Part shown: in pieces, positions 1-64,000 of the stretch | How positions within the stretch are numbered: position 1 is the first letter of the stretch | How the letters are laid out: each line of letters starts with the position of its first letter | Assembly (NCBI GenBank): GCA_024195585.1 | Contig: SWBL01000044.1 | Location: 1 to 64,000, forward strand | DNA from: Aureobasidium sp. EXF-3400 | Taxonomy: Eukaryota; Ascomycota; Dothideomycetes; Dothideales; Saccotheciaceae | Reading direction: 5' to 3' | DNA: 64,000 nt | Notes under the pieces: generated by a model | Seen by the model: only the letters and a program-made list of their open reading frames with translations | Database searches by the model: none | Told to the model about the DNA's origin: nothing | Translations under genes and position numbers: made by a program

Positions 1-1160
1 TATAAAAGTAGTAATTATTATATTAAGAAAGTTTATAGATATTATATTATTAAACCTATAACGCTACTATCTACGTCTCTATCTACTAAACTTTTCTAAC
101 TTTTCTAACTATTAGATAATATACCTTTTAGTAGTCTAGATAGTTAAGATTCTTAGTTATAAAGAGATGCCTCTACTACTTTAGCCTATAACGGTCTAGA
201 ATTTATATAACTATTCGCTAGATTTACTAAGATCTATAAGTACTTTAAGAAAAATAGTAACTCTTCTAGTTATCTTATATATAATTACTATAAGTCTTAC
301 TATAAGTTTGCTCTTTAAGCGCTAGCTTATCTAAAAGTAGATCTTATACCTTCTATTACTAGACTTAAGTAAGTTAAATATTATAAATTTAGTAATATAA
401 AAGTATAGTCTACCTAAGCGTAAAATAAGAAGACTAGCTAGTCTATATCTTATATATATATATCTTTACGTTTACTTTAGATAGTTTAGGATTTATTAGA
501 TAAAGAAGATAATAAGATAGCTCTATAGTTTAAAAAATGTAATGTCTCTTAATATATAGAATGCTATACTTATATAGTATATAGGTAACCTTAGTTATAA
601 CTTAAGTAGGCGCATTTTTTAGCAAAATTTAAATCTATAATAGCAAAGTTTAGACTATAATTCCTATATCCCTATTCCTATTCTTAGATCTCTAAATAGT
701 ATAAATGTTATTATATAATATAAGCTATAACTTACTAGTTCTATAAAAGTATTAGTTAGTATCTATATAAGATACTAAATAGGTCCTTTAGAGGGTCTTT
801 TAAGTAGAAATTACTATATCTAGTATACTAAGTAACCCTACCTTACCGGATTTAGTAGGTCTTTTACTAAAAGACCTAGCTATCTATTAGTTAAGAGTTA
901 TATATACGACTCTATATAACTATCCTATAGTAGCTCTTAATCGCTATACTACCTCTAATAAGTTATTTATAACTTAAAACGATCTCCTATAACGAAATGC
1001 CCTTATAAACTAGCGGAACTAGACATTATAGCTTTAATAAAGACTATACGATAGTTATAGTTTGTCGCGACGCTAACGTGCTAAGGGGGCGTGGCCGTAG
1101 GGGATTACTTGCTAACGGCTCTTACTGCATGCCCTCTTTAATTTTCTTACTATAAAAGTC
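1..1160. repeat. AT-rich RIP-degraded repeat (left edge)
   Basis: The sequence is strongly AT-rich and dominated by TA, CTA and TAG words, while CA and TG dinucleotides are scarce until roughly position 1060. Every frame is broken by many stops, mostly TAG and TAA. C and G survive mainly in CT, AG and CG contexts, which is the expected result of CpA to TpA mutation by repeat-induced point mutation in ascomycetes. Composition changes abruptly at about 1060-1160 to normal genic sequence. The original element cannot be named. It continues off the left edge. Confidence 0.8.
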
Positions 1161-1634
1161 GGAGGTCAGGTTAGATTAGATAGGCTGCGCATATCTCGCG
1201 AGTCGTGAGTCGTGACAAAACACTCGATCTTGATCGCATGGTCGCAAGAGAACAGTGACGCGCGTCTGCATGTATTTCGGCCCGGAAGATAACGGCTGAT
1301 GGGAATTGTGTAGATATGCCTCAGATAAGCAAAGTCCACAGCCAGTCATACCGTACAGTGGCGTTGAACAAGCTCGGCGGGAATTGCTTGAGTTTGACGA
1401 TAACGCTTGCCTTGTTCCTGCCATGTGGCCATTATCGTCGTGAATCGAGAGCTACTGCAGGTGACAGTATGCACCCCAGATAGCGGTCAGCGCCGATGAA
1501 CCAGAGGATCGTCAATCGTTCCCGAACATGGCAGGACGAATGGCAGATATCTGATCTATAAATCCGACCTGGCTCCCGGTACTTTCTTGTCTGCCAACAC
1601 ACCTCAACATCAAGAATCCGAGACGCTTAACAAT
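1161..1634. other. Intergenic, promoter side of the NUP gene
   Basis: Normal-composition sequence between the RIP-degraded block and the first gene. Apart from the TATA-like box listed separately, no gene or repeat is visible. Confidence 0.5.
1557..1562 (+). promoter_or_regulatory. TATA-like box
   Basis: TATAAA lies 78 bases upstream of the chosen start codon at 1635, a sensible distance for a fungal core promoter with a short 5' leader. It supports the start at 1635. No experimental support is available. Confidence 0.4.
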
Positions 1635-2911
1635 ATGAAAGTAATTTCTCTTTGCCTTACCACACTCTTTGCTGCGGATGCATTGGCTTTGTCCTTTGCT
1701 CGCACTTCTGTCAAGCCAAAGCACCGTTCCGTTTCGAGTGATGTTGCGCATCGTCGTAGGTTGGCGAAGAGAGACGCATCGAGTCTTTGCTCTTCCACAG
1801 GATCAATCAAGCCGAAATTGTTCATCATCAGCATGGTACGCTCTTTGATCTTAGGGTTAGCTCGAGTTCCAAAGCTGATCCTGAGAAGTTCGACTCTGAA
1901 GCAGACATCTGGTACGAAGACACGACTCTCAACCTCTACGCAAACAATGTGACAGTGCCTGGATTCTCCCCTCTCTTTCCTGATGCACACTGTACGGCAT
2001 CTGGCGAGGTTTGTCAGATGACTACAGGCGAGGGCGAGATCAACGCTGCCGGCTCGGTCAATGCTCTCTGGCTATCTGGATGCTTCGACCTAACGTCCAC
2101 TTACTTCATGATCGCTGGTATCTCTGGTGGAAATCCTCACATTGTTACCACTGGCTCAGTGACATTTGCCAAGTACGCTGTGCAAGTCGGCTTGCAGGAA
2201 GAATTCGATCAATCTCAAGTTCCAGCAAATGCTACATCTGGGTACTACCCTCAAAACGCTTACTACCCCGACGAGGCCAATCCCATTGATTATCCTGGCT
2301 CGCTCTATGGTACAGAGGTCTTCGAAGTTAATGAAAACCTGCTTGATCGTGCGTTCTACCTCGCATCTCTGGCCACCCTGAACGATACCGAGGCCGCTGC
2401 CAAATATCGCGCCACTTACAGCTACGCCCCTGCCGACCAGCCGCCCAGCGTTGTAAAGTGTGACAGTGCCACATCAGATCAGTATTGGTCTGGATCTGTT
2501 CTTGGGTATGCCTTTAGCAACTACACTGAGCTCATGACCAACGGAACTGGATTATACTGTGGTACTCAGCAGGAAGACAACGCTACCCTGGAGTCTCTGC
2601 TTCGTGGTGCCATCTTGAAGAAGCTTGACTTTAGTCGTATCATCATTATGAGAACCATCAGCGATTTCGATCGCGCTCCTCCTGGTGAGACCGAGGTTTA
2701 CCATCTGCTTTATGCAGAGCAGGAAGGCTTCGAGCCTAGTATCCAGAATATCTACCTCGCAGGCATTGAGATTGTAAAGGATGTCTTAATGTACTGGAAT
2801 GGAACATACGATAAGGGTCTGACCCCAGGAAACTACATCGGAGACGTGTTCAACAGTCTTCTTGGTGACATTCCGCCTAACATCGGTGTTGCTTCTGCAT
2901 ACATCAATTGA
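1635..2911 (+). CDS. Secreted purine nucleoside permease-like (NUP family) protein
   Basis: Two exons, 1635-1835 and 1886-2911, are joined across a 50-base GT-AG intron with a CTGAT branch-like site and give a protein of about 408 residues. The N-terminus MKVISLCLTTLFAADALALS is a typical signal peptide and is followed by a basic stretch ending in KR, a possible Kex2 site. The body matches the NUP family, related to Candida NUP1: KPKLFIISM, then EADIWYE, VPGFSPLFPD, INAAGSVNAL, TSTYFMIAGI and FAKYAVQVGL. Several N-x-S/T sequons fit secretion. Members are linked to purine nucleoside handling, and structurally the fold resembles nucleoside phosphorylases, so transport is not certain. The upstream ATG at about 1587 is possible, but would bury the signal peptide. 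It is the first intact gene after the RIP-degraded edge. Confidence 0.88.
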
Positions 2912-4507
2912 TATCTCGATGGAGGTCGAGCTACTGTACCTATACACATTCCAGAATGTACATATAGGTCTGGACTCAGATTACAGAATGTATAGTAGTC
3001 GACCCAGCTTATCAATTCTAGAATCTTATAGAAGCCTGTCATTTTCTTATGCACTGGACCAGATCTTATTTGATGCGTACAGCTGGGAGGAACAGATCAC
3101 AATCAACGTTGACGCCATTGTTTGGACGGACAAAGGATCTGCAAGGCTGCCTTTGAAACTGGTTGAGCGCAATCTGAAGATAAGCTTCACCTCTATACAG
3201 AAGTTGGAATCCGTCAGAACTGAACCAGGCCGGTCGATCGCCCAATGTGCTTCGTTATTCCCTTGTGTAATTTCGACTGCTTAGTACAAAACAGCCAGGA
3301 TACTGCATATACATCGTGTTTTCGCCTTTGGACCCGAGTCACTGGACCTGTGCGACTTCTGCTCTCATTAAGCGTTGCGTCTCTCTCACTCAGCTCGGTC
3401 CGGAGTCGCTTCTCGTCAACTGCGGCACTTTTGCGCGAACAACAATTACGAAATGCGCGCTTCATATCACAGAGAACTTCGCACCAGACTCTTGAAAGAG
3501 ATCGGAGGATCAGCCCATTTTCTCTCGTGTCAACCAACGTCACAGTGATACCCACGACCATGACCAACTGTTCGCTCCTGGACGCCTTCATGAACCCGCA
3601 CAACGACGGCAGCGCCAGCCACAGCCAAGCATCTCTTCGCTACCTCCACTCCTGACATCGAGAACCAAGTGGCCACCACGAAGACCTCGTCTCAGAGCCC
3701 TCAGAACCCCTTGCGACGACGGACTCGCTCGACTGCACGTCTAGCTCGCCAGAGGCAACCATTCGCTTGATCAGCTCACTCACCAACTGCGTCGTGCTCC
3801 CCTCATCGGGCCACGCCCTCGGTACACTTCATGGTCACCTGCTCGGTCCCGTTCCCTGTTGTCAACATCCTATTCTCACGACCGTTCGTCTCGATGTTCC
3901 AGAAAACAGTACGACCAGTATCTTGCGATGGGCAATAGTATGTGTTGCACGAGTCGATCAGTCATGTCCAGATACCAGTCACACTCGACCCAGCATAGGC
4001 GCATAATTCGTCTCCAGATTGTAGTAAACACAAGGCTACTACATGGGCGCAATGGCTTGCAGGTCGCAAGATGATCTGGAAAGCGACTCCAGTTGGCCTG
4101 AGGCCCGCAAATGGTGATCCCTCGACGCAACTCAAGATACTGGATCCATTATTTGATGCTATCGTGCCTCTAGCATGTCATTAGAAATCAATGCAGCGGC
4201 TCATCACACTTCGCGTACAAATGCCTCCCGGCTGGGTCCAGATCTGAGAAGGTGAACAAGGTTTGTTCTTCAGCCTTACAAGATGACGAAAGATGAAACG
4301 GTCTGCGGAGCCTCCGGAAGGAAAACAACAGCGTCATCGTGTGAGCATCAATAAACTTTAAAGTCGAACAACAAAACATCTATAACTATCACCCGCATCG
4401 CAACCTTGTTGCTCCTTCGCTAAAACCATCTCGAATCTCCACCGCCTCAACTTCCAGAACTGCCGCCTTACCCCAAATCACACCTAGCATCTTGCACATC
4501 ACTCACC
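2912..4507. other. Intergenic, no supported gene
   Basis: About 1.6 kb between the NUP gene and the alcohol dehydrogenase. Open frames around 3214-3655 overlap on both strands and resemble no family I know. A Ser-rich frame continues to about 4006 after a stop, but no convincing splice model joins it. A small orphan gene cannot be excluded. Confidence 0.4.
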
Positions 4508-5939
4508 ATGGGCTACCCAGAGACCGCTACTGGATTCGTCGTCAAGGATCCCAAGCAGTACGGTCCATTTTCCCAAGAGCGAGAACACACATTGACTCAG
4601 AGCCCAGATGGCAATCTTTCCACAAGGAAGAGTTCAAGCTTAAGACCTTCGAAGAGGACGATGTCGATATCGCCATCGATGCTTGTGGTGTTTGCGGCTC
4701 GGACGTTCACTGTAAGTCTGGACGTTATCCAGAACGAGCGAATTGATTACTAACGAAATGCAGCTATCACTGGTGGCTGGGGTGAAACTCCACTTCCCCT
4801 CTGCGTCGGACACGAAATCATCGGTACGTCGCAAGAAACGAAATCTGCCCCATCACCTCTCTTGCGCCTCCTCGCTACGAATGCACAGCTCTCCCGATGT
4901 GTTTCATGTCGATCTCAGCTGCACCAAAAATGCGCATCGGAAACCGACTGACTCCACTCACAGGCCGTGCCGTCAAGGTCGGAAACAAGGTCAAGGACAT
5001 CAAGGTCGGCGACCGTGTCGGTGTAGGCGCACAAGTCGGCGCCGATCTGAACTGCGACAATTGCAAGGCTGATCAGGAAAACTACTGTCCCAACCAGTGA
5101 GTATGAACGTGCCCACGATGCCAGCCAAATGCTGACAAGGGATTTCAGGATCGATACATACGGTGCAAAGTACGAAGATGGCACAGTCTCGCAAGGAGGC
5201 TTCTCTTCGCACATCCGTGTACAAGAATATTTCGTATTCAAGATCCCTGAGAATCTTGATACTGCCATCGCAGCTCCTATGCTGTGTGCTGGTCTGACGA
5301 CTTACTCCCCTCTCGTTCGTCTCGGATGCGGTCCTGGTAAGAAGGTCGGTATTGTCGGTATCGGAGGACTTGGCCACTTCGCGCTCATGTGGGCACACGC
5401 TCTCGGTGCAGAGGTCTTCGCAATCTCTCACACTAAGGACAAGGAGGAAGACGCCAAGAAGCTTGGTGCCGACCACTTCATCTATTCTGGCGACAAGGAT
5501 TGGGCCAAGCCATACGCATTCAAGTTCGATTTCATTCTGAACTGTAAGTCACATCTCACAATGCAGCAGTGACATCACGTACTAACAACGACTAGGCTCT
5601 GACATGACACAAGAGTTCGATATGTCCACCTACCTTGGCACTCTCAAGGTCATGGGTCGCTTCCACAATGTCGGTCTGCCTGATTACGACCTCCCTGCTA
5701 TGAAGGCTCAGGACTTTGCACCCAACGGATCATACATCGGTGCCAGTCACATTGGCAATCACCCCGAGATGGTCGCCATGTTGGAACTTGCTTCGAAGCA
5801 GAACATCAAGTCCTGGATTGAGACGATCCCTATCTCGGCTGAAGGCTGCGCCAAAGCTGTCACTGGTGTCAAGGAGAACAAGGTTCGCTACCGCTACACA
5901 CTCACTGGCTTCGATGAGGCATTCGGCAAGCGCTACTGA
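4508..5939 (+). CDS. Zinc-dependent, probably NADP-linked alcohol dehydrogenase (cinnamyl alcohol dehydrogenase / ADH6-ADH7 type)
   Basis: Six exons (4508-4557, 4608-4711, 4764-4823, 4964-5096, 5149-5543, 5596-5939) join in frame to give about 361 residues, the usual family length. Introns are 50-52 bases except the third, which is 140; the second has a perfect TACTAAC branch site. The protein starts MGYPETATGFVV and carries the catalytic zinc motif CGVCGSD, then GHEIIG. The structural zinc region has its cysteines in CDNC and ENYC. A Rossmann motif VGIGGLGH is followed by the cofactor loop. The family reduces aromatic and aliphatic aldehydes or oxidises the alcohols, usually with NADP(H) in the cytosol. 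The first short exon is inferred from family conservation, because reading through the intron destroys the N-terminal alignment. Confidence 0.9.
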
Positions 5940-6430
5940 GCGAACCCTCTTGCCGGTCGTCATGTTTTCGATGATCGCAGACCACTGGATATGACATGTA
6001 CGATTTCTTTGGATGATGTTATGTAAACATTGTATTGGATAATCTTTTTCTCTTTGACTCTTGTTATTAGTTGTGAACAAGCAGAACAATTTGTGTTGTT
6101 AACATGCAGCCAACTTCTTTTCGGCTGAACAACGTACTTTTATCCAGGCCCATCATGTTTGTTACGGATATCGCCACTCCGACAGCTTGTTGCATACAAT
6201 AGCGGGCGTCTGGGACGAAACAAGTTGGTCTTGGTGTATCCTCACAAACACTTGGATCGCTACAATCTTTCCAGTAGCAAAGACAGCATACGACGTAGGT
6301 TGAACAAAGCACGAACATCCAAGGTCAGTTCCATTGTGCATACAAGTATTGCATTGTTTAGTCTTTGCTCATTGTTTCCAGACTAGCGAATGCTTTGTGC
6401 TCGACACAATGAACAAAGAATCCCGATGCG
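5940..6430. other. Intergenic
   Basis: 3' flank of the dehydrogenase and 5' flank of the RBR gene. No further feature is visible. Confidence 0.5.
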
Positions 6431-7243
6431 ATGTCCCACAGTATTCATCACTCTCTAGAGAACATAAGTACGAACATATCGAGCGATCATGTCAGGGTCG
6501 CATCATTCGCATCTACAAGACCTGCCCAGCACAGATTTGAAAACAACCATCTGAGAACCATGACTCCCAAAACGCCCGTAAGCAAAGTCATCAGCGCTGC
6601 TGCTGAGTACGTAATCATCACAGCTCTCTCGAAGCTCTTCTGGTGGATGCATATCCCAAATCGCTACTCTCTGGCTACCTGTGAGGTCTGCATGCGTTAT
6701 AAGCTGACAGTCCTTCTCCCATGTGACGACTGCTGTTGGTGTATCAATTGCATCAACGAACAGTTCAACACAGTCAACCATGATCGATCTCTCTGGCCAG
6801 CCAGGTGCTGCAGCAACGCCCCCATCCCTCTCGATCCTGTCGAAGACATACTCACGAGTGAGACTTTCGACCTAGCATTGAGACGTGAACGTGATTGGGC
6901 CTCGGGTCTACGTCCAACCCTCTACTGCGCACGTCTGACTTGCTCTCGGCCCTTGACGCTCGATGCTAATTCTGGGCAGGTAATCACCTGCTCTACTTGC
7001 TCTGCCCAAACTTGCAGATCGTGTCTCTCCCTCGCCCACAGGGGCTCTTGTCAAACCGATGAGACCACTGAGCTCGTCCTGAGCGCTCTCAATTATGGTA
7101 CCTTCAAGCGTTGTCCTCAGTGCAATCAGATGATCGAGCTGACTGAAGGTTGTAACCACATGACCTGTGTGACTTGCAAGTACGAGTTCTGCTGGCTTTG
7201 TTACAGACCTTGGACAGACTGTTGTGGGACTTGCGTGGATTAG
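6431..7243 (+). CDS. RBR-type (RING-IBR-RING) E3 ubiquitin ligase-like protein
   Basis: A single exon of 270 residues with three cysteine-rich modules. A divergent RING1 spans about residues 84-127 (CEVC, CDDCCWC, RCC). The IBR spans about 166-207 (YCARLTC, CSTC, CRSC, GSC). RING2 spans about 228-257: RCPQCNQMIELTEGCNHMTC followed by FCWLC. In RBR ligases the cysteine in the GC position of RING2 forms the ubiquitin thioester; here it is Cys241 and is present. The product probably transfers ubiquitin from an E2 to an unknown substrate. Fungi have many small IBR proteins of this kind. RING1 spacing is unusual, so E2 binding may be weak. An in-frame ATG at 6560 would give 227 residues and keep all modules, and may be the real start. 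Confidence 0.82.
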   Translation: MSHSIHHSLENISTNISSDHVRVASFASTRPAQHRFENNHLRTMTPKTPVSKVISAAAEYVIITALSKLFWWMHIPNRYSLATCEVCMRYKLTVLLPCDDCCWCINCINEQFNTVNHDRSLWPARCCSNAPIPLDPVEDILTSETFDLALRRERDWASGLRPTLYCARLTCSRPLTLDANSGQVITCSTCSAQTCRSCLSLAHRGSCQTDETTELVLSALNYGTFKRCPQCNQMIELTEGCNHMTCVTCKYEFCWLCYRPWTDCCGTCVD

Positions 7244-8611
7244 ACTTGAGTTGTTTTTGTTCTGCTTGTTTCGAATTCCGCATGAGAGTCCTATACCGAG
7301 ATTAATCTCTGTTTCATAGTTTCATAATTAAAGTGAGCTTTTGCATCTATATCTACTTTATCAACTTAATCCAATGATACAATGTGTCTTTCGAACCCAT
7401 TATAACATATCTGACTGCTCTCTTGTCAATTCTTGCGAAGATTGTAACCTCTATAGCTATAGTTCTAAACTGATCGCCCTATTCACATTCATCCTCCACG
7501 ATATCACTTCTTCTACTTGTGTGAACTGCGACGCAACTTTAAAACATGGTGCTTTACACCATGCTTTCGGCTATTTCTGCAGGGGTTCACTTGGTTGTCA
7601 AGGTAAGGCTAGTTCGTCGAACTGTCGGGACCAATCAGACCAAAATCCTAGCGTTCAGAAACCGGTGTATCTCGTGTCTGAACAACGTCTTGTGCCGAAG
7701 GACGAGCCACTTCGCAATGTCATAGAGACGGTGATACTTCTCTAGCTTGCTCTACAAGCTCTCAGTATCACAGCTACAGTAGCTGTCTCTTCGACCATAG
7801 TTGTTATCGAAGAGTCCACTTTTTCCGACAACAAACGAGTCGGAACGGCTCTGACTGGTCTTTTCAGGTCCCTTTGCGATCGTCATTACGTACTACCGTT
7901 ACGCACTCATATCTATCTCAATTAGTTCGATGAGCAGGGACATAAGATCCTTAACAGTCTGGCATCCTAAGTGTGTGTGCTTGCAAGTCTCGGATGCCCC
8001 GTTGATCCGCAGGACCTTGTTGATATGGGAGAGCGTAGAGCAAGAACGCGACATGATACAAAGCATCAAAGAGCACTTAGATAGAGCGCGGAGAGCATCT
8101 ATCGTTAATGGGTTAGCGATCTTATTTGCTTGATTGGCACTGATAGTGGCGCCGACTTAAATCATGAGATCGGAGAAGTCTGAGTTTTAGCGTGTCTATC
8201 AACATCCGAACACGAGGTTACGCCTTAGCTTGTTTCCGTTTGTTCTAGCTCCATCTTCATCTCTCGAACCCAGTCCGTCTACTCAAAGCGGCACAATATA
8301 TTATCAAGGATTTGCAAGTCTTGCCGACCAGTGGTACCTCGTATTCAATCTTGTTTCGCGCCCACGAGGTTCTGCACAAGATCCGGTGCCCTAGCAAGGA
8401 ACAATTGCGGGAACCTAGCCACTTGTGTCGGAATTGGCAGTGAAAAACTTTCACGCACCGTTCATAGCTTGCTCGGTCCCTCGGACTGTACCTCAACGGG
8501 CTCTGCAGCTTTGATTATGACACATTGTACTTCACGGTCTGATATTTGCTATTTCCTCCAAAGATCAATCCTTGGAAAGGCAATTCCCTACGAGTCCCAT
8601 GGCGGTTATCG
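7244..8611. other. Intergenic, no supported gene
   Basis: About 1.4 kb between two convergent genes. Short frames at 7341-7745 and 7930-8133 on the plus strand have no recognisable motif and no clear splice partners. Relic coding sequence is possible but not shown. Confidence 0.4.
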
Positions 8612-9598
8612 TCATACGTCAAAGTCGCTCGCATAAACTCCAGGATCGACCAAGAACGATCTCGGGTAATAGGTTGCGACCTTCATAGCATTGCCAGCAG
8701 CCATGTGTGGTGCAGATAGTGCTGGCATGGAGCTGTCACTTGAGAGCGGCGTTGTTTGTGGTGTCTGGGAAGCACCTTGCCACCAGGTCGCTGAAGAATC
8801 AACGGCGGTCCAGTCCGTAGCTTCAACGCTGTGAGCTGTTGATGAAACGCCTGGAAACCACGGCTCTAGACTCGGAGGTGACTCCAACATGAGTTCTGTT
8901 TGGTGTTGGATTGGAAGAGGTGAAAAGTGATTGATATCAGATCGCCTTGGCTGGAGATTCCACAAGTCGACATTGTGGTCAGGATTGTCAGCCTCCAGAA
9001 GGAATTGTTGCTGAGGATCCAGAGGCGGTGAGGCAGAGTGCTCTTGGTAGTGTGGTTTTGGCGACGTTTCTGTCCCGCGCTGTGACTCTTGGGAACTATT
9101 AGTAGTCGATGCTTTATCAGAACTTGGTTCATGATCGGAGTCATATTTGTCCATGTCCAATTCCATCCGCATATCCCTGGTTCCATCATGATCGAGGAGA
9201 CCAAGACGCTCTAGGATATCATGGACAAGCGGGTTGCCTTTCTGTTCGGCCAGTTGCGAACCTGGCCACGAGTTCGCAGCCAGGAGCATGGTGTACATAG
9301 TCTGCAGTCCAGCCACAAGCTTAAACTGCTGCATCTCTAAAGCCCGCACGTAACTTGTTCAGTCAGTTGAGGAAGCATCAAACATGATTTGCATGACTCA
9401 CTGCTCAGGAAATGTTTTCCGTTTCGACTTCTTCGGGTAGCCAAAAATGCACACTCCATCTGAAGCCTTGCACTTTGTGCACGGGTAGCCACCAGAGCAT
9501 CGTGCCTTCTTCGCTCGACAGCGATTGCAAGCTTTGCTGGCTCGTTGTTTGGAGATGTCTCCAATTTCTTGATTGAATTGCTGATTTGTAGAAGGCAT
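8612..9598 (-). CDS. Zn2Cys6 fungal transcription factor
   Basis: Two exons on the minus strand, 9598-9402 and 9353-8612, flank a 48-base intron with a CTGAC branch site and encode about 312 residues. The zinc cluster is near the N-terminus with cysteines at 24, 27, 34, 40, 43 and 50 (CNRCRAKKARC, then CTKC). The splice joins KTFPE to HYVRALEMQQ, reproducing the conserved linker and the helix LVAGLQTMY seen in a family of short fungal regulators that also carry a HDILERLG motif. The rest is Ser/Pro/Gln-rich and probably an activation region. There is no fungal-specific middle homology domain. It is transcribed divergently from the bZIP gene across about 660 bases, so the two may share regulatory sequence. 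Target genes are unknown. Confidence 0.85.
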
Positions 9599-10259
9599 GA
9601 CAGCTTTGGCAATATCGTGGGGTGCTCGATCTTGACAACCCAAATATTCTGCCCAGGCAAGAAACCACGGCTATATAAGCTATGCCAAGTGCACAGACAT
9701 CACGTCAAGCTCAAGGGCCTGGGTGCGAGAAACGATTGACCGTGCGTCACACGACTATATCCGGTGGTTGATTAATTGGTTTTGTCGTGTCGTTGGGCGG
9801 AATGCTACCCCGTCGGATCATGCTCGATTGGGGCTTAGCCGATGCAACCCCTCAGTCCAGGATGCACGCTCTGCGCCAGTGCACCTTTGACAACTTCCTG
9901 CATATGTCGGTCTTTCTCTCACCACCACCCCGATTGACGCGATTGGTTGGTGCAATATGTGATTGCGAACTTACCCTTTTTAGCTTCGCGGAGATTGTAA
10001 ACCAGTTGAGACAGTGTCCATGCGTCTCTCCTGCTCAGTCGAGCGACACATCTAATCATGGAGTATGGGGGGCGTGGAGTGATGACAGATCTAAGGGCAG
10101 GATTGCCTTCGCTTCAATGGTTGGCGAACGAGGCGACAGGATATCGAGCATGGCCGGAGTTGCCGTAAAATCCCAGGGCTGGATGGCAGACGGCATGCTC
10201 GATATAAGCTTCATTTGCTCTCAAGCATCACGAACACCTAGAAGTATTTTCCTACCGAG
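9599..10259. other. Shared intergenic region of two divergent regulators
   Basis: 661 bases between the start codons of the Zn2Cys6 factor (minus) and the bZIP factor (plus). A long plus frame from 9787 crosses the bZIP start in another frame and looks like a chance frame. A TATA-like GATATAAG occurs near 10200. Confidence 0.5.
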
Positions 10260-11060
10260 ATGTCAATCCCAACGACCTACCAGACTCCTGTTTCCTCTTG
10301 CTCTCACAAGCCTGTTTCTACAACATCGCAATATCACGAACATCAGTGTCTTTCAGAGTGTGTCTCATCCTCCATCTACCCTGCTTCATGCTTTGTCGAC
10401 CCCAACTCATGCTTCATCGACCCCACTCTGAGCTTGGTTGACCCCGACTCGTTCTGGAATGATCCTTCCGTCCAAAGTCCATCACAAGACAACGCGCCGA
10501 CAACGTCGAGACGCCTGGGAGATACAGTTGAAGTTGGGTCAGGTATACCCGCACCGGCTGCCAACTCAATACCGTTATTTTTACCAGAATTCGGAGCGTC
10601 CACACGTTCAGATTTCACATTGCTTCTACCACAAGTACATCGAACGACCAAAGCGGCGACACAAGGCGGAAAGTCAAGTCCTAGTCTATATTCTCTAATG
10701 GGCAGCTCGGAACAGGTCGTCAAGACTCGACCTCGGGGCAGACCAAGAAAAGATCTCAGTAAGAAGGATGCACCTTCAACTCCAAGCGACAGTCTTACGA
10801 AGTATCGAGCCAAGAACCGAAGAGCTTCAGCCAGATGTCGAGAGAAAGAAAGAGCTCAAGCAGCTGCACTGGAGAAAACCTTTCAGGAGCAGCTGGAGCG
10901 AAATGCCGACTTGAAGCAGAAGCAAGCAGATCTTCGAGAAGAGTTGTTTGGCTTACAGATGCAAGCACTGCACCACGAGAACTGCGATTATGGCCATATG
11001 CAGAGCTACAATGAACAGCGTGCGCAAAACGTTGCGAGTGCTTGGAACCTGAAGACCTAG
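10260..11060 (+). CDS. bZIP transcription factor with AT-hook
   Basis: A single exon of 266 residues. The basic region KYRAKNRRASARCREKER (about 181-198) has the diagnostic N-x7-R spacing and is followed by a coiled coil to about residue 240 with leucines in heptad register. Just upstream, TRPRGRPRK (about 156-164) is a good AT-hook, an unusual companion that would add minor-groove contact. The N-terminal part is disordered and contains four consecutive seven-residue repeats (43-70) built on a x-V/I/N-D-P core. The spacing suggests an Atf/stress-type fungal bZIP, but no specific orthologue is recognised. It is divergent from a Zn2Cys6 factor, which may be its co-regulated partner. Confidence 0.85.
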   Translation: MSIPTTYQTPVSSCSHKPVSTTSQYHEHQCLSECVSSSIYPASCFVDPNSCFIDPTLSLVDPDSFWNDPSVQSPSQDNAPTTSRRLGDTVEVGSGIPAPAANSIPLFLPEFGASTRSDFTLLLPQVHRTTKAATQGGKSSPSLYSLMGSSEQVVKTRPRGRPRKDLSKKDAPSTPSDSLTKYRAKNRRASARCREKERAQAAALEKTFQEQLERNADLKQKQADLREELFGLQMQALHHENCDYGHMQSYNEQRAQNVASAWNLKT

Positions 11061-11627
11061 CAGAAGTTGCACCTAGAGTCTGTTCATGTTGGCTGGTGTA
11101 AAGAGAAGAAACGCTCTGTTTAGACGGGCAACCAGGAAAAGAAATGATATGATTTTCCTATACTTAGCAAATGAATGATAATATGACCGTATTACTCTTA
11201 TCCTGAATAATTCCTTCCTAACCGTCGCAGAACTGCTACTAGCAGAATGTGTGTTAATTATCACTAGTCGACAAACAACTTCTTGATACAGCATCCAGCG
11301 ACTATGTCAAGTCGAGTGGGGAATCTCTCTGTCCACTAGCGTGTTGACTTTATCATGTGAGCATAAGGTACTGCTCATCAGGATTTCGGTATAGAAGCCT
11401 CCTCATCAGCTAACTCCTTTTGCTATGCAAGACGACTGGCTGTCACACAGGCTATTGGATGCGGTTGATATTTGGGTCTTCACACACATCCCGGTGTGAT
11501 GTTGACAGCAACATATCAGCCGCAAGATTGATTGGACGTGATTTATGAGTATCATAGGCGAAATCATGTAGAGGCTAGAGATCATAGTCTAGGTACGGAG
11601 CACGCGTAGTTCATAGCAGACGATCCC
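11061..11627. other. Intergenic between convergent genes
   Basis: About 570 bases holding the 3' ends of the bZIP (plus) and SDR (minus) transcripts. Nothing else is recognised. Confidence 0.5.
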
Positions 11628-12790
11628 TCAGAGGCAGGAAGTGCTGCCAGGCTGAATACCTTCAAGCTTGGAAAACAGCTCCTCAGTGAACCTCTTCTGC
11701 AATCTACGGCCGTTGTCGCTGTCAACCTTGTCGCCGTTCCTGTCGATCAATCAGTACATACTTGCGACCTTTCACGGCTGCAGTCATGAACATACGGGGA
11801 GACTTTGCAGTCCGTCAAGAAAGCACCATGTGCCTCAGTACCAATGTCTGGATTAGCGGCGTGAACGATGGTACGGCTGCCTTGTTCGGTCGTCCGTGCA
11901 ATGATCGAGATCGTGATGTACATGATCAGGCGTTGGATCCCTAAGTCGCTGAGTCAACATCTTCCAAATCTCGGAAAACTAGTGCTGGCCGGCTCACATG
12001 ATGCATCGTCTCGGAAGATGTCCGACTTGCATGCTCCAGGACTCACGCAGTCGGTAATCACATTCGAGTCCGGGGAGACCGGGCTTCGAGCAGCCATTTC
12101 GCGGACTGCGAAGAGCAACAGGAGTTTGGAGACCTTGTATCTGTGGGGCGAGGATCAGTGTTCTGAGAAGGTGTTCTCGTTGTGGGTGGTCTACCTGTCA
12201 TCCATGTCGACATTCTCCTTGGTACTCAGAGCTGCGAACAGCGAACCTGTTGTCTCGGCCTCTTTGAACCTGGCGATGTGCAGTAGGCCCGATCCTACGA
12301 AGGTCAATCTGCCACGTGTGTTGTATCTCTTTGCGCTCTCGCGTAGCTTGGGAAGAACCAAAAGACCAAGAAGAGTCGCGCTGGTTACATTGACTGTGAT
12401 GGTACTCTCCTCGCCTTCTTCTAGTCGGTACTGTGTGGTCAAGATACCAGCATTCTGAATGAAAGCATCAAGGCGATCGAGTTGCTGTACACGCTTGCCG
12501 AAAGCCTTGACAGATTCGTAATTCGACAGATCCAGCTCCCAGACCTCGATACAGTCGGATGTGAGATGCTCTGAACTAACGATACTCGCTGCAGCAGTCT
12601 GGCCCTTTGAGATGGTGCGACATGCGAGGATAACTTTGGCGGCTCCGAGACGGGCAATATGGCGCGCAGCTTCGAGGCCAAGGCCAGTATTGCTGCCGGT
12701 GATGATCACGGTCTGGTCCGAGAAGCTTGACGTAGGGTAGGGAAGCTTTACAAAGAGCTGGGAGTAGAGAAACGTGGTTGCATAGCTCAT
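11628..12790 (-). CDS. Short-chain dehydrogenase/reductase (retinol dehydrogenase-like)
   Basis: Four minus-strand exons, 12790-12195, 12140-11998, 11940-11796 and 11739-11628, are separated by introns of 54-57 bases and give about 331 residues. Classical SDR features are in order: cofactor motif TGSNTGLG (31-38), QNAG (112-115, an NNAG variant), a catalytic serine in VGSG (about 167), and the catalytic pair in YKVSK (200-204), which exists only after splicing exon 1 to exon 2. CVSPGA follows, matching the PG motif after the active site. The extended C-terminal part with MYITISIIARTTEQGSRT is usual in fungal WWOX/retinol-dehydrogenase-like SDRs. The substrate is unknown. The start at 12790 was chosen because the sequence upstream has no SDR character; N-terminal residues 7-20 could associate with a membrane. 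Confidence 0.85.
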
Positions 12791-13165
12791 TATCAATTCC
12801 GACTCGACAGTGAACTGTGTGTCTTGGAAAGGTGAAGGGTAGTGATTGAGTGAAATGGAACTGGCAGTAAATACTCCTAAGAAAGGGACTCTAAAAGCTA
12901 CACTAACGTGTGGGAAGCGGCGGAATGAGCCACCGAGTATCACGGTGAGATTCGTCCCCGAGTGGTCCAGCTTACAAACAGGAATCTCAGCGAGTTGGCG
13001 GCTGACAAAGCTTGCCCGCGTTGTTTGTGTTCATGATAGGATACTGTACATCAGGGTCCCTGCCAGTCTGTAAGCGCCGTTGGATTGTGGGGTTCCGTAG
13101 CGCCAGATTAGCGCGACAACTCCCACAAGCCATTACCTCGATATTTTGCAAAACTCGGATGACCC
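12791..13165. other. Intergenic
   Basis: 5' flank of the SDR gene. Nothing else is recognised. Confidence 0.4.
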
Positions 13166-13776
13166 TGACCTCCTCTGCACGAACTGAGAGCCGACCATGT
13201 GCCCGATGGAGAACTCGATCAACAACGCCTCCGCGAACGGAGACAGATCCTGCGTATTGCACCATCGCTCTGTGCTGCCAATATCGGTCCTTGATCTCTA
13301 ACAAAGATGGGACGACTTGTTCAGGATTGCTCTGCCGAGTACCATGCCAACGATGAATATGCTCGCGGATCCCTTATTCATAATGCCATTACCTTCTGGC
13401 GTTGCACCCCTCGCGCCAACCGGATTCTCAGCCGAGTGGAACAATTGTTGCATGCCACCATCGAAGCTAGCATCCTGAGCAAAGATTTTCTGTCGATGGC
13501 AGACATGATGATGGGTATTGCGACGTGGCTTGCCGCATCCATATGTGGTTTCATTGCTTTCTGCATATGCATACAAGGTGTAGGCCTATCTTCTGGTAGG
13601 ACGTTTGCAAGCAGGTAAGAGAAGCCTTAGCTCCGAAGCATGGTCCCAATAGATTGTACCAATTTCTCATCGAGGAGCCTCGAGACCCATGGCAGCCTAC
13701 ACTACAGGCCATCCTTGCTGGACATACGGAGCACGGATGGCTTGAGATTCACTCTGCGTCGAACATTGCACTCTAG
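13166..13776 (+). pseudogene. Probable relic (or small orphan gene) of unknown family
   Basis: One plus frame reads as protein-like sequence from about 13175 (LHELRADHVPDGELDQQRLR), is broken by TGA at 13292-13294, and resumes with MGRLVQDCSAEYHANDEYAR at 13307. It runs on through a hydrophobic segment to a stop at 13618. A possible 53-base intron could join it to a second block reading PNRLYQFLIEEPRDPWQPTL, which ends at TAG 13774-13776. The continuity of charged and hydrophobic patterns across the TGA suggests a decayed gene, but a short intact gene starting at 13307 (about 139 residues) is an alternative. No domain is recognised and there is no upstream start codon for the first block. Confidence 0.3.
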
Positions 13777-14042
13777 CTACGCCGTCATCATAGGAATATT
13801 CACGTCCTGGACGGAGTTCAAGCGAAAGAAGCTTGACAGTCATGCTCGACTGTTTCACTAATCTACCTAATATAGTACAAGACATCAAGCTGCCCTACCT
13901 GGATGTTCCGTCCAGAGGATCGCGACAACGTCTAGGCGAGCGATGTTCGATTAGGCATTAGCAGCACTGTGTAACGTCTACAACTACCGACGCCGACACA
14001 AGTTGAGCTGCTGAGTGGCGAATACAAGCATTCCATTGAATT

Positions 14043-17000
14043 TTGCCACTTCTACCTCAGCTAGTAAGCTCTCCCTCCAGGAAAAACTTGACAACACCAG
14101 AACTAAGCATTCCCGGCAGCCCGAGGTCGCGATCGCCTGTACCTGGCCTCTCTGTGCTCAACTTACTCGCTGGCTGCAGATGCGTCATAACGTTCACGCC
14201 TAGTGCTTCTGCGAAAAAGGCTCAGCAGACTTCGACGGCAAGAAGCATTGCAACGACCCGGCCTGCCTCAAGTATTGCAAAGCCAATCACGTCAACTGCT
14301 TCGGTCCGAGTTCCTTCGCTGTCCAAGGGTAAAGACGCACTCCCATCGCCAAAATCTTCGTCTACAAAAGCTGCAACAGCAGTGGGGTTCGCGTCTGCGA
14401 TCTCGAGTCCAATTTCTACAACCAGTCTGTCAACTTCGTCGATTCTTATCTTGTCATCCTTGGATACCACTTCGCCGATCGCGTCGAAGGATGTCCTGAG
14501 ACCTATCCCATCCTCGCAGATCATTTCACCGCGCAATTCTCGCTTTGGCACGTCCTCTTCAACCAGTTTCGGTCCAACGAAACAGACGCATAGCTCGATT
14601 ACGACCATTAGAGGCAAGTCGTCTATAAACGAAATCCTCTCCGTGCTTTCGACTACGACTAGCTATAAGCCTATCGCTACAGAGCCTAAATCGTCCTTAC
14701 TAGCGAGCACACCGGCCACCGATACTATACCACCGCGAGAAACAATGGATGTTTCGGCTGATGAAACCACAATTCAATCCCACGGTACGACATATAGATC
14801 CATCACGGTCGTCAGAGGCCAACGTCTCAGCACAACAGCCACATCGGCTATTTCACCTGCAACGCTCGCTTCCGTACCACCCGTCATCAGCGAGATTAAC
14901 AGTGCGGTTCATTCAAAGACTTCATGGCGATGGGCATCTAACAGAGGCAAACTTCCAATATCTATGTTACAGACTCACAGTTCGGAGGTGACCTCGACAA
15001 GCCCTAGGTCATCTTCGAAAACATCAGGAGCCCGGACAACCATCGAAGGCGGCTCGCTCAGCCAACCAGTCGACTCTTATTCAACGTCCAGTCGTGTGAA
15101 CGCAACACCATCAAGTGCTGACCGCGGATATACTTCGACATCGCCACCAGATCGTTTACTATCACAGCTTGAAAGTAGCACAATAGCTCTCGGAAGTGTG
15201 CCACCAGTCACAGCCCCTTCTGAACTCGTCTCGTCCAGGCTCAAAACCACAACGGCCGGCAAGTCTTCCCCTGCTATCAGCTTAACAACCCCAGAACAGA
15301 TCCCGAGCACTGTTCATGTCGCTAAGACTGATTCTGTGATTGATTTCACAGTTTCGGCCACTTTCGAAAACTCCCAGGATTCTGTCTCACAATCGTCGAA
15401 ACCGCTTCTGGGCACGCAGAGTCTCACTTTCTCGGGTAGCATTGATTCATCGGCAATGCCTGCGAGCACTACTTATATGCTTCGGGATTCTGTCTTGCCG
15501 TCTCTAAAGAGTCCTACACCCATAGCTCAAAGCGTCGAGCCTTCAGCCAAGCATCCACAAGCAGAATACCCGACATACTCTATTGGTGGTGGCTATCCGC
15601 AATGGGTACCAAGCAGAGCCTCTGACAGTCCAGGAGACCAGCTACTATCTTCGACCATTGTCTCTCTCAGCACAGACGCTGAGACCTGGTCAAACCCTTC
15701 TTCGCCTGACTTGGATTCACCGCCAACTTCAATGGTGGTCACGACATTGGCTACGGATGGCACCATGCTAACAGTGCCTACTTCAGCGACCTTCATGAGC
15801 ACTGCTGATACTCCAAATGCTGCGCCATCACGATGGACCAGCTCAGAATTGTTCGAGACGACAATGTCCTTTACAGTCAGCGGTGACGTGGAAAAGACTA
15901 CAGACGCAGTCGTGGCTTCGTCTTTGCTTCCCACGCAGGAAGAGGACATCCGACGGACAGTCGTCATGAGTTCTTCAACCACAGGGAACCTAGAAGAGTC
16001 CCTTGAGACTCCCACGTCATCAGCATCATATGAGGACAACGCAGCCGCAGGAAGCATTGGATTCGAGAATATCACAAGTACATCGACCGTTTACACTCAG
16101 TATGGTATCGCAAATGGCTCGGAAATGCCTGACAATTTGACGGTGTGGTACCTCACATCGAGCTCAGCTCACTCTACAGCTTCGAAGAATATCGAAACTG
16201 TCGGTGCTTCAAACTCGACTGGCTGGAAGAGAATCAGACCATCTACTCAGTCCGATGTCTCTACTCAAATCGTTATCTCGTCAGAAACCTCAATCCCACG
16301 AGACTCAAGCACGAATGAAGTACGGTCGGATTCTTCGACGTGGTCTGAATCAAGCAGTCTCGACAATCGGTTGACTACAACCAGCGATTCGCAATCTACC
16401 TTGCCAACCAACGTTTCCATCGTACGGGATCATAGAGACACAATGACCTTTGCCAGTTCAGATGGCCCGCATGCAAGCGAGACACTGACGCCTACTAGCT
16501 TCGCGAGTGTTACTAGGTACAATCAGGACTACTGGAGTGTGACTTCCAACGATCTTGTTGACACCACTCCAATGAGGGATGGCATTGACTCTACATCTTC
16601 TGAACTAGCGATGGAAAGATATTCTTCATCAACCGATGAGTCTTCAGCCAGCTCTATCTCCAGCGTGACCACAATAAAGAGGAGCAACTTCACGACACAA
16701 GCGACAAACGCACCAAACGCTAGTCTGACGATGTTCAGATCAAAGACAGAGTTTCCTGTCACTATGGCGACTCCTGACTTTGCTCTCAGTTCTTATCAGA
16801 ACGTCTCCAACGCTGGTACCCCCATTTACTCAACTCGGTCCGGCCCAAATAGCTACATCGAATCGCTTGCGACCGCCACAGCACTGAACTCTTCTGGAAG
16901 TTTGACTATGTCCGCCACCCGAGTCTCACAACCCGAGCCAGTCTCTTCTGTCACGTCTTCGACTTCAAAGATCTTGTTGAGCACCATCACTGAGTCCGAC

Positions 17001-19337
17001 CTATCAAGCGTATCTTCGGACGAGGCGTCCGCAGAGGTCTCACCTTTGACATACTACAAGCCCGCAGATGTGCTTGCCACGCCGACGAGTAGCTCTAATG
17101 CTGTCACACCAATGACAGACGCTCCATTCACCGCTTCAAGCACTTTAGCTGCAGAGTCTGTCACCACCGGCAGTTCTGCAGACTCGATCAGGTCCGACCA
17201 ATCTAGCGTCTTGTCTTCTCAGACTACTTTGTCATCCGTCGATGATATTTCTGTCCCAACTTCTACCGACGCACCAGATGACGATGGTTCCATGAGTCTG
17301 CCTCCGCAATATACCTCTGCTTCAGGCTTGTCGTCGACAGAGGAATTTCGAACGCAAGCCTCTGAATCGAGCGCGTCGAACGAGCCCTCGAGTTTGCCAG
17401 ATTCGCCTGCCGAGGTCACAGATGTTCTCTCTACTAGCCCAACCACTTCTGAACCGGCTTCCGGACCCACCGGAAATAGCACAGTCTATCCAAACGTCAC
17501 ATATAGCGCCGTTCTGACTGGCAACCATTTCGCCGACACATCAACAGAGGAAGCAGGCTCTTCTTCGTCCACAGCAGAACTCTCGTCTACCAGTTCAACA
17601 GATCGAGCCTCACTCCAGAGATCAGTTCTATCTACTCCAGAGAGCATAACCTCTTCATTTGTCCTGGGCGAAGCAACATCCACATCCGTGAAGACTGAGA
17701 CTAGGTCTGTATCCGCTCTGCCGAACAAATCCAGCTATGATCCGTCAACTCCATCGAACACCAGAGACGAGCCTCCCACGACCACTTCCAATTCTATCGC
17801 ATCGACTGGAGATGTTGTAATCACCTCATCCTCCGAAGACGAAGTGCTCAGCTCATCAACATCTCCTACAGCCTCAGGCAGATACTACTTGACTGGGAAC
17901 ATGCAAAACTCGTCTTCCTCCGAGCCCTTCCGATCAGACAGCTCTAGCGAATCTTACGTCGATGCGTACCCAAGCAGTACATCTGATTTGAGCAGCACTT
18001 ACTATGCGACGACTACGAGCTCAGATAGTTTGGATGAGGCGTCATCCTCAGCATCAGCGATCGAATCAGTGTACTGGTCATCTCCGAGTGCTATCACTCT
18101 AGTGACAGAATCGTCTTCCTATAGGTCTAGCTATTCGCTTGGCGTCTGTCAAACAGGTGCCGCATCTGATCTAAGCTCATATTCATCAGCCTCCAAGCTC
18201 TGTTCATCCTTCATGGCACCTCCATCAGTCACTTCGACTACCACAGTCTACAGCACGCAAACCACTGCAACGACCTCCCTCACCACATCTACACAGACTG
18301 TGCGGACGGAGACCTCGCAGAGAGTGGTCACCAGATACTACAGTGACTCCACTGTAACTACGACGACTTGTGTGCCAGCGAGCAACAGCGGCAACAACTT
18401 CAGGAAACGAGATGCTTCTGTCACGTCTACTCTATACAGTACGCTTCTCCAGAGAAGAGATGATGCTAGTCTCTCGCCTACTGTCTCGACAGAATGCTCG
18501 GCTGTGCCTTCTGTACTGAGCGGGTACTCTTGCGACGAGGTTTCCTCTGCCTGCTCATGCAACGGAATCTCAACAATCTCGCAGACGCCCACTTCAACGA
18601 TTACTGTCGTTAGTAGCGTTCAGCAAACCGATGTAATCGTGCAGACAACCACAGAGTCAGTCACTGTGACAATACTCTCGAGTTCAACCTCATACATCCC
18701 TCAGACAAGCACAGTACTTTACTGCCCGCGGCCATCATCAGATTGTGGCAATAAAGGATACTCGTTCGCTTACTACGGGAATGAGCCCTATGGTAACAGC
18801 GTAGTGAACATGGACGCCACATACACCAAGAAAATGACACCGAATTACAACTCCACTACCAACCTCGGCGTCGGACTCTATGGCAGCGAATGGGCCAGTG
18901 TATCTCTGTACGGCAGTTCGCAGACCTACTCAGACAACTACTTCTACCTTGCTCACAAGGGTTACTTCTACGCCCAGGTTACTGGCAACTATAACTTCAC
19001 AATCAAAGATGCAGATGATGTTGCTTATGTTTGGATGGGAGAGGCTGCATACATGGGGTGGACTGGAGGACCTGATGGTGGCAACTATGTTGCAAAGGCC
19101 AGATGCTGTTGGCCGCCGGAGAATACAAACACGACCACGTATTATATGGAAGCTGAGACATATGTTCCCTTCCGCATAGTGCTTGGTCAGCAAGACGGTG
19201 GTACTTCTCTTGGTTTGACGATCACGGCACCGGATGGGACGGTGATTTTGGAGACGGGCAAGGAGTCGGATTATGTGGTGCAGTATTCTTGTGATGGCAC
19301 TGCTCCACCGTTCCCGGATTGGGGGTACGAGACTTGA
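14043..19337 (+). CDS. Giant Ser/Thr-rich GLEYA-domain cell-surface protein (adhesin-like), N-terminus unresolved
   Basis: A frame of about 1,760 codons is open from the stop at 14037 to 19337. Most of it is low-complexity Ser/Thr/Pro sequence, the usual heavily O-glycosylated stalk of a fungal wall adhesin, without exact tandem repeats that I can see. Near the C-terminus come dibasic sites (FRKRD, QRRDD), a Cys-containing module (CSAVPSVLSGYSC, then SACSC) and a GLEYA domain from about 18745 to 19300: GYSFAYYGNEPYGN, FYLAHKGYF, VTGNYNFTIKDADDVAYVW and FRIVLGQQDGG. GLEYA domains are PA14-like lectin folds that bind glycans. No signal peptide, GPI tail or in-frame ATG is visible before about 14745. 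An upstream exon carrying the start and signal is therefore likely, or the gene is 5'-damaged. The start given here is only the beginning of the open frame. Confidence 0.8.
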   Translation: MPLLPQLVSSPSRKNLTTPELSIPGSPRSRSPVPGLSVLNLLAGCRCVITFTPSASAKKAQQTSTARSIATTRPASSIAKPITSTASVRVPSLSKGKDALPSPKSSSTKAATAVGFASAISSPISTTSLSTSSILILSSLDTTSPIASKDVLRPIPSSQIISPRNSRFGTSSSTSFGPTKQTHSSITTIRGKSSINEILSVLSTTTSYKPIATEPKSSLLASTPATDTIPPRETMDVSADETTIQSHGTTYRSITVVRGQRLSTTATSAISPATLASVPPVISEINSAVHSKTSWRWASNRGKLPISMLQTHSSEVTSTSPRSSSKTSGARTTIEGGSLSQPVDSYSTSSRVNATPSSADRGYTSTSPPDRLLSQLESSTIALGSVPPVTAPSELVSSRLKTTTAGKSSPAISLTTPEQIPSTVHVAKTDSVIDFTVSATFENSQDSVSQSSKPLLGTQSLTFSGSIDSSAMPASTTYMLRDSVLPSLKSPTPIAQSVEPSAKHPQAEYPTYSIGGGYPQWVPSRASDSPGDQLLSSTIVSLSTDAETWSNPSSPDLDSPPTSMVVTTLATDGTMLTVPTSATFMSTADTPNAAPSRWTSSELFETTMSFTVSGDVEKTTDAVVASSLLPTQEEDIRRTVVMSSSTTGNLEESLETPTSSASYEDNAAAGSIGFENITSTSTVYTQYGIANGSEMPDNLTVWYLTSSSAHSTASKNIETVGASNSTGWKRIRPSTQSDVSTQIVISSETSIPRDSSTNEVRSDSSTWSESSSLDNRLTTTSDSQSTLPTNVSIVRDHRDTMTFASSDGPHASETLTPTSFASVTRYNQDYWSVTSNDLVDTTPMRDGIDSTSSELAMERYSSSTDESSASSISSVTTIKRSNFTTQATNAPNASLTMFRSKTEFPVTMATPDFALSSYQNVSNAGTPIYSTRSGPNSYIESLATATALNSSGSLTMSATRVSQPEPVSSVTSSTSKILLSTITESDLSSVSSDEASAEVSPLTYYKPADVLATPTSSSNAVTPMTDAPFTASSTLAAESVTTGSSADSIRSDQSSVLSSQTTLSSVDDISVPTSTDAPDDDGSMSLPPQYTSASGLSSTEEFRTQASESSASNEPSSLPDSPAEVTDVLSTSPTTSEPASGPTGNSTVYPNVTYSAVLTGNHFADTSTEEAGSSSSTAELSSTSSTDRASLQRSVLSTPESITSSFVLGEATSTSVKTETRSVSALPNKSSYDPSTPSNTRDEPPTTTSNSIASTGDVVITSSSEDEVLSSSTSPTASGRYYLTGNMQNSSSSEPFRSDSSSESYVDAYPSSTSDLSSTYYATTTSSDSLDEASSSASAIESVYWSSPSAITLVTESSSYRSSYSLGVCQTGAASDLSSYSSASKLCSSFMAPPSVTSTTTVYSTQTTATTSLTTSTQTVRTETSQRVVTRYYSDSTVTTTTCVPASNSGNNFRKRDASVTSTLYSTLLQRRDDASLSPTVSTECSAVPSVLSGYSCDEVSSACSCNGISTISQTPTSTITVVSSVQQTDVIVQTTTESVTVTILSSSTSYIPQTSTVLYCPRPSSDCGNKGYSFAYYGNEPYGNSVVNMDATYTKKMTPNYNSTTNLGVGLYGSEWASVSLYGSSQTYSDNYFYLAHKGYFYAQVTGNYNFTIKDADDVAYVWMGEAAYMGWTGGPDGGNYVAKARCCWPPENTNTTTYYMEAETYVPFRIVLGQQDGGTSLGLTITAPDGTVILETGKESDYVVQYSCDGTAPPFPDWGYET

Positions 19338-19425
19338 TGACATGTCGGCTTTCTCAATATAACTAATGACCATATCCTTCTCAGGAGAGAACGGTTTCGA
19401 TCAATAATTTCAGTAGCAACTCTAG

Positions 19426-20274
19426 TCATGTTCCGACACCTCGATGTCTTTGTCTTTCATGCTCAATAGCACGTCTGACATCTGCCATGGAACCAAATCC
19501 TTCATTCCAACACTTGGTTACGATCTCACCAAGAATACTGAGTTCTTGTGTATCTGGGAACTGCCTGTTAACAATTCGTTCCCTGATCTCGGGCCTGTCC
19601 CTTGGCTCTTCAAGCTCAGGCCAAGGTTCCTGTCCAGAGATCATGACATAAAACGCTGTACCCAGGGCGAATATCTCGGTTGCCATTGAGATGCCCTTTT
19701 CTGCTGGGATGTCAGTGCCATCGAGCCCGAACATCCTATGGCTGTATCTATACGAGCAATGCGACTTTCCTCCATCTATAGAAGCACCGCCCCAATCTCC
19801 GACCTTGAGATCTAGTGTCTTCGTCAAGAAGAAGTTCAGGCAATGTATATCGGCATGCAGCACTCCAAGCCCATGAGCAAACTCCAAGGCCTCCGCAGCC
19901 TGGTAAGTCCACTTGAATAACAACTCCTTGCCTGGTAAATTCCCTTCAAGTAACCAGTCATGCAAGTTCCCCAGTTCCGCAAATTCGAGGATTATACCGG
20001 CAGGTATCTCATCATGAACGCCATGATAGGCCAACAAGCTTGGAGGCGGATCATGAGAGGAGAATCGTTCGTAAGCTTCTTTTTCGGTAGGTAGAAGAAT
20101 ATCCGCGTAGTGGGGATGTATAGATTTGCAGACCAGGGGGGTTGTGTGGTCGGGAAGCAGATAGACTGTCGATGTATGGCCGTTGCTATTCGGTAGAGTT
20201 GGATATCTTTGTGTGGTCAGTTGCAAAACTGTGTAGATTGCAACCATGCAGACTGGGATTGGCCATATCATCAA
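19426..20274 (-). CDS. Small protein kinase-like protein
   Basis: A single minus-strand exon of 282 residues, almost all kinase domain. The glycine loop is degenerate (NGHTSTVYLL). The ATP-anchoring lysine is in LVCKSI (Lys50) and a helix-C glutamate is in TEKEAYERF. The catalytic loop is HADIHCLN (140-147), so HRD is replaced by HAD while the aspartate and asparagine remain. The metal-binding motif is DWG (160-162) instead of DFG. The C-lobe reads ATEIFALGTAFYVMISGQEPWP and ends in a terminal helix. Essential charged residues are kept, so activity is plausible, but glycine-loop loss could lower it. This looks like the expanded orphan kinases common in moulds. It converges on the GLEYA gene with only 88 bases between stop codons. 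Confidence 0.8.
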   Translation of the reverse strand: MMIWPIPVCMVAIYTVLQLTTQRYPTLPNSNGHTSTVYLLPDHTTPLVCKSIHPHYADILLPTEKEAYERFSSHDPPPSLLAYHGVHDEIPAGIILEFAELGNLHDWLLEGNLPGKELLFKWTYQAAEALEFAHGLGVLHADIHCLNFFLTKTLDLKVGDWGGASIDGGKSHCSYRYSHRMFGLDGTDIPAEKGISMATEIFALGTAFYVMISGQEPWPELEEPRDRPEIRERIVNRQFPDTQELSILGEIVTKCWNEGFGSMADVRRAIEHERQRHRGVGT

Positions 20275-21374
20275 TAAAGCCGAAATTCGACAGAATTTTC
20301 CACTGAAGGGATGTGCAAGAAGATGTGAGAGGTGGTTGTAGAAGTCATTGTTTGTGTTTCATCCTTCATTTCGCATACAGCCAATCGCGAGGAAATCGAT
20401 ATCGACGAACGCGCGTCGATACGGCCGAAGGAGTGGGGGCTGGATGAGGCTTATAGTAGTCTCGTATCCTATTTGACAGTTCACATAGGAGTTCCCTCCT
20501 TTATATAGCGAAGGATTTTGTCTAGATCGCTGCTCATCAAAGTGGTTATGTCAGTATTTATAGCTTACATAGAGTCGTCAGATGCAGGAGGTTTTGCATG
20601 GGACCATCAGGGAGACTAATATCGACGTAAACCATGTGATGTGTTAACATCCGTGTTTCTGAGAACAGTATCTCATTCCTTTTTCTTCTACCCAGTTGGA
20701 AGGTCGACCGTTCATCTCGTCTCATATTCCAGCAGCAGCAGGGACTTGGCGCATGGTCGTGACGCGTGTGCACTGCGCCATGAATGACGACAGGCGCGTG
20801 GTGGTTCATATCGAATCTTTCGCCGCGGTGAGTGGTCCTGTATGTGCTGTTCCTCCAGGGCACCTAGCTCGCGAACGCGGACACAATGGCTTTGTGGGTA
20901 TTACTTCGATCACAATACCAACTTACCAAGTGGACGGTGTGGAGGTGAGTTGCGGAATTTGCCCGGGCGAGATCGGGCAAGCAATTGCTGCCTAAGCTAC
21001 AGCCAAGCCAAGGCTTGAACATTGAATTTGTTGCTTGTTCAGACCACATCTCTATAAACCGATCTTCACACTCTGGATCAACATAGAGGTCGAGTCACGT
21101 CTTTCATCGAGCTTTATCTCAAACTGTAGGTTTCCAACCTTGGATCTTTCGCGAGACATCTACTCCAACGGGATCACGGTGCGGCTGTGGCGTGACGCCA
21201 TACCATGTCCAGCAGGTTGTTAAGCCTCGACACGAGCTCGACGCGTCCTGAACAACAGCGCTGGCCAGTGACCGCCACAATAAACGTATAGCATCCTCCA
21301 TACGAGGTCGTCACTGTTGCAATCTCACTACCCTTCCGGGCTTTTGAGGCTTTTCGCATCGATCAGAGTTCAGA
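20275..21374. other. Intergenic between divergent genes
   Basis: About 1.1 kb between the start codons of the kinase (minus) and F-box (plus) genes. The small frames present look random. Confidence 0.5.
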
Positions 21375-23264
21375 ATGGAGCGTTTGTCGACGGAGGTGCT
21401 GCAGCAAACATGTGGCTTTCTTAGTCGCCGCGATTTGTCTCGTTTCTCTCTTGTCAACAGAAGATGCTGGGCAGTCTCGAGACCGCACACCTTCCAAACA
21501 GTCTGTGTCGGGTTCTCGTCGCCAGAGACACTTGAAGCAAATGTTGAGCGCTGGACTGACCTGTTGGCGGCTTCCGAAAGCTTCGCAGCTGTGCAACACC
21601 TCAAGGTAGTCGCGAAGCATCTCTATCACTTATCCCAACGCCTCCTCGAGGACTGTGGTGATCGTCCATTGGAGCCATGGAGATATTGTGCTATCGACGG
21701 TCGATTGACAGAGCTCCTCACTGAAGAACAATGGCCAAAGCTGAGTGAGCTTCTGAAGAAGCTCCCAGCTCTTCAAGACCTCACGTGGGGGTGTTCCGAG
21801 CAGATACCTCCTTGTATTCTAAGATGCCTCCACGAGTGTCTGCCACAGTGTCGCCTCCACATGCGAAATTTCTCTCTTCGTAGTCTGGTCCAGCCTCCAC
21901 AAGACTCGCTTCGAATAAGCTCTCACGAACTCGAATTGGCTACGTCACCCTGTCTCTACAGCATTGCAATGAAATACGACTACATGTACTCCGAATGTGC
22001 AAACTACAACGAACACGCCGTTAAAGATATGATGGCAGGGGCAGCACCGAACCTTCAAGAAGTTAGTCTACTCTATGAGTCGAGCGGAAGCGATCCATGG
22101 CTTGTCGCTGCGTTAAGAATCCCGAGGCAAACATGGCACGGTGGTTTGATCCCATTGCCCTCTGCGGATATTGCTCAAGGCGCCTTGAAGAGTCTGGAGT
22201 TGGCTACAAGTATTACAATCGATTCACTCGAGTCCTGGAAAAAGACGACAGATTTTCCAGTGCTTCGAAGTCTGAAACTGCATTGGGGTATCAGTTCGGT
22301 CGAACTACGCTGGCTTGCTGATAACTGTCAGTTTAGCTCACTTGACACACTTGTCATTAGTCCCTCCTGGTCAGTCGATGAAACTTTGGACGAATTGTCT
22401 GACGCAACTGAGAGCTTCCTTCTCAGTCTACCCCCTCTCAGAAAGCTTAAAATGACTGGAACTTACCAGCAGCGTACAGTTTATCTTGCTATGGACCACA
22501 GCGGTGTGACTCTACGACAGCTCCATCTACCGCTGGTAGATGATTATTCTGGGAACGCTCCAAAGTTGGATTCTCCTGGCTTTGCGAATTCATATTTTCT
22601 ACATGCCCTACAGCAAAAGTGTCCTCTCCTCGAGGACCTGTCATTGTGCATGCTACGCTCCCAGGGAAATGCCCGTGAGGTAGCGATATACCGAGGTCTA
22701 GGCGAGATCCTTACTCTACGCAAGATATACCTCTCCATTTACTGTTCGCAATCTGTGCTTTGGAATGAAGACATCTTAGAAGTCATGCATGACTCTGACG
22801 ACTCAGTGCCACCCACCAAGGAGGACAGAGCCAGCGAAGTAGACAATGCCTTGATTGATCTGGCGATTGACGATACACTCGCCAGATCGGTGTTCCATAC
22901 CATATCGGCCGCCAGGCCTACCTACGCGACCCCTCTCAAGTGCTTAACACTGCGTGTCGATGCTCTCGAATCGCAAGGAGGGTTTGGTTCTCCATTTGAC
23001 CTGATAAAATTACTCCGACACATCGGACGATCCTGGGTGTGCGCTGCGACTTTGCGAGACGACCGACCTCACGAATGCCTGGTGGAAGAATACGATGCGG
23101 AGGAAAAGCTAGACCGAGAGGATATGGAGCAGACGGGTGAACTGGCGGAGATGATGAATGAGGAGCTCACATCTGCCCTACATCGTGTCTGGCCAGAGAG
23201 TCGTGAAGGTAGTTGGAAGGACAAGTGGCATAGTTTTCCTCTGGAGGCCACCAAGGCGCTATGA
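21375..23264 (+). CDS. F-box protein with leucine-rich C-terminal region
   Basis: A single exon of 629 residues. The first 40 residues form an F-box: LSTEVLQQTCGFLSRRDLSR, then FSLVNRRCW. This should bind Skp1 and place the protein in an SCF ubiquitin ligase. The rest contains irregular leucine-rich segments (for example LRSLKLHW, LDTLVISPSW, LRQLHLPLVDD and LLEDLSLCML), consistent with a substrate-binding solenoid. An acidic stretch rich in Glu and Asp lies near the C-terminus (about 560-600). The start codon is immediately followed by the F-box, which supports this start. Substrate unknown. Fungal genomes carry many such lineage-specific F-box genes. Confidence 0.8.
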   Translation: MERLSTEVLQQTCGFLSRRDLSRFSLVNRRCWAVSRPHTFQTVCVGFSSPETLEANVERWTDLLAASESFAAVQHLKVVAKHLYHLSQRLLEDCGDRPLEPWRYCAIDGRLTELLTEEQWPKLSELLKKLPALQDLTWGCSEQIPPCILRCLHECLPQCRLHMRNFSLRSLVQPPQDSLRISSHELELATSPCLYSIAMKYDYMYSECANYNEHAVKDMMAGAAPNLQEVSLLYESSGSDPWLVAALRIPRQTWHGGLIPLPSADIAQGALKSLELATSITIDSLESWKKTTDFPVLRSLKLHWGISSVELRWLADNCQFSSLDTLVISPSWSVDETLDELSDATESFLLSLPPLRKLKMTGTYQQRTVYLAMDHSGVTLRQLHLPLVDDYSGNAPKLDSPGFANSYFLHALQQKCPLLEDLSLCMLRSQGNAREVAIYRGLGEILTLRKIYLSIYCSQSVLWNEDILEVMHDSDDSVPPTKEDRASEVDNALIDLAIDDTLARSVFHTISAARPTYATPLKCLTLRVDALESQGGFGSPFDLIKLLRHIGRSWVCAATLRDDRPHECLVEEYDAEEKLDREDMEQTGELAEMMNEELTSALHRVWPESREGSWKDKWHSFPLEATKAL

Positions 23265-23691
23265 GGCGAGGCTACATGCGGTCTACACGCTGTGTACGTT
23301 CCAGGATCAACTGAATTAGCCCAAGGGACGCCTCCTGCAGAGAGCAATTTCTCGCCCGGGAAGTCACAAGAAAGGACTAGCAGAGCGGAGATACCTTCGC
23401 ATCCATACACGCTTCCATGCTCGCTTTCATGCTCGCACATGCGCATATAGCCAAGACAAGGGGAATCCTTTGATTCAATTCAAGTATGGGATGATCGAGT
23501 ATGCTCAGGACTCCACCCAGGCAGAACGAGTTGGCGAAAAGGTGGATTCCATTATGTCACAACGTTGATAAGTCTGGAAACGAAAATGTACAGATAGATA
23601 CATGGGAGCATCAGGTTATAGAGCATCTAGCAATCCCCTCGATGCGCAAGGTTACTACATACCAATTAGTCACTCCGACACCTGAGTCTCG
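23265..23691. other. Intergenic between convergent genes
   Basis: 427 bases between the stop codons of the F-box gene and the glucosyltransferase gene. Nothing else is seen. Confidence 0.5.
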
Positions 23692-26600
23692 CTAAGATAC
23701 CTGCAAACTCAGCTTTATCGCCCTCTGTAATTCTTCATCCTCATCATCCATCACGACCCGCTCTTTCCCTTTTCTCTGGTGTTGCGCTTCCAAAAGAGTC
23801 TGCTTCTTGACGTACTCCAAGACAATCTCCTCTTCCGTCTTTTCTCGGGTTATCTTTTCCCGACGTTCCTGCACTTGGAAGGTGCTCTGCGTGGTACCTG
23901 CGAGGTGTCCATGGTCGAAAAGGTGCGATTGTTGTGCACCTAACGATTCCATGGTCTCGAACCTGCTTGACTTTTGCCCAGACTCATGAGCCTCGTCGTC
24001 GTCGTCGTCGTCAAGAGACACATCCGACTTTCCGTCAATACCACTACCATACTTCTGCTCACCGAGACTCTGTAGGGTCTCTGCGCTCGCGCTGGGTATG
24101 ATATTTGCAGAATGATGACCAGACTCATCTGCGAACTGTGATGAACTTGCAGCGTGTCGAGAATCCTGTTGTCTCCCATTGACATTTCCTCCATTCCACT
24201 TCGAATCCAAGAGGTCCTTTAACATCTCATTGTGGACAGGGTTCCGTTTCTTCTTGAGATGTTTTTGAATCAACTTCCACCGATCAATGACGTCCTTCTT
24301 TTCCTCATCAGAACTCTGTGACCACTCATCATATCCTTGAGCCGCTCTGGACGCAATGATGTAGTTCTGTACGTTACTGCCGAACAACTTCTGCACCTCC
24401 TTATGCACTCCCTTCATCATATAGCTGGGGATAGCAAAAAGGGCAGCTCCAGGTTTGGCGATCAGCCCACCAATCCCTTTGCCAATACCTTTGAGAAATC
24501 CGCCAGCGCCTTCTTTCTGCGCGCCTCTCCATGGCTGAGTGACCACTCCAGTCACACCGTCATAGAATCCAAAGCCGAACTCCCTGCTCATCGCTCTGAT
24601 TCCTGACTTTAGATCGCTGACTTGTTCTTGGGGACGCACAGTGCCGTCACCCCAAAGCTTGGGAGTGTTGCGAAACCCTTGCGCGATCCCCATCGAGAGG
24701 TTCATGGGTGATTGAAGAGATGCCTTTACAATACGTCCAAATCCTTTACCTGCGTGTGCACGATTGTGGCGTAGCATGTTATGATCTTTGAGAGAAGCAG
24801 AATCCTTGCGGGTCTCTAATCGATTTTGGTCAGTAACGTCTTGATTGGCGTTCGACTGGCATGGGGTTATGACCGAATCGTAGCCTGATGCGAAGCTCGA
24901 CGAGCGTGATGGCGATTTGAAGAGATTAGGTGTGCGTTGAACATGGTTAAGTGTTTCTCCAGAATCGATACTGGCCTGACGTTCCTCCCGCGCATTGCCT
25001 GAGAGTGGACCACTACTCAAAGCATCGCTCTTCTTTGAGAGCGTCATCACTGATGGTCCAGACTGCGGGCGAGTGGTAGGAATCCGTAATACCTTCACAG
25101 CTTCAGATGGCATCTCGGCTAACCCCTTCACCATATTGCTGAAAGCTCCAAAGACACCGGCTCCAAATCCAGAAACCGGATCCCAAGGACCTTCGTCAGT
25201 TTCGTACTCCTTCGGCCTGAACAATTTTAGATCATGAAAGTCCAGGAGGTTTGCGTTTGCCAGAGTACAAGCAGCGAACGCACTCAGATTGACACGGGTA
25301 CGCCGGATACGCCATACAGCAGCGCGTGATGGTGCAAGAACGCAACGCAGTCGATCGACCTCGAGGAACTGATGGAAAGATTGAGCACCTACGTCACAGC
25401 CACGCTCTGCTGCAATCTTTTTTGCAAGCTCTTTCGCACGTTCGAGACTTTCTGGTCTGAGACAAAAGTTGATGGCATTGACGAGCTTCTCCACAGTAAG
25501 TTGTTCGTAAGGAATCGGGTCAGGGCCAGCACCTGCTCGTGCGATCATATCACCCCAGAAAGGTTGACTGTGGAGACTGATCAGCTCAAACGTCAAGCAG
25601 CGGATAATGGACAAGACTCACTCGCCGAAGAAGGGAACAACCAGAGTCGGTCGACCTGCGGCGATACCTGCTGCAGTGGTTCCTGCACCGCTGCAAGATT
25701 GTCACTAGTCAGCACACACTTAAGACTTAAACCGCATCATTACTCACCCGTGATGCACAACACAGGAGACGTGTTTGAAAAGCCAGTCATGAGGGACATT
25801 ACCCAGCATGAAGACGCCACCAGGAGTACGATGGAGAAGCTGATCTGCACCCATACCACCCCAGCCTTTGGAAAGAAGAACGCGCTGACCAGTTTTCCTC
25901 ACGGCTCCAAAGATGAGCTCTGTCATGGCATTGGGATTTCCCAGCACGATACTTCCGAAGCCAACATAAACAGGAGGAGGACCGGCATCGAGAAATCTCT
26001 GTAGATCAGCACCAGGAGCATAATCAGACTCCAATTTGAAGAATCCAGAGATTGAAATGTGTGAACTCCAGTCTTTTGGTTTTGGGATCAAAGCAGGAGA
26101 CCAGCAGTAAGTGTGAGGGATCTTGAGACGTTGAAGCATACCTGGAGCCCAGATCAGACTGACAGGATCCAGGCCGAGACATTTTGCGCGGAACCGGTTG
26201 ATGATGTCTCCCAAACCTTGCCATGAGAGAACTTCAATCATTGCATAGCTCAGATAATTCGTGAGTTGAGGGTCGGCATTTGATTGAACGTTGGCCCATG
26301 GATGAGGAAACGCCTGGGTAGGTGAATACGGCATAGTAAACATGATGTGTAGATTGATGCCGAGTTTTTCTGCGCAATGGATATGTGCAAAACTTGGTGG
26401 ATTAGCAATGATACAATCAGCGACAAACGGTCTTGCTGCAGAGTCAGAGCTCGAGTCATCATCAGATGGCTCAGTAATGCCATCACCAGCTTTGTAACAC
26501 GATCGCCAACAGCCCTGAATATATTCAGCAACGTCACTTCTTCTCTGACCAACATCTCCACTCAACACACTGCAAAATCCAGGCATGAGTCCAGGATTCT

Positions 26601-27210
26601 TGACCATAAAAGCCATCAACTGTGAGGGATCACCCCCGATGCTGAAGAATTCAAGACCATTCTCTTGCACAAAGTCCTTGAAGTTTGGATGAGTTGCCAG
26701 ACGAACACGATGACCATACGTGTCTTTCAATACTTTTCCCAACGCAACAAATGGCTGCACGTCACCCCGAGATCCCACGACTTGGATAACAACATTCAGG
26801 CGTGGTGGAGGAGAGATACCGTCCTCGCCGCCTAAAGATGAAGGGATATACGGTGGAGGAGGCGGTTGATCATCCTGCGCACTCTGTATATGATGACGCA
26901 AGGCAGGAGTGAAGATTTGGGATAGACGTCGATTAAGCTGATTGACACGAATGTTGACACGGCCGTCGTCGGTGACAGAGGCCCTTGTTCCAAAACCGTC
27001 TTTCTCAAGGTGAATCTCACCGATGGCGTCGCCATATGCAGGAGGGGGAATGTCATGTTCGGTTGCATCAGGAGTGATGAGGTCGATTCCTTGGAGAGGG
27101 GCCTCCTCGGTGACACCTGCAGGTCCGGTTTGGGAGGCAGCGGCGGCTTGTGCCTGCTCAACAACAGATTGCTGTATCATCGTTTCTGGAATACATCGGC
27201 CACTCGTCAT
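23692..27210 (-). CDS. Sterol 3-beta-glucosyltransferase-like GT1/GT28 protein with Vps13-like segment and UIM tail
   Basis: Three exons on the minus strand, 27210-25748, 25690-25622 and 25567-23692, with introns of 57 and 54 bases, give about 1,135 residues. The N-terminal glycosyltransferase half has VVGSRGDVQPFVALGKVL and THPNFKDFV. The sugar-nucleotide half is rebuilt only by splicing: VVHHGGAGTTAAG, then VPFFGDQPFWG. This is the box typical of UDP-glucose:sterol glucosyltransferases. The PH and GRAM domains of Atg26 are absent. The C-terminal third has GFYDGVTGVVTQPWRGAQKE and GIGKGIGGLIAKPGAAL, reminiscent of Vps13 C-terminal repeats, and ends with a ubiquitin-interacting motif, DEELQRAIKLSLQ. 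An acidic Asp run is encoded by a GTC microsatellite near 24000. The first ATG is at 27210; 27180 is an alternative. The open frame extends upstream to 27288 without an ATG. Confidence 0.85.
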
Positions 27211-28457
27211 TCCGCGAACAGTAACCCCGAGTTGATTCGCCGAGAATGCCGTGGCGCGGCAATAGTGGACAACTGAATGAGATGGCACGACTCTGGTTGA
27301 TCAAAAGGCTTGAGCTCGAAAAGGGAGGCTTTAGATGGATTTCATCACACAAAAGGCAGGTGCGTTTGCGACATCTTTGTGTCCACTAAGGTCGAGGCAG
27401 CAACATTGCGCTCAAGGCTGCGACGTGCCAGATTTGACGACAATCAGACAGAGCAGCATGCGAGCAAACCAATCGGCTTACAGCGATGACGACGTGCAGG
27501 GAGGGCATGAAGGATCGCGAAAAAAGTGGGGGTATGAGCCTAGAGGCTGGAGCAAGGAGTCACTTGCTATGGTAGGCCATGTCACCTCTCATAGGAAAGA
27601 CATGTTCTAAAGAAGAGAAAGATTGAGGAAGAGTCCATAGACGCCGACAAACAAAGACACGCGTGTGCCAAGATGTCGTCGATCAGAGCGGCAGGTCTTG
27701 CCGACTGTGTCGCAATCTTCTTGTCGCACGAAACCGACGTGTTCGTTTTTGCGCATGAGACAACAACACGTAATCTGCTCTGTAAATGGGATCACTGTAG
27801 GATTATCTACTTGGAATTCTCTTGTCTGGCAAAGCCTGTCAAGCGATGAATTGTTCGAAAGTCGAGTGATGGAGATGCCGCTGGCTGCAGTTCACAGACG
27901 CTTTTCTACCCCTCTTGGAAGCTTCATCACTTGGAGCAGCAGGCAACTGGATCATTGAGGATGACTCTGCGATTCATATCTCGCGATCTGGACGAGCGAC
28001 TGGTATACATCGATTTACATTTCCTGAAGCCAATGAGAAGGACGAGTTGACAGTGAAGATGTTGTTATACTAAGGCTTCCCTAAGTTTTTGCTGCGAAAG
28101 AAGTGGCTAGACACGCCAGACGACCCTCCAGCAATCATCTCTAGTTGACCACTGGCGCTCGACATGAACACACGTCGGGAAGATGGAATAGTGGCTATCC
28201 AATTGTACTGACAAAGCAGGCGGCCGATCTTCACGCGACGTTGACGGTCAACCGCCCTCCAATCATGCGAGATGAGAGCAGCCTTCTCACATGAATGATT
28301 CTCGAAGCCGACCTAGAGACAGAGCGCGATGCTTGATGATCAAGCGATATCATCGATCACTCGACAAGGCGTATCGCCAATACAACGGTCAGAAAGTGGC
28401 TACAGGAAAAGGGAGGTCCAGAATTTCCTTTGTGCTTCACACATGCGATGCTGCACC

Positions 28458-28463
28458 CACGTG
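28458..28463. promoter_or_regulatory. CACGTG box (candidate NUC-1/Pho4 site), distal
   Basis: Perfect palindromic E-box in the context CCCACGTGCG, 505 bases upstream of the phosphate permease start. NUC-1 and Pho4, the phosphate-starvation bHLH activators, bind this core. Other bHLH proteins do too. Confidence 0.45.
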
Positions 28464-28658
28464 CGACACTAAGACACCAAATACTCTGACCTTATATCAG
28501 CCGTCTCTTGGATGCCCTCGGCTTGGTCAGATGAATTGGTAGGATACAGCGAGAATGGCGGCCAGGGCGGCTTGGCAGTGGTGAGCCAAGGCTCGGAGAA
28601 GCCCAACGTCAAGACAGTCAAGACCTTGGCCAACTTCCACGACGTTGCTTTTGGTCAA

Positions 28659-28664
28659 CACGTG
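28659..28664. promoter_or_regulatory. CACGTG box (candidate NUC-1/Pho4 site), proximal
   Basis: A second perfect CACGTG in the context CAACACGTGTTTGG, about 300 bases upstream of the permease start and 200 bases from the first. Paired boxes at this distance are typical of phosphate-regulated promoters. Function is inferred from sequence only. Confidence 0.5.
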
Positions 28665-28967
28665 TTTGGATGCTTGAACCTCATTGTTCTGACCGTCCTC
28701 CTTCGCCAAGGAATTCCGATGACACTCGCGAAGCGTTGCAGCATGCGGTGGGTTATGCTTCCTAGAGGGTTTGAATTGGTTTTTGCAGTGGCAGTGTAAG
28801 GCGGAAAGTTGTCTTGGAGATTGTTCATAAGCAATCGAGGGAACAGAAACATTCACTCTCGTCTTCATTCTTCTGTCCATCCTATCCATTCACTTTCTGT
28901 CAAGTGTCGGATTCTCAAGCTTAGCAGCATCTTTACCCTGCAGCTTAGCCAGAATTCAGTCGTCAAG

Positions 28968-31131
28968 ATGCCTGTTCTCCATGAATACACTTACATCTTT
29001 GCCATTGGCACGTTTTTCGCGCTCCTTGAAGCGTACAACAATGGTGCCAACGATGTCGCCAACGCATGGGCAACCAGTGTTTCCTCCCGTTCGGTCACAT
29101 ACCGCCAGGCTATGGTACGTCGATTGGTAGATGATCATATGTATACAGATCATGCTAACACATGATGACTAGTTCTTGTGTTTGATATTCGAGCTGACTG
29201 GTGCGCTCGCCGTCGGTGCAAGAACTGCATCGACCATCAAGAACGGAATCATCCCCCTCAGCGCATTCCAGGGTAACGCTCCTGTGCAACTTCTCGCCTT
29301 CACCTGTGCCGCAGCAGGTGCATCTATCTGGGTCATGTGGTGTACACGTCACAATGCTCACGTTTCTTCCACCTACTCGCTCGTCTCCTCGATTGCTGGT
29401 GTTGGTGTTGCCACCGTTGGTGTCAAGGGTGTCCAGTGGGGATGGAACAGTATGTGAAACTCTCGTCTTCGTGGCTCGAGCTCAGCTGACACAATCTTCT
29501 AGACGGCTCTGGTCTTGGTGCCATCTTCGCCGGTCTCGTTATGGCTCCCTTCATCTCGGCTGTCTTCGGTGCCACTATCTTCATGCTCGTCAAGACAACC
29601 GTCCACATGAGAGTCAACCCTGTGCCTTGGGCTGTCTACACCTCTCCCTTCTTCTTCCTGATCGCCGGTACTGTCTGCACACTGTCCATTGTTTACAAAG
29701 GTTCTCCCAAGCTTGGCCTTAGCAAGAAGCCCGGATACTGGATTGCCGGTGTCTCTGTCGGCTCTGGCATGGCGCTTGCTCTCTTGGCCGCTTTGTTTTT
29801 CGTCCCCTACGTCAACCAGCGTGTCATCCGCAAGGACTATACCTTGAAGTGGTACCACGTCTTCCTTGGACCTCTTCTTTTCTCGCGCCAGGCTCCCGCC
29901 GATGCCGAGTTCGCCATGGTCCCCAATTACGCCGTCATGGATCACGATGACCACAGCGACGTCAAGGCCAAGACCTCCGCTCCTCCCTCGATCGAGATGA
30001 CTGGCAAGGGTGGTGACTCCGAGGTCACCACTGGCGAACTCCGTCGCAGATCTATCCACGTCACCGATGAGGGCATGAGCAGCACCGCTTCGTCTCCCGA
30101 AATCATTCCTCAACGCAGAAACAGCATCACCAACGAGAACCCCAGACAAGCCTATGCTCGCATGCTCAAGGAAGCTCGCGATCAACACCACGCAGATCTT
30201 CGTCAAGAACGTGGTCCTATCGGATGGGCCATGCGCACTCTCCACGAGAATCAGCTCGGTGCCGGCTCCATCTACGAACTTCACAACATGAAGGCCGTCC
30301 TCAAGTGCATTCCAGCTGGCATCGTTGTCTGTCTCATGTACGGTCTTTACTACGATATCCACAAGGCTCAGCTGGGTGTCCTCGGTACTCCTGAAGGAAA
30401 GCGCATGGCTCGTGTTTACGCTCATGCTCCCCGCTACGCGAACGAGGTTGAGTACCTTTACTCCTTCGTCCAGGTCATCACTGCTTGCACTGCTTCGTTC
30501 GCTCACGGTGCCAACGATGTTGGTAACGCTGTCGGTGTTTGGGCTGCCATGTACGCTGCCTGGTCGACTGGTTCCTCCATCAAGGCAAAGGAAGCAGTGC
30601 CGACTTGGCAAATTGCGGTGATGGCCCTAACTATCTGTTTCGGATTCATTACATATGGTTACAACATCATGAAGGGTGAGTTTGAACACTTTTCGGAACT
30701 ATCCAAATTATTTTTCCTTCATACTGACATTTCTACAGTCATGGGCAACAAAATCACCTACCACTCACCTTCTCGTGGTTCTTCCATGGAGCTGGGTGCC
30801 GCTATCACTATCCTCATCTTCTCGCAGTACAAGCTGCCCGTCTCTACTTCGATGTGTATGTCCACTTCCCCCCAACCTTGCGACATCATGCTAATCGTAT
30901 CTCCAGGTATCACTGGAGCAACTGTTGGTGTCGGCCTCTGCAACGGCTCATTCAAGGCCGTCAACTGGAGTCGTGTTGGACTTTTGTTGTTCTCGTAAGT
31001 CTTCCGCATTTGTGCCTACACCGTTCGAACAATTACTGACTTCGCGACGCAGTTGGATCATGACCATCCCCATTGCTGGTCTAATCGGTGGTCTTCTCAT
31101 GGGTATCACGCTCAATACCCCCAGCTTCTAA
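28968..31131 (+). CDS. PHO89: Sodium/phosphate symporter (PiT family, Pho89 / Neurospora PHO-4 type)
   Basis: Six exons (28968-29114, 29173-29449, 29503-30675, 30739-30855, 30907-30994, 31053-31131) give about 626 residues. The inverted-repeat signatures of PF01384 are both present: EAYNNGANDVANAWATSVSS near the N-terminus and AHGANDVGNAVGVWAAM near residue 473. Between them lies a long hydrophilic cytosolic loop (about 280-390), and many membrane segments flank it. The last exons supply PVSTSMCITGATVGVGLC and the terminal helix. The carrier takes up phosphate with sodium at the plasma membrane, usually induced under phosphate starvation and alkaline conditions. Two CACGTG boxes upstream support NUC-1-type control. 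A long antisense frame at 29499-30611 is a compositional shadow of the third exon. Confidence 0.93.
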
Positions 31132-31513
31132 GTGGAAGTGCGGTATGATATGGAATGGGGAGTACGATATTTGGTTCCCCCACGTTTTTATGGCTTGTTT
31201 GTTTGAGTTTGATAGATTATTTCTTGCCCATGATATCCTCACGACTGGAATTCAACTTTAATGAACGAAAGAAAAAGTTCTTATTGTTTCTGTCTCCTTG
31301 TTCCTGCAGCGAGCTAGTAAAGACAGAGGTTCACTAACCAATCTTCGACACTAACCTCTTCCGTGGTCGGATCTAGACACGCATGAATCTGTGACCAGTT
31401 TCGATGACAATTGAGGAAGACCGGGGCGAGTGTGGTGTAATGGCTGCAAACACCCAGATCTCGTATGGTAGGACTGCGTTTTGCTGAGTCTGACGCTATC
31501 GCGAACAAGGTAG
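31132..31513. other. Intergenic
   Basis: 3' flank of the permease. No upstream continuation of the following hydrolase relic can be recognised here. Confidence 0.4.
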
Positions 31514-31762
31514 TTGTACACATATGACAAGGTTCAAAAAGTAACGCCTGGGAATGTGGTGGAATGTAAAATTGGTATCTGGGCAATGGGTATCGAGCAC
31601 GAGGCTGGCGAAAGCATCACGCTCGAGATCAGTGGCCACTCAAGGGGCATCGCGGAATTCGGCGAGGGCAAGCAGCACACTTACGATAGGGGTCAGTACG
31701 TGCTACACCATGGCAAAGACTATAATAGCCATTTGATTTCTCCTGTTGTGCCAGTTTTGTAG
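31514..31762 (+). pseudogene. 3' relic of a CocE/NonD-family (X-Pro dipeptidyl-peptidase-like) hydrolase
   Basis: A frame of 82 codons without a start ATG reads YDKVQKVTPGNVVECKIGIW, then AGESITLEISGH, and ends HHGKDYNSHLISPVVPVL before a stop. This pattern (PGxVVE-IW, then AGESI-L-ISGH, then G-Y-SHL--PV-P) is the final beta-strand part of the C-terminal jelly-roll domain of CocE/NonD hydrolases. The catalytic alpha/beta-hydrolase domain is missing, and a TAG lies directly upstream in frame. It is a truncated remnant, next to a rhamnosidase relic in a gene-poor stretch. A short new gene using the fragment is possible but unlikely. Confidence 0.6.
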
Positions 31763-33030
31763 AGGCAATACGCATAGCTCATTGAGGTTTTGGTCGAGTC
31801 AGACAGCATGACTATTGTGTTTCATGTACTCGAATGCACAATGGTGCAATGCCACGTTTAGTTGCGATATACACGATTGACTTCGGGTCTCACATCGATC
31901 GCCAAAGAGGCTGAAGAACATATTAACCATCTCAGTTATGGAGAAAGGTCGCACTAGAACAACTTTAACAGTCATGGATCCACCATGAAGCAGCCTTTTG
32001 CTGATTGACGGCAGTTTTGTGATTACTGCCTGAGATCTCACGATTTTGCAGTACGAGAATACGCGCCGTAGGAATCTACGTCAATAATAATCATACCCTC
32101 CGAGGAACCTCAGACTTTGTTCTATCGTTTACTACTGTGGGCTCAAGGTACATGCTGATCAGTCTATGCTAGACAGGCGTAGGAACGCTACTGCAATGTT
32201 CCTGAAGCGTCGAGCAAAGTTATGACCAAAAACGATCCGTTTCTAGGATATCCCTGGTTCCAGTCCTTGCCTGTAAGAAGTTTTTGCAGAAATCCCATCG
32301 TCGCCCTTCTAGCTCACGACAGCCGAGAGAGACTAAAAGACTTCGGAGATCTCTCCACTCATTACACTCCGCAAAACCACTTAAGCGAGAGCATAGGCAG
32401 CTACTACAAAGTGAGTGCCATAGCGAACAGGGTTGTCCACCTGACAGGTCGAGTGTGATACATATGGGAAACGCGCGCTTTGCCCACCAAACACAGACTC
32501 CAATTCCCAGAGAATTTTCGTGATGCATAGACCATCGCATATCCACCTATCATCACTATCATCATGATCTGAAGAACTTCTGTCTCTTCTGATTGGCCGC
32601 TGGAACTACACATCGAGGGCTTCAAGCGACGAAGATGGTTAAGCCTTCGAATCTACTATCACATCAAGTCGACTTCGAGATACACAATCTGGGGTGTGAA
32701 ACCATTGTCAAGCACACAGATAACCTCGGCTGATCTCAAGTTCCAAGGCCACTGAGCCTGCTTTCTCTATCATAACAAGCCTTGGAATCTGCAACAAGAT
32801 TATCATCTCCAAGTACATGCCAGTCGAGAGTACCAGAGCTAGACTCATCACGACACGGCAAGCAGAATCTGGAAGGAGGAATCCTCCATCGATACATAAC
32901 TTTGAATGCCTTGAGATTGGATCAGTCAAGGACAGGACGAGACCAGGCAACTATCACACACTCATCGCGATGACTCACATCCAACTAGTAGCTTCGAGTG
33001 TGGAAATGGTCGTGAGTGCTCCAAGTAGAC
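31763..33030. other. Gene-poor stretch between two relics
   Basis: About 1.27 kb with only short patternless frames. It may hold older decayed sequence, but I recognise none. Confidence 0.4.
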
Positions 33031-34110
33031 TCAGCTGTAATACTGAGACAGTTGAAACCGTTCACCACCCTCAACCTCAAAAGCACTACCTCGTACAACA
33101 CGTCCATTAACAACAGTGACAACCGAGCTATCCATCATCAATCCTCCACTCGGCATCGGTAACCTCACAGTCCCTTTCGTTCCAGCCGGAGCAAAAACAC
33201 TCATTGCCACAAGTCCCTGTCTATCAACCCTCCACTCAACCCCAATCTCACCAAACGGAGTAGCTTGACTTCCCCTCGCCCATTCCAACCCCAGCGATTG
33301 CGGAACCACCTTCCACTCACGGAACCCCGGCGTCACAGCTTGAATACCAAGAACATATCTCGTCAACTCCGCCGTGGGGCCTGAAGACCACGCATGACAC
33401 AAAGAAGTACCATCACCTAAGCCCGGTTTCCCATCTCCACTCACCGCTTCCCAGAAACAACCAGTGTAATTCGCATTAGACTGCAACGTCATAGGTACCC
33501 AAAGATTATCCAACAGATGTTTAGCAGACACAGCATCGTGAGCGGCAAAAGCAGCTCGTAGATGGTAGGAAGACGCAAACGGACTGATGATTCTGGAAAC
33601 TCCAGGGGTGGAGTTGGAGAAAGGTAGAGCGCCGTGGGGGACGAATAGTTGGTTAGCCATTGCTTGCGAAATACCCAGTTTGGTGTGATTGCCTTGGGGG
33701 GTATTGGCGAGGATGGCCATGGCATTGGCGTCTTGAGCGATTCCTTGCGTTTGAGTGTCTGAGATGATGTATGCGTTGGTGGTACTGTTGTAGAGTTGTT
33801 GATCAATAGCTCTTCGAAGATTTCCGAGATGCCGCTGATATCTGGTTGTGTTGAGGCCGGCAACAACGAGCATTGGTATAACTTCCTGCAATGCAAGAGC
33901 ACAGACGACATTGAACTTTGTGACGATGCCCGATTGCGCTGGATCTTAATAATTCCAATCGCCGCCGAAACTAGCGTCAAAGAGATTGAACAGTCCATTT
34001 GAGAGAGTCTGTGATGCTGCCCAATCGAGCATACGAGATGCTGCTGGCGCATGTGAAGCATCATCTCTTGATTAGACTCCACATCGACTTGTATGTCTTC
34101 GGAGGTCAAT
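33031..34110 (-). pseudogene. GH78 alpha-L-rhamnosidase pseudogene (C-terminal part)
   Basis: The minus strand from about 34110 to 33031 reads as the C-terminal part of a fungal alpha-L-rhamnosidase: RMLDWAASQTLSNGLFNLFD, then FGGDWNY, FNVVCALALQEVIP, QDANAMAILA, SLCHAWSSGPTAELTRYVLG and a terminal beta domain. TAA at 33946-33948 interrupts the highly conserved block directly after GDWNY, and another in-frame TAA lies at 34072-34074. No GT-AG intron removes the first. The (alpha/alpha)6 domain is incomplete upstream and the N-terminal domains are absent. The rest of the frame (287 codons) is undamaged, so decay is recent. Intact enzymes release rhamnose from plant pectin side chains and glycosides. 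Sequencing error cannot explain the missing 5' half. Confidence 0.75.
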
Positions 34111-34431
34111 CAGAGAGACAAGGGCATGATAGTCATGACGAATCGGGAACGTGCCATGCTCCAGAGCGCTCGAGCCAAAGAGGCTGTCGCAAGTTTATGG
34201 GATTTCGCGTCAGACAAAGCACCTATCACCAACGTCGTGTAAGCTTCTATTAGAGAGGCCTTTATAGATGTGTTATGAATACCTTGTACTTTACTATTAC
34301 ACCCAATCAATTAGGTAAGAAGACTTAGGTGATACCTCTTTCCTCCTCAACGCGAGTCTGAATGAGCAGAGAGTCCTCTGGGCCATCCAAAGTCACCTCA
34401 TACAAATCCCTCCGTTCCTCTCAACAGGCAC
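34111..34431. other. Intergenic, possibly older rhamnosidase remnants
   Basis: A short gap between the rhamnosidase relic and the stop codon of the RGS-LOV gene. A weak protein-like minus frame (34110-34310) may be degraded rhamnosidase sequence but cannot be assigned. Confidence 0.35.
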
Positions 34432-36578
34432 TTAAAAGTCCTGGAACGGTCTCGCTTCCCTTGGACTACCGCTCCGCTCACCCACAAATCCTTCAGGAGA
34501 CAAACCACTCTTTCCCTCTCGCCGCAGATACTCTGCATACAATTTTCCAGTCTCGGCCTTGAATCTCGGACTTCTTGCTCCTTCTCCGCCTCTAACGGGA
34601 GTGTCGAGGGATGATCTGCCCATAACATTTGGAGGTGGCGACGGAAAGTTGTTGTACACCTCGGTTGGTCTGGTGAGATTGCCCGTCACGACCTCTTGCT
34701 CGACCATGACAATCATCCAAACACCGACCTTCTCATCACTTCCGAGCATGGGCGTACAGTGGATCCAACGTGGCTTTCCTTCGATGCTGATTCTACGAGG
34801 ACTGTCGGGCAACGTCGGAGTAGAGAGCCAGGACACCTTGGCTGTCACAGGAGTACCATGAGAAAGACTGTCGAGCACGCCGTCTCGGACTTCTTGAGGT
34901 CCTCCAAGTCGGTCCATAAACTTTGTTTGGAGCAGACCCGGAATCCGCAGAGCAGGAGAAGTGAAAGTGATACGCAGAGATGGATAGGGTCGAACAAGAA
35001 GATACTGGATATGTATGTCAGTCTCTGGTTAAAATTGAAAGCACAAGGAGACTTACGTTCTGGTATACACCAGGAAGACGTCCAGAGGGACCAAGGGAAG
35101 GGTGAGGCCATAGTCCGCGTTCGAGAGAATCGTCCATACCAAAGACTTTACGGCCATGTCGAGTAGGAGCAGTAGGATTACGCGAGGAGGTAATTGGCGT
35201 CGAGCTGCGCGACTGACTGCGTTGGCGGGTATTAACGGCATCCAACTCCTCATCGCTCATCATCTGTCCCAATTCTCCCAGCACCTGCGTTGGCTTGCGA
35301 TTGCTCCGGCCACGGTATCGTTCTTCAGCACGGTCGTTTGCCAGGAGTTTCTCGAAAGTCTCGATGCCTTTGCCGCCTTCAATCAGATGTGTGACGTCGA
35401 CCTGAGCACCGAGGAAGTATCGCACGTTGCCTTTGTTATCGTACAGCGGTGCGATCAACAGGAGGTTCATGAAGGGTATGCCATCTCGTCGGCTGTAAAC
35501 AAATCAGCACAAGCACTGCGGATAGTTGTAGATCCAGACTCACTAGTTGAGAAGTGTTTCGGTAATCTCTTGGCCGGCTCTCAAAGCTTCTATCAATCGA
35601 TGTATGCTAGCCGAAGATGACTTGGGACCCTGCAAAAAGCGGCAGTTGCGACCGATCACAAAATCTTTCTGATAACCGCTTATGTCGTAGAAGGCTGCTT
35701 GTTATCAGCAAATCATGTCCGAGCAAGGAGAGAAAGACGCTGTCACCTTCAGAGGCATAGACGATGGGGTTGTCGGGCAGCGAGGGGTCGCTGATGCAGT
35801 AGACTTCGGCCAAAGAGGGGATCAGATCACGCAGAACGGGCGCAATGTTGCCAGTGATTTCCTTGACAAGGCTGTCGGTCACAATGTGTACGAGGCGGTG
35901 TGTGAGATATGCCGGCAGGGCATCGTCGACCAACTCTTGCACCACCAAGCGCGATCGTTCTTGGAAGCTTTTCTCCATGACAGCTGCCGGCCGTGGGATG
36001 TCACCAGTGAGCGAGGGCATATTATTCGCTAGCGAGTTGGCGTATTCTATGGCAGCAACAGCTTTTTGCGTGTCGATATAACTCTCGAGAGATGGCAGCG
36101 TGTAGGGTCTGTACTGGGTGAGGAAGCGATGGAAGCGGGTAGATGCTTGGTGGTCGCGAAGAATAATGTTCAGGTGGTCGACTGAGAAGAAGCGCGTGGC
36201 TAGGTGTTCCATATTCGAGTGCGAGACCGAGGGTGGGGGAGGTTTGAGATCGTAGTATTCGTGCTCGTCGCCGGAGCCAGAGTGTGGAGCTGTCGTAGGT
36301 TCTGTGTGATAATCTTCGTGTGCTTCTTCTTCAACAGGATCAAAAATGGATTGTTGGATTGGCGAGACGGATCCCGCACGCGTCGACGCCATGTCTGGCA
36401 CTTCGGGCGGAGGCTCGAATGCGGAAGCAACATTCGCGTGTTGCTGCACCTTCCTGGGCAAGATGTTGGTCGCGCTGAACGTCGATTCGATTCCTGGAGA
36501 CTTCCTTCCGCTTCTGAAAATCGATGGTAAATGTCGTTTCGACAATCGCCGTGATACGTGCCCGTCTGCGTCTTGCAT
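34432..36578 (-). CDS. RGS-LOV blue-light photoreceptor (BcLOV4-like)
   Basis: Four minus-strand exons, 36578-35747, 35694-35544, 35492-35057 and 35004-34432 (introns 51-52 bases), give about 663 residues. Order of parts: a disordered N-terminus; an RGS-like helical domain (about 123-245); a LOV domain (about 258-365); a basic Ser/Arg-rich linker; and a second PAS-like domain read as YLLVRPYPSLRITFTSPALR. The LOV core has GRNCRFLQG with the flavin-adduct cysteine near residue 295 (codon 35642-35644), plus NYRRDG, MNLLL and the conserved glutamine in GAQVDV. All residues needed for flavin photochemistry are therefore present. Characterised fungal RGS-LOV proteins (Botrytis BcLOV4) bind membrane phospholipids in light and should act on G-protein signalling. 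The frame is open above 36578 without an ATG. Confidence 0.92.
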
Positions 36579-37552
36579 CTTATGTAGGATGGTGTGCCAA
36601 TGGCCAATCGCCAATCATACAACGCTACGCACAAGATGATGAATGATTCGCTTGTCGCGATTGAGCCGCACAATGTGTACTTGGACCTGATCCGAAAAAC
36701 CTGGGAAGGAGAAAGAGAGTCGGCGTACCTACAATGAGCAGCCTTGTAGATGTCGAGAATGGGAGTAAATGTCATGGACATTCTCGAGTCTTTTAGGTTC
36801 AGCATCTCGCACGGAAGGCACTTGCGACCTAGCACAAGATGAGAGCTGCAGTAGCTACGACATGATGCAAGATACAGGCATGGCCCTGTCAGATGGCTGC
36901 AGGAGACGGAAAGTCGTGAGATGAACATGGGGAACCCGAGTGGGCAAACGTCATGATTCTGCACCTCGACGTTCGCGTTGTGACACCCATTCTGTTCTCT
37001 CAACTCGATGCTCCAAAGAATTACTTGAACAATCACAATCTCTGACTCTCGCTGTGCCGTGTTTTCTCGAAGGCGCTGCTGTGACTTACAGAGTGCAGCC
37101 TTGTTGAGAAAGGTTGTGGGAGGGATGCGAAGGATCGGTCTCGTGGAGAAGCCGATCACAAATCCAGCCCTCGAACGTGCATGTTAGATTCTGCACCTGT
37201 GCACTGTGTGCGTATCGACGGCTACATCTCCGAAAGTAGTACGAGCCATGAGAATCGAAGTCGTACTGCACGCATTCACGAAAAGTTCATGTCGTCGTTA
37301 ACAGCATCTCAGACTTGTGGCTCGAGTTGGTGATATGAAACAGCTCGTGAAAGCGGCTAAAAGCGGTTGCCGGTCGCTGCCTGTATCAGCCGATAGGTGC
37401 CAGATACGCCTTCCTATCTAATATCAAGCACATGGCCGAATAAGGACACCGCAGCGGACAGCGCACTTCACCGCGTGACATGATCCTCCTATGGCAGTAT
37501 ATAGGACGCCGAGTTAGCTTCGAGCTCTCAGCAACCGAATACAACAGCAACA
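36579..37552. other. Divergent promoter region, RGS-LOV and GNAT genes
   Basis: 974 bases between two start codons. The minus strand has long, low-complexity open frames up to 37159, which could contain a 5' leader or an unrecognised upstream exon of the photoreceptor gene. Confidence 0.4.
37498..37503 (+). promoter_or_regulatory. TATA box of the GNAT gene
   Basis: TATATA sits 55 bases upstream of the start at 37553, supporting that start with a very short leader. Inferred from sequence only. Confidence 0.45.
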
Positions 37553-38266
37553 ATGCCTCTTGAAATACGACAAGTGGAGAAGGGTGACATGGCCGACATT
37601 GCCCAATTGGACCAGATCGCCATGCCGAGTATCGGAATCAATCATGCTATCAGAAAGGTTCAAAAGGAAGAAGGCATGGACGTCACATACTCCTTTGCAA
37701 GATGGATATCGACTGGGTTTGAGCACCAAGCAGCGACGTTCTGGAAGGTGGTGGATAGCGAAACTAACGAGCTGGTCTCGATCGGCAAGTTCACGTTCCA
37801 GTACCACGAAGGCGAGGCGTATCAGGATACACCCATCGAAGGCGAAGAACCTCCGCCCAAGAGACTGGTTGACTTCTTTACATGGCTCAACAAGAAGTCA
37901 GACGAGTTTGCGAAAGAGAACTTTGTGGGAAGACCGCATGCGTGTATGTGATATTAATCCATGTCAAGAGCAAAGAGTCAGGCAGAAGACTGACACAGTG
38001 GTCGAACAGATCTTACATATCTCGTAACGCACCCAGAACATCGCAAGCGTGGAGCAGCGCACATGCTGCTTGAGAAGGGAACGCAACTGGCGGATAAAGC
38101 AGGACTGGACATGTACCTTCAGGCGTCGCTGATGGGAGCTCCGCTGTACAAAAAGTTTGGATTTGAAGTGGTGGAGGTACAGGAAGTCGACCTGAGTCAG
38201 TATGGGGTAGACACAAAGGATACCCGAACGTACATGAAGAGGGTGGCTCGGGGGGTTGGTCAATAA
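37553..38266 (+). CDS. GNAT-family N-acetyltransferase
   Basis: Two exons, 37553-37943 and 38010-38266, flank a 66-base intron and give about 215 residues. After splicing, RPHAYLTYLVTHPEHRKRGA continues into AHMLLEKG, which is the acetyl-CoA pyrophosphate-binding strand and loop (motif A, R/Q-x-x-G-x-G/A; here R142-K-R-G-A-A). MYLQASLMGAPLYKKFGFE follows, the conserved motif B with its YxxFGF signature. The N-terminal part (MPLEIRQVEKGDMADIAQLD) is the usual first strand and helix. The acceptor molecule cannot be told from sequence; relatives in fungi are often small-molecule acetyltransferases. It is transcribed divergently from the RGS-LOV gene. Confidence 0.87.
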
Positions 38267-38750
38267 AGTGAATGCGAACTGACCGTTTGTGGGTTGTCGT
38301 ATATATGCAACGGCGGTGTACAGGAACAGGTTCCCGGGCTCAGAATGATTTATCACCTATAGAACGATTATTGCACCTGCTCTCGGAGTAGTCTCTTCTT
38401 CAGAGAGCAGTATACAGTAGAGTGTTATGAAAGATTGACAGGGGTGTCTTGAAGTGATCTCCGAGGAGGTGCTATGATTGGATGTAGAGAGTCTTTGTCG
38501 AAGCTTTCTCCAGGAAAGTTTCTTGAGTGGGCCTAGGCGGGCTGTCTCGTCCGGCCGCCGGCGACCAAGGGACGGTTCAGCGGTTTTGGCAGGTCCTTGA
38601 TGCGACGGTGGAGCGGTTCCTTGCCTCTAGGTGCAGGTCGGAGAGTCAAAAGGTGCAGACATTCGCGGCGCCGAGAGCTGAAATCTGCATGGTGAACGTC
38701 ACTGCATATGCACGACTGTGACCATGTATCTCCACACAAACAAAACAACA
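38267..38750. other. Intergenic
   Basis: 484 bases between the GNAT gene and the next plus-strand gene. No feature is seen. Confidence 0.5.
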
Positions 38751-40867
38751 ATGAGTGTACACGACAAACCTCTACCGGCACCGCCGTCGCCGACTCTCAC
38801 GAATCCGGACATGGTGCTGCCCAGTATGTTCGTGCTGGACGTGGCAGATGAAGCGCGACAGGAAACAGAGGGACCGCCGTCGCCGTCGTACCTGCAGGCT
38901 CAATCGACCAAGACGCTGGGAAACAAACGGAAGTCGCGACCGAATCTCCGCACGCCTTCCCAATCGCCTTTACAAAGCTTTGGATCGTCACCGACTCTGC
39001 ATGTCGACAGTCAGCAGTCATGGGAGGAGCGGCGACTCAGTTTTGCGGCCAGCAGCATCCTCACCGAAGACCTCGAGAACATGCAGATCCCGCGCTTCGA
39101 GTCGAGTCTGGACTCGGATACCGAAACGCTCGACGAGGACGACGACTTTGACATAGACACGCCCAGCGAGATTGAAGACCAGTATGATCACGTCAACAAG
39201 ACGGAGCAGTCGAACGTGACGCTCATGCGCGCCGAACTCATTCTTGCCAATGCGAAGAAGCGTCTCAATGTACGTCTGGAGAGCACGTGAGGTATACCGG
39301 TCAAGCTAACGAGCCTCAGGTCATGGACCAGAACCTGCGAGGAGCCCGCGAGATTGGCACTCCCTTGACGGCCGCAAATCTCAAGCGCGCCACCTCGCTC
39401 ACCGCCGCTCCAGTCGTGCGCAACACGTCCTTCTCCCGGCCTCGCTACCTTCCACACAATCCCCAATCGCCCAACACGCAGCATATGCGCGTCCTCAGCG
39501 ACTCCAACGTGCAACCCAACGACCGCCGCTACGTGTCCTTGAACATCAACTCGAATCCCTCTTGGACCACAAATCCCGTCCGCAATACTCGCAGCTCCGA
39601 GCTGCTGCGCTACCCAAAGAGCCCACTGAGCCCAGACCCGCAACTCGATACCGTGTCCGAGGAGCAAAGCGTGCGCAGTCAGACATCGGCCCACAATCTA
39701 CGAGAACAGATGATGCAGTTGAGAGGCAGGATATCCACTCTGAAAGAGCGCGCTCAAGAAGAGAACTTGCGGAGACGGAGCACAAACAACTTGCGAGAAA
39801 ATTGTCCTCTGAATAACGCAGACACTTCTCCAGGCGCTACAGGCTCGCCCAGACCCAGACTTGCGCGAATCACAAAAGCCAGCAATGTTCCTGGTGCCTG
39901 GGTGTCTGCCGAGACCATCGACGATCATGACAACGACGGCTTTCAACCGAGAGAAGAGTACATGGACGACGAAGAAGACGACGACGACAACTACACCCTC
40001 CCACACTCTGGCTCAGGCAGTACAGATCGCACCTCTACCCCAACCACGACAACCACCGACCACTCAAACCCCACCAGCCTCTACGAAGATGCTCCTGAAT
40101 CTTCCCCATCAGCCGGCCCACGCCACGAAGACCGCGACGACGCCTTTGACTATTCCAAGTTCTTCTTGCATTCCGCTACAGGCAGTTTCGAGCCCAACAC
40201 TCCTACTCGGCATACCCGCACTACATCCCTGAGCTCTTCCGACTCGTGTTTGACCGCGCGCGCATACCCTGTCAACCAAGATCTTCCCACCACCGGTGTC
40301 GAAGATGAACAAGAACTACAACCACCACCAACGCCAGAAACACCAGAAGCCCTCCGCCACATCGAAGAAGTAAAACTTCCCTCACGTATCCAACACCGAC
40401 GAGGTCTATCAGCAGAATCTCTAGCCACAATCGCCACCTTCGAGACCGCCGAGGAAGGCCATCAAGCCTCAATTGCCCAATGGCTTTCCCGCTCCACCTC
40501 TGCAACATCAATCCATAATCTGAACGACTTACCCAAACCCAGTCGAAGCCATCCATCCACTCAAGCAGCTCTGCCCAGTCCTATCCTGCCATCTACCTAC
40601 ACCCCTGCATCTGCACAGCAAGGTCAACAATACATTTCCATCTCTCCTTCTGCAACCACTATTGCCGTTTCTGCTCTTTTGGATCCTGCAAAGGGGCAAG
40701 GGCTGGGTAGCAAAGATGAAGCTTTGGTGTATACTCTGGTTGAGAGTCTGAGAGAAGTAGTTGGGGAATTGCAACTGGGCGCTGGAGGCGAGGAGAGAAG
40801 AAGATGGTTGAGACGACGTCTTGATGAGGCGAGGAGGGTTTTGGAAGGTGAAGATCTTGAGAGGTGA
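38751..40867 (+). CDS. Large disordered fungal protein of unknown function
   Basis: Two exons, 38751-39269 and 39320-40867, with a 50-base intron in phase 0, give about 688 residues. The spliced junction reads AKKRLNVMDQNLRGARE, a continuous helix, which supports the join. The N-terminus (MSVHDKPLPAPPSPTLTNPD) is proline-rich. The middle has an acidic run (DEEDDDDN), a short charged coiled coil (LREQMMQLRGRISTLKER, about residue 310) and many SP/TP sites suggesting phosphorylation. The C-terminal 60 residues form a conserved-looking helical unit with VYTLVESLREVVGEL and RRWLRRRLDEARRVLEG. No enzyme domain is recognised; a scaffold or cytoskeletal role is only a guess. An ATG at 38724 in the same frame would add nine residues. 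Confidence 0.75.
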
Positions 40868-42212
40868 GATTGGTGGGTTCTGTCTTCTGAGATTTGATTT
40901 ACTCTTTTTGTCATTGCCATTTTTGACGGCTGACGGCATGTTTTTGGATGCTTGTTTATTCTGTTCATTCTTGTTTGCTATTTTGTTGTTATGCTTCTTT
41001 TTGATACCCTTCTCTTATATATTTGATCTCTTACATAATTTGTATATTTTCGCCTTATTTCTTATGTTATCGTTTCATCGGACAAACTACTGCAGTTATG
41101 CATTGCACTCATTCTGATATCCTCAAATCCCCTGAAGCCAATGTGTCCTTCTTGCCTAGTACATGCAGATACCTATGTATCCACTCTACTTTCTCCTCCT
41201 TTCTTCATCAGCCAATCTCACTACTCAGTAATAATTAGATACAAGTACTACACTCAAGCAATAAAATCCAGCAGACAAAGAAAAGAAGAAGGGTTGGTAT
41301 GGCTATATGCATGAACAAAAACGCTTCGTACTAGCCTATCTCACAACATCCGACGGAAAATGCAGCTAAAAATAGATGGGGAGGATGGAGAACAGAGTCA
41401 ACACTTTACCTTAAAGGCTTGGGTTCTATCACATCCGCAGTACATTCACAGCACATCATAGCACGAGTGCAAGCATAGGTACGACAGGCACAGCACAAAA
41501 AAGGGCATCAGCAACGCAAGGCACAAAAGAACATCAGGTTAGCAGGAAACAAACGTGCCCCTAAGATACGTATAGTGAACCGTTTATCCCAGGTTCATCC
41601 ATCCGCAATAAACAAAAGAAGAAGAAAAGGAAAAAGGAGAAGAGGAGAAAAAGAGGAGAAAATAGCTCTTAAGGTACTAAGTTTTTGGATAATCCATTGT
41701 TAGTGGTTATTGGAACCTCTCATACTTATGAGCAAAAAGGATAGACGAGGGATGATTGAGCTGTATTTCTGCAGCGATGGATGATGGCAGGACTTAGAGT
41801 GGTGACTTGTTTTTACCTGACTGATTACAGACTGATCAGACGACTGAGGTGAGGATAGAAGAGAGACGGAAACGAAATAATGCGCAAAGGCAGACCTATT
41901 GAAAGATGTAATAACCTGTAAGCTTGCCTAATTTGTGACACGAAAGAACGGGATGAGCCAGCCAATGTCAGACTACCTCAAGCAGAGGATAGAAAGGCCA
42001 AGCTGTGTTTCTACCGCGTTAGATCCATTGACCTTTTTTACCTTATCAGGATGGAATTCAATGATTACCGCATACCTTTCGATGAGTTTGGAGACAACGA
42101 ATCGTAGTGGAATACAATACTGGATGACGCCGCCATCTACAGAAAATACAGGTTTCGTAGTCTGCCACTGACCAGTTTCTCAACCTACGTCGTCTACTCA
42201 TAAGATATCTCT
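40868..42212. other. Intergenic between convergent genes
   Basis: About 1.35 kb of 3' flanking sequence with T-rich (around 40900-41050) and purine-rich tracts. No coding frame is supported. Confidence 0.5.
41614..41662. repeat. Purine-only tract
   Basis: An uninterrupted run of about 49 A and G bases built from AAG/GGA units. It is simple sequence in a convergent intergenic region with no evident function. Confidence 0.5.
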
Positions 42213-43679
42213 CTAAGTTTCATGGATAAGACCTGGCTCTGGGACCTCGTCGTAATTACCACTACTGTGTGATGACAATGCCCCCCACACACAAGCGAGT
42301 ATCAAAGCCGAAGAAGCCAGTGTGACCAAAGGTTCTACATAAGAACTGACGGCAAAGACGGAGAGAAAATAGCCTGCAAACACAGGTAACAAGCTGCCAG
42401 TCACCAGTAGTGTCAGAGATAGCCTTGTACGGCGCAATGAGGGAAATCTGGTTCGGATCCAAGAATGATAGTCGTTCCAGGTCGACTCAAAGGTAATTTG
42501 ACGACGCAAAGCCTCAACTTCAGCAGGACTCCTCCGAAAGACCGAGAGAAGGGATAAAAATACCCTGATGACAGAGTTGGATATCCCCAGGAAGGTGAGA
42601 ATTAGTTTCCAACTGGAATGGCCTCTGAAGAGACTTTGTGTTTGTGGCGCCACTACCCTCTTGAACGGTGGCGGAGTAGTCGGATGAGCCAGCGTCTCAT
42701 TGCACACCTCACTGTATATCCCATGGTCCCAGTCCGTCCAGCAGCTGTCTCGCATGTCGTTGTGGGCACTCCAGACTTGCAAGATATATGCTTTACAGGC
42801 AAAAATCCCAAAGACGAGAGTGAGTAGGATAGAGATCCAGCCTACAGGCCTGTTGAGTCGGTCTGTCCATTTCCCCCATTTCGATTTGAGGTTTTGTGTT
42901 GGTCTCATCGATGAGGAAGCTTGTGAGGAGTTGGGAGCGATTGGAGTTGCCGGCGCGGAGCCAGAGTTAGGATTGTTGGACGGAATAGCCGTAGATGCTA
43001 CTTGTGATGATGAAGGTGCCATTGGTTGAGGTTGTGCTATTTGAGGTGTTTCTGGAGGAGATGGTGATGTCTGATGTGTCACGATTGCCGATTGTATTGC
43101 TGCCGGATGAGATGACGTCCCTGGAGATGCTCCTGTCTGTGCTGCTGGCTGCGAAGCCGATGGCGTCAAGGCCTGCAAGTGTACAGCTGAAGTAGCATTC
43201 GTTCTGGATCTGATGGTTGCCATGATTGAGAGTCCGACAATGTATTGCCAGCTGAGTACAAGTTTGATTGCCGACACCTGGTTGTACGGAGAGAACTCAT
43301 AGGATGTCGTCAAGAAGGAAAGGTCGAAGGAGTGGCCATGAGAGTGGCTGTGGGACGATGGATGGGCCAAGGGGCGGTGCAAATAAGTCAAGGGTGTTGA
43401 TTGGATGACTTCCGATCGGAGGCCGGCTTCCGCATGAGGTACATCTTCTTTGTACCCGTGGGGAAGTTCTTGCACCTTGCGGTGAACAGGAGGACTGATG
43501 TCTGAGACAATTTTCTTTTGGAAGACTGTATCCAGATCCATCACCCAGCGATCATACTTGATCGTGCTGTGTCGACTAAGTCGGACGGTACAAGGTTTCA
43601 TGGGTTGACTTGTCGAGATAGCGATGTATCCTTGCATGTTTTCGTTTCTTTGTCCCCGCCTGTTTCTTTGTATCATCAT
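42213..43679 (-). CDS. Membrane protein of unknown function
   Basis: A single minus-strand exon. The C-terminal 190 residues carry four likely membrane segments: VGWISILLTLVFGIFACKAY, a pair around LILTFLGISNSVIRVFLSLL, and LTLLVTGSLLPVFAGYFLSV with SALILACVWGAL. Between the first two lies a Cys-containing loop (DSCWTDWDHG, EVCNE). Before these is a Ser/Pro/Gln-rich disordered region. The first ATG (43679) gives 488 residues. An internal ATG at 43223 (MATIRSRTNATSAVHLQ) gives 336 and may be the real start, but an accidental open stretch of about 150 codons is unlikely, so the longer form is reported. The architecture resembles fungal proteins annotated only as hypothetical membrane proteins. 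Confidence 0.65.
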   Translation of the reverse strand: MMIQRNRRGQRNENMQGYIAISTSQPMKPCTVRLSRHSTIKYDRWVMDLDTVFQKKIVSDISPPVHRKVQELPHGYKEDVPHAEAGLRSEVIQSTPLTYLHRPLAHPSSHSHSHGHSFDLSFLTTSYEFSPYNQVSAIKLVLSWQYIVGLSIMATIRSRTNATSAVHLQALTPSASQPAAQTGASPGTSSHPAAIQSAIVTHQTSPSPPETPQIAQPQPMAPSSSQVASTAIPSNNPNSGSAPATPIAPNSSQASSSMRPTQNLKSKWGKWTDRLNRPVGWISILLTLVFGIFACKAYILQVWSAHNDMRDSCWTDWDHGIYSEVCNETLAHPTTPPPFKRVVAPQTQSLFRGHSSWKLILTFLGISNSVIRVFLSLLSVFRRSPAEVEALRRQITFESTWNDYHSWIRTRFPSLRRTRLSLTLLVTGSLLPVFAGYFLSVFAVSSYVEPLVTLASSALILACVWGALSSHSSGNYDEVPEPGLIHET

Positions 43680-43773
43680 CTAGCCATCGTTGAGCAAAAG
43701 AAACTCCATCGTTTCGTGTCCTCCGTTCGCTTCCACTTCTGAATATCTTTGCACTTCCAGGTCTCGTCCTAGC

Positions 43774-45108
43774 TCAGTCAACCTCTGACTCTCCACCGGG
43801 GATTTCAGCCGAGCTCTCCAGTTCTTCGTGCTGATATCCTTGCTTGACCTCTTCAATCAATCGTTCCAGTCCCTCTTGGACCTCTTCTTTTCCATCGCAC
43901 ACCAACTCCTCATCTGGAACAGAAAGGAATATCAAAGGTCCCAAATTTTCGACGTCCTCCACGAATAAATCTTCCATGGAGAGATAAGTCAAGTCCAGAA
44001 CTTCTTTCAAGAAGCGAAGGAATTCCAATGTCAAGTTTTTAGGAGGCTCAAACACGGGCATGCGTACCTGACTAAACTTTAGCGTTCGCAGCTGGTTCTT
44101 GTGCGCTTGGAGCAACTGGACAAGTTCGCGGTACTCGGTATCTGAGCGCGTAATGGAGATGGATTTTAGCGGGCTCGACATGATAGTCTGCCAGATTCTT
44201 CCTTGATACTCCTTATCAAGCGCTATCAGAGGGCTTGTGTCCAGCTCCTGATCACCTAGATGGTGTCTCGATACCTCAAGGCGGGTGAACCTCGACAGAA
44301 TCTTGATCTTCGCATAAGATCCTTCTTGTTGCCAGACGTTGACATGCAGGTCGAAAGCTTTCGTGGATTCTGAGCCTGTATGGGGCAAGACTGAGTCGAG
44401 CACACTTGTCGGGCCCAGTGCCAGATTCTCCAGACTTCCAGACTGGGTGGAGAAAAACAATTTGAGTGCCGTAAACGGGTAATTACTGTGCCGCGAGGCC
44501 GTCAATACTGCATCTAGCGCTGTAGACGGATCTGGCTCAATGAAGCTGAAATCTTGGAACCAAGCTTCGTAGGCATAACCTCGACGTCTGAGCTTGTTAT
44601 CGTGGACGTCATCGTAGATTCCTAGTGCCACCTTTGTGTTTTGACATTTCTTGAGGTTCTCTAAAGCTGAGACCAACATCTCGACATGATGATTGCGGTT
44701 GACGAAACCTCTGTGCATCGCTTCGGCCAAACGGTATCGATTTGACCAGTCTCTGGAGCGATACTCACCAAATCTGACCTCAGCATTCTCTGCCAAGCGA
44801 TAGGTACCAAAGGTAATGCATGTGAGATGGGGACCGAAGGTCGGATGGGCCGTGATATCAACCAATGCTTTCAAGCTCTGGTAAGTGAATATGAAGCGAC
44901 GACGAGAGAAGTACTTGCGTGCAAAAGGCACAGTAGCGACTTGATGCATGAGCCGAGAGGCCAAGCGCATGTTTTTCAGATCGGCCGGATCGCACTCGTG
45001 AGCAATCATGCTGAGCAGCTCATTCGGGAGAATCAGGCATTGAGAGGGCTCGGCTATCGGGACCTTGCTGGCAGCATCGCTGGAAGGCAGGTCTTCAGAT
45101 GATGCCAT
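43774..45108 (-). CDS. F-box protein
   Basis: A single exon of 444 residues. The F-box lies at about 25-65: LILPNELLSMIAHECDPADL, then KNMRLASRLMHQVATVPFAR. The remainder is leucine-rich without a named repeat and shows the pattern common in fungal F-box proteins (LTCITFGTYRL, LKSISITRSD, LTLEFLRFLKEVL), ending in an acidic tail. It should act as a substrate adaptor of an SCF ubiquitin ligase. It lies 94 bases downstream of the membrane-protein start on the same strand. It is not similar to the other F-box protein of the window beyond the F-box itself. Confidence 0.8.
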   Translation of the reverse strand: MASSEDLPSSDAASKVPIAEPSQCLILPNELLSMIAHECDPADLKNMRLASRLMHQVATVPFARKYFSRRRFIFTYQSLKALVDITAHPTFGPHLTCITFGTYRLAENAEVRFGEYRSRDWSNRYRLAEAMHRGFVNRNHHVEMLVSALENLKKCQNTKVALGIYDDVHDNKLRRRGYAYEAWFQDFSFIEPDPSTALDAVLTASRHSNYPFTALKLFFSTQSGSLENLALGPTSVLDSVLPHTGSESTKAFDLHVNVWQQEGSYAKIKILSRFTRLEVSRHHLGDQELDTSPLIALDKEYQGRIWQTIMSSPLKSISITRSDTEYRELVQLLQAHKNQLRTLKFSQVRMPVFEPPKNLTLEFLRFLKEVLDLTYLSMEDLFVEDVENLGPLIFLSVPDEELVCDGKEEVQEGLERLIEEVKQGYQHEELESSAEIPGGESEVD

Positions 45109-45807
45109 CCTTTCAGAGGAAAGAGCTCCAAGCGAGTGAAAGTCGAGAGTATGGCAGATATTTGCGTGAAGGTGTTGTGACGGGACAGCGCAAGCGTCAC
45201 CAGCGGCTGATGAAGTCGCACGAGATTGCAGGTCTGGATGTGCGCTTATTTAGTGGTGGATACGTGGCGATGGTTGACGATAACGTTGTTGATATGTCGA
45301 TGCAGAAGATCGAGAAAATGATGGTTGAGTGAAGAAGATGATTGCAAAGCGAGTTGCGGCACGCGCTGATGGATCTCCAGAGCGACGGCGGGTGTTGTGA
45401 AAGTCTCGAGAGGAAAGCGGCGGACCTGGGTTGTTGAATGTGCAGTGGTAATGATCTGCGGACTGCTTCATGTGAATGCAGGAAGTCGCAAACAATGTTC
45501 AAGTGAAGGGGCCGCTTGACAACGAATTAGGGGCGACTTCCTCATCCTAGTCCGAGTTGGACGCGACACAATCACTCACTCACTCACTCACAGTGGATAA
45601 CCTCAGAAAGGAGACCTAGAAGAAAACCATCTATTCTTCATTGAATCGAGAACGAAGATTCATAAATTATGAAAAACAAACAAAAACAAGACATGACCCA
45701 GCTATCCCACCATTCATGCAACCATGTCATTAAAAACTCGCAATCCATATCCGAAAAAAAGACTGAAGCCCACTAATGCAAAACAGACCAGAGAAGAAAA
45801 TCATCAT
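45109..45807. other. Intergenic
   Basis: About 700 bases between the F-box start and the insulysin stop, both on the minus strand. It includes the TCAC microsatellite listed separately. Confidence 0.5.
45572..45591. repeat. TCAC microsatellite (5 units)
   Basis: Five perfect tandem TCAC units in the intergenic region 3' of the insulysin gene. Confidence 0.8.
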
Positions 45808-48800
45808 CTAGAGTTTGGCACCCAGGTTCTCGAACTCAGCCAAGTCTTTGACAGGTCTCATGGCTTCGGAAAGAGGCATGCTGGCCTTGAAACTCCTGAC
45901 ATCTTCGATTCTGATGGCAGTGCCAACTTCCTTCTTCTGTTCCTCGACTCTGAGTTCGGAGCTTGTGGCGCTGGCGGTTTCGTCCTTAACAGCTTGAGGC
46001 TCTTCCTTCTTTTCTGTTGAAGACTTTGTGCTGTCGGCATCCTCCGACTTCGCTTGCGCGAGCAGGTGAGTCGAGATCTTTGCGCGGGTCTTGGAGGCAG
46101 GGTCGATGTGTGTGTTGAAGAAGTCGATCATGTCTTGCTTGGTGATGGGCTCGATGTGCTCGACGTCACGGTACACTGTTGATGTTGTCAGTAAAGAGAA
46201 TCAGTGGAATGAGAATGATGAGACTTACCGAGCTCAAAGTCAAAGGCTTCGCTAGTGACATGATGCCAGAAACGACCGCTCTCCTGGTTGAGGTTCTTCA
46301 TCTTCTCCAGTCGCTTGTTGATCAAAGCTGTCTTGTGCGACTCGAACTCTCCATCCTTCATCTTGTTCTTCAGGTTGTCACCGAAAGTGTTCAGGAACAC
46401 GTCGATGCGCTTCTCAAGATATTCGGGTGATCTCTCAGACTGGATCAGCACACGCCAGCCAGAGATGGCAGTGAGCATCAGCGGCATGGACTGAACGACA
46501 TAGCCGAGCTGCTCCTTTGAGCGAAGGGTATCAAAGCAACCCTCGTCTGACATTTGTGCAAACAACAAGAGCTTGGCACGGTTGGCACGATCTGTCAAGA
46601 GACCAGTGAATAGCTGATAGTCGATGCAGTGGTTGACGTTCTTGGGATCTTTGAGAGTGCGCTCGTAAACGAAGTTGCTTCCTTGAGGAGGGATGATAGA
46701 GCGACGAAGAGGCCACTGACCGGCAGGAAGGGTCTTTGGCTTCAGAATAGACTCGACCAGATCAGTCATCTTGAGTGCATCTTCGCGATAGATGTTGCCG
46801 TGAGCAAGAACCTCAATGTGCATCTGATTCAGGACTTGTGGGAAGAACTTGCGGATGTCGTCAGAAGTGACTTGGTCAAGTTCTTCAAGCAGTTGGTCGA
46901 CGATAAAGCCCTTCTCAGCAACCAACCATCTGCTGTAAGTGCTGATTTGCTGGAATGGCTGTTGGTAGCCAAAGTTGCGCCAACCTCGGAGGGTGCGATC
47001 TTTGACAATGCCGAAACGATCTTCCTTGACCTCAAGATCACGCATAACTAGCAAGACCTTCTCGAGAAGAACGGCCATCTTGTCGTTGTAGCCGCTGATA
47101 GTAACGTCGAAGCCTTGAGCGTGATTTTGGAGATCGTACTCGAGGCCGGCGAGCTCTGCATCGTAAGAGTACTCGGTCAAAGAATCTTCAACCAAATCCT
47201 TGTACAGCTGAGTAGTGACGGCGGTGAGAGCAGACAGGCTGACCAAAGGGGAGCGGAAGAAAACCTTGATGTTTGCCTTGGGTGCCCAGAATTGGTCATC
47301 CTTCTTCCACCATGTACGAACGTTCACGTCATTGCGGATAAGCTTTGGTGCAACAGCAGGCTTCTCGACCTCCTTGACTTCAACATCGAGACGAGAGGGT
47401 ACAAACTCGTTCTTGGCAGGCATGTGCAACTCAGATGGACGCTGAGATGAAGGAGCTTTGCTGGCAGCCTCCAAGTCCTTCATGAAGGCCTCGGGCATCT
47501 TCTCATACTTGTATTCAGTCCCATACCAATGCTCCTTTTGATCCCAGTTGCCAGGATATTCTTGAGAGACAAGAGTGATGCGGAAGTTGTCGGGTCTCAG
47601 GTAGTCAAGACCACGCTGGATGGCGTCCGAGTCGAACTTCCAGATCAAAGACTGAGCGCTGAGCAACTTGTCACGAGGGAAAGACTTTTGCATCACACCA
47701 CTCAGAGCGCTGACAGTACGACTAGCAGGAATCTTTTGACGGAAACGGAAGTCGACCTCTGCAAGCTTGGCCATCTCATCAACAATCCACTCCTGTGGGG
47801 GCTGCTCCTTGACCATGGCCAGGTACTGGAAAACGGCCTTGATGACGTCTTGGTAATGCTTGAGGCCGTCTTCGGTGAGGCGAATGGAGATGGAAAAGTG
47901 CGATGTGCCAGGACAGATGTTCATGGGACCAGCACCAAGACCGTTCGCCCAGCCCTTTGCCTTGATGTATGCGAGTACGGAACCAGGGCCTTCGTGACCG
48001 ATGAGATGACTGAGGTACTTGGCAGGCTGAGACTCCCAAAGATTCTCCTCGTCGGCATAGACAAAGTGCATATCGAGGAGGCGCATGTCCATGACGGGCT
48101 TGACAAAGATCTGGGTGCCCAGCTCGGCCTCAGTCATGGCAGGTACATCGTCCCAGCGTAGCTTGGGAAGGTTCTGGTTGGGAACGTCCGAGAAGAGTTC
48201 GGTGACCCATGACTCCAGCTCGTCCAGCTTCTCACGACCAAGAACAGCAAGCTTCATGCGGTTTGCCGAGTAGTTTGCGCGGTAGAAATTGATGAACTCG
48301 TCGCGGATCTTGACGCCGCGAGCGATGGGATCATCGTGCAGGACCTTGTAGTTGCCGGTGGAGAACTTGTTGAAGGGGTGCTTCTTGTTGGACAAACTCT
48401 TGTTCAGCTGGTGCAAGCGCCAGTTGTCTGCCTGCAGGTTCTTCTTGTTCTCCGAGTCGACGGCACGCAGCTCGCGGTCCAGCGTGTCTTCGAGGAACAG
48501 CGGGTGGATGAAAAACTGGGCAAAGCGATCGAGGGCGCCGTAGAGCGGGGCTTGCGACTTCTCAATGGGCAGGGAATCGTTACTGGCGAGCGACGAGGGC
48601 TGGCTGCTGGTTGCAGTGGACGAGGCCGAGAGCTCAAAGTAGTAGTTTGTGTCGCACGAGGCGGTGAAAGCGTTCGAGTAGCCGCCGTATCGTTGCAGGT
48701 ACTGGTTGTATTCGTTCTCGACGGGGAACTGCAGGGCAAATGTCTCAGTCAATGTCGCTCAGACTTGCCACCACATCGACACTTTGACATACCTTCTCTG

Positions 48801-49293
48801 TGCCCATGAAGAGCAGATGCTCGACGGCGTGGGCCATGCCGGGCATATCGTCGGCATCGCTGAAGCTGCCAATGTTGACGTCCATGGCAGCGCTGGCCTT
48901 GTCCGTGTCCGGGTCGTGGATCAGCAGCGCCTCGAGGTCGTTCGGTAGTCGCACCACGCGGTATGTGCGGTTGTCCAACTGTGGCTTCTCCATTCCGTCG
49001 GTAAGAACACTGGCTCTAGTCGAGGCGGATCGCTGAGGGAGCGACATATTGTCTGCGCTGCTTCCGACCATGGCGCCTGGGCTGAAGAAGAGGGGGCTGC
49101 GCGAGTGTTGGCGATGATGACGCTGAGACTGAAGATGGCTCTGATGAAACTGTCTCGTTCTCTTGTTTGATAGAGCGGTTGATGAAAGTGAAAAGTGTCT
49201 TACTCTTGTCCAGGACTGCACATGCTCAAAGCAAGCGAAACGTTGAAGGCGAAGAGCTGCAGCATTCTTCGCCAACTCCTCAAACAATACCAT
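45808..49293 (-). CDS. STE23: Insulysin-type M16 metalloprotease (Ste23/insulin-degrading enzyme)
   Basis: Three exons, 49293-48793, 48728-46229 and 46175-45808 (introns 64 and 53 bases), give about 1,122 residues. The inverted zinc motif HAVEH (155-159) lies in MAHAVEHLLFMGTEK, followed after the splice by FPVENEYNQYL, and the third ligand is in RAVDSENKKNL. Typical blocks follow: GHEGPGSVLAYIKAKGWANGL, and RSKEQLGYVVQS with ERSPEYLEKRI in the C-terminal half. These enzymes cut short peptides inside a closed chamber; yeast Ste23 processes a-factor. A Lys/Glu/Ser-rich insert precedes the last 50 residues. The first 75 residues are basic and Arg/Ser/His-rich, like a mitochondrial presequence. 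A second ATG at 49071 (MVGSSADNMSLPQR) would give a cytosolic form, so dual targeting is possible. Confidence 0.93.
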
Positions 49294-49844
49294 CCGCTAG
49301 CGATCCACGCAAAGTCCCAGCCAAGAGGTCAATCAATAAAATCAAATAAGGCAGCAACTCTGTAAAGCTGGCTTCTGCAGTCAGACGACTCTTCTCTCTC
49401 TTGTCTTGTATCTACCCAAGTAACCTGCTGCCTCCTACTCTATCACGATCCATATCAACCGTCCCCCCATTCGTCATTGAATCGCGCGCCAGGGCCCTCC
49501 GCATATTACCGGACCCTGTTTCCGATATGCACAACCAAAAGCTTAATTTTTATGCAATCAACCTCTTCATCTTTTGCTTTCTCGTGTCTAGTAGTGAATT
49601 CGTGCCCTTCATCAACATGCCATCAATCTCTGCTGTTGTATCCTTCTTTGTCTGCTATCCTTTACCAAAGAAGTCAAAGCCCTGCTTGTCACGTTGCCGG
49701 ACAGCGCAGTCTGCCTCCTCCAATTCAGCCTCGTTCGCCTAATAACCTTGTACATCCCATTCATGCTATTGATGTTCCTGTAGACAATCATCTTCTCATG
49801 TTTCGCTGCCGCCGTTATTCCTCCGCATCCCACCCACACTCCAT
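49294..49844. other. Intergenic
   Basis: 551 bases between the insulysin start and the deubiquitinase stop. No feature is seen. Confidence 0.5.
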
Positions 49845-53840
<3,996 letters not shown>

Positions 53841-54741
53841 GGTTGTGTGTGATCAGCAGGGCGAGCTTCTGTTATACAACAGTTGCAAGCTGTGCTACGG
53901 GGTTATGATGGAATGAACGAGCGACAAGGCAGGGGATTGTTGGTTGTGAATTTGGATTGCATGTGCGGCCAGGTTGAAAACTCACATCCATCTTGTGTTA
54001 GAGCAGCTGGGCTGAGGGAAGGTGCGATGCAGCCAGGGTAGGAAAGTGCGTGCTCAAGGATGTCCAGGTAATGCCGCTGCTGCTGCTGGACTTCTTACGC
54101 TTGCGAATGGACGGCAACCAGCGGAATACGGATGGGAAGAGCTGTCGGATAGTCGATGCTCTGTAACTCTAAGATGCGGCTCGGTCTGCGCCTATGAATA
54201 TGCCAGCACAATCTCTCTCGCCTTCGGTCGGTGGTCGAGTTATTGTTCGGCAGGCCGGGAAGAACGAGTAGCAAGATCAAAGCACGCGCCAAGCCCTGAC
54301 GTACTCAAAGAGTCAAATGCACCTGCAGTTTGCTCGTGGCGCGGGGCAAGCCGCAAAGCCTCACTGCTCCCTGCCCGTCTTCTTACAAGCGGCTCTGTTC
54401 TGTTTCTGCTGCCATCTGTGCCGATTCACCATTGCATGTCTCTGCAATAATCACACCTCGTCGTGTATTCTTATTCTTCAGGCACGTGTAGGTCCTTCGA
54501 ATAGTCACACAAGTGAAAGTTCATTCCATTCATCATCTCGTCTTTCCGGCACCTTCTAGCTCGATTCATCAACTGAGTCGTTGCTCATAATTTATCCCCT
54601 CGCTTCAACACGGCGGACTGATACTCAATCCTACCAACTCTCCATTCTTTCATCATTCGCATTCATTGCACAATTCTTTCATAATATGACAACCACTGCG
54701 CCTCCACCTACCGTCTCCTTCTGTACTTTGTTCAAGCAATC
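53841..54741. other. Divergent promoter region, deubiquitinase and nucleotidyltransferase-like genes
   Basis: 901 bases between start codons. One CACGTG occurs near 54483. No gene is supported. Confidence 0.5.
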
Positions 54742-55884
54742 ATGGGTGGTCGAGCTTTTCCGGACCTTCGTGTCCCTCGTATGAAACAACAGGTCTATGA
54801 ACAAGTCAAACAGACCGCTCTCAGGATCTTATCGACTCGTTATGCTGGCGCTATTGCCATGCCTGAAGCTCCTGGAAAGTCTGACTATGGTGATGTCGAT
54901 CTCGTCATCGAACTGCCATCGTCGATGCATCTGCCCTCTCAGCAAGTGGCTCTCGATCTCGGAGCAAAACACACCAAGAACAATCACCCGACCTACTCAT
55001 TTGCTGTCCCTCTCGAGAGTGTAGGACAAGAGTCCCAAACTTTTGCTCAAGTCGACATTCAGGTCTGTCTTCCCGGTGACCTCGCGTGGACAACTTTCCT
55101 ACATGGCTACGGCGACCTGGGCTCTATACTTGGCTCCTTCAACTATGGCTATGGTTTCACATCCAAAAATGACGGCTTCTTTGTGCGCATCAAAGAACAG
55201 GAAGCCCAGAACTGGTCCGCGAGTCAGGTCTTCTTGAGCAAGGATCCAGGTTTGGTCATGAAGTTCCTGGGTCTTGACGAGCACAGATACCATCAAGGAT
55301 TCGAGTCTGAACGCCAACTCTTTGACTGGGCCGTGAGCTCCAGACTCTTCAACCGCAAGTTAGTCGAGAAGAGAAAGGACAACTCTGAAATGCGAAGTCG
55401 AATTGAGAAACGCCCAATGTTCCGCCGCTTCATGTCCGAATACCTGCCAGGCCTTCCAGATGTCAACGCTGACGTTCTCGAGCCCCGCGACACACTCACA
55501 AACGCTGCTCTGATGTTCTTTGACAAAGAAGATGAGTTCAATACTCGTCGCGCCAAAGTTCTCATCGAGAATGCCGAAGAGCACGCTTGGTATGTCATCA
55601 AGACCACAGTTCTCACGCCGCTTGCCAAACTCGCAAACAAGAGATTGAACGAGGTCGTCAGAGCCTTGAAAAGGTTCGTCGCCTTTGCAGGTGGTGAGCC
55701 GTATATCTGTGAAGAGCCAGAGATGGACGCTGAGTGTCAAGCTCGTTTCGCACCCTACATCACTGAATCAGATGAGGTAACACTCAATCTGCGGAAGTGG
55801 ATTCTCAACAACTGGGAACAGGTCAAGAGTCGGGAAAGGGAGAGAGCCAAGGGCAGCAAGAGGCTGGCAGGCCAGAAAGGATGA
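54742..55884 (+). CDS. Nucleotidyltransferase-fold protein of unknown role
   Basis: A single exon of 380 residues starting MGGRAFPDLRVPRM, a start conserved in a family of fungal proteins that I know only as hypothetical. APGKSDYGDVDLVIE (about 43-57) has the GS/K-x-x-x-G-D-x-D pattern of DNA polymerase beta-like nucleotidyltransferases, with candidate metal-binding Asp51 and Asp53. A third acidic strand may be QVDIQVCLP. GDLGSILGSFNYGYGF and the helical C-terminal half (LFDWAVSSRLFN, EHAWYVIKTTVLTPL) would form the partner domain. The C-terminus is very basic (RERERAKGSKRLAGQKG), suggesting nucleic acid contact. No substrate can be named. The chosen ATG is supported by the conserved start. 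Confidence 0.75.
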   Translation: MGGRAFPDLRVPRMKQQVYEQVKQTALRILSTRYAGAIAMPEAPGKSDYGDVDLVIELPSSMHLPSQQVALDLGAKHTKNNHPTYSFAVPLESVGQESQTFAQVDIQVCLPGDLAWTTFLHGYGDLGSILGSFNYGYGFTSKNDGFFVRIKEQEAQNWSASQVFLSKDPGLVMKFLGLDEHRYHQGFESERQLFDWAVSSRLFNRKLVEKRKDNSEMRSRIEKRPMFRRFMSEYLPGLPDVNADVLEPRDTLTNAALMFFDKEDEFNTRRAKVLIENAEEHAWYVIKTTVLTPLAKLANKRLNEVVRALKRFVAFAGGEPYICEEPEMDAECQARFAPYITESDEVTLNLRKWILNNWEQVKSRERERAKGSKRLAGQKG

Positions 55885-56894
55885 CCAACTCAATCGCCTC
55901 GGTCATTCAGGCTTTTCTCTTCTCTGGTGTGGGATGGGTGTCAGTAACCTGATTTTACAGCAGTTGAACATCATCCAGAACATGGGCAAAATAACATTTG
56001 CATGCTCAGTACTCGCAGGAACATCAAGCGACCAAACATGGTCATGGCACGCCGGTCCCGAGCCCTTGGCTGGGGAAGTGTCAGGGTCCGTCCGCTGTGC
56101 TAGTCTCCACATCTTGATCGGCGACACAAGCGAGCAGACTCGAGTCACTCGACTTGACTAAGGCTTGTGAACAATTGGCAAGGGTTACAGTTTCAATCAT
56201 TCGAAACTGACAGTATATGTTGTGTAGTCTCAAGCACAACATCATGAACGCCGTTCCCACCGTCATCTCAATGAGCGCTGTGAAAAACGTCTACTGTGCA
56301 AATGTCTTGGCGCGCGTAACCTCTCGAAAACGTGGAGAGGCGGAGCAGTTCGCTCGTGTCGCTGAAGATAAGATTCAATGTCGCCCGGCCTAGTGCGGTC
56401 TCGACGCGTTGAGAATTGACTCTGAGAGGAAAAGAACATGCAAATCATAGAAAGCTCTATGATATTACTTCCGAACCTCGGTCTGTGAACGAGATTCGAA
56501 AGCTTGCTGCGGCAATTGGACTGGAGGAAAAAGCCTTTGTCGCCTTGTTCCCTGAACCTCTCCACCCTTCTTATCTTGCCATTGGACTGCGCATTCACCT
56601 GTCAACCCTCTCTCCTGTCGCAATCGTTCTGTGACAATTTGCCCAAGCCTTGGTAAACTTGGCGATTTCTCGAGCGTGGTTTCCTTGATTTATCAAGCAC
56701 TTCTCACCTTTGTCGCATCGACTCCGTCTCATGGAGTTTGTGCCTCAGTTTTTCTGCCTTCTCCTCAAACAGATCCATTGAAACGCCTCCAGGGTTCGGA
56801 GCCTTACAACAAGCCGCCCGCCACTACAAATTGAACAGGAACGCCTTACAGCAAATATTATAACCGGATCACGGTTCGGCCATCAGCTGACAGT
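55885..56894. other. Intergenic
   Basis: About 1 kb before the amino acid permease. Small frames around 56416-56834 have no recognisable motif. Confidence 0.5.
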
Positions 56895-59117
56895 ATGAGG
56901 TCTTCTCTGTCTCACGATGCGATCCACTCGTCCAGTGTCGAAGCTACTGGCAGTGGTGACGCTGTCAAATACCGCCGTTCATCCAAGACGGGCGTCGAGA
57001 CCATCAGCTTACCCGAATATGGAGGAGAGTCTGGAGGATCCGTCGACTCGGTCTCGCTGGGTAAAGACGGAACTCATCGCCGTTTGAAGTCTCGTCACAT
57101 CCAACTCATTGGCATTGGAGGTACCATCGGCACTGCTCTCTACGTCTCCATAGGAAACGGTCTTCTCAATGGTGGTCCTGGCAGTCTGTTTCTGGCATTC
57201 AGCATATGGTAAGTCACTCCAAGCATCTCTCAAGAAAAGGACTCGGAACTCTACCATTCGTGGCGACCTGGAATTTGAAGAGTGCGAAAATTATACAGTC
57301 AAGAACGAATTTAATTCAAATCGCAGGTGCTCGTTCATCCTTGCCGTCACTATAAGTACGAATTCCTCCCTTTTCGTCGTCCGATGTGCAGTGCTGTCAC
57401 GTTTCCAAACCCCAAGCGACAATCGAAAGCCCAACGCGACGAAATCATCCTTCTTCAATGTGCTGACTCGGCGCTCCAGGCACTGCCGAAATGGTCACAT
57501 ACCTCCCTATCTCATCGCCCTTCATCAGATTCGCCAGTCGCTACATGGACGAAGCCATTGGTTTCGCAGCCGGCTGGAACTTTTTCGTCTTTGAAGCAAT
57601 TTTGGTGAGAATTTTGCGGTCATCATGTATCAGGCCGAGTCTGATATCATCTAGGTCCCCTTCGAGGTGACCGCTTGCAACGTCGTCATTCACTACTGGA
57701 GTGATGTTGTTCCAGCTGGTGGCATCATTGCTATTGTCATTGTGCTCTATGCGTAAGTACTTTAGTCAGAATCAAACGTCACACTGCTAACATTGTTAGC
57801 TTGATCAACCTCCTCACTGTCGAGTGGTACGGCGAGACTGAGTTCTGGGCAGCTCTAGGTAAAGTGTTGCTGATTATTGGTAAGACCACCCAGCCTCGTG
57901 TTGATTGACTTGCTCTAACACGCACTTCAGGGCTCATCATTTTTACCTTTATCGTTATGTTGGGGGGTAACCCGCTCGGCGATAGATTTGGCTTCAGGTA
58001 TTGGAACAATCCTGTACGTACAAACTTCAGAAACAACTTAACTATGCTAACACAGTTCTTTGCACGCAGGGTGCCTTTGCTCCTCTTTACTATGGTGGTA
58101 ATCTTGGTTACTTCCTTGGTTTCCTCCAATGCCTTATTCAGGCTTCGTTCACCATTGCTGGACCGGACTATGTCAGTATGGCAGCTGGTGAGGCTGAGAA
58201 TCCACGCGTCGTTATGCCCAAAGCATTCAAGGCTGTCTTCTACCGTCTGACCACCTTCTTCATGCTCGGTTCCCTCTGTGTCGGCATTCTGGTTCCATAC
58301 AACGACAAAGAACTCATAGCCGCCACTACCGCCGGCCTTCCCGGTGCAGCAGCCTCACCTTACGTCGTGGCCATGGACCGTCTGCGCATTCGCGTGCTTC
58401 CCTCTATCGTCAACGCTATGGTTTTGGCAAGTGCTTTCTCAGCTGGCAACAGTTACGTCTATTGCGCATCTCGCTCCCTCTATGGTCTCGCTCTCGAAGG
58501 CAAAGCGCCCAAGATACTTACACGTACCACGCGCCGAGGTGTACCTATCTACTGCACTCTTGTCGTTTTGTGTATTGCTCTCCTTGCCTTCCTGCAAGTC
58601 AGTGCAAACGCGGCCACGGTGCTCAAATGGTTCATCAACCTGGTGACTGCTTCTCAACTCATCAACTACGCGATCATGTGCATAACCTTCATTTTCTGGA
58701 AGCGCGCTTGCGATGCGCAAGGATTTGACCGCAACAATCTTCCCTTCAAGGGATGGGGCCAGCCTTACCTCGCATGGTATGGTTTCATTGGTTGCACCGT
58801 CATGGCCTTTGTCGGAGGCTACACTGTGTTCTTGCCTGGCAAGTGGGATGTCCCAACTTTCATCTTCAGTTACTTCATGATTGGACTTTTCCCAGTCTTA
58901 TTCATTGGGTGGAAGTTGATCAAGAAGACGAAGTGGACTCGTGCGGTGGATGTGGATCTCAGAGGCGAGGTTGAGGAGATTGAGGACTATCAGGCCAACT
59001 ACGTGCCTTCTGCATCCAGCGAGTGAGTAATTCTTTCCATGTTCGTGCAAGACCATTTGCTAACACTTCCATCGCAGCTCCTACTTCGAGAAAGTCTTGG
59101 ACAAGCTTTTCGGTTGA
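56895..59117 (+). CDS. Amino acid permease (YAT/APC superfamily)
   Basis: Eight exons (56895-57208, 57327-57355, 57480-57604, 57655-57752, 57800-57879, 57931-58013, 58070-59022, 59078-59117) join in frame to about 573 residues, the normal length. The cytosolic N-tail leads to RRLKSRHIQLIGIGGTIGTA, the hallmark of fungal amino acid permeases in the first helix. Later blocks are TYLPISSPFIRFASRYMDEA, GFAAGWNFFVFEAILVPFEV, a predicted series of about twelve membrane helices, and GEAENPRVVMPKAFKAVFYR. The short last exon supplies SYFEKVLDKLFG, a conserved C-terminal tail. The 29-base second exon and the two introns of 118 and 124 bases make this gene easy to mis-predict. Substrate specificity is not evident; general or proline/branched-chain permeases are candidates. 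Confidence 0.92.
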
Positions 59118-60490
59118 TATTGTTGTTGGTGAGGTAGTGCGGAAACCCTTTGACGCGGAGTGGATTCAAAATTGTATGTTGAGACATAGTATTGTTATTT
59201 ATGAGACGAGTCATTTAGTATCTGACACGAATGCCACTTTCATCATCCTGAGCCGGTTCACTCTTGCATTGCGACCGAGGTGGCAGGTTGCACAGCCGCG
59301 AGTCAGCATATCGAACTTCGTTGTAGACTACCACCCTGTCCCTACATTCGACTCATCATGTCGACGGCAGTATGTCCTTCATATCTTCTTCTTCTTCTTT
59401 GCATCCAGGGAGAACAATGCGTTCTTCTGCACATGTTTGCAAGAGCTAGAGTGCAATGATCTGTGGTCACGATCTTCAGGCAGCGAAAACTCAAACAATC
59501 ACATTGCCCTATCAATCTTGCATGTAACTGAGTAAATGTTCTTAGTGAAGCGGATCTAGAAACATGTTTTCGAATATATCGACCCAGCATCGCCCACTGA
59601 CGATTCAAAATATATTCTGGTAATCGCAGCATAATATTGCCAGTATACTCAATGCTTGAGAAGAAGATAAAAGCTGATGGTGGCGCCGCAATACCGTCGT
59701 CGACTCAAAAACTGCTTGTACGGGGTATGACCCTGTCATCAGTCACAGATCATTGCCGAAACATCCGAGCCAGCCACCCCAAGCATCAGAACCAACCACC
59801 TCATTACGGCGCGTCATAGACAGCAAGAGACGAATGACCGATCAAGCTGGCTCCCGCCGTTTCCTCCCTCATGGTCACATTCAATATATTGCGACTGAAC
59901 TTCCCGTCAATTGTCCGCGTCCATCATCACTACCGCGTTGAAGACCGAAGCACGGAAGGATTCAGAGCCCCACCCAAAGAACAACAACTTGCACATCCTC
60001 CCCTCGATTGCTCCATCCTTCGGGGAACGTCACAAGAGCTTTACATAAAGACCCACTGGACTGCAGCTTTCGGCCGTACCACCAACAGAGCTCTGACTTG
60101 GGTTGCTAGACACTGAATATCGACATGGGATTCTTAGGCAGCGCGTTGCATCTGATGCAGCAGTTTACTCGCTCACACACACGTCCGAATAAGGAGAAGT
60201 CCCTCGAGAACGATTTGACGCTTCATTTGACTCTGGACTAACAGTATACCTATGTTGATGGCAGAGAGTCAAGAGCATCCCTAGACGAGGTGAGGAGTAG
60301 AGCGGCACGCCTTGATTCGAACTCTTGGTACCAAGACAAGGTAACAACAAGTCTGGGCACGGACAACAATATCCCATCCCACGATCCGCTATTATGTTTT
60401 CCTTGAACTTGTCAACTACCTTTCAATTCCTCTTGTGTGATAACCATCTGGTGCCTGTAGTCATACACTCACCGACTAAGGACTTCCATC
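59118..60490. other. Intergenic
   Basis: About 1.4 kb. It contains a 12-base palindrome (CTTGGTACCAAG, 60324-60335) but no gene, tRNA or repeat that I can support. Confidence 0.5.
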
Positions 60491-62954
60491 ATGTCGCTGA
60501 GAGCGGTACTCGTCACACTGGCTGCAATTGCGAATTCAGTGCATGCTCAAGATGTATCTACCCAAGCACCATGCTCACAGCTCAGCGCTCTTGCGAAGAA
60601 CAATGCCACAATTTTCCCAGCCGACCTCGCACACTCATGTTTACGCTCAGTACCACTAGCGAAAGAAGGAAATCTGCTCCAGCTGAGCGGTCTCCGGACA
60701 TTCCTCGAGTTTCAGAGCGACCTGGAGTATCTTGAAGAACCTACAATTGGCCGCATCTACCCTGGAATTGATATCATGGCTGGCTTGGATAAGCTCACCT
60801 CATTGCTGGAGGACGACTTCTACGACAACGAATACGACTTTCAGCTGGATGTCTTTAAAATTTTCTCGTCCGCTTACGATGGTCATCTCTTGTATATCCC
60901 TGACATTGTGGATGTGTTCGCCTTTGGGAGGTTACTCAATGAAGATCTGAACGATCAAGGACTTCCAGCCTACTTCTCGCTTATCTCTGTGAGTCCAACC
61001 CGGGCAAAGACAATTACCGAACCTAATGCCAAAAACTTAGGTTGTTACTGGCGAGAACAGCACTCCAGATATTTACGCATACAGTGACAAAGATGCCCTG
61101 ACCAATCCGGGAAACTTTGATTACAGTCCTTCCCCTATCACCCAGATCAACGGCGAGGATGTCTTGATTTGGCTCAACAGCTATGCATCTCAGAACGGAA
61201 GATCTCAAGACCCTGATGCAAACTACAACCAACTGTTTGTAAACGTTCCTGCCTTGGCATACCAGAGCACCGAGACGAGCTACTTCTCTTTGTCTAGATT
61301 CTATCAAGGTGAAAACACAGTACTCACTTTCGCCAACGAGTCCACCCGCGATGTGACGACACGAGCACAGTTCCTGTCTGACAAATCACTGGAGGGTCTA
61401 ACAGATGGTGCGAGCTTCTTCGACAGATTCTGTAACAACAATCTCACGGAGACGATCTTGGCGCAAGCAAAGTCTTCTGGCACGGCACCTTCACAGACTA
61501 CTTCGAACGACACCATTGTGCCCTACGAACCTGTCTCGACGGAAGGTGTTGTGCCGCCACACCCAGCATACCCAAGTCCTATTGTAATCTCCTCGGACAA
61601 GAGTGTTGCTGGCTATCTCTCTGAGACTTACCCGGATCTTGCAATTCTTGCTGTACCCAGCTTCTCCACAATCTCACCTGTTGAGTTCGAAAACGTCGTC
61701 CGTCAGTTGTTGGCAACTGCGAGTGACAACGACCGGACTAGACTCGTGATTGATGCTCGTGGCAACGGCGGAGGCTCGATATTCCTAGCTTACGATCTCT
61801 TCCGTCAACTCTTCCCGACCGAGACTCCGTACGGCGCAGGCAACTATCGCGCAGGCGAGCTTCACAACTTCACAGGACGCGTTGCAAGCGAAAACATAGA
61901 ACAGCTTCGCTCGACTTATCCGGAGTTGGTCAAAGCTGGTGTTGATGGAGTTGTGCTCAATAGTTTCAACTACCGTGAACCTCTGACTGAGAATGATGAG
62001 CAATTCACCTCTTGGGAAGACTTCTTTGGGCCGCATCAGAACGATAGAGGGGACTTTACATCGCTTAACCGCTTCAACCTCACAGATATCTCTGCAACAA
62101 CAGTGCCTATACTTGGCTACGCCGAGGACAATATCACACAGCCACAGACTTTCTTGCCTGAGGACATCGTCCTTCTGCATGATGGTAATTGTGCATCTAC
62201 CTGCGCAATCTTCAGCGAGTTCATGACATCTCAAAAGTCTACATGGTCCGTCGTAGTCGGCGGACGTCCGCAAGCCGGGCCTATGCAAGGTGTCGGTGGT
62301 GTCAAAGGCTCTCAAGTCCAGGGCATGTTCATTCTATCCACCATCATCACTGCCGTCCTCAGCGCCGCACCTTTATCGGATCAACTCGACTTCATCACCA
62401 ATTTTGGAACTGATCTCGTTGCAGCCACTCAACAAGCACTCAATCGTGCTTCTGCTGGAGGCTCATTGATTGTCAAAGCCAGCATCAATTTCCGCAACAA
62501 CATTCGCCAAGGAGATGAGAGCGAAACACCTTTACAGCATATCTATGAAGCAGCAGACTGTAGATTCTTCTACACAGCTGAGATGTATGCTGATCAAGCT
62601 GCTGTCTGGGATCAGGCGTATGATTCCACTTGGGGTAGTATGGAGTGTGTTGCAGGTTCTACTGAACATCCTTCCTCAGTGACCGGTGGTGGAAATATTA
62701 CTGCTGGACCACCCGAGATGGCTAGAAACTTCTTTGGAGGAAATGGAAGTATCATTCTAGGAGCGGAACTGGGGTCTGCTTTGAGGAATACCAGCTCAGG
62801 ATCCAGTAATTCTGGAAACAGCATTTCTACTGGTTATGATACAACTGAGGGTGATGGTAACAGCGAAGACTCCAAGAGCGGAAGCAATGCGTTACTTGCA
62901 CCTTCCATCTTGACTTTACCTCTGGCCTTGGGTATCATCTTGCTGTTCCCGTAG
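60491..62954 (+). CDS. Secreted, probably GPI-anchored S41-family peptidase-like protein
   Basis: Two exons, 60491-60988 and 61041-62954, with a 52-base intron, give about 803 residues. A signal peptide (MSLRAVLVTLAAIANSVHAQ) opens the protein. The C-terminus is Ser/Gly/Asn-rich and ends in a hydrophobic tail (LAPSILTLPLALGIILLFP), the pattern of a GPI attachment signal. The peptidase S41 core (tail-specific protease / CPAF-like) is marked by RLVIDARGNGGGSIFLAYDL and DGNCASTCAIFSEFM, where the serine of STC fits the nucleophile position. About a dozen N-glycosylation sequons fit surface location. Fungal S41 proteins of this type are widespread and uncharacterised; whether all catalytic residues are present needs alignment. 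It precedes an AIM6-like gene on the same strand. Confidence 0.85.
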
Positions 62955-63182
62955 GTAGAATGATTGTAAATGTAGGTATGATCGACATCAGAAGAAATCC
63001 AAAAGTGCCACGAAGGATCATTAGAATTCATCGCCAAGAGCCCACAAAAATCCTTACGAACTGTAACAAGAATAGATTGGCAAGTTCGATTTTCCAAGGC
63101 AGCCACGCAACTCCTTTGATTCTTCTCTTACTCTTCTTCTTTGCTCATTCTATCCAAGTCGTTGCAACTTCACATGGAAGCC

Positions 63183-64000
63183 ATGCCCTTTCTATCCTCC
63201 TTTGACGATCATGAGAATTCCAGCATAACAAGCACACCAAAAGTGGATAGGCGGAAACAACTGAAGAGTGTTGCACGCATCGTGTTGCTATTAACAACAT
63301 GCACGGTGACAATTCTGTAAGCTAAACACTGCAAAGGCATATCCGCAAAGCTTGTATAACATCATAATCTGATACCAAAAACCCCTTCAAGTTTTATATT
63401 CGAAACATGGTACATCAAACACATACACTCAACAACACAACGCTACAACGATAACTTCGACAACGCATTCTGGAACCTCCAATGGAACAGTCCAGAGATT
63501 TGGGACGAGCGACAACAGCGACTAATAAAGAATGCGTTGCCGGTTCCTGTACACTCTCACAACGATTACTGGCAACGGATTCCCCTCTGGATGGCTTTAG
63601 GTTCAGGTTGTATCAGTGTAGAAGCCGACATTCATCTCAGAGATTCCTCATTACTCGTCGGTCACAAGTCTTGGAGTTTGAAGAAGGAAAACACGTTGCA
63701 GGGGATGTACCTCGAGCCGTTGCAGAAAATCATCACAGCACAGAATGTTGACTCGAAAAAAGGAGAAAACTGGAATGGTGTTTTCAACAAAGCTCCCCAC
63801 CAAACCATAATTCTTCTCATCGATCTCAAAACCTCTGCAGAAGAAACTTTTGCAGAGCTAGATGTTCAGTTAAACCCTCTACGCGATCTCAACTACCTGA
63901 CTCACTGGAACGGTACAAACAGAGTCACGCGTCCTTTGACGATCGTAGCAACGGGTAACACCCTCTTTACCTCCATTCTATCCATGAACTCCTCCCATCG
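63183..64000 (+). CDS. AIM6: AIM6-like phosphodiesterase (partial, runs off the right edge)
   Basis: Exon 1 is 63183-63316 and exon 2 starts at 63392 and is open to the window end, after a 75-base intron. The joined frame gives about 247 residues from MPFLSSFDDHENSSITSTPK. A membrane anchor follows, formed across the splice (VARIVLLLTTCTVTILFIFE). The catalytic start is VPVHSHNDYWQRIPLW, then GCISVEADIHLRDSSLLVGH, matching the GDPD/PLC-like fold of AIM6 proteins: His and Asn in HSHND, Glu and Asp in EAD, and a second His in VGH. AIM6 was named in yeast for altered mitochondrial inheritance; its substrate is not established. The C-terminal part lies outside the window. Confidence 0.85.

What the first reader, a model, noticed from the sequence alone, without database searches (positions are those of the whole stretch)
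34432..36578. Complete RGS-LOV photoreceptor with intact photochemistry residues
After splicing, the gene combines an RGS-like domain, a LOV domain with GRNCRFLQG, NYRRDG, MNLLL and the conserved glutamine, and a C-terminal PAS-like domain. This is the layout of BcLOV4-type photoreceptors, which translocate to membranes in blue light. Sequence shows the motifs; light sensing and lipid binding are inferred from the family.
Basis: partly seen in the sequence, partly recalled or inferred. Interest (0 to 1): 0.75.

Follow-up and report, generated by a model that had tools for sequence, protein, structure and literature searches.

The report
Blue-light receptor gene in Aureobasidium fungus
This is an intact fungal blue-light receptor gene, a distant sister of the optogenetic tool protein BcLOV4, which looks able to sense light but seems to lack the parts by which BcLOV4 sticks to membranes and normal RGS proteins act on G proteins.

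Summary
A four-exon minus-strand gene (36578-34432, 663 aa) encodes a complete LOV domain (Cys295, NY, FxN, Gln358), with an N-terminal helical domain and a C-terminal PAS-like domain. The eight best protein matches are all from Aureobasidium (72-92% identical).

The same genome carries a BcLOV4-type protein elsewhere, as a diverged pair (C486/C189). That group holds a Botryotinia protein whose LOV cysteine is residue 292, as in BcLOV4; Pfam RGS matched in 48 of 48 members tested. The window protein falls in a sister group: 0 of 70 rows matched Pfam RGS. Profile comparison (0 of 200 shuffled controls as high) and an AlphaFold model still point to a diverged RGS fold. Three residues needed for GAP activity are replaced at the aligned positions, and the LOV-PAS linker has no clear polybasic amphipathic helix.

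Best reading: a blue-light sensor of the little-studied 'LOV without recognisable partner domain' class (Zt_Lov2; possibly BcLOV3/LovA), in which a cryptic, probably GAP-dead RGS module passes the signal. Light-driven membrane recruitment should not be assumed. Flavin binding and photocycle are untested.

The parts
35747..36578 (-). Exon 1 (aa 1-277): N-terminal tail, RGS-like helical domain, first strands of the LOV domain
   Evidence: Open frame from ATG 36578 to a GT donor; low confidence without secondary structure to aa 120, helical 121-242
35853..36218 (-). Diverged RGS-like domain, aa 121-242
35695..35746 (-). Intron 1, 52 nt
   Evidence: GTGACA...CAG, CTGAT motif
35544..35694 (-). Exon 2: LOV core with GRNCRFLQG
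35642..35644 (-). Codon of the expected adduct-forming Cys295
   Evidence: GRNCRFLQ at 292-299; Cys in 117 of 117 group-A rows with the motif, 4 of 121 rows without it
35493..35543 (-). Intron 2, 51 nt; retention would give a stop directly after LLN
35057..35492 (-). Exon 3: rest of LOV (NYRRDG, MNLLL, Gln358) and the linker
35372..35813 (-). LOV domain, aa about 256-368, over exons 1-3
   Evidence: phmmer to Phototropin-2 and other LOV structures, E down to 1.8e-29; Pfam PAS_9
35402..35404 (-). Codon of the conserved Gln358
   Evidence: GAQVD, 63 residues after the Cys, as in the BcLOV4-group proteins of this genome
35057..35371 (-). Linker aa 369-473, without a clear polybasic amphipathic helix
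   Evidence: Best amphipathic 14-mer without inner proline has net charge 0; one +4 14-mer at aa 432-445 with two prolines
35005..35056 (-). Intron 3, 52 nt
   Evidence: GTAAGT...CCAG, CTGAC motif; other AG acceptors tried
34432..35004 (-). Exon 4 with stop codon: C-terminal PAS-like domain and tail
34699..35004 (-). C-terminal PAS-like domain, aa about 474-575

Best explanation
The gene encodes a soluble blue-light receptor made of a diverged RGS-fold domain, a LOV domain with the residues needed for photochemistry, and a C-terminal PAS-fold domain. It belongs to an ascomycete group (A) that, with group B, is sister to the BcLOV4 group (C); it is not a BcLOV4 orthologue. Proposed working: blue light makes a Cys295-flavin adduct; the response of Gln358 and of the helix after the LOV domain alters how the RGS-fold, LOV and PAS domains pack or pair, and so switches binding of a protein partner through the RGS-fold or PAS surface. 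The RGS-fold domain most likely does not speed GTP hydrolysis, and the protein most likely does not bind anionic lipid through a BcLOV4-like linker helix. Shown: the gene, the LOV residues, the group, the domain homology. Inferred: flavin binding, the photocycle, the partner, the lack of GAP and lipid activity.
For: LOV: E 1.8e-29 to Phototropin-2; of 121 group-A rows 4 lack the motif, the other 117 all have the Cys and NY, 116 have Gln at the fixed spacing and P0067 has it four residues further on. Group: in the LOV tree A+B (93/94) and C (93/95) are apart on long branches and Botryotinia P0269 is in C. P0269 has Cys292 and Gln355; C292A is a published BcLOV4 construct name. RGS fold: N_A against N_C profile E 1.1e-4 (probability 56.5%), 0 of 200 shuffles as high, reversed control E 0.12; the top 27 of 50 VIA rows shown are RGS-type. 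GAP face: RGS4 E87, N88 and N128 (mutation of E87, N88, I114 and N128 cut GAP activity by over 90%, PMC3434218 passage; I114 not checked) align to Tyr159, Thr160 and Glu178 (numbering). EN..F motif: 86 of 101 C rows, 0 of 112 A, 0 of 120 B; YPRF-like motif: 97 of 101, 2 of 112, 0 of 120. Linker: amphipathic 14-mers of charge >=+4 in 54 of 102 C rows, 6 of 96 A, 0 of 106 B.
Confidence: 0.7

Rival explanations
1. It is a functional BcLOV4-like receptor: light frees a lipid-binding element and the protein moves to the plasma membrane, bringing its RGS domain to G-alpha.
For: Same order of domains and homologous C-terminal domain; basic segments at aa 13-26, aa 432-445 and in the linker (RAEERYRGRSNRKP, +4 but moment 0.22).
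Against: Separate group, with a BcLOV4-group pair in the same genome; no proline-free polybasic amphipathic linker segment; GAP residues replaced; the N-terminal basic segment type occurs in 9 of 71 A rows with a tail of 70 aa or more.
Confidence: 0.15
2. The N-terminal helical domain is not related to RGS: it is another dimerisation module and the receptor signals by dimer change.
For: No Pfam RGS hit in 70 of 70 A/B rows (weak matches above E about 0.1 are mostly filtered out by the program); Foldseek best E 0.85.
Against: Profile match over 109 columns to the C-group RGS, 0 of 200 shuffles as high; RGS chains fill the top 27 VIA rows.
Confidence: 0.1
3. The diverged RGS domain is still an active GAP, or binds G-alpha without GAP activity, so the protein is a light-gated G-protein regulator. 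This overlaps in part with the first two readings.
For: Positions in the domain are invariant over 25 rows (H135, L136, K172, A176, A180, N181). A review says that the RGS-type LOV protein MoRgs5 of Magnaporthe binds two of three G-alpha (PMC10056346 passage).
Against: MoRgs5 is described as having an RGS domain; here the EN..F and YPRF-like motifs are gone in 112 of 112 and 110 of 112 A rows.
Confidence: 0.15

Closest known systems
BcLOV4 / RGS-LOV (Botrytis cinerea; RGS-bearing LovB of Fusarium, MoRgs5, Zt_Lov1)
   Same: Order RGS fold - LOV - C-terminal domain; Cys to Gln spacing 63; C-terminal domains homologous by profile
   Different: Separate group in the LOV tree; Pfam RGS in 48 of 48 C rows tested against 0 of 70 A/B rows; polybasic linker segment and RGS4 GAP residues not found here. 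LovB, MoRgs5 and Zt_Lov1 are named from papers, not placed on the tree
LOV proteins without recognisable partner domain: Zt_Lov2 and Zt_Lov3 (Zymoseptoria), LovA (Fusarium), BcLOV3 (Botrytis), lov-u (Verticillium)
   Same: LOV without a named RGS domain, beside a separate RGS-LOV gene in the same genome (passages: PMC9512790, PMC10056346, PMC7493669). Z. tritici IPO323 P0095 is among the group-A hits, on a contig of 6,088,797 bp that I take for chromosome 1 (size recalled), which fits Zt_Lov2 (ZTRI_1.2082)
   Different: BcLOV3 and LovA sequences were not obtained, so their group is an inference; one review calls BcLOV3 a short LOV (PMC12941744 passage) although its Monilinia counterpart is listed with 836 aa (PMC7827745 table). 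The passages read name no N-terminal fold
Plant phototropin LOV2 (Phototropin-2, 4eep)
   Same: LOV core aligned without gaps over 103 residues
   Different: No kinase and one LOV domain here
White collar-1 (own genome, C47/C236)
   Same: LOV with GRNCRFLQ
   Different: WC-1 LOV has an insertion after NCRFLQ

Membership tests
LOV photoreceptor | PAS fold with GxNCRFLQ cysteine | tested here: met
LOV photoreceptor | NY and FxN asparagines and conserved Gln | tested here: met
   NY at 327, FMN at 335-337, Gln358
LOV photoreceptor | Binds flavin and makes a light-driven cysteinyl adduct | not testable with these tools
   Needs recombinant protein
BcLOV4-type RGS-LOV | N-terminal RGS domain by curated model (Pfam PF00615) | tested here: not met
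   No hit at E<=1; 0 of 70 A/B rows at a limit of 10, most matches above about 0.1 being filtered out; control 48 of 48 C rows at the same setting
BcLOV4-type RGS-LOV | N-terminal RGS fold | tested here: met
BcLOV4-type RGS-LOV | Polybasic amphipathic helix between LOV and C-terminal domain (PMC8993538 passage) | tested here: not met
   Window: best amphipathic 14-mer without inner proline has charge 0; >=+4 in A 6 of 96, B 0 of 106, C 54 of 102 rows; a proline-bearing +4 segment exists at 432-445
BcLOV4-type RGS-LOV | In one group with the Botryotinia and Sclerotinia proteins | tested here: not met
   LOV tree of 63 rows, supports 93/94 and 93/95
BcLOV4-type RGS-LOV | Homologous C-terminal domain | tested here: met
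BcLOV4-type RGS-LOV | Light-switched lipid binding | not testable with these tools
   Liposome or cell assay needed
GAP-active RGS | RGS4 E87, N88, N128 equivalents | tested here: not met
   Align to Tyr159, Thr160, Glu178 in the hhalign alignment, which is approximate; RGS4 data from PMC3434218
Zt_Lov2 / LovA / BcLOV3 class (LOV, no recognised RGS) | LOV protein without Pfam RGS, beside an RGS-LOV paralogue in the same genome | tested here: met
Zt_Lov2 / LovA / BcLOV3 class (LOV, no recognised RGS) | Orthology to BcLOV3 and LovA by sequence | not tested
   Their sequences were not among the listed hits and no protein search was left

The most novel reading that the evidence does not exclude
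The fungal 'LOV without recognisable domain' receptors are in fact full RGS-LOV-PAS proteins in which the RGS fold has lost its G-alpha face and the lipid helix is missing. They would be light-gated pseudo-RGS scaffolds that split from BcLOV4-type receptors early in ascomycete history, so that one ancestral design gave one lipid and G-protein branch and one branch with a new, unknown output.
Probability: 0.5. Interest if true: 0.58.

Novelty: new member of a known kind. Interest (0 to 1): 0.42.

Why it matters
BcLOV4 is used as a single-protein optogenetic membrane switch. Calling every fungal LOV protein with this layout 'BcLOV4-type' would predict membrane recruitment where the sequence does not support it. 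The listed relatives of groups A and B come from many Dothideomycetes and lichen fungi, and a paper on the Zymoseptoria members says that their role remains unknown (PMC9512790 passage). A cryptic RGS fold would give a concrete hypothesis about their output and a natural comparison set: three sister receptors in one genome that differ in the two elements thought to matter.

Tried and rejected
Hortaea werneckii as the organism was my first guess, from the paired contigs. Rejected: the eight best protein matches are Aureobasidium, and C486 is 28,095 bases long, the same as the longest contig recorded for P0241, a 100% identical protein named as Aureobasidium sp. EXF-3400.

A counterpart of the gene in the second subgenome: none found. 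window 32500-39000 has one other match, 640 bases at 68% on C46; 39000-58900 and 13000-32900 have only scattered matches (these two did not list the window itself, so their sensitivity on long queries is uncertain). Window 1-12999 and 58901-64000 were not searched against the whole genome. Protein searches with exon 1 and exon 4 found the gene itself and the two group-B copies.

Light-regulated promoter: no GATCGA in either direction in the 975 bp upstream (0.66 expected) and GATC not enriched (4 against 4.6 expected from the window).

Alternative acceptors of intron 3: one 18 nt earlier also keeps the frame (669 aa, 34-nt intron); rejected because that intron is very short, leaves the CTGAC motif outside it and adds six residues that the homologues lack.

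BcLOV3 and LovA sequences: not found; the three protein searches list only the best 120 of 1986, 1302 and 2510 hits. The Glantz 2018 paper is not held; its content is taken from a review passage, and Q355N and helix 403-416 of BcLOV4 are recalled.

A description in print of a cryptic RGS domain in this class: nothing seen in the listings of searches (open-licence papers only) or in the passages read, so a description elsewhere is not excluded.

Mistake of my own: the residue tally used positions one too low for the N128, Asp163 and Arg167 places; only its E87 and N88 lines are used, and Glu178, Asp219 and Ala223 are read from the hhalign alignment.

Full report
Gene. On the minus strand four exons (36578-35747, 35694-35544, 35492-35057, 35004-34432) give 663 residues and a stop. 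Introns are 52, 51 and 52 nt with GT-AG ends and a CTGAT or CTGAC branch-like motif. In an alignment of 25 rows (the window protein, 23 of the 120 listed homologues and one group-B paralogue) the three joins sit in gap-free, conserved stretches.

Origin. The eight best matches are Aureobasidium proteins, 72-92% identical; the best, P0001, is 85% identical over the whole length. In the genome G000 (53.4 Mb, 717 contigs) RGS and PAS matches appear in pairs by score. The pairs checked are C486/C189 at 80% and C4/C213 at 86% amino-acid identity. Two 10-kb stretches further along the window's contig match C194 and C112, mostly at 73-83% DNA identity. That fits a hybrid or anciently doubled strain. 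For the window gene no such partner was found.

LOV domain. phmmer aligns residues 259-361 to Phototropin-2 LOV2 without gaps at E 1.8e-29. Cys295, the NY and FxN asparagines and Gln358 are there. Among 121 group-A rows (120 listed hits plus the window) 4 lack the motif in the form searched (P0008, P0059, P0087, P0088); the other 117 have the Cys and the NY. In 116 the Gln is at the fixed spacing and in P0067 it lies four residues further on. There is no insertion like that of the WC-1 LOV after NCRFLQ. Flavin binding follows from the family; it was not shown.

Three sister groups. Searching the genome with exon 1, PAS_9 and RGS found two further pairs with a linked N-terminal domain and LOV: C4/C213 (group B) and C486/C189 (group C). 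Protein searches listed 120 hits for each group. A careful LOV tree of 63 rows (20 A, 20 B, 20 C, 3 outgroups; 55 of the 360 listed proteins were used) puts A+B on one side (93/94) and C on the other (93/95), with inner branches above 1.2. These supports are below the starred level, the outgroup branches are long, and A itself is not resolved as one clade: 4 lichen-fungus rows sit next to B.

Which group is BcLOV4. Group C contains Botryotinia convoluta P0269 (593 aa, cluster of 32 sequences) and Sclerotinia P0260. P0269 has its LOV cysteine at residue 292 and its glutamine at 355; BcLOV4 C292A is a published construct name (PMC10793642 passage). At 111-124 residues after the cysteine it reads CGKTSFFKSFKKYK, which is the polybasic helix region as I recall it from the BcLOV4 paper (403-416, recalled). 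So C is taken as the BcLOV4 group, and the window gene is not in it.

What is missing. Mutation of RGS4 E87, N88, I114 and N128 cut GAP activity by over 90% (PMC3434218 passage). In the hhalign alignment E87, N88 and N128 correspond to Tyr159, Thr160 and Glu178 here (I114 not checked; over 25 rows one has Glu at the first place and none Asn at the second). What I recall as RGS4 Asp163 is kept as Asp219, and Arg167 is Ala223. The EN..F motif is in 86 of 101 C rows, 0 of 112 A and 0 of 120 B; the YPRF-like motif of the last helices is in 97 of 101 C, 2 of 112 A and 0 of 120 B; a loose [IVL]N[IL] motif is in 59, 19 and 4 (rows without the LOV motif or with its cysteine before residue 175 were left out). 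In the linker, amphipathic 14-mers of charge +4 or more without inner proline occur in 54 of 102 C, 6 of 96 A and 0 of 106 B rows (18, 24 and 14 of 120 rows dropped because the linker could not be cut out). So nearly half of the C rows also miss the criterion. The window linker's best such segment has charge 0; allowing prolines, one +4 segment appears at 432-445, and 357 of 2000 shuffles of the linker reach +4. The N-terminus has a +5 segment at 13-26 (51 of 2000 shuffles as high), shared with P0001; segments of +4 or more occur in 9 of 71 A rows with a tail of 70 aa or more.

Place among known receptors. A review states that fungal LOV proteins beyond WC-1 and VVD come in two types, one with RGS and one without recognisable partner domains, and that they have had very little attention (PMC10056346 passage). 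Zymoseptoria has three: Zt_Lov1 with Pfam RGS, Zt_Lov2 and Zt_Lov3, for which none is named; the role of these proteins is called unknown (PMC9512790 passages). That matches groups C, A and B here, and the group-A hits include Z. tritici IPO323 P0095 on a contig of 6,088,797 bp, which I take for chromosome 1 and so for ZTRI_1.2082 (Zt_Lov2; inference). BcLOV3 and LovA may belong to A or B, untested; one review calls BcLOV3 a short LOV (PMC12941744 passage), while its Monilinia counterpart is listed with 836 aa (PMC7827745 table).

Mechanism and verdict. I commit to a soluble blue-light receptor in which the LOV adduct changes contacts among a GAP-dead RGS-fold domain, the LOV core and the PAS domain and so switches a protein partner (0.7 for the reading as a whole; the output step is inference; the rivals overlap with it and with each other, so the figures do not sum to one). 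It is a new member of a known, poorly studied kind. The new point, if it holds, is that this 'domainless' class carries a hidden RGS fold and so shares its whole architecture with BcLOV4.

Noticed in passing
window about 63360-64000; C44:60000-80000 against C194:44000-73999: The two diverged subgenomes run collinear (about 68-83% DNA identity) from window position about 63,385 rightwards into C194. Left of it no DNA match was found between the window and the next 20 kb of C194; the only protein match of 115 frames tested there is a 37% one to the rhamnosidase frame. The receptor gene lies in this unpaired stretch.
   Followed up: partly
L036 (C213) against L037 (C4): The group-B frame reads MNKRRSADS in the C4 copy but LNKRRSADS in the C213 copy, so the two copies may start differently.
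   Followed up: no
window 33034-33945, minus strand: Alpha-L-rhamnosidase C-terminal domain (Pfam Bac_rhamnosid_C, E 6e-13) in a frame of 304 aa near the receptor gene's 3' end; the rest of the gene was not modelled, so it may have introns or be a remnant.
   Followed up: no
window 14040-19331, plus strand: Single open frame of 1764 aa ending in a GLEYA domain (E 4.1e-25), an adhesin-like protein.
   Followed up: no
window 46194-48758 and 50153-52699, minus strand: M16 (insulinase-type) peptidase and a USP7-type ubiquitin hydrolase.
   Followed up: no
window 36200-37183, minus strand: A 327-aa open frame overlaps exon 1 in another frame; taken as chance, since the homologues follow the receptor frame.
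   Followed up: no
window 1-2000: AT-rich contig end, 36.6% GC against 46-55% in the other 2-kb blocks.
   Followed up: no
P0025, P0047, P0095 (group A), P0145 (group B): Public names for members of these groups include Phototropin-2, K+-channel ERG and Phototropin-1A; these probably come from PAS similarity and are misleading.
   Followed up: partly
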